From positions 1-40,405 of the IMG/VR virus record IMGVR_UViG_3300012920_000093: 40,405 nt of DNA. The stretch is one strand, 5' to 3'. Shown here one piece after another: positions 1 through 40,405 of this stretch (position 1 is its first letter; the number at the start of each line of letters is the position of its first letter). The notes under the pieces were generated by a model. It did no database searches and was not told where the DNA came from. It saw nothing but the letters and a program-made list of their open reading frames with translations. The DNA is from a virus. Position numbers and translations under genes: made by a program.

Positions 1-1893
1 AATAGCTTCACCCCCACCTCCGTTATCACCATTAAATCTAAATTTGGCTGCTGTACTAGATAATACTAAGTCATCCCCTATTGTAACATCATCTCCTACT
101 GAAGTAATAGAAGTAGCTACTGTAAAGTTATCACAGTTTATATCACCACTTGCACTTACATCACCTGTTACTGTTAAACTACTTCCATCAAATGTAAGAT
201 TGGCTTCACCATTTATACCATCTGTACCTGTTGCTGTTACTACTCTATCACTAGCCCCATTTGTAAATGTTGAAACTCCACCATCTGACCCATCTGTACC
301 TTGGGTACCTGTAGTACCTTGAATTCCCTGTATGCCCTGAGTACCCTGGGGTCCACCGCTACCTCCTGTAGCTGCATCATGGATAGATGAGGAAACGTTA
401 GATATACCTCCAATAGCTAAATTATTTTCTATCCAAGCCTCAGAAGCAGAAAGATATCCACTAGCACTTATATTAGTTACATCAGATAAACCTGCTGGAC
501 CTTGGAGACCTTGAAGACCCACCCCTGGAGGGCCTAATTCTCCCTGAATTCCCTGGATACCTTGGATACCTTGGGCCCCGGTATGGAGACCATAGGATCC
601 TGTGTAATAAAATTGATTGGAAGCAGTATCATAAATTACTACATTATCATATCCCACGTTGTCAAAAGATGCTGATGCTTGTAAGGAACCTAAAATAGTA
701 GTATTTCCTCCAATTGTAGCAGTATTAACTGTAAATAAATTTGGGGTAGTAAGTTGATCATTTAAAAATGTAAAATTATTACTAGCCGTTAAAGCATTAC
801 TAGCAGACCCAAAAAGAACATCACCAAAACCTACAGCAACTGAAGGACTTCTGCTAAGTAAAGTTGAAGGGTTATCAAATACTCTAGAATCTATATCAGC
901 TTTTTTTAAAAAGTCACTACTGTTAGCAACAATAACTGTGTTTTCTCCTGTTGATGTTCCAATATTAGGTACATGTACGGATCCACTAGTTAGAAGGCTA
1001 CCTGACACTTCTGTCTCTTGATTTATTGACCCTAACATAGTTTTTCCCTGAAGTCTAGTAGTACCAAATACATGTAAAGGAAAACCACTAGCTACGGCTT
1101 CTCCTAGAGCCAGATTGCCCAAAATATATGAAAAAGATGCTGTGTCAAGTAACCGAAGGTTATTACCCCTTAGTATTCCTTCTGATGTGATGTCACCTTG
1201 AGCAGCTAAATAGCTAGTAGTATTTACACTTCCTGTGATTGATAAATTACCATCTCCCGTTAGTCTCATTACTTCACTAGATGGGTTTGATTTTTCACTT
1301 CCTGTATTTGAGGTTTTGAATATTAAATCTCCAGCAGCTCCCTCAGGACCAATTTCTGTTACAATTGCTTCTATAGATGCAACAGAACCTGTAGTTTCTA
1401 TTTTTTCGTATTTGAAAAAACTAGAACTTTCAACTGTAAAATTAATTAAACCTGCAGAATCCCCTACTAGTGTTGCTCCTGATAGTCTTGAGCTTCGAAG
1501 GATGATCTCGGTACCAGTAGCATCATCAGTTTTAGATAAAATATCTAATGGTTTGATAGGAACATCCGTGCTATTTTCGGGATCAAATCCAATACCAAAA
1601 CGAGGTTCTTTATTACTGCCTGTATGGAAAACTGTTACAGCTATAGATCCTGTTGATTGTTCATTATTGCTAGGAACTCTAATGTAAAATTGACTATCTA
1701 CTCCGCTGGAGGTATCATAAGAATTTACATAAAAGCCTATAGATCCTAAGGAAGCTGAATCAAAAATATTAACTGATCCGGTTGCTGCGGAGTAAAAGAA
1801 TTTTATAGAATCTACTGATCCTGTTGGGTGATAAAGTGAAGAGGTAGGAACAATAGGGGAAGTTGCAACTGTAAAAGGAGTAATTATTCTCAT
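1..1893 (-). CDS. Tail-fibre-like structural protein, partial (3' end outside the window)
   Basis: An uninterrupted minus-strand frame of 631 codons opens with ATG at 1893, 14 bases after the stop of the upstream gene, and is still open at base 1. The first 410 or so residues are Ser/Thr/Gly-rich with many short beta-prone segments of the SGSV/ISGS type. Around residues 414-428 lies a DTASNQFYYTGS motif that also occurs in the 694-aa and 1745-aa proteins of this window. Short collagen-like runs of Gly-X-Gln triplets follow at about 435-471 and 512-538. The last visible part (TVTGDVSASGDI, VTIGDDLVLSS) resembles the strand-rich shafts that precede the C-terminal domains of long phage fibres. 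I infer a trimeric fibre or receptor-binding protein; the tip that would settle this, perhaps a self-cleaving chaperone domain, lies beyond the window. Confidence 0.7.
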   Translation of the reverse strand, partial: MRIITPFTVATSPIVPTSSLYHPTGSVDSIKFFYSAATGSVNIFDSASLGSIGFYVNSYDTSSGVDSQFYIRVPSNNEQSTGSIAVTVFHTGSNKEPRFGIGFDPENSTDVPIKPLDILSKTDDATGTEIILRSSRLSGATLVGDSAGLINFTVESSSFFKYEKIETTGSVASIEAIVTEIGPEGAAGDLIFKTSNTGSEKSNPSSEVMRLTGDGNLSITGSVNTTSYLAAQGDITSEGILRGNNLRLLDTASFSYILGNLALGEAVASGFPLHVFGTTRLQGKTMLGSINQETEVSGSLLTSGSVHVPNIGTSTGENTVIVANSSDFLKKADIDSRVFDNPSTLLSRSPSVAVGFGDVLFGSASNALTASNNFTFLNDQLTTPNLFTVNTATIGGNTTILGSLQASASFDNVGYDNVVIYDTASNQFYYTGSYGLHTGAQGIQGIQGIQGELGPPGVGLQGLQGPAGLSDVTNISASGYLSASEAWIENNLAIGGISNVSSSIHDAATGGSGGPQGTQGIQGIQGTTGTQGTDGSDGGVSTFTNGASDRVVTATGTDGINGEANLTFDGSSLTVTGDVSASGDINCDNFTVATSITSVGDDVTIGDDLVLSSTAAKFRFNGDNGGGGEAI

Positions 1894-1907
1894 AAAAATT
1901 TAATTTA

Positions 1908-2480
1908 TTACATAAATAAATATGTTCCTTTAATAACTACTAATTCTTCTGTTACATGAACATAAAACTGCCAAGTATCGTCTCCTGCTCCATAACCTAC
2001 AAAGCAATTAACAGGATCCACAAGTACTTGGTTAGGGTTAAAAGAACCCACTTGGGAAAACGTATTAATAACTTCAAAATCATGAATCCAATAATTTTCA
2101 TTAATGTCTGATTTGCTTCTTAAAAGGGTCTGTTTAAATTGAACTGTGGTTAACTGTTCATAGTCTGCTAAACCTGATGCGGCAGAAGGTGAAAGTGTAC
2201 CTGTTATTGTTCCTTCAATTATATACAAATTAGGGGTTACCCCCCATTCATAACTAGAGTTATTATTATTTTGATTTGTAGGAAGAGAAAGATACCTTAC
2301 ATAAGCGTTTGATTGTGGATTTTCAGTGCTTCTTCTAAAAGCAAATGATCCATATCTAATATTTTGAACATCATTACCATCATGTTGAGACTCATATGGC
2401 ACATAGCTAGAAGAAGCTTCACTTCCACTTATACTAGTAGGTATAAAATTTAATTCTTGATAAGTTCTTGATCCTCCCAT
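1908..2480 (-). CDS. Hypothetical virion protein, 190 aa
   Basis: I do not recognise this 190-residue protein. It opens MGGSRTYQELNFIPTS two bases after the upstream gene ends and stops 14 bases before the fibre-like gene. It has no signal peptide, no membrane segment and a single Cys. It is rich in Asn, Ser, Tyr and aromatic residues, as many phage surface proteins are. Its N-terminus (TYQELNFIP near the start) resembles the QEINLLPFD segment near the start of the 237-aa neighbour, which hints at a shared docking element. Its place in a coupled run between the collagen-like protein and a fibre gene suggests a small receptor-binding or fibre-associated protein. That function rests on context only. 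Confidence 0.6.
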   Translation of the reverse strand: MGGSRTYQELNFIPTSISGSEASSSYVPYESQHDGNDVQNIRYGSFAFRRSTENPQSNAYVRYLSLPTNQNNNNSSYEWGVTPNLYIIEGTITGTLSPSAASGLADYEQLTTVQFKQTLLRSKSDINENYWIHDFEVINTFSQVGSFNPNQVLVDPVNCFVGYGAGDDTWQFYVHVTEELVVIKGTYLFM

Positions 2481-2482
2481 AG

Positions 2483-3196
2483 TTAAAATATTTTAATAAA
2501 TCCTTTTAATCTTTGGTCATCATGGGTAAAAAATTGGGGGTGTGATCCTGCAAACCTTAATCTAAAATATAAACTTAAATTTGAAGTATTAGATTGAGAA
2601 TATACATAATTATTAGCATATTGTCCAGTTGGGCCAAAAATAAATTCATTAGGATTTGATGTGGTGATTTGAACCAAACGATCAAAAAAGATGGATGAGT
2701 TGGCGTTGTTGCTGTTGGTAGACCATCCTCCTGAGCTGTGTGTTAAGGTTTCTGAAGACCAGCTACTAATATAAGTGTTATTAGATCCTATTGAGTTTAA
2801 CATCAAAGTTCCATGCCAATTGTGATAGAAACTAGGAAAAGTATTAAAAGCTAAATCTGTAGAAGTTGATGATACTCCTATTACTGTTACTTGAATATTA
2901 ATAGGAACTCTAGCAAAGGGACTAGCAGTACTATTCATTCCTAAATTAAACATAGATCTAGTGATGTTTATCCCACCATATATAACTCGATATACTGAAA
3001 AACTGGAGTTGCCAGGGCTATTTGCTACTCGACCTAGTTCAGTATAAAAGGGAAATATTCTAGGTTCGTAAATGTTGCCTCCTTCGTCTAAATCTCCTCC
3101 ATATGTAAAATTTCCATCAGTATCAAAAGGAAGAAGATTTATCTCTTGGGTTACAAAACTAGAAGAGGGGGCATTATGTGTATATAATCCTGCCAT
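2483..3196 (-). CDS. Hypothetical virion protein, 237 aa
   Basis: This is a 237-residue protein of unknown family. Its ATG directly follows the stop of the 191-aa gene, with no bases between, so translational coupling is likely. It is very rich in Ser, Asn, Phe and Tyr, has no Cys, and shows the alternating polar/aromatic pattern of an all-beta fold. It ends GFIKIF. There is no signal peptide or transmembrane helix. The short N-terminal segment VTQEINLLPFD resembles the start of the 190-aa product. It is probably a fibre-tip or baseplate-decoration protein, judged from its neighbours alone. Confidence 0.6.
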   Translation of the reverse strand: MAGLYTHNAPSSSFVTQEINLLPFDTDGNFTYGGDLDEGGNIYEPRIFPFYTELGRVANSPGNSSFSVYRVIYGGINITRSMFNLGMNSTASPFARVPINIQVTVIGVSSTSTDLAFNTFPSFYHNWHGTLMLNSIGSNNTYISSWSSETLTHSSGGWSTNSNNANSSIFFDRLVQITTSNPNEFIFGPTGQYANNYVYSQSNTSNLSLYFRLRFAGSHPQFFTHDDQRLKGFIKIF

Positions 3197-3772
3197 TTAA
3201 GATAAATAAGCTATTCCTTTATAATAAATATTTTGATCTCCATCTGCTTCGGGGTTTGTTGGTTTACGCCATATTAAATAATCTCCTTCGTGAAAGGGTC
3301 TAAAGGAAGTATAAGTAGTACTGCTAATATTACTACCAATAGTAGCATTAACAGTTACACCAGGACTAGTGTATTCTGTAGTCATTAAAGGTTGTTTAAG
3401 ATCCCAAACTCTTATAACAGGAATTTGTGGTGAACCAGGAAAAGGAAAAAATGGAACCCATATACATGTTTCTTCAAAAAAATGAACTGGTTTTGCGTCA
3501 CCTCCTTTATTATCTTTTCCTACCCAATATTGCATTTTACATGATTTAAATTTTCTCCAATTTACTGCAAAAAAGTTCCTAGTATTTGTGGCATCTGCAG
3601 GTGAACCTGTCCAATATTGGTAGTGGAAAAAAGATACCATAGTAGGATTTTGATTAGATGTAAAATCATCAGTCCTATTTCCATTCTCATCAAATGGAGA
3701 TTGTCTAGGGGCAACTTGTTCGTTTATGTAATCAAACGAAAGTCCTTTTATACCTGTACTTTGTCCTGGCAT
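3197..3772 (-). CDS. Hypothetical virion protein, 191 aa
   Basis: This 191-residue unknown starts with an ATG that overlaps the stop of the 1745-aa gene by one base (TAATG), so it is probably translated by re-initiation. It is rich in Trp, Phe, Tyr and Pro (for example CIWVPFFPFPGSPQIP near the middle), has two Cys residues about 30 apart, and ends KGIAYLS. The aromatic content and beta-like pattern fit a compact carbohydrate- or surface-binding domain. I see no motif that proves this. It is the first of three similarly sized unknowns between the collagen-like protein and the fibre gene at the left edge. Confidence 0.6.
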   Translation of the reverse strand: MPGQSTGIKGLSFDYINEQVAPRQSPFDENGNRTDDFTSNQNPTMVSFFHYQYWTGSPADATNTRNFFAVNWRKFKSCKMQYWVGKDNKGGDAKPVHFFEETCIWVPFFPFPGSPQIPVIRVWDLKQPLMTTEYTSPGVTVNATIGSNISSTTYTSFRPFHEGDYLIWRKPTNPEADGDQNIYYKGIAYLS

Positions 3773-6700
3773 TATAGTGTAAAGTATCTAAATCTGTGTT
3801 CAGCCGATGCTCCTAAAGTTTTGTAATGGTATACGTTTAATTGAAGGTCCCCACTACCATTTATACTAAATGTAGTTAAATTAGGATCTACTATAGCTAC
3901 ATTTAAAGGGGTTCTTACAACTTCATTCAGATTTATTCTTTCGTCATTGATTCCGCTTGACCCACTAGTCCAAGCTAAATCTGCTTCTATTACTTGAGTT
4001 CTTTGAACCCCAGTTCCAGCATCATCGTAATATATGGACCAATATAATTTCATGTAATGGAAATCATCTCCTATTGTAGGGGTACCATCGGTAACTCCAT
4101 CAAGGGAAGGAGGAATATCAAATGTTATAAAATTACTAATAGTTCCAGCTGTGGAAACTTCTTGAGTTTTTCCAGCAATATATTCATATGAGGAAATACT
4201 TTCGTTTTTTCTATCAAATCTAAAAGGTACACCACTAGCTAATACTGTAGTCTCACCAGATGATAAAAATGTAAATTCTCCTGTTTCTGCTACAGTATCA
4301 TTTTGTACGTATCTAAAATCACTACCACTTAAATTAGTATTATTTGTATCATTATTAGTGGGAGCAAACACTGCAAAATGGGTTCCTGAGTTTTGTTCGG
4401 GTTTCATTTCCCCTACAAAAATAGGGTCATATTCAAAACATATTATTACAGGATCAGTGTTGTTAAAAGTTCCATTTGAATCCAAATAGTCTACATCAAT
4501 GTCAAATTGAAAAGTACTACTATAAGTAGTCCCTATTTTACATCTAAAACGAGCATAAGTTACAGCAGTGGTGGAAGGTGTGTCACCCATATCTCTTACA
4601 GTGATTATTCCTCCTTCATAATTGTTTAAGAACTGGAAAATGTTAAAATCATCTGTAGAATCATTACTAAAACGATGTAATCTAATTTTAGTAGTACTAT
4701 CACTTGGAGCTGAAGTGTTGTTGTTTGAAGCGTTTAGGAAAAGTAATTGGAATGATGATGGTTGAGGGTTTGAGGTAGCTGTACTATAAATGTAATTAAA
4801 GCATATTGCACTTGCAGCGTCCCCGTTATCACCTTGAGCACCATTTTCACCTTGTGCTCCGTCTTCTCCTTGAGCACCGTTTTCACCTTGAGCGCCATTT
4901 TCACCTTGTGCTCCGTCTTCTCCTTGAGCACCGTCTTCGCCTTGTGCACCATTAAAACCTTGAGCACCGTCTTCACCCTGTGAACCATTAAAACCTTGAG
5001 CACCGTTTTCGCCTTGAGCACCGTCTTCGCCTTGTGCACCATTAAAACCTTGAGCACCGTTTTCACCTTGAGGGCCAGTTTCTCCATCTTCACCTTGTGC
5101 ACCAGTAAAACCTTGGGGACCATCATCTCCAATTCCTCCATTAGAACCTATTTGTCCTTGGATACCTTGAACAGATTCTCCTTGAATTCCCTGGATACCT
5201 TGTATGCCTTGGGTACCTTGAGTACCTTGAGCTCCTAAAAGTTCACTTGAGGGACATATTGTTGGGGAAGTATTGTTTATTAAATCAAACCCGGCTCCAC
5301 TAAAATGATCAACTGTAAATTGGATTACACCATTGCCTCCTAAAGTAGTAGAAGCAACATCAGTAACTGTGTAAGCATTGGTTCCTATAGTAATAATATA
5401 AGATCCTGGGAGACCAGCCGAAATGCCGGCATATATATTTGCGAGTTCACCGCTTGCAACGAAGGCGCCAAATGAAAAATATACTTCTGTTACTTGGTTT
5501 GATGCTACATTATCTGTAGTAAATGTTGTTCCTGTTAACTCAGTATCGTTAGTTTTATAAGTTGCAGTTATACATCCCTGAGTTAGTCCTGGGCTTCCTT
5601 GGATACCTTGGGCACCATCTTCTCCTTGGGGGCCAGTTTCACCATCTTCACCTTGTGCGCCATTGAAACCTTGTGTACCATTGAAACCTTGGGCACCGTC
5701 TTCTCCTTGTGCACCATTAAAACCTTGGGCACCGTCTTCTCCTTGTACACCATCTCCACCCTGTGAACCATTTTCACCTTGTGAGCCATTGAAACCTTGT
5801 GTGCCCTGAATACCTTGAGTGCCTTGGATAGATTCACCTTGGATACCTTGAATACCTTGGACACCTTGGGCACCCTGTATGCTTATTCCAACACCAGTTT
5901 GTCCCTGAGTACCTTGTATGCCTTGAATAGAAAGTCCTTGGATACCTTGGATACCTTGAATAGATTCACCTTGAATACCCTGAATGCCTTGAATTGAGGT
6001 ACCTTGTGGACCCTGAGATCCTGAAGAACCTTGAATGCCTTGACCTGCATTTTCCCCATCTATTCCTTGGAGACCTAAATTACCTTGAGGGCCTTGTGAT
6101 CCTGAAGAACCTTGAATACCTTGACCTGCATTAGACCCATCTTGTCCTTGTGCGCCATCAAAACCTTGGATTCCATCTTCGCCTTGTGCTCCGTCTTCAC
6201 CTTGTGCACCAATAAAACCCTGCGCACCATCTCCTCCATCTCCTCCTTCTGTACCTTGTGCTCCTTCTAATGAGTTAGTAGCGCATACTGTAGTAGAAGT
6301 ATTAATAGAATAACTAGTCCCAACACCTGATATATGTTGTACTGTAAATTCAAAAACATTAGTGCCTCCTACTGAATTTATATTAAGATCTGTAACATTA
6401 TATGAATGGGTGATACCACTTTGTTCTAAAGATATAGTGTATGTTCCAGGACTAGAATTATTAAAATTAGTAAACATATTACTAATTGCTGGGTTAGAGA
6501 TTCCAGCTGTAAGTGAAAGATATACAGTAGTTATACTAGCACCGACTGTTGTATTAGCAGATACTGTAGTAGAAGATGGAGTTAAATCTGAGGTGGATGC
6601 TTTATAAGTTGTTAAAATACATCCTTCTGTATCTCCGGTTTCACCTTGTGCACCATTAAAGCCTTGAGCACCATCTTCTCCTTGTACTCCGTCTTTTCCT

Positions 6701-9009
6701 TGTGCACCATTAAAACCTTGGGCACCATTTTCCCCTTGTGCGCCATTAAAGCCTTGTATTCCATCTTCACCTTGTGAACCATTAAAACCTTGCGTCCCAT
6801 CTTCACCTTGAGCTCCATTTTCCCCTTGAACCGATAGACCTTGTATACCCTGAATACCTTGAGTACCTTGGGTACCTTGTACGCCTTGTATACCTTGAAT
6901 ACCTTGGATACCTTGAGAACCAGTTGTGCCCTGGATTCCTATTCCAATACCAGTATTTCCTTGCAAACCTTGGGTGCCTTGTACACCTTGGGTTCCTTGA
7001 ATACCTTGAGTACCTTGAGGCCCTTGTATACCCTGGATGCCCTGAATACCTTGAGTGCCTTGAGTACCTTGCACTCCCTGGGTACCTTGGATTCCCTGAA
7101 TAGAAGGACCTTGAATTCCTTGGGATCCTGAAGAACCTTGGATACCCTGACCTGCATTAGCTCCATTCAATCCTTGTGATCCAGAGGGGCCTATTTCTCC
7201 TTGAATACCTTGTGCTGCTTGAGTGCCTTGTGTGCCTTGCACACCTTGAGTTCCTTGAATGCCTTGGGTACCTTGTATACCCTGGATGCCCTGAATGCCC
7301 TGAATGCCTTGTATGCCCTGGATACCTTGTGTGCCTTGTATACCTTGTATACCTTGTATACCTTGGGAACCTGTAAAACCCTGGGCTCCATCTTGGCCAA
7401 CTTGTCCTTGTGGTCCTTGGGATCCTGAAGCTCCTTGAATTCCAGTAAAGCCTTGAAGACCTACTCCAACATCACCTTGTATACCTTGTGATCCAGAGGG
7501 GCCTATTTCTCCTTGAATACCTTGTGCTGCTTGAGTGCCCTGTAAACCTTGAATACCTTGAGTACCTTGGGTACCTTGTACGCCTTGTATACCTTGAATA
7601 CCTTGGATACCTTGAAGACCTGTTCCGGTTTCTCCTATTTCTCCTTGGGTTCCCTGAGTACCCTGTATTCCTTGAGTACCTTGGGTACCTTGTACGCCTT
7701 GTATACCTTGGATGCCTTGGGATCCTGAGGGACCTATTTCTCCTTGGGTACCTAAATTACCTTGAATTCCCTGAGGGCCTTGAATACCTAATCCGGTTTG
7801 GCCTATTTCACCTTGAGAACCTGAAGAACCTTGAATGCCCTGAGTACCTTGGGCACCTTGTGTGCCTTGTATACCTTGGATTCCTTGAATGCCTTGAGCT
7901 GCAAATGCTCCATCTTGTCCTTGAGATCCTAAATTACCTTGTGGACCCTGTGATCCCGAAGAACCTTGGATACCTTGACCTGCATTAGCTCCATCTTGTC
8001 CCTGAAGTCCTAAATCTCCTTGTACACCTTGGATACCCTGAGATCCTATTGATCCAAACCCATCACTTCCTGTATAGTAAATTTGGCCAGATCCTGTATC
8101 AATAACTAATACATTGTTTACAGATGATGTAGAAGGCAAATTAGGGGCCTTAACTATAGATCCTGAAATTGTTAAATCGTCCTCAATTTGGGTTAACCCC
8201 GAACCAGATCCTATGTAAATATTTTGAGAACCAGAACCTATGTAAAGGCTTTGAAGAGGTTGGTTTAATAAATTAAATGTTCGGTAAGTTCCGGCACTAA
8301 ATAAAGAATGTTCTATAAATGTAAAGTTTTTTTCTCCTTTAAGACCATCAGCTTTTGCTCCTATAGTTTTATCACCTAAATTATTTAATTGGACTGCACC
8401 ATCAGCATTTCCCGAATCTAGTTCTAAAAATTTTCCATACATTCCAAGACTAGCTGAAATATAAGATCCAAAAGATTCTATAAAATCTGTAACTATAAAG
8501 TTTTGTCTGTGAACTGAACCTGCGGGGGTAATATAAAGTTCGGATTGGCCCGCATCAACTTGAATATTTAGGTTACCCGCACTATCAAGATAAAGTCCAG
8601 TATCTTGTGAAGAAGAAAATGTTAAGGAAGGGCTAGTAGAACTTCCATTACTTACAAATATTTTATCTATTACAACATCACCACTTCCACTTAAAGCTAT
8701 ATCGGCACTTGAACTTATAGCAATTGAAGAAGAAGACCCAGCTTCCATAGTAGTTTGTAAGTCTTCTATAGATCCTGTGCCACCAGTAATTAACAACCAA
8801 TTATCTCCATTATTTACATCACCTTGGTTTGTAGGAAGCGAGCCAGTATAGGCCCAAAGCTCAGCAGTACTTAATTGAAATACTAATAAACCAGGAAAAG
8901 TTTCAAACCAAGGATGGGCATATCTAGCAGACTGATCTGCCAATACAGTTCTATCATCAATGGGTTCTTGAGTTGATGGAGAGTATCCTTGAAATATTGT
9001 AACTGCCAT
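3772..9009 (-). CDS. Collagen-like fibre protein with two paralogous inserted domains, 1745 aa
   Basis: A very long virion fibre candidate. Residues 1-90 form a globular head (WFETFPGLLVFQLSTAELW), followed by a Ser-rich module at about 91-110 (SSSIAISSSADIALSGSG) shared with the 694-aa protein. A DTGSGQIYYTGS linker lies at about 300-316. Collagen-like Gly-X-Y repeats, mostly G-I-Q and G-T-Q and later G-A-Q/G-E-D/G-F-N, fill about 320-794, 914-1142 and 1260-1399. Two related domains of roughly 115-120 residues interrupt them (about 794-914 and 1142-1260). Each begins Q/E-GCI-TYK and has a second Cys near its end. Residues 1399-1745 form a globular C-terminal domain. Gly at every third position implies a trimeric triple helix; Gln in place of hydroxyproline is usual in phage collagen-like proteins. 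Receptor binding is inferred, not shown. Confidence 0.85.
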   Translation of the reverse strand: MAVTIFQGYSPSTQEPIDDRTVLADQSARYAHPWFETFPGLLVFQLSTAELWAYTGSLPTNQGDVNNGDNWLLITGGTGSIEDLQTTMEAGSSSSIAISSSADIALSGSGDVVIDKIFVSNGSSTSPSLTFSSSQDTGLYLDSAGNLNIQVDAGQSELYITPAGSVHRQNFIVTDFIESFGSYISASLGMYGKFLELDSGNADGAVQLNNLGDKTIGAKADGLKGEKNFTFIEHSLFSAGTYRTFNLLNQPLQSLYIGSGSQNIYIGSGSGLTQIEDDLTISGSIVKAPNLPSTSSVNNVLVIDTGSGQIYYTGSDGFGSIGSQGIQGVQGDLGLQGQDGANAGQGIQGSSGSQGPQGNLGSQGQDGAFAAQGIQGIQGIQGTQGAQGTQGIQGSSGSQGEIGQTGLGIQGPQGIQGNLGTQGEIGPSGSQGIQGIQGVQGTQGTQGIQGTQGTQGEIGETGTGLQGIQGIQGIQGVQGTQGTQGIQGLQGTQAAQGIQGEIGPSGSQGIQGDVGVGLQGFTGIQGASGSQGPQGQVGQDGAQGFTGSQGIQGIQGIQGTQGIQGIQGIQGIQGIQGIQGTQGIQGTQGVQGTQGTQAAQGIQGEIGPSGSQGLNGANAGQGIQGSSGSQGIQGPSIQGIQGTQGVQGTQGTQGIQGIQGIQGPQGTQGIQGTQGVQGTQGLQGNTGIGIGIQGTTGSQGIQGIQGIQGVQGTQGTQGIQGIQGLSVQGENGAQGEDGTQGFNGSQGEDGIQGFNGAQGENGAQGFNGAQGKDGVQGEDGAQGFNGAQGETGDTEGCILTTYKASTSDLTPSSTTVSANTTVGASITTVYLSLTAGISNPAISNMFTNFNNSSPGTYTISLEQSGITHSYNVTDLNINSVGGTNVFEFTVQHISGVGTSYSINTSTTVCATNSLEGAQGTEGGDGGDGAQGFIGAQGEDGAQGEDGIQGFDGAQGQDGSNAGQGIQGSSGSQGPQGNLGLQGIDGENAGQGIQGSSGSQGPQGTSIQGIQGIQGESIQGIQGIQGLSIQGIQGTQGQTGVGISIQGAQGVQGIQGIQGESIQGTQGIQGTQGFNGSQGENGSQGGDGVQGEDGAQGFNGAQGEDGAQGFNGTQGFNGAQGEDGETGPQGEDGAQGIQGSPGLTQGCITATYKTNDTELTGTTFTTDNVASNQVTEVYFSFGAFVASGELANIYAGISAGLPGSYIITIGTNAYTVTDVASTTLGGNGVIQFTVDHFSGAGFDLINNTSPTICPSSELLGAQGTQGTQGIQGIQGIQGESVQGIQGQIGSNGGIGDDGPQGFTGAQGEDGETGPQGENGAQGFNGAQGEDGAQGENGAQGFNGSQGEDGAQGFNGAQGEDGAQGEDGAQGENGAQGENGAQGEDGAQGENGAQGDNGDAASAICFNYIYSTATSNPQPSSFQLLFLNASNNNTSAPSDSTTKIRLHRFSNDSTDDFNIFQFLNNYEGGIITVRDMGDTPSTTAVTYARFRCKIGTTYSSTFQFDIDVDYLDSNGTFNNTDPVIICFEYDPIFVGEMKPEQNSGTHFAVFAPTNNDTNNTNLSGSDFRYVQNDTVAETGEFTFLSSGETTVLASGVPFRFDRKNESISSYEYIAGKTQEVSTAGTISNFITFDIPPSLDGVTDGTPTIGDDFHYMKLYWSIYYDDAGTGVQRTQVIEADLAWTSGSSGINDERINLNEVVRTPLNVAIVDPNLTTFSINGSGDLQLNVYHYKTLGASAEHRFRYFTL
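4815..8050 (-). repeat. Collagen-like 9-base-periodic repeat region
   Basis: The coding strand repeats GGN-X-CAA-type codons so that, on the plus strand, CCTTGNATA/CCTTGNGTA units recur every 9 bases. Two non-repetitive stretches (about 6270-6630 and 5230-5585) break it into three blocks. The left-hand blocks have a different unit, an 18-base or longer cassette encoding GAQGEDGAQGFN-like strings. Such repeats can expand or shrink by slippage or recombination, and they also produce long non-coding shadow frames on both strands. Confidence 0.9.
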
Positions 9010-9012
9010 TAG

Positions 9013-9024
9013 TAATAAATATTA
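9013..9024 (-). promoter_or_regulatory. Variant AATATTTATA element before the collagen-like gene
   Basis: The sense strand reads TAATATTTATTA and ends only about 4 bases before the ATG at 9009. This is the shortest spacing in the window and the weakest match. If the element is a promoter, the transcript here would be almost leaderless. Confidence 0.35.
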
Positions 9025-11106
9025 AAAATCTAAACGGTATGTTAATTCTCCTGCCTTAAAAATATTAGTTCTCCAAACTTTATAATTACCTACAGTGTAT
9101 GCTGTATATACTGTGCTTACCCCATTATCTATGTCTACTTGGTTGCCTGTAATGTTGGTTAAAGTAGGTTGTGTTGAAATATTATTATCATAAACAATGT
9201 ACACATATTCTCCAGTTGCAGATGCACTAATATTAAATTCAAGCCCATTTAATTCTTCTTCTGAGTTTTCTCCAAATTGTATAGTACCTACATTATCTAC
9301 CCAATCTGTAATATTTCGTAAATCTGCTTCTGAGGAAATAAAAGAAGTGTTAGTAGTAGTTCCATATCTTAAACTTCTAACCCTAGAATAAGTTCTATCA
9401 ACAGACCCAGTATACTCATAAGTTGTATTGCTGTAAGGATCAGAAATCCAATACTGTTCAAATTTATTAGTTGCTGTTGTAGAGCTAGTTACGTAAACTG
9501 TGTTATCAGTATTTACTGCAACAGTAACAGTAGCAGCATTCAACCCATCTGAAAATTGGGGAGAAACAGATTGCCAAGGTTCAGTTCCACCTCCATCATT
9601 CCCTGAAGTAAGTTTTACATCTATAGAGCCAGTAGCACCTTCTTCTATTTCAAATTCAGGATCATTATTTACAAAAGCATTTTTTTCAATAGTAAGAGTT
9701 AGATTTAAAGAAGGGTCTGAAGGATTAGTTTTAGATAAATTTAAATCTAAAGAAGCAGTAACTACATCAGGGCTACCATCTATACGAGTTACATGTAAGT
9801 GAGCTATATAATGCTGGCTTCCTGATCTAAATTGAGTTAAGTTGGTTCCTGCATTAAATGGAATTACTATAGTTCCATCACTATCTAAAGATTCAGTAAC
9901 TAAAGTTCCTGGGGAGGTTGATCCAGAATTTCCTTGGGTAAAGCTAGCTGAAACAAAAGTAGTGCCATTTAAATCATAAGTTAAGGTTAAATCATAACTA
10001 TCAACAGTTAAATCAAATCTATTTGTTGCAAAAGGATTAGGGGTATCATCAAAACTTAAAATAGTTGGTGAAGGGGGAATCCCAAATTGAAGGATTAAAT
10101 TATCACCGCTTGCTGTTACAAATACATTTTCATCGTAATCTATTATAGTTAATAGATCCAAATTTAAAGGATCAGCAGACCCCGTTTGGTATGAAGTAAC
10201 ACTTCCTAACTCAGTAGAACTTGTAAAATAAAACTGACCTGATTCAGTGTTGTAAACTACTACATTAGGTTCTGAATTGAATGATAGTGATGCAAACAGA
10301 TCACCACTTGCTGAGATATTACTAGCTGTTATATTGTTTATAATAATGTCCCCACTTCCACTCAATGCAACCTCTGCGCTCGAACTTATAGCGATTGAAG
10401 AAGAAGGTCCTACCTCCATAACATGTTGGAGAGGAGGGGTGTCTGCTTTAGGTCTTATTTCTAAACAAATTCTATCTCCATTTGAAAAAGGATCATCTTT
10501 AGTAGCTGCAATAACCCTTAAAGTAGAGAATTCGGCCGAAGCAGAAGCATTTTCTTGTCCTAAAATGACTTGATTTTCATAACTAGAAGTTACATTATCA
10601 AATCTATATAAATGTGTGTGATATTCAAATTCAACTTTATGCCGTAAAGAAGACATTACAATTGAACCACTAGCTTTATTTCTAGTAAGATAATCTGTTA
10701 ACCCAACATTTGCTGTACTAGAAGCAGTATTAAATAATACATAATGGGTTTGAGAAATAGAAGAAGTAGGAATGCCTAAAGATTCACTAATAGCAGGAAA
10801 AAAAGGTTCTTCAGTTTCTTCTCCTGGGTACGGGGGGATTCGAGTGCCTACAAATTGGAATGTTCCTTCATTGGCTAAAGGTCCTATCCAATTAGAAGAT
10901 TCAGAATAAAATTTTAACTCATTAGATAAATTAAATTCTAAATCAAAACAAATTCTATCATCAAGATCATAACATAAATCACCACTTCCTATTTGATAAT
11001 GAACCGTAGGCAAAGGCCCAATACCCTCAGGGCAGGCATCCATCATTAAATTGATGTGATCAAAACTTTGGGTAAAGTTTCCGTCTATTATAAATCTTTC
11101 TGCCAT
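9022..11106 (-). CDS. Beta-rich structural (fibre or baseplate-attached) protein, 694 aa
   Basis: A 694-residue, Ser/Thr/Asn-rich protein with no membrane segments. Residues 1-90 include a Cys/Asp-rich stretch (GDLCYDLDDRICFDLEF near 45-61). At about 230-256 it carries SSSIAISSSAEVALSGSG, nearly the same as in the next gene, and at about 287-298 a TESGQFYFTSS linker, another shared module. The middle (about 325-480) resembles Ig-like or cadherin-like beta domains. The C-terminus (GNYKVWRTNIFKAGELTYRLDF) is compact and probably forms a cap. The gene has its own upstream AATATTTATA element 25 bases before the start. Twelve bases separate it from the collagen-like gene, so the two may form a pair of fibre subunits joined through their common modules. 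The precise role is unknown. Confidence 0.7.
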   Translation of the reverse strand: MAERFIIDGNFTQSFDHINLMMDACPEGIGPLPTVHYQIGSGDLCYDLDDRICFDLEFNLSNELKFYSESSNWIGPLANEGTFQFVGTRIPPYPGEETEEPFFPAISESLGIPTSSISQTHYVLFNTASSTANVGLTDYLTRNKASGSIVMSSLRHKVEFEYHTHLYRFDNVTSSYENQVILGQENASASAEFSTLRVIAATKDDPFSNGDRICLEIRPKADTPPLQHVMEVGPSSSIAISSSAEVALSGSGDIIINNITASNISASGDLFASLSFNSEPNVVVYNTESGQFYFTSSTELGSVTSYQTGSADPLNLDLLTIIDYDENVFVTASGDNLILQFGIPPSPTILSFDDTPNPFATNRFDLTVDSYDLTLTYDLNGTTFVSASFTQGNSGSTSPGTLVTESLDSDGTIVIPFNAGTNLTQFRSGSQHYIAHLHVTRIDGSPDVVTASLDLNLSKTNPSDPSLNLTLTIEKNAFVNNDPEFEIEEGATGSIDVKLTSGNDGGGTEPWQSVSPQFSDGLNAATVTVAVNTDNTVYVTSSTTATNKFEQYWISDPYSNTTYEYTGSVDRTYSRVRSLRYGTTTNTSFISSEADLRNITDWVDNVGTIQFGENSEEELNGLEFNISASATGEYVYIVYDNNISTQPTLTNITGNQVDIDNGVSTVYTAYTVGNYKVWRTNIFKAGELTYRLDF

Positions 11107-11131
11107 AGGATAATAACCTTACAATCTCCTA

Positions 11132-11142
11132 TATAAATATTA
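11132..11142 (-). promoter_or_regulatory. AATATTTATA element before the 694-aa gene
   Basis: The sense strand reads TAATATTTATA, 25 bases before the ATG at 11106, in the gap after the baseplate run. It marks the start of the fibre gene block. No hairpin terminator is visible in the gap. Confidence 0.5.
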
Positions 11143-11156
11143 AAAAATCTTAATTA

Positions 11157-11783
11157 TCAATTGAAAGATTCAAAATATAATAAATAATTATACTTTAAAT
11201 ATTTTCCAAACCCTTGAAAATTATTTCTAAGTTCTTTATAATCTATGGCATTTTTATTTTCAATAGCTACTTTATTTTGTTCTCCTACTAACACCCAAGG
11301 TAGTTTAAAAGGAATATATTGTTCATAATCTAAAGAAGAATCTTGACTATTAAGTTTAACAAATTCTTCTTTACTAATTTCTATGTATAAAAATTCATTA
11401 TTTTTTTTACAAAAATATCTAGTAAATTCATGAGAGGCATAATCTTCTTTAGTAGGAAGAGTAGCATAATATGTTGGAAGTTGAGGAACATTAGAAGTAT
11501 CAATTTCTGCTAATTTGATATAAGGGAGTGTTGTTCTACTATACTGTATGTAACGAATATTATCAAAAGTAATATTAGGCTTACTAGGATTTATTACTTT
11601 AGCATTTGGGTTTTTTCCCTTAATTAATTCTACCCCACTTCTGAAATTGGGACTTTTCCCAGAAAAATAGACACCATTTGATGTGGCCCAATAATAACCA
11701 ATATATGTTTCTCCTGTAGACTTGATTACAAGATCCCCATTACTGTATAAATTAGTTTTTATTTGGGATTTAGGGAAATACAT
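11157..11783 (-). CDS. Baseplate-associated hypothetical protein, 208 aa
   Basis: I do not recognise this 208-residue protein by sequence. Its ATG overlaps the hub gene's stop by one base (TAATG) and it is the last gene of the coupled baseplate run, so it is probably a baseplate component. It is rich in Tyr, Lys and Asn, starts MYFPKSQIKTNLYSNG and ends YLLYFESFN. It contains YIGYYWATSNGVYFSG around residues 27-42, which looks like a beta-hairpin region. There is no signal peptide, membrane segment or known catalytic motif. Homology to a specific T4 wedge protein cannot be judged by eye. Confidence 0.6.
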   Translation of the reverse strand: MYFPKSQIKTNLYSNGDLVIKSTGETYIGYYWATSNGVYFSGKSPNFRSGVELIKGKNPNAKVINPSKPNITFDNIRYIQYSRTTLPYIKLAEIDTSNVPQLPTYYATLPTKEDYASHEFTRYFCKKNNEFLYIEISKEEFVKLNSQDSSLDYEQYIPFKLPWVLVGEQNKVAIENKNAIDYKELRNNFQGFGKYLKYNYLLYFESFN

Positions 11784-14700
11784 TAAATATTATATTTTAT
11801 TGAAAATATGTCATCGTTTGTAAGAGAATTAAAATCTTTACCATTAGCTGTAGCCCATTCTTGGGTTTGAGTTTTAAAGTTTTCTTTATTGATATTCACA
11901 TCAAAATGAATAGGGTCGTATTCCGAGCTAAATTCATGACCGAAATAACCTCCCCATCTATTTACTCCTGCTAATTGAGCTTGATCTACAATCCCTGAGT
12001 CTACCCATTTAGCAATAGGGTGGCTTAAACCTAAAAGAACTTCACTTGTTGCTGTATCATTAACTTGAAAATCGAGTGATACTCCATAATTATGAGGAGA
12101 TAATCCGGGTTTTGCAGCTCGGGGATTAGTTCTTCTTAGAAGAGATTGTTGAGCAAAAGTCCTAAACCCAGAATTGATTTGGATCGTAGCTCCTTTAAGT
12201 TTAGGTTCTCGTTGAAGACGGGAGAAAAAATCACGGAATTTGAACCTAAATTTAGGATGGATCATAGTTAATATTGTATCCACAGTAGTGGGGCCCGCAG
12301 ATAAACTAAAATTATCTTGTATAGTTTCAGATGAACCTAATACAAACTTTAATTCAGTAGTAGGGTTGGATGTTTCAAATGTTATATCCGTTGAATTGGG
12401 AGAAGAATTTTTGGTAGGTTTACGTTCACCTGTTGTTTTAGTTCCATAAAAAATCCCATCAACAATACCATATGTAGATTTTTCGTTCGAATGGTAAAAT
12501 AAAGTATTTAAAGTAGTAGTCCATTCCCCATCTTTAATAGAATTATCAATCCCCTGAACTATATAATTTAAATTATTAGGATATGAAGGGGGCAAAATAT
12601 AGTCTGGGGTTACATCAAATTTTTGGAATTTTTTAACTCCAGAAATCCCATCAAGAGTTAAAGATAATTCTACAGGGATTACAAATGGTGGAGCAATATC
12701 TTCATTTACTGCTCTCAAAGATAAATCATATAATAATACGTTAGTTAAAACAGTTTTGAAACGCTCTGATTGCTCTTGAGGTTGGATGTTTTGTTGGTTG
12801 TAAGTAATATCAAAAAAGTTATTTAGGTTAGCTACATCTTGTTCATATTTGCTTAAAGTGTTAACGTCTCTTTCATTTGCATTAGGGGTATCTCTAACTG
12901 TTCCTTTTAATATCCTATCTTCTATACCTTGATTTAATTTTTGTAAAGAAGAAACTTTTTCCGGTAAAGGAGATTGACCACTTTGAGCGGAGATAGCAAT
13001 GACATTAGATATACTAGGAAATATTTTACTAGAAAAACTAAAGTTTTTAACAAAACTTCCTTCGTTTCTACCTTCTTTTGGGTTAAATCCTAAAATGTTA
13101 AAAGTTGCTGTTGTTGGTCTTTTAGGTTTTATTCCCGGAATAACACTATCATCATAAATAGATAAGGTTCTAGTAGAATCATTATAATTAATTTCAAAAG
13201 AATTAATACTACCAATGCAAGATGAAATTTCTTTTAATAAAGAATCTAAAAATGAAAATAAAGGAAGTTGACCCTCTACTAAAGAATTTTGCATAGTTTG
13301 TAGTACAAAATCAATATTAACTAATATTCCCATAATATCACCTTGGAAACCATTATCAGCATTTTTTCTAAATAAATCTTTACCTGAATTAACATGGTTG
13401 TAAGGAGTTGATGTGACTTCAAATTTATTATTTGAAGTATAGTCGGAACTCCAATTATTAGGATTAGGAGGACCAGTTTGTTCTGATTCATCTCCATTTA
13501 ATTGCATGTAAACATACTCATTTGTAAGTATGCATACTCTTGGATCTACGGATTGTTGATAGGGGTGGGATAACATCCAAGAATTTTTATACTGAGAATC
13601 AATTTTTATTATTCCTTCTCCACTGTTGTCATAATAAAGACCTTCTGATTCAATAGTTCTTAATAAAAGTCCTAGGGTAATATAAGCTGAATCAGGTTGA
13701 GCATAGGTAGCTGTCATATCAAAAATAGTTTTGTAATTGACTAGCTCACCTTGTTCTATAATAGGAAGTTGAAATAAAGATTTTGCGTCTCTTAAATTAT
13801 ATCTAAATTCTTTATTAGTTGCAGTACTTAATGATTGTTTGATACGATTTCCTCCAGGTAAATCCCCACTTCCTGGAAGGCCTCCTGGGGTAGTACCATT
13901 TGAAGGGGAAGATGGAATAGAAGAAGAGTCGCCTTTTAAGATAAGTTTAGCTTTTCTTAGTAAATAAGTTAAATTATCTCCACTAGTATCGAACCCTTTT
14001 TGTTCATCTGTTTTTCTTTTTAAAGCAGTAGTTTTACTAACTGTTAAAGATTCTATTAATGAACCGTGAGAAAAAGTATCTATTGATATGTTATATACTC
14101 CCGCTTCTGAAATGGACCAGTTAAAGTTGGTAATTGTTCCTATAAACCCATCGTAATTATGGCTTCTTTTTTGAATCTCAGATTGAATGTCTTGATTTAA
14201 CTCAAATAATTTATTATATCCCCCTCCATCAGCATCTAAATAATTTGTAAATGGAACCGTATTAAAAGTATCTAATTGTTGAAGTTGAAAATTATTATCT
14301 AGATACATACTATGTCCCCATTCAACTAATATTGTAAATCCTAGCTTTAAATATAAAGCTTCAATTAATTGAAATTGTGATGGGTTGTGAGCTTCAACTA
14401 ATAATGTAGCTTTTCTAATAGATCCTTTATTTAATTCTTTAACCTCTAAACCCCTAATTCCTGGGGGTGGTGAGGCCCCCCATAAAGTAGCATTTCCTAC
14501 TCCATAAGCGGAAGCTACTTGATTTTCTAAAGAGTCACTAGTAGCAAATGCTTTATCAGCGTATCTACCATCACTAGTAGCAACACCTCCAAACAATACA
14601 AACTTTTGAGCATAATTATTGGAATCGCCCGTTAAAGAAATCCCAGGAATAGAGTCTTTTACATTAACTCCCGAAACAGCTCTAATCCAAGCTGTTCTAG

Positions 14701-14812
14701 AATTATTATAAACAATTTGTTTAGGAGTTAAACTAGATTTTCCTAATTCTGTTTCTCTGACTTCAATTTGTTTAATTAATGTAGGGTCAAAATTTTCTCC
14801 TAATATAGACAT
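11783..14812 (-). CDS. Baseplate hub protein with C-terminal M15-type peptidoglycan peptidase, 1009 aa
   Basis: This is a large hub or puncturing protein. The C-terminal domain (about 840-975) has the M15 (VanY/VanX, L-Ala-D-Glu or D-Ala-D-Ala peptidase) signature: SPHNYGVSLDF places His907 and Asp914 seven residues apart, and DPIHFDV places Asp966 three before His969. These match the two zinc ligands, catalytic acid and third ligand of the family; T5 endolysin has the same spacings. It would cut peptide stems in the host wall during tail penetration. The first 830 or so residues are the structural part, with GIRGLEVKELNKGSIRKA near 120 and WSISEAGVYNISIDTFSHG near 240, which I take as hub beta domains. 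A Gly/Pro/Ser-rich linker lies at about 300-320. The gene is coupled on both sides by TAATG overlaps, next to the LysM protein. Confidence 0.8.
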   Translation of the reverse strand: MSILGENFDPTLIKQIEVRETELGKSSLTPKQIVYNNSRTAWIRAVSGVNVKDSIPGISLTGDSNNYAQKFVLFGGVATSDGRYADKAFATSDSLENQVASAYGVGNATLWGASPPPGIRGLEVKELNKGSIRKATLLVEAHNPSQFQLIEALYLKLGFTILVEWGHSMYLDNNFQLQQLDTFNTVPFTNYLDADGGGYNKLFELNQDIQSEIQKRSHNYDGFIGTITNFNWSISEAGVYNISIDTFSHGSLIESLTVSKTTALKRKTDEQKGFDTSGDNLTYLLRKAKLILKGDSSSIPSSPSNGTTPGGLPGSGDLPGGNRIKQSLSTATNKEFRYNLRDAKSLFQLPIIEQGELVNYKTIFDMTATYAQPDSAYITLGLLLRTIESEGLYYDNSGEGIIKIDSQYKNSWMLSHPYQQSVDPRVCILTNEYVYMQLNGDESEQTGPPNPNNWSSDYTSNNKFEVTSTPYNHVNSGKDLFRKNADNGFQGDIMGILVNIDFVLQTMQNSLVEGQLPLFSFLDSLLKEISSCIGSINSFEINYNDSTRTLSIYDDSVIPGIKPKRPTTATFNILGFNPKEGRNEGSFVKNFSFSSKIFPSISNVIAISAQSGQSPLPEKVSSLQKLNQGIEDRILKGTVRDTPNANERDVNTLSKYEQDVANLNNFFDITYNQQNIQPQEQSERFKTVLTNVLLYDLSLRAVNEDIAPPFVIPVELSLTLDGISGVKKFQKFDVTPDYILPPSYPNNLNYIVQGIDNSIKDGEWTTTLNTLFYHSNEKSTYGIVDGIFYGTKTTGERKPTKNSSPNSTDITFETSNPTTELKFVLGSSETIQDNFSLSAGPTTVDTILTMIHPKFRFKFRDFFSRLQREPKLKGATIQINSGFRTFAQQSLLRRTNPRAAKPGLSPHNYGVSLDFQVNDTATSEVLLGLSHPIAKWVDSGIVDQAQLAGVNRWGGYFGHEFSSEYDPIHFDVNINKENFKTQTQEWATANGKDFNSLTNDDIFSIKYNI

Positions 14813-15120
14813 TATCTATTTAACTTATTATATAAATTAGTAACTTGACTTACATTAACAGGAATTCTTAACTGCATTCCTGCAGGTAAAAGAAGAGAAC
14901 TTTGGGAAAGTTGTTCATTCGCTATAGAAATAACCCACCACAAACTAGGATCACCATAAAATTGAGAAGCTAATAAATCTAATCTATCAGTTTCTTCAGT
15001 TAAAACATAAATATCATTTTCTGAAAGAGGAATTTTAGGATATTTTGCGGTAGAATAAAAACTAGCCCCATAATTTTCTTTAGAATCCTGAATAATTTTT
15101 ATTTGGGAATACCTTGACAT
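14812..15120 (-). CDS. LysM-domain baseplate wedge protein, gp53-like, 102 aa
   Basis: A 102-residue protein whose residues of about 43-93 form a LysM-like fold: DRLDLLASQFYGDPSLWWVI, then a short helix, then LPAGMQLRIP. This small LysM protein is a standard baseplate component of contractile tails (T4 gp53; Mu-type gpX equivalents). There it holds baseplate parts together and is not a free peptidoglycan binder. The gene is joined by 1-base TAATG overlaps to the 611-aa gene before it and the hub gene after it, which fits baseplate assembly. A length near 100 residues is normal for the short form and shorter than T4 gp53. The family is fairly certain; equivalence to gp53 specifically is inferred. 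Confidence 0.75.
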   Translation of the reverse strand: MSRYSQIKIIQDSKENYGASFYSTAKYPKIPLSENDIYVLTEETDRLDLLASQFYGDPSLWWVISIANEQLSQSSLLLPAGMQLRIPVNVSQVTNLYNKLNR

Positions 15121-16955
15121 TAATTTTGGGTTTCTGTTTTAACTTTATTGTATTGTTTTCTTTGTAATTGGGTAAAACGTTGACCACGGCCCATGCTAAT
15201 ATACTTTTGTTTAGCTTGATCAAGTTTACCTGTTACATAATCCCGGGATACTACTTCATCTCTAAAATTGTGGATAGGAGTAAATGCAAAGCTAGATACA
15301 TTAATTATTTGAGGTAATTGTAAAGAATTTTCATCTAAGGATCCTGAGTGGTCCCTTGCTATATCCCATGGGGTTTCATCTGGGATAGAGAATGATAAGT
15401 TCGATATAAATCCTAAGACACCATTTAAATAGTCTCCTAATGTTAACTTAATTATGTTTCCACGTAAAAATCCAGCTTTAGAGTAATTAGGGGCCATAAC
15501 AGAAGCTAGATAATTTAGCTTATCGTATAAAAAGGATTGTTCATACTTAGAATAAACAACGGCATCAAAACTCATAGCAATTTCTCTAGTATACCCATCA
15601 TATTTATAAAAATTATTCCCCCTTCCAGAATATTTAATAGGATTCCAAGTAGAATTATAATTATCGTTAAAAGAAGTTAATGATGCTCTAAAGTTAAGCC
15701 AAGTGTATTCAGGATTTTCTTGGTTTGCAGTGTCTAGGTTTAAAACCCCAATATTGAATTTAATTATATCCCCTACTATAGGATCTTGTGATATAGGAGT
15801 TACAGTAGTAGAAGAATATAAAGGAATAGTATTTCTTTTATCATATTCATAAATGTTAGAAATGTCTGTGCTTCCAGTTATATTAGTAGTATAATAAGCC
15901 GAACGATCCCTAAGAGGACGACCTGCATCTCCTCCCCCATAAGTAGTATTTCTATTAAATTCTCTATAATTATCGGGGGTTCCAACTATTTGTTTTACTC
16001 TGTCTTTTTTAACCCCAGTTTCGATTTCTTCTTCATAGAAGGTTTGAGAAAAATTAGAAATTCCAGCACTTCCAAACCCGGTAGTTGTTAATCGATTTCG
16101 TCTTCTAAACAGATTTGGAGTAAAACTTAGAAATTGTAATCCTGTAGAAGCTGATTGGGTTTTATTGCGATCTATAGCTTGATTTGTATTAAAAACTTTT
16201 CTTACAGATGATTTATTTCCTATTAAAGAATTAGGACCTCCCTGATAGCTAAATAAAAGATTAGAAGAAGTAGAGATTCCAAATTTTCCTAAATTGGTTT
16301 TAAATTTACTAACATCTTCAGGAGTAGCAGCTAGATTAGAAAGTCCAGTGGTTAGTGCTGTAGGATCACCTGTAAGGTAAAAGATTTCTTTTCCTAAATC
16401 TATATCTGTTGTAGGGGGAGCTGTAAGGTCTACAGTAGGAGTGATAATATTTGTTTCATATAATAATAATAGTTTATTAGTGTTATTTTCACCTAAAGAA
16501 TTGTTATTATACTTAGTTTTGGTTAATTTAAAATATTTATCTACTTCATTAAGTCTAGGTTCTTTCCCTTGTTTCATAAAATGAATACCTAAGGGATTAA
16601 CAGCTACTTGAGCAAGCGTATTTACAGGATCATATGAACGATCGGGGGGAGCCCCTGTTAAGGGTGCTTGGTTAGAAAGTAATTTTTGTTTTGCAATAAA
16701 TAAAAGACCATCAGCACTTCTTAAATCTGAGAAAAATCTTCCCAATCTGATTTCGTCTTCTATTACTGAAGAAACTGAACGAGTTCCTCCTCTTATGAGA
16801 AAATCGCTACCTAGCATACTGTTAGCAAAATTAATAGACCTTAGCCTGTCAGGAATGTCTTTGGTAAAGTAGGGTTGACCACTATCACCACCATTCCTTC
16901 TATCCTTCCCATATCTTAGGGAAGTTAGGTCTGAGGTCATATTAATTAAAGGCAT
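15120..16955 (-). CDS. Baseplate or tube-junction structural protein, 611 aa
   Basis: This 611-residue protein lies between the tape measure and the LysM protein, where tail-tube initiator or junction proteins are usually encoded. Its C-terminal quarter (about 440-545) contains YDKLNYLASVMAPNYSKAGF and then IIKLTLGDYLNGVLGFISNL followed by a PDETPWDI segment. I associate this pattern with tube-fold baseplate proteins (gp48/gp54-type tube initiators) from general familiarity, not from an alignment. The N-terminal part is Arg/Asn-rich and less informative (SLRYGKDRRNGGDSGQPYF near the start). TAATG overlaps join it to both neighbours. A structural role in the baseplate is likely; the exact role is tentative. 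Confidence 0.55.
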   Translation of the reverse strand: MPLINMTSDLTSLRYGKDRRNGGDSGQPYFTKDIPDRLRSINFANSMLGSDFLIRGGTRSVSSVIEDEIRLGRFFSDLRSADGLLFIAKQKLLSNQAPLTGAPPDRSYDPVNTLAQVAVNPLGIHFMKQGKEPRLNEVDKYFKLTKTKYNNNSLGENNTNKLLLLYETNIITPTVDLTAPPTTDIDLGKEIFYLTGDPTALTTGLSNLAATPEDVSKFKTNLGKFGISTSSNLLFSYQGGPNSLIGNKSSVRKVFNTNQAIDRNKTQSASTGLQFLSFTPNLFRRRNRLTTTGFGSAGISNFSQTFYEEEIETGVKKDRVKQIVGTPDNYREFNRNTTYGGGDAGRPLRDRSAYYTTNITGSTDISNIYEYDKRNTIPLYSSTTVTPISQDPIVGDIIKFNIGVLNLDTANQENPEYTWLNFRASLTSFNDNYNSTWNPIKYSGRGNNFYKYDGYTREIAMSFDAVVYSKYEQSFLYDKLNYLASVMAPNYSKAGFLRGNIIKLTLGDYLNGVLGFISNLSFSIPDETPWDIARDHSGSLDENSLQLPQIINVSSFAFTPIHNFRDEVVSRDYVTGKLDQAKQKYISMGRGQRFTQLQRKQYNKVKTETQN

Positions 16956-17161
16956 TAAATTCTTCCGCTTTGTCCTTCAGGTGCTCTATCTGAGTATTTA
17001 GGTGGGGTTTCCCCATTCATGTGTAAAGATGAACCTTCTAATAATGATACAAGATCATTTTCTCCAGCAGTAGTCATAATTTCAGGTTGTTCACCATTAG
17101 TGCTTAAGCTAGATTCACCATTAAGTACTTTTTCTAAAATTGATGTTGGTCTTTGTGCCAT
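16955..17161 (-). CDS. Small baseplate-run protein, 68 aa
   Basis: A small, polar, probably largely disordered protein of 68 residues (MAQRPTSILEKVLNGESSLS at the start). It contains two similar segments, GEQPEIM and GETPPKY, each preceded by a Ser/Leu-rich stretch with NGE, which may be a short internal duplication. It has its own upstream AATATTTATA element, 33 bases before the ATG, and a TAATG overlap with the 611-aa gene, so it heads the baseplate transcription unit. Function unknown. Position after the tape measure allows a scaffold or peptide-like baseplate component. Translation is supported by the coupled junction and the upstream element. Confidence 0.55.
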   Translation of the reverse strand: MAQRPTSILEKVLNGESSLSTNGEQPEIMTTAGENDLVSLLEGSSLHMNGETPPKYSDRAPEGQSGRI

Positions 17162-17194
17162 GTTTTTTTATTTAAAAGTTTTAAATTAATTTAT

Positions 17195-17204
17195 TATAAA
17201 TATT
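17195..17204 (-). promoter_or_regulatory. AATATTTATA element heading the baseplate unit
   Basis: The sense strand reads AATATTTATA, 33 bases before the ATG at 17161. It lies in the short gap after the tape-measure gene. The five genes downstream are joined by one-base overlaps, so this would be the only element serving them. Confidence 0.5.
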
Positions 17205-17209
17205 CAAAA

Positions 17210-19954
17210 TTATTGGATTCTGTAAGACCCCATTCCAAGGACTGTTCCTACTTTATTACCATCCATATTAATCACCCCACCTTTTTCTACTGATGTGATT
17301 AATCGTTCTAAAAGTTTTTCAACTTTAGTATTATCCATTGTAGTAGGGGGTGGTGGAAGTGGTTGTGGGGTTGATATAGTTGATGATACAACACTATCTG
17401 ACGGTGTAGTAACAGATGAATCATCAATAAATGGACGAGTTGCACCTATTATAATATCGTCTTTTCTAAATCTTTGGATGGGTTGACCTGGTCTAGAAAT
17501 AAAATCTGAGTTAGGTTGGGTAGAGGTTACGATTCCTTTGTCTTCAGCAAATTGTCGGGATTGTTCTAGTGCAAAGTCTGCTCTAGTTTGGTCTGTTACA
17601 TTCTTAAGAAGAGCAATAACACCTGCACCTATACCCCCTATTACAGCTCCAGGTATAGCACCAACTCCTAATCCTCCGACTCCTCCAGCTATTGCTCCTG
17701 CACCTGCCCCCGCAGCTATTGCCCCCAAAACATCAGTAGTATCATCCATACCTGTGGCTTGTTCTTGTAACTCAGTAGTCCTATTGAGGAATGCTTGGTC
17801 ACTTTCTGAAATATTATCTGCTTCTTGGGCTGCAGCAGCGATTCTTGATGCTTCCCCTTCTTCTTTAAAACCAGAAAATAAAGCACTTTCAGTAATACCC
17901 CTTAATATATCAGCTAAATCATCTAAAAGACCACCAGTCACTAATCTAGCAAAAGCTTCTTTAGCTTGCCCCAAAGCTTGGTTAAATTTTTGTGTAGCGT
18001 CTTGTTCTTGTTTTCTAGCATAGATTTGCTCACCTAATATGTCTCTAATTTGTTCTTCGCTCATTCCTGCTTTATCTGCAGCTAAACGAATTTCTTGGAG
18101 GCTTGCTTCTTTAATTTCTTCCCCTGTAAGGTCTAAAGTAATGCCCTGTTTTTTTAGTGCATTAACCTTTTTTAAGTATCTTTCTTGGAAAGCAGCTTGG
18201 TCTTCTTGTTGTTGGAGAGAATCAGCTAATTGATTAACTTCCATACCAATAGATTTAGCTAAAGCCTGTCGAGAAGCAACATTCATGTTTAGGAAATCCT
18301 GTTGAGTAATTCCTAATTTTCCTATTTCGTCTAATAAAGTAGCAGTATCACCTAATAAAGCTGCTTCTCTAGCTCTTTCTAAATTAAGGTCTCTACCTAA
18401 AAGAATTTCAGCTTCTAATTCATTTTGAATAGATTGTTCAAAATCTAATAAACTATTGGCTATGTTTTCTGTGTCTTGTAAATTAAGACCTAATAATTTA
18501 GCTTGATAAACGGCAGCAGCTATTTCTTTAACACTACCTCCAAAATTAGCTCTTAAATTTCCTGATATTTTTGAAGCTTCTTCTATAAGACCTACAACAT
18601 CAGCCATTAAGCCAGCTTCTGTACTTAATAAACCTACTTGACCAAATATTTCTTGAGTATATTCTTGTAAAGGTTGACCTAATCTTTCGGAATCTACAAA
18701 CAATCTAGTAGCAGCTTCTGCTGAAAGGCCAAATTGTTTTTGTAGCATTGCTGTTTCAGCAACATTTAAAGATGTTTGTCTACCAAAATCTTGGGCTAAA
18801 TTTAGTTGAAAACCTAACTGTGAGTTTATATCACCTAATGTTTTTTCAAAATCAGCTGCTAAAATAGTAAGGTTACCTTGTTCTTTAGCAAGTTCATTAA
18901 ATTCACCTACAATTCCAGGAATAATAGTACTACGTAATTCTCGGGCTGCTTCTCTACTGATAAGAAGATTTCTAGAAAAATCAGCTGTTGCTTTAGAAGC
19001 TTCAAACATTGATTTAACAAAAAATTTAATAGTATCAACTAAAGTAATTACTAAACTAATAGGACCTAATGCTTTTTTGATTATAGGACCTAATGCTTTA
19101 AATCCTGCCTTAAGAGGTGATATAGCACCTCCTGCTGCTTTAGTTATTCCTAAAGCATTTGCTTTTTGAGAAGCGATTGCACCTGTAAGTAATTTTCCGT
19201 TTTTATCTACTAATTTTCCTTCTAATCCTAAAGATTTTATCCTATCAGCCGTTAAACCTTTTCCTGTTTTAAGAGCTTCTAAATTTGCTTTGCCTATTTT
19301 TTTAGTAGTACCAAAGTTTTTTAGATTAAATGCAGCTTGTTCTCTAGATGCTTCTGCTGCTTCTTGGAATGGTCCTGAAAACCTACTAAGTCCTGGGATT
19401 TTAGAAAAAATATCGCTTAAACCTCCAAATGATTTGACTGAGAGGTTATTTGCAACTTCTTTAGATTGGTCCTTAATAGTTTCTAATTGCTGAGATAATT
19501 TAGCTGAGGCTTTGATTTGCAAGCCAATTTCTCTTTTAATATCAGCATCAATTTGAGCATTATCACTCAATTGTTCATTTTTGAGTGATTGTAATGATAA
19601 TATTTTCTTTTCTAAAGATTCCTGGTCTTTTAGAATTCTTTCTTCAGTTTTTTGTAAACCAAGTTCGTCTTCTATTACAGTATAAGATCTTTCAGAAATA
19701 CTGACTATTTCATTAGATAATTTTTTTATTAGAGATTTTGAAGTAGTATTTCTTGTAAGTACTTTAGCTTGGTCTGCAAGAATAGTATTATTTTCTCTAA
19801 TAGAAATTGCTAACTGTTCATCTGTACCTACTCTTCTTTGTAAAGTATCAAGAATAGCTTGACCTAAACGTTGTTCTTCCTTTAAACCTTCATTTTTTTG
19901 GTTTTGAATATTAACGCCTTTTTGAGCTTGTTTATTTCTTTCTTCTTGAGACAT
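17210..19954 (-). CDS. Tail tape-measure protein, 914 aa
   Basis: This sets tail length and is later ejected with the DNA. The 914 residues are mostly helical. The N-terminal 180 residues are coiled-coil-like, rich in Gln, Glu, Lys and Leu (EERILKDQESLEKKILSL). A hydrophobic stretch around 285-320 (IIKKALGPISLVITLVDTIK) and a Gly/Ala-rich hydrophobic stretch around 755-800 (AIAAGAGAGAIAGGVGGLG) resemble membrane-inserting segments of tape measures. The C-terminus is short and polar. Position after the tail tube and the frameshifted chaperone gene, and before the baseplate genes, is the classic one. At about 1.5 angstrom per helical residue, a tail near 130-140 nm would be expected, which is an inference. 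It is longer than T4 gp29. Confidence 0.88.
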   Translation of the reverse strand: MSQEERNKQAQKGVNIQNQKNEGLKEEQRLGQAILDTLQRRVGTDEQLAISIRENNTILADQAKVLTRNTTSKSLIKKLSNEIVSISERSYTVIEDELGLQKTEERILKDQESLEKKILSLQSLKNEQLSDNAQIDADIKREIGLQIKASAKLSQQLETIKDQSKEVANNLSVKSFGGLSDIFSKIPGLSRFSGPFQEAAEASREQAAFNLKNFGTTKKIGKANLEALKTGKGLTADRIKSLGLEGKLVDKNGKLLTGAIASQKANALGITKAAGGAISPLKAGFKALGPIIKKALGPISLVITLVDTIKFFVKSMFEASKATADFSRNLLISREAARELRSTIIPGIVGEFNELAKEQGNLTILAADFEKTLGDINSQLGFQLNLAQDFGRQTSLNVAETAMLQKQFGLSAEAATRLFVDSERLGQPLQEYTQEIFGQVGLLSTEAGLMADVVGLIEEASKISGNLRANFGGSVKEIAAAVYQAKLLGLNLQDTENIANSLLDFEQSIQNELEAEILLGRDLNLERAREAALLGDTATLLDEIGKLGITQQDFLNMNVASRQALAKSIGMEVNQLADSLQQQEDQAAFQERYLKKVNALKKQGITLDLTGEEIKEASLQEIRLAADKAGMSEEQIRDILGEQIYARKQEQDATQKFNQALGQAKEAFARLVTGGLLDDLADILRGITESALFSGFKEEGEASRIAAAAQEADNISESDQAFLNRTTELQEQATGMDDTTDVLGAIAAGAGAGAIAGGVGGLGVGAIPGAVIGGIGAGVIALLKNVTDQTRADFALEQSRQFAEDKGIVTSTQPNSDFISRPGQPIQRFRKDDIIIGATRPFIDDSSVTTPSDSVVSSTISTPQPLPPPPTTMDNTKVEKLLERLITSVEKGGVINMDGNKVGTVLGMGSYRIQ

Positions 19955-19967
19955 ACAGCTATTTTGT

Positions 19968-19977
19968 TATAAATATT
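19968..19977 (-). promoter_or_regulatory. AATATTTATA element before the tape-measure gene
   Basis: The sense strand reads AATATTTATA, 13 bases before the ATG at 19954, directly after the small hairpin that ends the gp26-like unit. Hairpin, T-rich stretch and element run into one another. Confidence 0.5.
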
Positions 19978-19979
19978 GA

Positions 19980-20000
19980 AAGCATCACTTTTGTGATGCC
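19980..20000 (-). terminator. Weak hairpin terminator after the frameshifted tail-assembly gene
   Basis: The sense strand reads GCATCAC, loop AAAA, GTGATGC (7 perfect pairs, 19982-19988 with 19993-19999), followed by TTTCAATATTT. The hairpin contains the stop codon of the -1 frame (19985-19987). The U-run is broken, so it may be a leaky terminator or a 3'-end stabiliser. Confidence 0.5.
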
Positions 20001-21006
20001 TTCATATTATAATTAGGTGCAGTTATTTTTTTACGAGGAGTATCAGGAATTTTACTTCTATCAGGATTTGCTAAATCAATTTGAGTATTGTTAGAAGTAG
20101 AAGACTTTTTATTTCTTGCTTCACGTTCTTGATCATACCAATCTTTTATTTTTTTAAAAGTAAATTTTCTTAGCCAAATAGGCATTGAATAAACTGTGGT
20201 CCAATCGTACCCCCCTTTTCCATGAAAAACAATTTCATGAATTTGGTTAAAAACCGAAGCTCTGTATTGGGCTAATTCTTTTAGAGATCCGGCCAGAAAA
20301 AATTTAATGTGATAGGGATATCAATTGTTTCTTCTCCCGTGTTGTAAGTTAAGTCTACATCAGGAGAGATTTCTTTAATATACAAACGAAGTGCTCTAGA
20401 GTCTTGTGCTAACAAATAATTGTCTACAAAATCTTTGATTTCATTTTTATCTTTAGATCCGTTTACAGCTACTATAGTTCGTTTTAGTCTAGTTGTAATT
20501 TCACCTCCATTATTTACATTTGCCTTTTTTAATCCTTCAAGTTCTTTACTTATTAAGTCTGTATCTTTTTCTGTTAGTAACTTAAACTCGATTTCTGTTT
20601 GAGATTTAGGTAAAGTAAACTTAATAGTACCCTCACTGGTTAAGATAGAATCATCAAAAGGTTTATTGTCAATTGTTGATAAGTCAATACTATAATTTTT
20701 ATCTTTATAACCAAAAGAATAATCTTTACCATAACCCAAAACTCGAGCTGCTACTAAAAGAGCATTTTTATCACCTGGTATTATATCTGAAATATTAAAC
20801 TTATTCATAGTAAGGGATTCCATAAGTTTATCTAAAACTATACCTTTATCAATAAGATTTTGGTTGGTTAATATATCTTCTTCTTTAGCAGTCATATACT
20901 TCATTTCAACTGTACCAGAAGATAAGGGATGATCTGCGGGGTAAACTTTACCTTTTGATGGTAATTCTATTACCTCTGTTGGGAACTTAAATTTTTCGTC
21001 ACTCAT
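19985..21006 (-). CDS. Tail-assembly chaperone, frameshifted long form (gp26-like plus -1 extension), about 340 aa
   Basis: Predicted product of a -1 ribosomal frameshift at 20299-20305. Ribosomes that slip leave the gp26-like frame seven codons before its end and read 104 further codons to the stop at 19985. The extension contains HGKGGYDWTTVYSMPIWLRK and then a basic, polar tail ending MKASQK. In the -1 frame there is no stop from 20317 to 19988. There is also no ATG before 20185, although the HGKGGYDW segment, which I recall as conserved among relatives, lies upstream of that ATG. Between tube and tape-measure genes, a short/long pair of this kind is the G/GT chaperone of many tailed phages. 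T4 has separate genes 26 and 51 in this position. The frameshift is inferred from sequence only. Confidence 0.72.
20254..20305 (-). other. Programmed -1 ribosomal frameshift signal
   Basis: Sense-strand order: slippery heptamer A AAT TTT (20305-20299), overlapped by a second one, T TTT TTC (20302-20296). After a 6-base spacer TTCTGG comes the arm CCGGATCTCT (20292-20283), a 19-base loop, and the arm AGAGCTTCGG (20263-20254). The arms pair at 9 of 10 positions, including one G-T wobble and one T/C mismatch. Heptamer form, spacer and stem fit the standard bacterial -1 signal. The 0-frame stop TAA (20281-20283) follows shortly after. Confidence 0.75.
20281..21006 (-). CDS. gp26-like baseplate hub / tail-assembly protein, short form, 241 aa
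   Basis: Unshifted product ending FWPDL. I place the start at ATG 21006 (MSDEKFKFPTEVIELPSKG) and not at 21057, because the longer version would begin inside the upstream terminator hairpin and the AATATTTATA element. The N-terminus (FPTEVIELPSKGKVYPADHP) and the following YMTAKEEDILTNQNL resemble T4 gp26-type baseplate proteins. Acidic and Lys-rich helices fill the rest. There are no membrane segments. In the G/GT scheme this would be the abundant short chaperone that coats the tape measure during tail assembly. Its last seven codons overlap the frameshift signal. Family assignment is good; the chaperone role is inferred from position and the signal. Confidence 0.8.
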   Translation of the reverse strand: MSDEKFKFPTEVIELPSKGKVYPADHPLSSGTVEMKYMTAKEEDILTNQNLIDKGIVLDKLMESLTMNKFNISDIIPGDKNALLVAARVLGYGKDYSFGYKDKNYSIDLSTIDNKPFDDSILTSEGTIKFTLPKSQTEIEFKLLTEKDTDLISKELEGLKKANVNNGGEITTRLKRTIVAVNGSKDKNEIKDFVDNYLLAQDSRALRLYIKEISPDVDLTYNTGEETIDIPITLNFFWPDL

Positions 21007-21025
21007 TTTAATAACTTTTGTTTGA

Positions 21026-21035
21026 TATAAATATA
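21026..21035 (-). promoter_or_regulatory. AATATTTATA-like element before the gp26-like gene
   Basis: The sense strand reads TATATTTATA, 19 bases before the ATG at 21006 and just after the T-run of the tube-gene terminator. Confidence 0.5.
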
Positions 21036-21037
21036 TA

Positions 21038-21072
21038 AAAAAACAAAAAGAGCACACTTTTGTGTGCTCTCT
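21038..21072 (-). terminator. Hairpin terminator after the tail-tube gene
   Basis: The sense strand reads AGAGCACAC, loop AAAA, GTGTGCTCT (9 perfect pairs, 21049-21057 with 21062-21070), followed by TTTTGTTTTTTT. It is a classic intrinsic terminator 22 bases after the tube gene's stop. Confidence 0.88.
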
Positions 21073-21091
21073 TTATATTTTTTGGCTTGTA

Positions 21092-21580
21092 TTAGAAGTT
21101 TAGTACGCAATAATCCATTTCAAGGGTCATTGTAATCGTTTGTGGTGTATCAATGTTATCATAATCGTAATCACCAAATGTAACATTTGTAATGATAGCA
21201 CCTTTAATAACCCATTCAGAAACTATGTCACCTACAGGGCCAACAGCATTAAGAGTAAGGTCTTTTTTATAAAAATCAGAGTAACCATCTCTACCTGTTA
21301 CTGATTCATGGCCTAAACGAATCCATTCCATTGCAATTTGAGCTCCTGAAGGAGTAATAGGATCATGGAGGGTTAATGTCACTGGGTCCCAAACTGTTTT
21401 ACCTTTAATCTTACGATAAGTGTTAATCCAGTTAATGGTAATTGAGTTTTGAGTAAGGCCAATTGCGCTTAATCCTCTTACCATATAAGTAGGAACTCCA
21501 TCCATATATAGTATGAACCGATTTTGTTGTTTGGGTTCAAATGCTGTGAAAAAAATTTCGTTTGAATCTAATACTGCCAT
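21092..21580 (-). CDS. Tail tube protein, gp19-like, 162 aa
   Basis: This forms the inner tube through which DNA passes. The 162 residues match T4 gp19-type tubes in length and pattern: FEPKQQNRFILYMDGVPTYM near the N-terminus, TVWDPVTLTLHDPI in the middle, GAIITNVTFGDYDYD and then TITMTLEMDYCVLNF at the end. The order sheath, tube, assembly protein, tape measure supports the call. It has its own AATATTTATA element and is followed by a strong terminator, as expected for a very highly expressed protein. Confidence 0.93.
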   Translation of the reverse strand: MAVLDSNEIFFTAFEPKQQNRFILYMDGVPTYMVRGLSAIGLTQNSITINWINTYRKIKGKTVWDPVTLTLHDPITPSGAQIAMEWIRLGHESVTGRDGYSDFYKKDLTLNAVGPVGDIVSEWVIKGAIITNVTFGDYDYDNIDTPQTITMTLEMDYCVLNF

Positions 21581-21596
21581 TATTGTTGTTTTTGTC

Positions 21597-21607
21597 TATA
21601 AATATTA
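21597..21607 (-). promoter_or_regulatory. AATATTTATA element before the tail-tube gene
   Basis: The sense strand reads TAATATTTATA, 16 bases before the ATG at 21580, in the gap after the sheath gene. Confidence 0.5.
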
Positions 21608-21637
21608 GAGATTTTATTTTTTATACTTTTAATTTTA

Positions 21638-23362
21638 TTATTCAGATGGGAACGTAGCTCCAGTAGGCATGACATTGAAATTCAAGATTACAAATTCAGC
21701 TGTCTTAGTTGGTTGTAAGAACACCTGTCCTACTAATTCATTTCTATCAATTACTGCTGGGGTGTTAATTGATTCATCCATAACAACCTTAAACGCATAT
21801 AAACCTTGTCTCTGTTGAACTGATTCGAGGTAAGGATTCACAATTGCTAAGAAATTATTTCTTGTAGCTTGTGTATTTGCCTCAAATACTACATTACCGG
21901 ATTGTTGATCTAAGAATTGCTTAATGTTAATTAATAATCTTCTAACATTAATACGATCAAGTGCCGAGGCTTTAGTTTGAAGGGTTTTCTGACCAAATAC
22001 TACTACGCCTGCTCCAGGGAATGCTGTGATAGGATTAACTTTTGCTTCGTATAAAGTATCTCTGTCAGCTTTAGGTAAAGTTCTTTGAGTTCTTATTACG
22101 GTTGGTAATGAACCTCTATTTAATCCCGCCGGAGCGAACCAAGGCTCACCTACTCTGTCATTATAAGCGTATACTCCAGGAATAAACGTTGAAGGTGGCG
22201 CCCAAGTTGCTTTACCTGTTGCTGGGTCATTAGACATCAACCATGGGTAATAGGAAGCTGCATATGAATTATTAATAGTTTTAGCTTGAGCAGATACTGT
22301 TTGAACTGAAGCTGAGTAGTAACCTAAATCAACTAATGCAATAGTATCACCTCTTTCTTTTGAATTGTTTAATAAGATATTTAGCTGTTCACTATCATTT
22401 TCATAAACAAGACCAGGAGCTGCTATTGAAGTATACTTATATTGAGTATCATTCAATAAGTAGAAAGAAGAAGTAAAATCATTTGCTGCTAATCCTTCAA
22501 TATTATCATTTATAATATCTTTACTGAAAAGAGCTCCGGCTGAAATTGTACCTTGACCTCCAGTAAATCCTTGTGATTGTGATCCTGTATTAGTGTTTGA
22601 AGGAACACTACCAGAGTAAGCACCTACTCTTACGTTACCTTCACTATCAGCATAATGAGGAGTATCAGTTATGCTAGAAACAAATACATATTTACTAACA
22701 TTTGGGTATTCACCATTTATTTGAACATAGCTATCTACTCCTTCTCCTTCTATTGTAGAGAATTGAGTACCTACAGCTTTACCAATGTAATTAGGATCAT
22801 ATGGATCTAATGTTAGATTATTAAATTGCTCAAGGATAATTTTATTATTATCATCATCGTCTCCTCTTCTAATAACAAGAGTAAATGTACCAGATCCAGT
22901 ATTAGAATTAGTAATTTCATATCTTAAATTAGTAGAAGTTCCTGAGCCGAATAGACCAGTTGAGCTAGCGGCTGTAGTAGCACTGTTTTGGTCTGCACCT
23001 TCGGCTCTAGTATTTAATATAAACGAGGGAGTAGCACCTATGCTAGCGCTAACGTCAGCGGTTGCGGAGGTGTAATTCCCACTTACTGCTCTACTAACTA
23101 AAAGAGCACCTCCACCATTATTAAAAAAGCTAAAGGCGGCTTGAGCCAAGAAAGAAGGAAAAGTACCACTACTACTTACAATTTCACCTCCAAATTTAGC
23201 CACAAAATCACCATATGATGTTACTAAAGTAGGAATCCTTACAGGTCCTTTTGCAGTAGAACCAACAATAGCAGCACCTGCTACTGTAATTCCTTCGGGG
23301 ATAAAAGATTGGTCTGTTTCGTTGATATAAATACCAGGAGAGACGATGTTGTTATTTGCCAT
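21638..23362 (-). CDS. Tail sheath protein, gp18-like, 574 aa
   Basis: This is the contractile sheath subunit. The N-terminus IVSPGIYINETDQSF and the following VAGAAIVGSTAKGPVRIPTL are the usual start of T4-type sheath proteins. The C-terminal third is typical too: ALDRINVRRLLINIKQFLDQ, then LVGQVFLQPTKTAEFVILNF. The 574 residues are shorter than T4 gp18 (about 660), mainly in the variable middle, which is Ser/Asn/Gly-rich and probably surface exposed. The sheath makes this a contractile-tailed phage. Its gene lies between the coiled-coil protein and the tube gene, each with its own upstream element. Confidence 0.96.
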   Translation of the reverse strand: MANNNIVSPGIYINETDQSFIPEGITVAGAAIVGSTAKGPVRIPTLVTSYGDFVAKFGGEIVSSSGTFPSFLAQAAFSFFNNGGGALLVSRAVSGNYTSATADVSASIGATPSFILNTRAEGADQNSATTAASSTGLFGSGTSTNLRYEITNSNTGSGTFTLVIRRGDDDDNNKIILEQFNNLTLDPYDPNYIGKAVGTQFSTIEGEGVDSYVQINGEYPNVSKYVFVSSITDTPHYADSEGNVRVGAYSGSVPSNTNTGSQSQGFTGGQGTISAGALFSKDIINDNIEGLAANDFTSSFYLLNDTQYKYTSIAAPGLVYENDSEQLNILLNNSKERGDTIALVDLGYYSASVQTVSAQAKTINNSYAASYYPWLMSNDPATGKATWAPPSTFIPGVYAYNDRVGEPWFAPAGLNRGSLPTVIRTQRTLPKADRDTLYEAKVNPITAFPGAGVVVFGQKTLQTKASALDRINVRRLLINIKQFLDQQSGNVVFEANTQATRNNFLAIVNPYLESVQQRQGLYAFKVVMDESINTPAVIDRNELVGQVFLQPTKTAEFVILNFNVMPTGATFPSE

Positions 23363-23384
23363 GAGTTATATATTTATCTTTTGT

Positions 23385-23395
23385 TATAAATATTT
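23385..23395 (-). promoter_or_regulatory. AATATTTATA element before the sheath gene
   Basis: The sense strand reads AAATATTTATA, 22 bases before the ATG at 23362. A second A/T-rich copy (ATAAATATATAA) sits between it and the start. Confidence 0.5.
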
Positions 23396-23664
23396 TAAGA
23401 AGTTTCAAGATTTGATTCTGAAGGAGTAAAAATTCCGGTATTTAAATCGATATTACCGTCTCCGTATTTTTCATTCAAATCTTGTCCAACTTTTATTTCA
23501 GTTTGTTTAAGTTCTTCGATTTGTTCTGTGAGTTTATCTTTTTGTAACTCTAATAATTGAATGTTAAACTCTAATTGACCCAAAGAATTAATAATATTAG
23601 ATTGGGTTTCTTGAAGTTTGCCAAGGACTTCAATTTCTTCTTGTGATAACTTAATTTGTTCCAT
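23395..23664 (-). CDS. Small coiled-coil protein, 89 aa
   Basis: An 89-residue acidic protein. Residues 5-65 form one long amphipathic helix with heptad-like Leu/Ile spacing (LGQLEFNIQLLELQKDKLTE), then a short turn segment KYGDGNIDLNTGIFTPSE. It has no Cys and no membrane segment. It lies between the gp15-like and sheath genes with its own AATATTTATA element, so it is made with the tail proteins. Small coiled-coil proteins of this type are common near sheath genes of related phages, but I know of no assigned function. A scaffold or assembly helper is possible. Confidence 0.7.
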   Translation of the reverse strand: MEQIKLSQEEIEVLGKLQETQSNIINSLGQLEFNIQLLELQKDKLTEQIEELKQTEIKVGQDLNEKYGDGNIDLNTGIFTPSESNLETS

Positions 23665-23675
23665 AATTTTTTATT

Positions 23676-23686
23676 GATAAATATTA
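23676..23686 (-). promoter_or_regulatory. AATATTTATC element before the coiled-coil gene
   Basis: The sense strand reads TAATATTTATC, 11 bases before the ATG at 23664, after an A-rich stretch following the gp15-like gene. Confidence 0.45.
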
Positions 23687-23701
23687 GTTTTTTTTGCAAA
23701 A

Positions 23702-25837
23702 TTATAATTCAGTTGAAGTTATTTCAGACATAATATTAAGTCTACCTACTGTAAGAGCTTTTTTAGGAGAAATTAAATCTTTTTGTATAACGTCTGGTAT
23801 TAGGTAGCCTTTAAGTTCTAGGTCAAATTCAGCTTTTACTGTTCTATTTTCACCTACAGGAGTTTCAGCCGCAGTAGTGTACGATCTAATTAATGTTTTA
23901 AATTTGAATCTTTCAGGATCACCCCAATATGAGTTTGCCGCAAAATTAATAGATTCTACAATTTTATTTAATTGTTCTACATAGTAAGTATAAGCTAAAC
24001 AATTATAGGTTATAGTAACAAAATCAGGTACTACAATAGCGTATGCTTCTTTTACAGGCTGTACGTTATTTAATATATCAAATTGAGTATAAGAATTTTG
24101 TTTAGTATATTGTTTTTGGCTGTATTTTACATTATGTAATTTATTACCATCTAGTTTATACATTAGGTTATCATTAACCATATTTGATCTCCTTAATAAA
24201 ATAAGAGGAGCCATAATTTTACCCTTATCGTCTCTATAATACCCATCACGCTGTACATCTTTCCACCTTTCAGGGGATCCATATTTTACAGGGACAGCAA
24301 TACGTTGATTATTTTGTAAAGTAAAAGGACGAATAATATTGTTAAAGTAATAAAAAATAGCTTCATCAATATCTTTAATACCTAAACTAAAAGGTTTAGT
24401 AGCATCATCTCTAAAAGAAACTTGTTCACCTCTGTTTAGTTTTTTAGAAGAAGAATTAGAGTTACCTACTAGGGCTTGGCTAATTTCTTCTTGAGACTTT
24501 GGGATTGGGACTCTTCCTCTTTTTATTGAAGTAGAAGTTGTTCCTTCCCTTGTTGAAGTATCTTCTTCACTCTCACTTGTTGAAGTATCTTCTTCACTCT
24601 CACTTAAATAATCTCCATGCCACTGAGTAATTGGACCATTATTAGAATCCATGTTTAACCCATTTGGCATATAATAAGTTATACCATTAAGTTCATGTGA
24701 GTGATAATCTCCATTTCCTCCTGTATGTTGTTGAGCACACGTTATAGTGGTATATAAAGGATAATAGCCGTTTACAGCAATGGGACTAGGGCAGCTCTCT
24801 GGTGGAGGTGGAGTATACGAAGTGGGTTGGGTCACAGTAACTTGACCTGTAACTGTAGAACCACTATTTAAATAACCTGAGGGGACTACTACATTTACAT
24901 CAACCGTTAATGTTTCGGTACCCTCAGTTGTATTTGCAGAAAAATTAGTCTGAGTTGTAGTTACAGTTGCACCGTTTCCAGCTGTAATTGTGATAGTACC
25001 CGCGGCATTAACAGAAACACTACCAGTCCAATCACTAAAATTAAAAGTAGGTTGGGGTGGAGTATATGAAGTAGGTTGAATTACCGTAACGTTATCTTGA
25101 ACAGTAGCTGTGGCATTATCATAACCAGAAGGAACTGTAACAATAACTAATATTGTAACTTGGTTTGCTTTAGAATCCGTATTAGCTATAAAACTAGTAG
25201 GGTTTGTAGTTACAGAAGTTGCATTACCATTAGTAATAGAAATTGTACCTGCGGCATTAACAGAAACACTACCAGTCCAATCACTAAAATTAAAAGTAGG
25301 TTGCTGTGGGGGGACATACGAAGTGGGTTGGGTCACAGTAACTTGACCTGTAACTGTGGAATTACTATTTGAGTAACCTACAGGGACTATTACATTCACA
25401 TCAACTGTTAATGTCTCATTACCTACGGTTGTATTTGCCGGGAAACTAGATTGGGTTGTAGTTACAGTTGCACCGTTTCCAGCTGTAATTGTAATAGTAC
25501 CGGATGCATCTACAGCAATTAATCCCGTCCAGTCGCTAAAATTAAAAGTAGGTTGGGGTGGAGTATATGAAGTAGGTTGAGTTACCGTAACTTGGCCTGT
25601 AACTGTAGAACCGCTATTCGAATAACCCGAAGGAACAACTACATTTACATCAACCGTTAATGTTTCGCTGCCTGAGGTTGTATTTGCAGGGAAACTGGAT
25701 TGAATTGTGGTTACAGCTGTACTATTTCCATTTGTAATTGTAATGGTGCCAGATGCGTTTACTGTAATTGATCCCGTCCAGTTACTAAAACTAAATGTGG
25801 GGGGTGATGATGGAGGTGATGATGAATGATAAGACAT
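23702..25837 (-). CDS. gp15-like tail terminator/sheath stabiliser with N-terminal Ig-like array, 711 aa
   Basis: The C-terminal 240 residues or so look like a gp15-type connector: IFYYFNNIIRPFTLQNNQRI, VPVKYGSPERWKDVQRDG, MAPLILLRRSN and LKGYLIPDVIQKDL. Position directly after gp14-like supports this. T4 gp15 is only about 270 residues. Here residues of about 13-345 are four tandem repeats of roughly 83 residues (FSNWTG or FSDWTG, then TVTVTQPTSYTPPQ at each end), Thr/Val-rich and Ig-like. A His/Cys-containing segment follows (about 350-410, with GDYHSHELNGITYYMPNG), then a duplicated acidic linker SESEEDTST. The array would project from the neck, as Ig domains do on other virions, perhaps for weak surface binding. 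That fusion role is inferred. Confidence 0.75.
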   Translation of the reverse strand: MSYHSSSPPSSPPTFSFSNWTGSITVNASGTITITNGNSTAVTTIQSSFPANTTSGSETLTVDVNVVVPSGYSNSGSTVTGQVTVTQPTSYTPPQPTFNFSDWTGLIAVDASGTITITAGNGATVTTTQSSFPANTTVGNETLTVDVNVIVPVGYSNSNSTVTGQVTVTQPTSYVPPQQPTFNFSDWTGSVSVNAAGTISITNGNATSVTTNPTSFIANTDSKANQVTILVIVTVPSGYDNATATVQDNVTVIQPTSYTPPQPTFNFSDWTGSVSVNAAGTITITAGNGATVTTTQTNFSANTTEGTETLTVDVNVVVPSGYLNSGSTVTGQVTVTQPTSYTPPPPESCPSPIAVNGYYPLYTTITCAQQHTGGNGDYHSHELNGITYYMPNGLNMDSNNGPITQWHGDYLSESEEDTSTSESEEDTSTREGTTSTSIKRGRVPIPKSQEEISQALVGNSNSSSKKLNRGEQVSFRDDATKPFSLGIKDIDEAIFYYFNNIIRPFTLQNNQRIAVPVKYGSPERWKDVQRDGYYRDDKGKIMAPLILLRRSNMVNDNLMYKLDGNKLHNVKYSQKQYTKQNSYTQFDILNNVQPVKEAYAIVVPDFVTITYNCLAYTYYVEQLNKIVESINFAANSYWGDPERFKFKTLIRSYTTAAETPVGENRTVKAEFDLELKGYLIPDVIQKDLISPKKALTVGRLNIMSEITSTEL
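24552..24605 (-). repeat. Perfect 27-base tandem duplication in the gp15-like gene
   Basis: Bases 24552-24578 and 24579-24605 are identical on reading. Each encodes nine residues with the core SESEEDTST. It lies in the linker between the Ig array and the gp15-like domain and keeps the frame. It is probably a recent slippage event. Confidence 0.9.
24790..25810 (-). repeat. Four tandem Ig-like coding repeats of about 250 bases
   Basis: Plus-strand markers such as AAATTAAAAGTAGGTTG recur near 25040, 25290 and 25540, and GTAACTTGACCTGTAACTGT recurs three times with small changes. Units are about 246-255 bases and well conserved at DNA level. The third-transcribed unit (about 25050-25290) is the most diverged. 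Confidence 0.85.
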
Positions 25838-25838
25838 A

Positions 25839-26348
25839 TTATAATCTTTCTCTAGTTATACCAAGTTTATCTCCAGGAACATATATAGTGTTACAAATTA
25901 TAGCAATATTAGCACCAAAGTTTTCAAGTCCGGGGTTAAGTGGGTTTGGGTTATTAGGATAATCTGGGTTTTTACCTACAAAATATTGGTTAGAATTAGT
26001 TGTAGTAATTTCGTAGTATCCCTCTTGATATAAAATAGCATCTCCTACTTCGAGGACAACATCAGCATCAACTAAATCCTGGCGGAAAAACCTGAATTCA
26101 ATACCCCACTTAAAATCTACGCCTAGTTCACTTTCAGAATATTCTTGGTCTTGTCTTGAAATTAAAGCATTAAATAAAAAAGGACCATCAAAATATCTAC
26201 CATCAGCAGCTTCACCATAAATATTAACTTTTGTTTGGGTTAAATTATGTTTATAAATAGCACACTGTTGGCTTATAACATCTCCCATTAATTCACGATT
26301 AATGGTGTTTATTAAACTTATATCACGTGATCCACCAAATAATGCCAT
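25839..26348 (-). CDS. Neck protein, gp14-like, 169 aa
   Basis: A 169-residue protein overlapping the stop of the gp13-like gene by one base (TAATG) and ending 1 base before the gp15-like gene. MALFGGSRDISLINTINREL at the start, CAIYKHNLTQTKVNIYGEA next, and FRFFRQDLVDADVVLEVGDA in the middle match my memory of gp14-type neck proteins of T4-like marine phages. It is shorter than T4 gp14 (about 256). Together with gp13 it would close the filled head and form the tail attachment site. The call is by pattern and gene order, not alignment. Confidence 0.72.
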   Translation of the reverse strand: MALFGGSRDISLINTINRELMGDVISQQCAIYKHNLTQTKVNIYGEAADGRYFDGPFLFNALISRQDQEYSESELGVDFKWGIEFRFFRQDLVDADVVLEVGDAILYQEGYYEITTTNSNQYFVGKNPDYPNNPNPLNPGLENFGANIAIICNTIYVPGDKLGITRERL

Positions 26349-27505
26349 TATCCAATAAAGATTGTAAAGGGTACACTACTTAAGTCCTTTTGTAAAAATT
26401 CTGATTCTTGGGCTTTTTTTTCTAATAATTTATTTCTTGATGTTTCCTCAAGATATGCTCTTAATCTTTCTACTAAGGCTGTTTTTTCAGATGTAGCGGC
26501 TGATATAAGATCAGATTGGTTTAATGTAACTTCAGCTCCAGGAATAGGAACAGTTCCATATTTGCCTCTTACATACCCTAAAATTTCCTTAGCTAAGGCT
26601 AAAGTGTATTCAAATATCCACTGTCTACCAATAGAGTTAATATTAGAGTAAATGGGATTAGTATAGGGAACAGTTGAAACATCCGTTACAACACCTGTAG
26701 AGTAACTGCCTGAAACTGTAGGAACATTTCTATCTGATTTTAGGATATATTTAAACCATAAGGTTTCACTTTTATTAGGAATAGGAAATATTCTAATTTT
26801 ATTATTTATTAATTCAAAACTATAATTTGATTTTCTAATTTGATCATTAAAATCAATAGCTTGTATTTTAGCTAAATCATAATTAATAGGCATTAGTAAA
26901 AAATTAATTCCTGGAGTATAATTACCAAACCCAAATGCATCTAATAATCCTTGTATGTCAGTACCAGTACCAGCATAAGGATCAAAATATCTTACAATTG
27001 CAGGATCTGATTGGTAAAAAATTTCTTTGACTTCTATATCATATCTATCAATAAGTTCTTTTCCTTTTTCTACTCCATCTAAAATATCGTATACTTGTTG
27101 GCCAGGGGTCATTTTTAGGCTTCCAGTACGGTATTCTACGCTTCCTCCAACCCCAGCTTCGCTACCATAAGCTTCAGCAATTCTTATTTGAGATCCTAAA
27201 TTAGACTTTTGTAATCTATAATTTAAATTAGACCCAGTAGGGGAACCTTCAATAGATAAATAATTTTGGGATGCTTGATAAGCAAATACTTCATTACCAT
27301 AAGTAGTTACTGCTTCTTCAAATGCTGTATAGAAATTTGTCGATTGAAGTTCTATGTCAGTTAAAGGGAACCCTAAACGACGAGCACAAAAGTCTGCTAC
27401 CCTATCCGCATCCATTATAAAATCTATATCATCATCATAAAATCCAAAGGGAGTTTCCCCAGGAAAAAATGAACTAGAGCCGGGCCATATAGGAATGTTT
27501 GCCAT
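26348..27505 (-). CDS. Neck protein, gp13-like, 385 aa
   Basis: A 385-residue protein starting MANIPIWPGSSSFFPGETPF. The following GFPLTDIELQSTNFYTAFEE, a SQNYLS segment, and NYSFELINNKIRIFPIPNK further on resemble the gp13-type neck proteins of T4-like marine phages. The C-terminus is Lys/Glu-rich and helical. It heads the neck unit: a strong terminator and an AATATTTATA element lie immediately upstream, and gp14-like is joined by TAATG. It would act with gp14 at the head-tail joint. The assignment rests on pattern memory and on synteny with gp14, gp15 and gp18. Confidence 0.72.
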   Translation of the reverse strand: MANIPIWPGSSSFFPGETPFGFYDDDIDFIMDADRVADFCARRLGFPLTDIELQSTNFYTAFEEAVTTYGNEVFAYQASQNYLSIEGSPTGSNLNYRLQKSNLGSQIRIAEAYGSEAGVGGSVEYRTGSLKMTPGQQVYDILDGVEKGKELIDRYDIEVKEIFYQSDPAIVRYFDPYAGTGTDIQGLLDAFGFGNYTPGINFLLMPINYDLAKIQAIDFNDQIRKSNYSFELINNKIRIFPIPNKSETLWFKYILKSDRNVPTVSGSYSTGVVTDVSTVPYTNPIYSNINSIGRQWIFEYTLALAKEILGYVRGKYGTVPIPGAEVTLNQSDLISAATSEKTALVERLRAYLEETSRNKLLEKKAQESEFLQKDLSSVPFTIFIG

Positions 27506-27515
27506 GTTGTTTATT

Positions 27516-27526
27516 TATAAATATTA
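27516..27526 (-). promoter_or_regulatory. AATATTTATA element before the gp13-like gene
   Basis: The sense strand reads TAATATTTATA and then AATAAACAAC up to the ATG at 27505, a 10-base gap. It follows the T-run of the terminator without a break. Together with the next bases it also contains TATAAATA on the sense strand. Confidence 0.55.
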
Positions 27527-27556
27527 AAAAAGGCTCCTCAAATTGGAGCCCTTTTT
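27525..27556 (-). terminator. Hairpin terminator after the 503-aa gene
   Basis: The sense strand reads AAAAAGGGCTCC, loop AATTTGA, GGAGCCTTTTTT (12 pairs including one G-T). The core pairs 27532-27537 with 27545-27550. A strong intrinsic terminator separating the adhesin block from the neck genes. Confidence 0.9.
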
Positions 27557-27576
27557 AATTGTATTAATATATAATA

Positions 27577-29088
27577 TTATCCAAGTGATATATGTAAATC
27601 ACCTAGTCCAGATCCTGTTCTAAACAGTTGGCCTACGATAGCTGGGTCGGAAGTTGGTAATGAATCAGCATCTACTACAATTCTTTTAGCACCCGCCCTG
27701 AATTCTATTAAGTTTTTTCTATTACCAAGAGTACCATTTCCTATGGCTACTGTATATGGTTCACTAATTTCACCATTTTGACCCATTAAGCGGGAGAATT
27801 GGCCAGTCAATTGAATAGTATTATTATAACCTTCTACGTGGGCACCTCTCCACTGGAGGAGGTATGCTGGGTCTTCTGAACTGGCTGGCCAATTGCTTGA
27901 GCTAGGAGAAATGTAAAAATTAATTAGGTTATGACTACCTTCAGCATGGTGGTAAAAGGAATTGTAAGTCCCTCGTATTGTATTTTGTTGGCCTTCTGCA
28001 TGAGAATAACCTACTCTCGCTCCTGCAAAAGTTATGGGATTGACGTTTTGAGTGCCTTGGATAGATTCACTATAGAATTCTATATCAGTTCTTTCACCTA
28101 TTCTATTTTGGGTTCCTCCAACGTGGCTCCACCTAGCACAATCAATCGTGTTAAAGTAGCCCTTTGCGTGGTTACCTTTTTCTTTAGGACCACTAGCAAA
28201 ATAAAAACTATTACTTCCTTGTGAACTATAGCTGCTGGATATAGTGCAATTCCTTCCCCCAACGTGGCTATAAAGAATTCTACCTGCAATGGCATTATCA
28301 CTACCTTCTATATGATTACCTATACCAGTTCCTTCAGTAATAATTTGGGGATTAGGAGCAAATATAAAATTGTTTATTCCTTCTATATGAACACCAAAGT
28401 TTGAGGATTGAACATTGGGATCATTTGGTTTAATTGCAACATTTTCAAAGTTATCTTTTCCTTCAAAATGATTATACCACCCTTTAATATTATTTGCTTC
28501 CCCGTGAACATGACAACCTAAAGCAGTATTCTCAGCAGAGCTCCCACTACCCGCTGTAGCATTGCTATGCCCTTTGTTTACAGTGTAATAACCTTGGGCA
28601 TGGTTAGCATATGTTAATCTAAGATCTACTCCATCCGGTCCAGCATCTGGAAGAACGAGTCCGGGACCAAATAAACCTATGTCGTTTGGTTGGACTAAGT
28701 TATATGCTCCTTCTGCTTTACTGTAGTTACCCAACGCAGTGTTAAATTCTCCTTCAGCAGTAGCATGTGGTTTATCAATATTATTATAGAATCCAAAAGC
28801 ACGTCCTCCATTCATGACACCAGTTCCTCCAGCACCATTTTGCTCACCAACTATAAAAGTTCCAATACAGAATGGAGCAGTAGCATTATTATACCCTATA
28901 GTAGTAGACCAAGGGCCATTTTGAGAATTAGATCCTACATTGACACCTTTAAGTGATCCTGCGTTTGAATAAGATTGGGAAGTGATACTAAGGCTTGACC
29001 CAAAATATATAACACTTCCGGAGGCATGAACATCGCTAGGGTCTGAATTTGTATAGGTTGCTATTGTATTAGTTTGAAGTGTAGACAT
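27577..29088 (-). CDS. Beta-helix-type virion protein with degenerate HAEG repeats, 503 aa
   Basis: A 503-residue protein with many degenerate repeats built on His-(Ala/Val/Ile)-(Glu/Gly)-Gly-X-X-Asn-X-Ile: HVEGYNNTI, HIEGSDNAI, HVGGRNCTI, HAKGYFNTI and HAEGQQNTI. These look like a widely spaced form of the 14-residue SHAEG repeat in the 358-aa and 1888-aa proteins, suggesting a YadA-head-like left-handed beta-roll with loops inserted between rungs. The C-terminal 30 residues (LPTSDPAIVGQLFRTGS ending in HISLG) match those of three neighbours. It lacks its own AATATTTATA element and lies 29 bases after the 358-aa gene, so the two are probably cotranscribed. Virion adhesin or decoration is inferred. 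Confidence 0.7.
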   Translation of the reverse strand: MSTLQTNTIATYTNSDPSDVHASGSVIYFGSSLSITSQSYSNAGSLKGVNVGSNSQNGPWSTTIGYNNATAPFCIGTFIVGEQNGAGGTGVMNGGRAFGFYNNIDKPHATAEGEFNTALGNYSKAEGAYNLVQPNDIGLFGPGLVLPDAGPDGVDLRLTYANHAQGYYTVNKGHSNATAGSGSSAENTALGCHVHGEANNIKGWYNHFEGKDNFENVAIKPNDPNVQSSNFGVHIEGINNFIFAPNPQIITEGTGIGNHIEGSDNAIAGRILYSHVGGRNCTISSSYSSQGSNSFYFASGPKEKGNHAKGYFNTIDCARWSHVGGTQNRIGERTDIEFYSESIQGTQNVNPITFAGARVGYSHAEGQQNTIRGTYNSFYHHAEGSHNLINFYISPSSSNWPASSEDPAYLLQWRGAHVEGYNNTIQLTGQFSRLMGQNGEISEPYTVAIGNGTLGNRKNLIEFRAGAKRIVVDADSLPTSDPAIVGQLFRTGSGLGDLHISLG

Positions 29089-29117
29089 ATTTTATGTTTT
29101 TAACTGAGAGGGAAAAA

Positions 29118-30194
29118 TTATCCTAAAGAAATTTGTAGAGATGTTCCACTTCTCCAAAGAATACCTGCTGTACTAGGATCTGAGGTTGGTATTGAACCTG
29201 TGTCAAATATAATTGATCCTGTGTGGAATTCTACTAAATTTCCTCGTAAAGAACTGTTATCACCATTACCAATAACTACTAGTGCTCCACTTCCTGTAGC
29301 ATTATCCTTACCCATAACAGCCTGATAATCACTATCTGCAATTGTTCGATACCCTTCAGCGTGGGAATAATTACCTGATGCTAATGTGCTCCAACCTTCT
29401 GCGTGGGATCCAGTTCCAGTTGCTGTGGTTTGGCCTCCTTCAGCGTGTGAATAATCACCTGATGATGTGGTTTCGTAACCTTCTGCGTGTGAATAATGAC
29501 CTAATGCTAGGGTTTCTTTACCTTCAGCGTGAGAACCTGTTCCACTCGCTTGAGTTTCCTGACCTTCAGCGTGTGAAAAACGGCCTGATGCAAGAGTAGC
29601 ATATCCTTCAGCATGCGAACCAAGCCCTAAAGTTTGAGTATGAGATCCTTCAGTATGTGAATAATGGCCTGATGCTGTAGTGTTTGTTCCTTCAGCGTGG
29701 GATCCAGTTGCTGTTGCTAAGGTTGCGAGGCCTTCAGCAAATGAGCCTTCACCTGAAGCTGTTGTAAACTGTCCTATAGTATGTGAATAACGGCCTGTAG
29801 CTTGGGTAGAAATACCTTCCGCGTGGGCATAATCACCTGAAGCAACGGTATTATTTCCTTCAGCGTGAGAGCCCATCCCACTTGCAAGAGTATGAGCTCC
29901 TTCAGAGTGAGAGGAATTACCTGAAGCAGAGGTTTGGAGACCTTCAGCAAAAGATCCACTTCCTCCTACATAGTTATTAGCTCCTATAACAGCAGAGTGT
30001 CTAGCTGTGGTGTCAATAGTGTTATCATACCCAAAAGCTGCTGAAGAAGTGCCTAGTACGGTATTTTGTGTTCCAGCGGCAAATCCAAATGTATTATCTG
30101 CTACTGTGGATCCTGTCATAGCTAAACCATCTAAAAGGGTTACAGGAGAAGCTTGAGTATAGGATTGTATATTATCTACTAAAAGTTTGCTCAT
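29118..30194 (-). CDS. YadA-head-like repeat virion protein, 358 aa
   Basis: After a short N-terminal part (MSKLLVDNIQSYTQASPVTL) residues of about 36-290 consist of roughly 17 repeats of 14 residues of the form SHAEGxxTxASGxx. Ala and Gly lie at fixed places as in the trimeric-autotransporter (YadA/Hep_Hag) head repeat. The C-terminus has the shared LPTSDPSTAGILWRSGT and ISLG cap. The 14-residue period would form a trimeric left-handed parallel beta-roll. The protein has no signal peptide or membrane anchor, so it is a virion part and not a bacterial autotransporter. It is a short paralogue of the 1888-aa protein and probably sits on a different virion site, because the N-termini differ. Confidence 0.8.
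   Translation of the reverse strand: MSKLLVDNIQSYTQASPVTLLDGLAMTGSTVADNTFGFAAGTQNTVLGTSSAAFGYDNTIDTTARHSAVIGANNYVGGSGSFAEGLQTSASGNSSHSEGAHTLASGMGSHAEGNNTVASGDYAHAEGISTQATGRYSHTIGQFTTASGEGSFAEGLATLATATGSHAEGTNTTASGHYSHTEGSHTQTLGLGSHAEGYATLASGRFSHAEGQETQASGTGSHAEGKETLALGHYSHAEGYETTSSGDYSHAEGGQTTATGTGSHAEGWSTLASGNYSHAEGYRTIADSDYQAVMGKDNATGSGALVVIGNGDNSSLRGNLVEFHTGSIIFDTGSIPTSDPSTAGILWRSGTSLQISLG
29310..30000 (-). repeat. 42-base tandem coding repeats (SHAEG type), short array
   Basis: About 17 in-frame 42-base units inside the 358-aa gene. On the plus strand CCTTCAGCGTG or CCTTCTGCGTG recurs about every 42 bases. Units are imperfect and alternate in the variable positions. Confidence 0.88.
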
Positions 30195-30222
30195 TTTATA
30201 AAAAGTTTGTTATTTTTCGTGT

Positions 30223-30231
30223 TATAAATAT
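30223..30231 (-). promoter_or_regulatory. AATATTTATA-like element before the 358-aa gene
   Basis: The sense strand reads CATATTTATAA, 28 bases before the ATG at 30194. The leader between them is A/T-rich. Confidence 0.45.
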
Positions 30232-30248
30232 GTAATTGGAATTAAAAA

Positions 30249-31160
30249 TTAACCTATACTTAAAGCTGAACTTGTAGGGACGGTTAAAGTATTATCTACA
30301 CAGATTTGGACTAAAGGTCCGGGCATTGAAAAGTTTATATTTAATGGAACTGTAAAATCTCCTACACCACATAAACTTGAAGGAGCCCCAAAACCTGAAA
30401 GTAAAAGAAGTAAATCGTTTACTGTTACTGATCCATCTAAGTTGATATCTCCCTCTGCAGTTCCACCGTCAACGCCGGATTGACCATAATTAGCTAATAG
30501 ATTTAATAAATCATTAACAACAAATCCACCACCACCAGGAGGGGACAAACTTAATGAAGCACTGGGTGTATTAATTTCAGATACTGAGCCTGTTATACCA
30601 AATGAACCTGTAAAACCAATAGTGTCACCAGTAACACTAACTGGGACTTGAGAATTTCCAAGATCAAGAGATGTGGTTTGGAGTTGCATAAGAGGGATAT
30701 CAGAAGCAAAGTGAGTTGCTTTACCTGTTGATGACATTCTTACATAAGTAGAATCATCAACTTCATTAACAAGTTGTTTTGCACCCTTTCTAAGACTTTT
30801 ACCTTCTTTAAGGTTAATTACGTCTTGTTTACTCCATGAAGTAATAGTACCATCACCTTCAACAAAATTTAAAGATGAGGTAGCAACATAAATTTCGCCC
30901 CAAGCTGCTGTTGGGCTACCTAAATCAAAAGATGAAGTAACCTCACCTGAGCCTACATTTGGAAGTAAACTTCCTGAAAGGAGAATACTGCCTGAAATGG
31001 TAAGATCTGTTCTGTTTAAAGCAGATGAGGTAGTACCTAATCTTGCTTCAAGTGTATCGTATACGTCGTTAACAGAAGTTTTAGTTTCATTAAAAATAGA
31101 AGCATTAATAAAGGCATCACTACCAGTATTTGTCCTATCATTCCATGTTATCTTTGCCAT
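30249..31160 (-). CDS. Virion protein with dockerin-like calcium-binding repeat, 303 aa
   Basis: Residues 1-125 match the N-terminal module of the 1888-aa protein: MAKITWNDRTNTGS, ASIFNETKTSVNDVYDTL, SSFDLGSPTAAWGEIYVATS and SKQDVINLKEGK. This is probably a shared virion-docking domain. Near the C-terminus, residues 237-258 read GDINLDGSVTVNDLLLLLSG plus FG. This fits the type I dockerin F-hand (Asp-x-Asn-x-Asp-Gly loop followed by a Leu-rich helix). Residues 213-226 (FVVNDLLNLLANYG) repeat the helix but without the Asp loop. The last 40 residues hold two Cys. Dockerins bind cohesins in cellulosomes and occur in many other surface proteins. Here calcium binding is plausible and cohesin binding is unknown. 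The dockerin match is by motif. Confidence 0.7.
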   Translation of the reverse strand: MAKITWNDRTNTGSDAFINASIFNETKTSVNDVYDTLEARLGTTSSALNRTDLTISGSILLSGSLLPNVGSGEVTSSFDLGSPTAAWGEIYVATSSLNFVEGDGTITSWSKQDVINLKEGKSLRKGAKQLVNEVDDSTYVRMSSTGKATHFASDIPLMQLQTTSLDLGNSQVPVSVTGDTIGFTGSFGITGSVSEINTPSASLSLSPPGGGGFVVNDLLNLLANYGQSGVDGGTAEGDINLDGSVTVNDLLLLLSGFGAPSSLCGVGDFTVPLNINFSMPGPLVQICVDNTLTVPTSSALSIG

Positions 31161-31194
31161 TATTTAAAAGTTTGTTAATTAATTCAATCTTATT

Positions 31195-31205
31195 TATAAA
31201 TATTA
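31195..31205 (-). promoter_or_regulatory. AATATTTATA element before the dockerin-bearing gene
   Basis: The sense strand reads TAATATTTATAAATAAG, 34 bases before the ATG at 31160. No hairpin precedes it. Confidence 0.45.
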
Positions 31206-31213
31206 TATTTTTT

Positions 31214-33367
31214 TTATCCCTGCGATATTAAAACTACTTGGAACCCTGCACTACCCCCAATGGCATCACTACCTGTTTGGAATAATCTTCCTGATATCCC
31301 AGGATCTGAAGTAGGTAGGTTGGTAAAGTTAACTTCATCGCCCCCTACAATAAGGTCTTCTGCTTTGAATACACCTGAAGATGTTATATTTCCTGTAACA
31401 ATTATTGTGCCTGCAGTTATATCTGCTATATCACCAATGCCTACAGCTTGTAGCCCTAAAGTTGAGCTATATACAATAGAACTATTTGTAACCCCTCTAG
31501 AAACAGCTCCTCCCCCACTTGCTGTCATCATAAGAAGTTGGTGAGTTAAGGGAATACCTGTTGATGTAAAATTGGCATAAGGTAAACTACTTTGTGGAGT
31601 ACTTTTAACTATACCATTGTTGTTAGGATCAAGAACTAAAACTCTGTCAGAGCTCTCTAAAGTGTCTTTTTCGTCTAAATTTGAAGCAATAAGACTTGAA
31701 CTTAAGAAAAGGGATCCAGTTACTTCAATAAATTGCTTAGATCTAAATACACCATTTACATTTAAATCACTGGTAAGTGTTAAATCTCTAGAGAGTTCAG
31801 TTATATTAAAATCTTCAGAAGAAAGAGTTCCACTTACTGTAAGATCAGCTTGGACTGTAAGATCGGTTCCATTAAATGTTAATCCATCATATCCTTTAAT
31901 TGTGGGATTACCATCGTTAACAGGTAAATAGAAAGGAAGTTCAATTGGAAGTGGAATATCTGTGGTGTCTGCAAATACTGCTAATTGATATAAGGCTGCT
32001 TCTTCTTCAACGTTTACTAAATTAGCAGGGTTAAGTTTGGTACCACTAACATAAAGTTCATCAATATTAGCATTGCTAGCACTTAAAATTCCGGCATCTA
32101 TAGTATTAGCATTTACAAAGCTTGAAGTAAAGGTTCCGTCTAATATTAAAATATCATCTTGGAATTTTAATCCTGGGTATCCTTTTATAGTGGGGTTACC
32201 ATCGTTAACTGGGAGGTAAAAAGGAAGTTCAATTGGAAGCGGGATATCAGTTGTATCTGCAAATATTGCTAACTGAAATGCTCCTGCTTCTTCTTCAACG
32301 TTTACTAAATTATCAACATTTATTTCTCTATCATTTACCTTAATAACATCAACTTCAAGGATATTTGCTGAAATAGAACCTGAAAGGACTGTAAATGTGT
32401 TTCCGTCATAAGTTAATCCTGGGAGGGATTTTAAAGTAGGTCTGTTGAAATCTAATGGAAGATCAAATGGTACATTTTCAGGCAACCCTGCATTATAGTC
32501 ATCAAATATAGCAATTTGATTGGGGCGGGTTTCGCCTATAGCATCTACAAAACTTGGGGCATCAACAATTTTATCCCAAGGTATATCTGATACTAGATTA
32601 TTAAATGTTAAATTTTCTACTGTAAGATCTTGAAGAAAAGAGGATCCTTCTACTCTAAATGTAGTCCCATCGTGAGTTAATCCTGGGAGGGCTTTTAAAG
32701 TTGGGTTGCCATCTGAATTAGCTAATGGAAGACTAAATGGTAAATTTTCAGGAATACCACTAACTCTATCAACAAATATAGCTAATTGGTTAGGTCCAAT
32801 TTCTCCATCAGTATCTACAAAACCAGGAACATTGGTAATGTCATTAAAATCTATACTTCCTGTAAATTCATCAAAAGTTATAGACCTAACATTTAAACTT
32901 TCAGCAACAATAGGCCCCTGTACATTAAAAGTAACCCCATCATAAGTTAGTCCTGGGAAAGATTTTAAGGTGTTTGAAGGAACTAAATCTAGAGGAAGAT
33001 CAAATGGTAAATTTTCTGGAAGACCGTTATCTGATCCAATGAATACACCTAATGTATAGGGTTCAACGTTACCCTCAACATCAACAAAATTAGGTTTATT
33101 CCCAATGTTATCATAATCAATGTAAGAAGCAGTAAGTGCAAAACTTGAAGAAAGTATTTCTAAAGAAAATTTACTACTATCTCCTCTAGTAAAAGTAATA
33201 TTATTACCTGCTATAGAAGCATTAGTTAAAGACTCTCTAAATCTAGGGTCATCACCTCCTCCTCCGCTACCTGCAGGTCCTTGGGGACCCCTAGGACCAA
33301 AACTAATAACTTCAACAACGTTGATTTTATCTGTAGATATATTTACTGTATTTCTTGGAATCCCCAT
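31214..33367 (-). CDS. Five-repeat structural protein with short collagen-like N-terminus, 717 aa
   Basis: The N-terminus MGIPRNTVNISTDKINVVEV leads into one collagen-like stretch (GPRGPQGPAG, residues of about 29-38). Residues of about 80-530 are five tandem repeats of about 85-96 residues, each with a PNQLAIF-type strand, a PENLPFDLPL or LPIELPFYLPV Pro-rich turn, and a GLTYDG-type end. A further beta-rich tail ends with LPTSDPGISGRLFQTGS and VLISQG, the cap shared with three neighbours. The gene lies 11 bases after the 136-aa gene and has no element of its own, so it is in the same transcript. Function unknown; head or neck fibre or decoration is likely from context. Confidence 0.68.
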   Translation of the reverse strand: MGIPRNTVNISTDKINVVEVISFGPRGPQGPAGSGGGGDDPRFRESLTNASIAGNNITFTRGDSSKFSLEILSSSFALTASYIDYDNIGNKPNFVDVEGNVEPYTLGVFIGSDNGLPENLPFDLPLDLVPSNTLKSFPGLTYDGVTFNVQGPIVAESLNVRSITFDEFTGSIDFNDITNVPGFVDTDGEIGPNQLAIFVDRVSGIPENLPFSLPLANSDGNPTLKALPGLTHDGTTFRVEGSSFLQDLTVENLTFNNLVSDIPWDKIVDAPSFVDAIGETRPNQIAIFDDYNAGLPENVPFDLPLDFNRPTLKSLPGLTYDGNTFTVLSGSISANILEVDVIKVNDREINVDNLVNVEEEAGAFQLAIFADTTDIPLPIELPFYLPVNDGNPTIKGYPGLKFQDDILILDGTFTSSFVNANTIDAGILSASNANIDELYVSGTKLNPANLVNVEEEAALYQLAVFADTTDIPLPIELPFYLPVNDGNPTIKGYDGLTFNGTDLTVQADLTVSGTLSSEDFNITELSRDLTLTSDLNVNGVFRSKQFIEVTGSLFLSSSLIASNLDEKDTLESSDRVLVLDPNNNGIVKSTPQSSLPYANFTSTGIPLTHQLLMMTASGGGAVSRGVTNSSIVYSSTLGLQAVGIGDIADITAGTIIVTGNITSSGVFKAEDLIVGGDEVNFTNLPTSDPGISGRLFQTGSDAIGGSAGFQVVLISQG
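31886..32311 (-). repeat. 288-base near-identical direct repeat in the 717-aa gene
   Basis: Bases of about 31886-32029 and 32170-32311 match closely in parallel (for example GGAAGTTCAATTGGAAG and TCTTCTTCAACGTTTACTAA), offset by about 285-288 bases (95-96 codons). They are the last two of five protein repeats and are much closer to each other than to the rest. Confidence 0.8.
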
Positions 33368-33378
33368 TATTAATTATG

Positions 33379-33789
33379 TTAAAATGATCCTAATGTTACA
33401 TTTCTATCTAAAGCCACAGCACCTTCTAAAAGTCTAACTACTATAGGGCATCCAGGATTGTTAGATTCGGTATAGGCTAATTCCAAATCATAATAAGCTC
33501 TAGCAAAATCTAACATAGACGAAGAATGTGCTGAAATAAATACACCAATAGTGCCTGATGATGGTGGATTTAAGTTATAGGAACCACTTAAATTTAAACC
33601 TGTACCACATGCGTCTAAACTGGATGATAATGTAATATAAACATTATCTGAAAATTGAGTAGGGCGTAATTGCATACGAGCTTGAAATCCTGTTAAATCT
33701 ACAGGTAAGCCTTCAGAGTCTTTGTAGGCTAGTTCAAAGTTTACAGTTGCTCCTTGCTCAATAGTAAAATCATATCTTCCAGCGGCCAT
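33379..33789 (-). CDS. Small beta-rich baseplate/fibre protein, BppU-N-like, 136 aa
   Basis: A 136-residue protein with the pattern of a widespread phage module: YDFTIEQGATVNFELAYKDS, then GLPVDLTGFQARMQLRP, later YYDLELAYTESN and an ending with DRNVTLGSF. The family includes N-terminal domains of phage upper-baseplate or fibre-adaptor proteins that bind the next protein of the fibre. It may therefore dock the 717-aa protein encoded 11 bases downstream. The gene is preceded by a strong terminator and an AATATTTATA element 10 bases before the ATG. Family by pattern; partner inferred. Confidence 0.65.
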   Translation of the reverse strand: MAAGRYDFTIEQGATVNFELAYKDSEGLPVDLTGFQARMQLRPTQFSDNVYITLSSSLDACGTGLNLSGSYNLNPPSSGTIGVFISAHSSSMLDFARAYYDLELAYTESNNPGCPIVVRLLEGAVALDRNVTLGSF

Positions 33790-33799
33790 GTTGTTTTTG

Positions 33800-33810
33800 T
33801 ATAAATATTA
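33800..33810 (-). promoter_or_regulatory. AATATTTATA element before the 136-aa gene
   Basis: The sense strand reads TAATATTTATA, then CAAAAACAAC and the ATG at 33789. It immediately follows the terminator of the giant repeat gene. The 10-base gap would leave almost no leader if this is a -10-type promoter. Confidence 0.55.
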
Positions 33811-33840
33811 GAAAAGGCCCCTCAATTCGGGGGCCTTTCC
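33811..33840 (-). terminator. Hairpin terminator after the giant repeat gene
   Basis: The sense strand reads AAAGGCCCC, loop CGAATTGA, GGGGCCTTT (9 perfect pairs, 33813-33821 with 33830-33838), followed by TCTAATATTT. The terminator is G/C-rich and strong, with a short T-run. Confidence 0.88.
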
Positions 33841-33859
33841 TTAATAGTTTATTTTTTTA

Positions 33860-36800
33860 TTATCCAAGTGAAATTCTAATTTCATCTGAGTTAGAACCTG
33901 TTCTGTATAATTGGCCTATCACACTTGGATCGGATGTTGGTAATGAACCTGTGTCTAATAAAATTGCTGTATCTGAACTGTCATGTGACCAAATTTCAAG
34001 GACGTTGCTTCTATTAGTTTGACCAGCACCATCACCAATTCCAAAGTTTATGAAGTATCCTGATCCTAAGTTGTTACCCATAGCGCTACTACCCGTAGCA
34101 TTATACTGACCTACTAGGAAGGAACTTCTATTAGCAACTCCTAAATTATTAGAATCTAAGTACTTACCTACTACAAATTCGTGGCTGTATCTAGCTTTAC
34201 TACCTTGGCCAAAAGCTACACTGTAGTCACCTCCTGCTTCTGTACTTTCACCACTTGCAAATGAGAAATCACCTGAAGCAACTGTGGAAGCACCTTGAGC
34301 ATGTGCTGAACGGCCTGAAGCTGTGGTTCCTTCTCCTTCTGCGTGGGCAAAATTACCTGTAGCTTTTGTATATTCACCTTCTGCGTGAGCTCCATAAGAT
34401 GAAGCTGTAGTAAATCTACCTTCGGCGTGTGCTGCTGGGTGGGTTACTAATGTATTGACACCCTCAGCGTGACCAGCTACTGCTTGGAAGTAAGTATCTC
34501 CAACTTGGACTCCTGTAACTTTAGAACCAGAACCTTCAGCATGTGCGAATTGAGCTGATGCTGAAGTAAAGGCACCTTCTGCGTGGGATTGAGATCCTGA
34601 AGCAAAAGTTTCTCTACCTTCTGCGTGAGCATAATTTCCACTAGCTGTAGTTGCTTGACCTTCTGCGTGAGCTGATGTTCCTGATGCTAGAGTATCTTCA
34701 CCTTCTGCGTGAGCATTTAATCCACTAGCTACAGTGGTAAGACCTTCAGCGTGGGAATTAGTACCACTAGCTAATGTACTGCTACCTTCTGCGTGTGATC
34801 CAGCTCCAGTAGCTCTGGAAGATACACCTTCTGCGTGAGCGTAATTAGCTGATGCTGTAGTAAGAGAACCTTCAGCGTGTGCAGAGAATCCTGATGCTAG
34901 GGTATAGAAACCTTCAGCGTGTGCTGTGTATCCTGAAGCAAGAGTTGATTCACCTTCAGCGTGTGCTGAAATCCCTGAGGCAACGGTTGAGGCACCTTCG
35001 GCGTGTGAGTAATTACCAGTTGCTGATGATCCAGAACCTTCAGCGTGGGCATAATCAGCTGCTGCTATTGTAGTCCAACCTTCTGCGTGGGATGAAGCTC
35101 CTGAAGCAGATGTGAATTTACCTTCAGCATGGGATGCAATTCCGGTAGCTTTAGTTTCTGCACCTTCTGCGTGAGCATAATTAGCGGATGCTAAAGTGTT
35201 TTGACCTTCTGCGTGAGCTGATGTTCCTGATGCTGTAGTACCTTCACCTTCTGCGTGGGCATTATCACCGCTAGCTTCCGTGGTAAGACCTTCAGCGTGA
35301 GCATTATTACCAGAAGCAACAGTAAGACTACCTTCTGCGTGTGATCCAGCTCCAGTAGCTTTAGTGGACATACCTTCAGCGTGTGAATAGTTACCAGATC
35401 CGGTAGCAAGCGAACCTTCAGCGTGTGCAGAGAATCCTGATGCTAGGGTAGCGAATCCTTCGGCGTGAGCTGCTGTTCCTGATGCTAATGATGAAGAACC
35501 TTCAGCATGAGAACCTGTACCTTCTGCTACAGTTTGGCTACCTTCAGCGTGACCATAATTTCCTTTTACTTGAGTAAAGTATCCTTCAGCGTGACCACCT
35601 GTTCCTTTACTACCGTCAACACCTACTACTGAACCATATCCTTCAGCGTGGGATATACCTGCTGAAGCTGTGGTTTGGTAACCTTCAGCGTGTGAATCAT
35701 TGCCTGATGCTAATGTTTCATTACCTTCAGCGTGAGCATTTAATCCACTAGCTACTGTTAATCTACCTTCTGAGTGGGCATATGTTGCAGTAGCAGTTGA
35801 AGAACCTTCAGCGTGTGAGTAATTACCTGTAGCTCTAGAGTAGTCACCTTCTGCGTGGGAGTACATACCTGAAGCAGATGTGAATCTTCCTTCTGCGTGG
35901 GAACCTGTGCTCCAAGCTGTTGATTTCCAACCTTCTGCGTGAGAGAAATCTGAAGATGCTGTGGTAAACATACCCTCAGCGTGTGAGCTTGCCCCTTGAG
36001 CAAGAGTACCATACCCCTCAGCGTGAGAATTAACACCAACTGCTTTAGTAAGAAGACCTTCTGCGTGAGAGTATAGACCTGAAGCAGAAGTAAATGATCC
36101 TTCTGCGTGAGAAGCAGCTCCATTTGCTCTAGTTTGTTCACCTTCAGCGTGGGAATTGTTTCCAAATGCTTTAGTAGAAAGACCTTCTGCGTGTGAATTG
36201 TCTCCTAAAGCAATAGCATTAACACCTTCGGCGTGAGATGCATATCCTTGAGCTAAAGTACCATCACCTTCTGCGTGAGAAGCAAAACCATTAGCATCGG
36301 TATTAGAACCTTCTGCGTGAGCACTTTCTCCTGAGGCGGTTGTAAACCAACCTTCAGCGTGGGATTGGTTACCTGTAGTTAAGGTTCTGTAACCCTGAGC
36401 GTGTGAATAAGAACCACTAGCTCTAGTTAAAGAACCTTCTGCGTGTGATCCAGCTCCTATAGCTCTAGTAGCACCACCTTCTGCGTGTGAACCCTCACCT
36501 TCAGCTGTTGAGTAAAGACCTTCAGCGTGTGAACTTTCACCTTCAGCTATTGTAGTGTTACCTTCTGCGTGTGAGTGATTAGCAAGAGCTTTGGTTTGCG
36601 TGCCTTCGGAGTGAGCAGCACTACCACTAGCAACAGTAGTATTACCTTCGGCATGAGAATATTGACCCATAGCTTTGTTGGATTTACCAAATGCTTGAGC
36701 TGCTTCTCCTGTTACTTGGTTTAAGTAACCCATAGCTGCTGCGTTATCCGCTCTTAAAATGTTACCATATCCCTGTCCAAGGGTATTACGGAACGCCATA

Positions 36801-39526
36801 TCATTAAATTCACCTACTGCTAACACATTGTCAGCACTGCAGCTAATAATGTTACCCAAGTCTGGGGCTACTCCTGTAGGATCACTTCCGTTAAATGGGA
36901 AGAGAGCACCTGATAAAGGACCTACACTTAAGTAACCTCCATTAGCTATAACTTCACCACCAGCATTAACACCTAAGCTAAAGCCAGTTTCGTTACAATC
37001 TTCTACAGTTAATCCAGGGTAGAATTCATTTCCTAATTGGAAGAAAGCTGAATTTGATGGGATCAAACCGCTGTTGTCCTGTACTCCACCTACTACGTAA
37101 GAAGTATCTAAAGTAACAGGTCCAGTCCATGGAGCTAAAGTCCAAGTACTAGTATGTCTAATACCCCATTTTTGAACAAATCTATTGTAAATAGTATTAC
37201 TTGGAGTAATATTTGGACCATTTATTAATATACCTTCATCTGGGGATTTTCCTGCATTGTAGGCAGCTATTGGGCTTCCTGCAAACCAATTCATATCATT
37301 ACAAGCACCCCATCCTACTTCTCCAACTGGGTCGTATCCAATTTCTATCCAAACTCTGTCTCCATAATCAAAGTGAAGAGCACCTCCTTCAATAAAGTTA
37401 GAAACATTTTCAAAGCCTGGCATGTTAGTACAAATAAGAGTTGTTTCTCTCATATTCATGTACCGTCTACCAGTGACGGGGTGATCACTCATATCTGATT
37501 GGCTCATCAATAATTGTTGATGCTCAACATATCCCGCTTGGTGAGGTTGTATATTTTCTAAGGTACTTTGTAGGTCAATCATATCCGTAGCGAAAGGACT
37601 CGACGTTTCATTACCCAAGGAATATATATTTACGTTACGTGTAACTTCAGCTACAGTTGAAATTTCACCAGCAGTATTTTGTTTTTTAACGTAAACTGTG
37701 TATCTTTCTATTTCAACAGGTGGATTCAGGATTTGATCTAATCCTAAACCTCTTTGGAAAATAGCTAATTTTAAATTAGCATAAAAGCTATAATCACCAC
37801 TGGCTTGGACAACCCAACCATTCTCTAGGTCACCACTGCCTGACATTTTCCAGCCAAGGCCATTATTTCCTGCTATTGAGGTATTAAAATTACCAGTTTC
37901 ATCGTATGCTGTAAGTGGAGAATAATCACCTGCGTTTTCATTGACTACAGGGTTATAAGTCTGGTCAATAGTCCATGGAACTGATAATAAGGCACCATTT
38001 GTGTTTGGGCTTGACATTGTTCTCCAGTCTGCTAATGTTATACCATATAAAGGGTTACGAAATTCAGCATTACTAAAACCACCATATGGGTTTAGGTTTC
38101 CAGCAGAGTGCCAAGAAGAAGTTGCTTGAATATTAGCAATAGTTGAAGGTTGTGGTGGACGTGCCTGCCATTCTTCTACAAACGGTGCTTCTGAAGTGTA
38201 ACCATTACGAACTCTTAACTGTAAAGGTAAGTGGGTAATAGCTTCAATAGGTTGGTTGAAGTATGTAAGAGTAGGTTTACCTTCTCCCGAACTAGTTACA
38301 GCATAGCTGCTACCAAATTCTTCAGAGGAAATGTGCCATTCAGCTTCAAGTGTTCCTGTTACAAAACCACTTGAGAAGTTGGCTGGGTCGATTACAAACG
38401 TTCTAGTACCATTAGGGAATGTAAAGACATCATGGAAAGTACCTTCGTCCCACGAATCTTCTGGAGAGATAGGAGCTGGTAACTGGACTAATTCAACTTC
38501 GATTTTTTGGTTGTTAGCAGAACTAGCTGAGAAGGGAATAGAGAATGAACAAGTTGTTGTAAATCCTGTGGCATACGGAGCTTGTTCTTCAATAAAGATA
38601 TAATCTCCATTATTGTATCTAGCTTTACCTACATCACCATCATTATTACCGTTAGGAGTAACCCAAACTATTGCTGAAAGTTCGTCTTGGGAATCTAAAA
38701 AGAAAGGAGCAGGGTTTTCGTTACCATTAAATGAGGTTACTTTAGCTAAGCCAAGTGATCTGGTAGTGTTCATTTCACCCTCATACAATCCATCTGGAGT
38801 AGGGAGGGGTGGTTGAGATAAGCCTCTTTTACCATAATTTATCATGGAACCCGAAATGGCAAATCTTTTATTTTCCATGACAACGGTATCACTAGCATTT
38901 AATAATGTAGTAGAACCTGTTTTACCAACTGTAGCAACACCATTAGCGTTTCCAGGAGCATACTGGCTGGCTCCTTCTTGGAATGCAGCTAATTCTTGGT
39001 TTCCTGCTGTAATAGTAACTCTATCTCTATTAGCACCGTCACGATCAAATAATATATAAGTACTATCTGTGTTGTCTGTTTCAGAAATAATAGCATCAGT
39101 TTCATTATAAGTACTTACAGTTATATCAGTACCTCCTCTAGTTATAGTTCTAGGAGTTGTAGGAATAGGCTTACCACCTTTTATGTTATCAACATCCTGT
39201 TTACTCATAGAAGAAATTACTCCTCCAGGACCTACAAATTTAAGAGATCCAGTAGAAACATAAAGATCTCTCCAGGCTGCCGTTGGGCTACCTAAATCAA
39301 AAGATGAGCTGATTTTTCCACTAGTGTTAGGAATAATACTACCTGAAACGTTTATAGTTCCAGAAATATGAAGGTCTTCGTCTGGGAGAGATGAAGTAGT
39401 TCCCAATTGAATGTTAACAACATCATATAATTCGTTAACAGAAGTTTTAGTGTCATTAAAAATAGATGCGCTTACAGCACTCAATGAGCCCGAGTCTGCT
39501 CTATTTTCCCAAGTAATTTTTGCCAT
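33860..39526 (-). CDS. Giant YadA-head-like repeat virion protein, 1888 aa
   Basis: Residues 1-120 form the N-terminal module shared with the 303-aa protein (MAKITWENRADSGS, SSFDLGSPTAAWRDLYVSTG, SKQDVDNIKGGK). Residues of about 120-930 are a large non-repetitive beta-rich region with Trp and Asn-rich stretches (MNWFAGSPIAAYNAGKSPDE). Residues of about 946-1779 hold roughly 55-60 repeats of 14 residues (SHAEGxxTxASGxx), the YadA/Hep_Hag head pattern. The C-terminus carries LPTSDPSVIGQLYRTGS and RISLG. A trimeric beta-roll rod with this many turns would be long and stiff, comparable to a tail or head fibre. The middle region may be an enzyme or binding domain, but I recognise no motif. A strong terminator follows; an AATATTTATC element precedes the gene. 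Confidence 0.8.
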   Translation of the reverse strand: MAKITWENRADSGSLSAVSASIFNDTKTSVNELYDVVNIQLGTTSSLPDEDLHISGTINVSGSIIPNTSGKISSSFDLGSPTAAWRDLYVSTGSLKFVGPGGVISSMSKQDVDNIKGGKPIPTTPRTITRGGTDITVSTYNETDAIISETDNTDSTYILFDRDGANRDRVTITAGNQELAAFQEGASQYAPGNANGVATVGKTGSTTLLNASDTVVMENKRFAISGSMINYGKRGLSQPPLPTPDGLYEGEMNTTRSLGLAKVTSFNGNENPAPFFLDSQDELSAIVWVTPNGNNDGDVGKARYNNGDYIFIEEQAPYATGFTTTCSFSIPFSASSANNQKIEVELVQLPAPISPEDSWDEGTFHDVFTFPNGTRTFVIDPANFSSGFVTGTLEAEWHISSEEFGSSYAVTSSGEGKPTLTYFNQPIEAITHLPLQLRVRNGYTSEAPFVEEWQARPPQPSTIANIQATSSWHSAGNLNPYGGFSNAEFRNPLYGITLADWRTMSSPNTNGALLSVPWTIDQTYNPVVNENAGDYSPLTAYDETGNFNTSIAGNNGLGWKMSGSGDLENGWVVQASGDYSFYANLKLAIFQRGLGLDQILNPPVEIERYTVYVKKQNTAGEISTVAEVTRNVNIYSLGNETSSPFATDMIDLQSTLENIQPHQAGYVEHQQLLMSQSDMSDHPVTGRRYMNMRETTLICTNMPGFENVSNFIEGGALHFDYGDRVWIEIGYDPVGEVGWGACNDMNWFAGSPIAAYNAGKSPDEGILINGPNITPSNTIYNRFVQKWGIRHTSTWTLAPWTGPVTLDTSYVVGGVQDNSGLIPSNSAFFQLGNEFYPGLTVEDCNETGFSLGVNAGGEVIANGGYLSVGPLSGALFPFNGSDPTGVAPDLGNIISCSADNVLAVGEFNDMAFRNTLGQGYGNILRADNAAAMGYLNQVTGEAAQAFGKSNKAMGQYSHAEGNTTVASGSAAHSEGTQTKALANHSHAEGNTTIAEGESSHAEGLYSTAEGEGSHAEGGATRAIGAGSHAEGSLTRASGSYSHAQGYRTLTTGNQSHAEGWFTTASGESAHAEGSNTDANGFASHAEGDGTLAQGYASHAEGVNAIALGDNSHAEGLSTKAFGNNSHAEGEQTRANGAASHAEGSFTSASGLYSHAEGLLTKAVGVNSHAEGYGTLAQGASSHAEGMFTTASSDFSHAEGWKSTAWSTGSHAEGRFTSASGMYSHAEGDYSRATGNYSHAEGSSTATATYAHSEGRLTVASGLNAHAEGNETLASGNDSHAEGYQTTASAGISHAEGYGSVVGVDGSKGTGGHAEGYFTQVKGNYGHAEGSQTVAEGTGSHAEGSSSLASGTAAHAEGFATLASGFSAHAEGSLATGSGNYSHAEGMSTKATGAGSHAEGSLTVASGNNAHAEGLTTEASGDNAHAEGEGTTASGTSAHAEGQNTLASANYAHAEGAETKATGIASHAEGKFTSASGASSHAEGWTTIAAADYAHAEGSGSSATGNYSHAEGASTVASGISAHAEGESTLASGYTAHAEGFYTLASGFSAHAEGSLTTASANYAHAEGVSSRATGAGSHAEGSSTLASGTNSHAEGLTTVASGLNAHAEGEDTLASGTSAHAEGQATTASGNYAHAEGRETFASGSQSHAEGAFTSASAQFAHAEGSGSKVTGVQVGDTYFQAVAGHAEGVNTLVTHPAAHAEGRFTTASSYGAHAEGEYTKATGNFAHAEGEGTTASGRSAHAQGASTVASGDFSFASGESTEAGGDYSVAFGQGSKARYSHEFVVGKYLDSNNLGVANRSSFLVGQYNATGSSAMGNNLGSGYFINFGIGDGAGQTNRSNVLEIWSHDSSDTAILLDTGSLPTSDPSVIGQLYRTGSNSDEIRISLG
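34190..36690 (-). repeat. 42-base tandem coding repeats (SHAEG type), long array
   Basis: About 55-60 imperfect 42-base units. Plus-strand CCTTCTGCGTG/CCTTCAGCGTG recurs with that period. Spacers carry coding variation, so this is not a CRISPR array. Two longer units (around 34450-34530 and 35590-35640) insert extra residues between repeats. Confidence 0.9.
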
Positions 39527-39554
39527 TGTTGATATTTTAATTTATTGGTTTATT

Positions 39555-39565
39555 GATAAATATTA
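39555..39565 (-). promoter_or_regulatory. AATATTTATC element before the giant repeat gene
   Basis: The sense strand reads TAATATTTATC, 28 bases before the ATG at 39526, just after the phoH-like gene. Confidence 0.45.
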
Positions 39566-39572
39566 AACCTTT

Positions 39573-40271
39573 TTAAAAAACAGGGTTGTCTTCGTAATAC
39601 ATTCTTAAATCCTCTACAATTTCATTACGGTGGTTAGAAGTAAGTGTAATTGCCTCAAGATTCTTAACTTTACGCGATGCCTTATATAAATATTTAAACC
39701 CAGAATCTGCTTTTTTCTTAAGATCAATCTGGTGGTCATCACCACATACCATCATTTTGGATCGTAATCCTAAACGAGTTACAATCATTTCCATTTGTTC
39801 ATGTGTTACGTTTTGAGCTTCATCTACAATAACACACGAATCTAAAAATGTTCTACCTCTCATAAATGATACAGGTACAATTTCTATCTTACCTTCTTCA
39901 ATTAATTTTTCAACTTTAACTTTATCATAAAGTGAAAATAAATTTTGGTAAATAGGTTGAACCCAAGGGTCCATTTTTTCTCTTAAATCACCTGGAAGGA
40001 ATCCTATTTCTTCTTTTGAGACGGTCGGTCTTGTAATGATAATTTTTTCGTATATTCTTCTTAGTAATCCGTCTAGTGCTACTTGACATGCTAATAATGT
40101 TTTTCCAGAACCTGCTTGGCCTGCTAATAATGTTATAGTATTATCTAGGATTTTTTGTTTAGCTTCCTTTTGTTCTTCGTTTAATTGTAATTTAAATTTT
40201 ATAGGGTTTTTCACTACTTTTTTTTCTCTAAAGATTTCTTTAGCTTCTTTGGTATTGTTGAAATGGGTCAT
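39573..40271 (-). CDS. phoH: PhoH-like P-loop ATPase, 232 aa
   Basis: The 232-residue protein has the PhoH family core: Walker A GQAGSGKT at 51-58, RPTVSKEEIGFLPGDLREKM at 81-100, Walker B VIVDEAQN at 147-154, GDDHQID at 177-183 (usually GDPSQID, so two residues differ), and an Arg-finger-like TSNHRNEIV near 211-219. PhoH is common in marine T4-like phages. Its biochemical role there is not settled (RNA- or phosphate-linked ATPase/helicase activities have been proposed). The gene starts inside the 3' end of the upstream gene (32-base overlap), so translation is probably coupled. No AATATTTATA element precedes it, unlike most structural genes below. Confidence 0.92.
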   Translation of the reverse strand: MTHFNNTKEAKEIFREKKVVKNPIKFKLQLNEEQKEAKQKILDNTITLLAGQAGSGKTLLACQVALDGLLRRIYEKIIITRPTVSKEEIGFLPGDLREKMDPWVQPIYQNLFSLYDKVKVEKLIEEGKIEIVPVSFMRGRTFLDSCVIVDEAQNVTHEQMEMIVTRLGLRSKMMVCGDDHQIDLKKKADSGFKYLYKASRKVKNLEAITLTSNHRNEIVEDLRMYYEDNPVF

Positions 40272-40405
40272 TTCTAAAATTAATTTTAACTAACTTGTCT
40301 AAGCCAGCATTAACATGCATTTCATCTTGTAAGACAAGGTCAAAATCGTATCTTTCATCCAAAGGAAGAACCAAATCAACTTGTGAACCCCATCTTATCA
40401 ATGAG
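40240..40405 (-). CDS. C-terminal end of a phosphatidylserine decarboxylase-like protein, partial
   Basis: Only the last 54 codons are in the window; the frame is open at the right edge and stops at 40240 inside the phoH-like gene. The text SLIRWGSQVDLVLPLDERYD matches the conserved C-terminal block of short-type phosphatidylserine decarboxylases (typically RFGSRVDVYLP). In that block the Gly-Ser bond is the self-cleavage site that creates the pyruvoyl cofactor. The following MHVNAGLDKL fits the usual GQKVKAGETxIA strand loosely. A host-like membrane-lipid enzyme in a phage would be unusual but has precedents in large phages. With only 54 residues the call is tentative. Confidence 0.5.
   Translation of the reverse strand, partial: SLIRWGSQVDLVLPLDERYDFDLVLQDEMHVNAGLDKLVKINFRNDPFQQYQRS

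Follow-up and report, generated by a model that had tools for sequence, protein, structure and literature searches.

A predicted -1 frameshift joining a gp26-like protein to a gp51-type module in an uncultured phage, and the module's change of frame among relatives

Gene order and slippery site in the window

The stretch of DNA analysed here (hereafter the window; 40,405 nt) is a 40-kb linear fragment of an uncultured virus of bacteria, and all of its features discussed below lie on the minus strand. Genes are arranged in the order sheath, tube, chaperone pair and tape measure, the last being assigned from its position. Specifically, a tail sheath gene (21638..23362; phrog_23, E 4.5e-72) and a tail tube gene (21092..21580; phrog_4542 tail tube, E 9.5e-23) are found upstream of a gene for a 241-aa gp26-like protein (20281..21006), and a 914-aa open reading frame (17210..19954) occupies the tape-measure position. 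The only family match of this 914-aa frame is phrog_13877, of unknown function, and its positional counterpart in Flavobacterium phage immuto carries the annotation tail tape measure protein. Thus, with the tape measure taken by position, a short gene and its extended form sit between the tube and tape-measure genes, as do the G/GT tail chaperones. Elsewhere, the window encodes a 1745-aa protein with 13 collagen-repeat stretches (3772-9009; PF01391, E 9e-101) that is probably a tail fibre, a 1888-aa protein with a YadA-head repeat (33860-39526; PF05658, E 1.5e-6), and a PhoH-like protein (39573-40271; phrog_170, E 2.2e-68). Genome contigs scanned with gp26 as the query contained no relatives, and hence gave no clue to the host.

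The gp26-like gene, by homology the putative short chaperone (TAC-N, or "G"), ends in the zero frame with ...ACA TTA AAT TTT TTC TGG CCG GAT CTC TAA (C-terminus ...LNFFWPDL*; stop codon at 20281..20283, within the stem/loop region described below). Two overlapping slippery heptamers, AAATTTT (20299..20305) and TTTTTTC (20296..20302), lie in this end, both in X XXY YYZ zero-frame phase, and a slip on either would produce the identical junction NFF|LAGS. An open -1 frame of 111 codons spans 20320 to 19985, and from the slip site onwards contains a 103-codon C-terminal module with its stop (19985..20296; TAC-C or "T", the gp51 C-terminal module), so that the predicted fusion product has 237 + 103 = 340 aa. 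Its first ATG is at 20185, 111 nt past the slip site, and neither GTG nor TTG was found ahead of that position. The initial annotation, made from the letters of the sequence, had described both heptamers and a -1 frame open for more than 300 bases and free of ATG for about the first 110, and these features are indeed present. Such an open frame is unlikely by chance (P 1.5e-4, shuffles), and the slippery decamer by itself is not rare (1 seen, 0.70 expected per window).

A 6-nt spacer, TTCTGG, separates AAATTTT from a predicted stem and falls within the 5-9 nt range for a 3' structure. The arms CCGGATCTCT (5' arm, 20283..20292) and AGAGCTTCGG (3' arm, 20254..20263) form 9 of 10 pairs, one of them G-U, around a 19-nt loop, as had also been annotated. 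By dinucleotide shuffles, this stem is weak and not unusual (-10 kcal/mol, z -0.86). Judged from the sequences compared, the decisive support for the signal is comparative evidence, rather than the motif or the stem taken singly.

Conservation of the site, the shifted frame and the stem

A scan for the pattern AAYTTTTTCTGGCCNGA recovered further -1 members of the window's family; it fixed TTC, the second Phe codon (hence not evidence), and fixed neither AAT nor the base before it, with AAC also allowed. The family's -1 members comprise 13 distinct sites, including the window's, and 15 distinct modules. AAATTTT is kept at 13/13 of these sites, where the codon before AAT is TTA, CTA, ATA, GTA or GCA, invariably ending in A, and where the AAC permitted by the scan is absent. 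Because the preceding codon varies but always ends in A, and because AAC does not occur, selection appears to act on the A-AAT-TTT heptamer at the DNA level.

The shifted frame is itself constrained. Between the slip site and the first ATG (35 codons), dN/dS is about 0.2 for the window against two relatives (L001 and L195), which indicates purifying selection in the part of the -1 frame upstream of 20185, where the initial annotation had proposed looking for amino-acid conservation. Other comparisons of the same segment gave pN of 0.21-0.37 and pS of 0.69-0.94; their synonymous sites are saturated or nearly so, but they agree. The overlap is thus conserved and the shifted frame is under coding constraint, as in canonical -1 frameshifting. 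A gp26 relative with a -1 open frame behind GGT TTT TTC TTC was also seen in a 595-kb phage (L088; LR756511).

For the stem, the 54 nt after the site were folded and compared with synonymous-codon shuffles that preserve the module protein. By this measure, the -1 sites of the window's family fold beyond the shuffles (mean z -1.86, n=13; p 0.02 for the window), as does the cyanophage-type set described below (mean z -2.70, n=79), whereas sites with the module in the +1 frame have no excess folding (mean z -0.31, n=51). The position of the 3' arm differs between the window-type and L182-type relatives, so that pairing is kept between subgroups without the pairs being shared column by column. Nucleotide-column covariation in the window-type stem was dropped as a line of evidence because of this shift.

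A similar arrangement is found in phages with a short gp51. Cyanophages P-SSM2 and S-RIM8, Vibrio phage ValKK3 and two rhizobiophages have a gp51-type C-terminal piece that follows gp26 at a T run and is shifted to frame -1. In this cyanophage-type set, TTTTTTC and the -1 downstream frame are kept at 80/80 distinct sites, and the preceding codon (AGT, AAT, TCT, GCT or GAT) ends in T before TTT TTC in 80/80; the set was mostly gathered with a query beginning FFR, and is therefore blind to the preceding codon but not to the site residues. Column pair 13-27 of its stem is TA in 41, AT in 20 and GC in 8 cases, and rhizobiophage RL38J1, outside the 80-site set, has TTTTTTG. At most sites (e.g., L090, 5690-5725) an ATG lies just past the gp26 stop, inside the 5' arm of the stem, and the module might therefore be made both as a fusion and alone. 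The short gp51 of Kyanoviridae and Schizotequatrovirus, and its rhizobiophage counterpart, hence resemble the window in having the module -1 to gp26 at a T run, with TTTTTTC and a 3' stem in the cyanophage-type set, but their annotation is that of small genes in their own right, and some have a different predicted stem. Cyanophage and vibriophage gp51 were previously found to match the C-terminus of T4 gp51 only, frameshifting being unmentioned (Sullivan 2010; PMC3037559).

Relationship to T4 gp26 and gp51

The gp26-like protein matches phrog_150 (PHROG 150, baseplate hub; E 1e-7), and PF12322 (T4_baseplate) is matched by 19/31 aligned family members, the window's own copy being below Pfam detection. 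Its AlphaFold model (pLDDT 88.8) retrieved predicted T4-like baseplate hub assembly proteins of other phages from BFVD (1e-18 to 1e-5). A PDB fold search with this model found nothing significant (the HK97 chaperone 2ob9 ranked third, E 4.5), and a profile search of PDB sequences with both alignments found no match. The module, with a predicted fold of mean pLDDT 72 and pTM 0.44, had no match in Pfam and PHROG scans. Its relationship to the C-terminus of T4 gp51 is marginal when compared directly (E 0.006; 1/100 shuffled controls as high) and is instead made through the cyanophage-type module, which is homologous to both the T4 gp51 C-terminus (E 2.8e-10) and the window-type module (E 3.8e-5), with 0/100 shuffled controls as high in either case.

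Pfam T4_baseplate and PHROG 150 each include both T4 gp26 and T4 gp51, and gp51 has about 48 extra C-terminal residues. On sequence comparison, the N-terminal part of gp51 is a paralogue of gp26, which makes gp51 a full gp26 paralogue with the module fused on. We therefore equate the window's downstream frame with the C-terminal module of T4 gp51, such that the short gp26-like protein would correspond to G and the predicted frameshift product to a gp51-like GT. The initial annotation had suggested that this lineage makes the gp26/gp51 pair by frameshifting; the -1 shift, the identity of the family and the G/GT scheme stand, but gp51 is more than the downstream frame, as it also contains the gp26 paralogue. 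The same annotation had placed T4 genes 26 and 51 between tube and tape-measure genes, which is incorrect, as they are divergent neighbours beside 27-28-29. The likeness between T4 and the window accordingly lies in the proteins, the zero-frame protein belonging to the gp26/gp51 family and the shifted frame being the gp51 C-terminal extension module, and the difference lies in the genes: T4 has two divergent ones, a short gene and a full-length fusion, and the window has one gene with a frameshift.

In a gp26 tree, the T4-type gp26 and gp51 copies form one clade (98) beside ValKK3 (84). This is suggestive, given the long branches, of an origin of the T4-type pair by duplication within Straboviridae. 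In phage RB43 (L094), the gp51-type gene and the next gene, which was taken as gp26 by assumption, are in tandem on one strand, unlike the divergent T4 pair.

Direction of the shift, alternative explanations and implications

In most relatives of the window the module lies +1 to gp26; this arrangement, at AAC-TTT-TTT-T and without a stem, was seen in more than 100 of them. Among the 80 viral contigs nearest by module, 79 are +1 and one is -1 (L001), and a second sample, collected with gp26 as the query, is +1 at 55/56 readable loci, the remaining one having a broken frame. The cultured relatives, Flavobacterium phage immuto and Microcystis phage Mel-JY01, are both +1, and more distant +1 examples are RM378, SP-15 and GXN1. 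The heptamer is kept at the -1 sites and not in most relatives, but in the latter the downstream frame has moved along with it, which represents a change of direction rather than a loss.

The 52 distinct +1 sites read, in the zero frame, AAC (33) or another codon, TTT, then TTT, CTT or CTA, then TGG, TTC or TAC, then CCT (52) and mostly GAC (47). In four relatives (L002, L003, L005 and L007), a stop upstream in the +1 frame means that the shift must fall within the T run or the few codons that follow. The TTT CTT T and TTT CTA T sites point to +1 rather than -2 reading in these relatives; for the +1 group, a -2 shift and transcriptional slippage were both rejected, as neither readily fits such sites. 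The +1 shift probably occurs by tRNA-Phe re-pairing one base forward on TTT-Y, by which the module of these relatives would be reached. Two +1 loci (L267 and L268) still carry A-AAT-TTT (as A-AAT-TTT-TTT-T), so the heptamer alone does not dictate direction, and they are possible intermediates between the two directions. At +1 sites (e.g., L027, L040 and L046), the Gly codon three codons upstream is GGG in 20/33 cases versus 64/701 (9%) elsewhere in these genes, counts that come from related and not independent sequences; it could perhaps act as a Shine-Dalgarno-like stimulator. The only annotation of the +1 module in immuto (L082, 6724-6961) is a 37-aa hypothetical protein (QQO92150.1) whose start is an internal ATG, which leaves most of the module unannotated.

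In a tree of 79 family proteins, the nine -1 rows require three changes of direction, at least two of them forced by well-supported branches, with changes counted without polarity and sampling uneven, as most -1 rows came from the pattern scan. Holding the -1 rows as one clade was rejected (p-AU 0.002). The window falls in a ten-row clade (99) of eight -1 rows and two +1 rows (L242 and L243), and another -1 row, L206, is apart from it, grouped with the +1 rows L004 and L247 (99). The row closest to the window in the tree is the +1 L242 (64% identity), which reads CTT AAC TTT TTT TGG CCT GAC where the window reads TTA AAT TTT TTC TGG CCG GAT. These comparisons suggest, with good though not strong confidence, that the direction of frameshifting is evolutionarily labile within one homologous pair: around the same NFF codons, it would be +1 (AAC TTT TTT T, no stem) in most relatives and -1 (A AAT TTT TTC with a stem) in at least two separate lineages including the window's, a small change in linker length moving the frame of the module and the slip site being rebuilt to match.

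For the window itself, programmed -1 frameshifting very probably yields two tail assembly chaperones from one start, the short gp26-like protein and a 340-aa gp51-like protein. This reading starts from what the sequences show: a signal that is conserved, a -1 frame under selection, and homology of both parts to gp26/gp51. From these we infer that, and in what proportion, the fusion is produced and, from gene order and homology, that the proteins act as chaperones. Mechanistically, most ribosomes would terminate at 20281 and release the 241-aa protein, while a minority, delayed by the 3' stem, would shift one base backwards on A-AAT-TTT-TTC and continue into the module, making the counterpart of T4 gp51. 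If the lambda G/GT pair is a guide, the short form would coat the tape-measure protein, and the module of the long form would recruit tube subunits.

Several alternatives bear on how the module is expressed. It might be a separate gene with its own start, by re-initiation after the gp26 stop or from a non-standard codon, as is suggested by the many cyanophage-type sites with an ATG 5 nt after the first base of the gp26 stop codon and an annotated separate gp51, and by ValKK3, where stop and start overlap as TAATG. We consider this improbable, since the window's -1 frame lacks ATG, GTG and TTG before 20185 and yet its 35 preceding codons are under purifying selection, and since a nearby ATG is absent in 6/80 cyanophage-type sites, compared with TTTTTTC in 80/80. 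Slightly less probable still is transcriptional slippage, in which a T run (6 to 8 at almost all sites) would alter mRNA length and ribosomes would then read a single frame. Six T followed by C is a short run for such slippage, some relatives retain the frame relation with an interrupted run (TTT CTT T, TTT CTA T), and slippage would need neither heptamer phase, nor a fixed base ahead of the T run, nor stems at -1 sites only. By far the least credible explanation is that the T run was miscalled or misassembled, or that the gene is a pseudogene; the window is a single metagenome contig with a homopolymer, but the identical -1 arrangement recurs in other contigs of differing sequence, dN/dS is about 0.2, and the two parts occupy different frames in cultured relatives too.

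The remaining alternative accepts the frameshifting and concerns its products, which could be parts of the baseplate hub rather than assembly chaperones. The names favor it, gp26 homologues being called baseplate hub in PHROGs and GenBank, and some T4 genetics puts gp26 in the hub (PMC3004832). Though the least improbable of the alternatives, it is unlikely in our view, as paired short and long forms encoded between tube and tape measure follow the G/GT pattern, and as Vladimirov, Gautam and Davidson (2022), according to later papers citing them, identified gp26/gp51 as the tail chaperones of T4-like phages (PMC10274946, PMC12846349).

Programmed frameshifting of tail chaperones thus remains the preferred reading, and it can be set beside known systems. 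G/GT frameshifting is widespread in long-tailed phages, with a 2016 review listing -1, -2 and +1 variants and excepting T4 (PMC5009743). Later work cites Vladimirov et al. (2022) for two further points: in some T4-like phages a short gene is accompanied by a long, fused one (PMC10274946), and the short genes of T4-like phages contain poly-T slippery sequences (PMC12846349). Insofar as these citations represent that study, the frameshift inference was largely anticipated, and the link between the T4 and lambda schemes drawn in the initial annotation is right but not new (PMC10274946, PMC12846349). The window resembles lambda in gene order, in a -1 shift late in the short gene and in the low yield expected of the long form (PMC5009743), and differs in its slippery site, with no sequence homology found. 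The +1-placed relatives are like HSTV-2 and Mu, which use +1 and -2 chaperone shifts, in direction (PMC5009743), but those phages have a different protein family, and the window's family has both directions at one homologous site.

The novel elements are the lineage itself, the +1 sites and their codon signature, and a shift direction that has switched repeatedly. A large and mostly uncultured lineage, with immuto and Mel-JY01 as its cultured members, joins the phages with frameshifting tail chaperones, and annotations would be corrected accordingly, the module now being entered as a hypothetical protein of 37 aa in immuto and as small, separate gp51 genes in cyanophages. The lineage also fits the T4 two-gene arrangement being derived. 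Overall, with matched sites of both directions built on the same codons, it offers a natural experiment on what sets the direction of frameshifting and how sites switch between directions.
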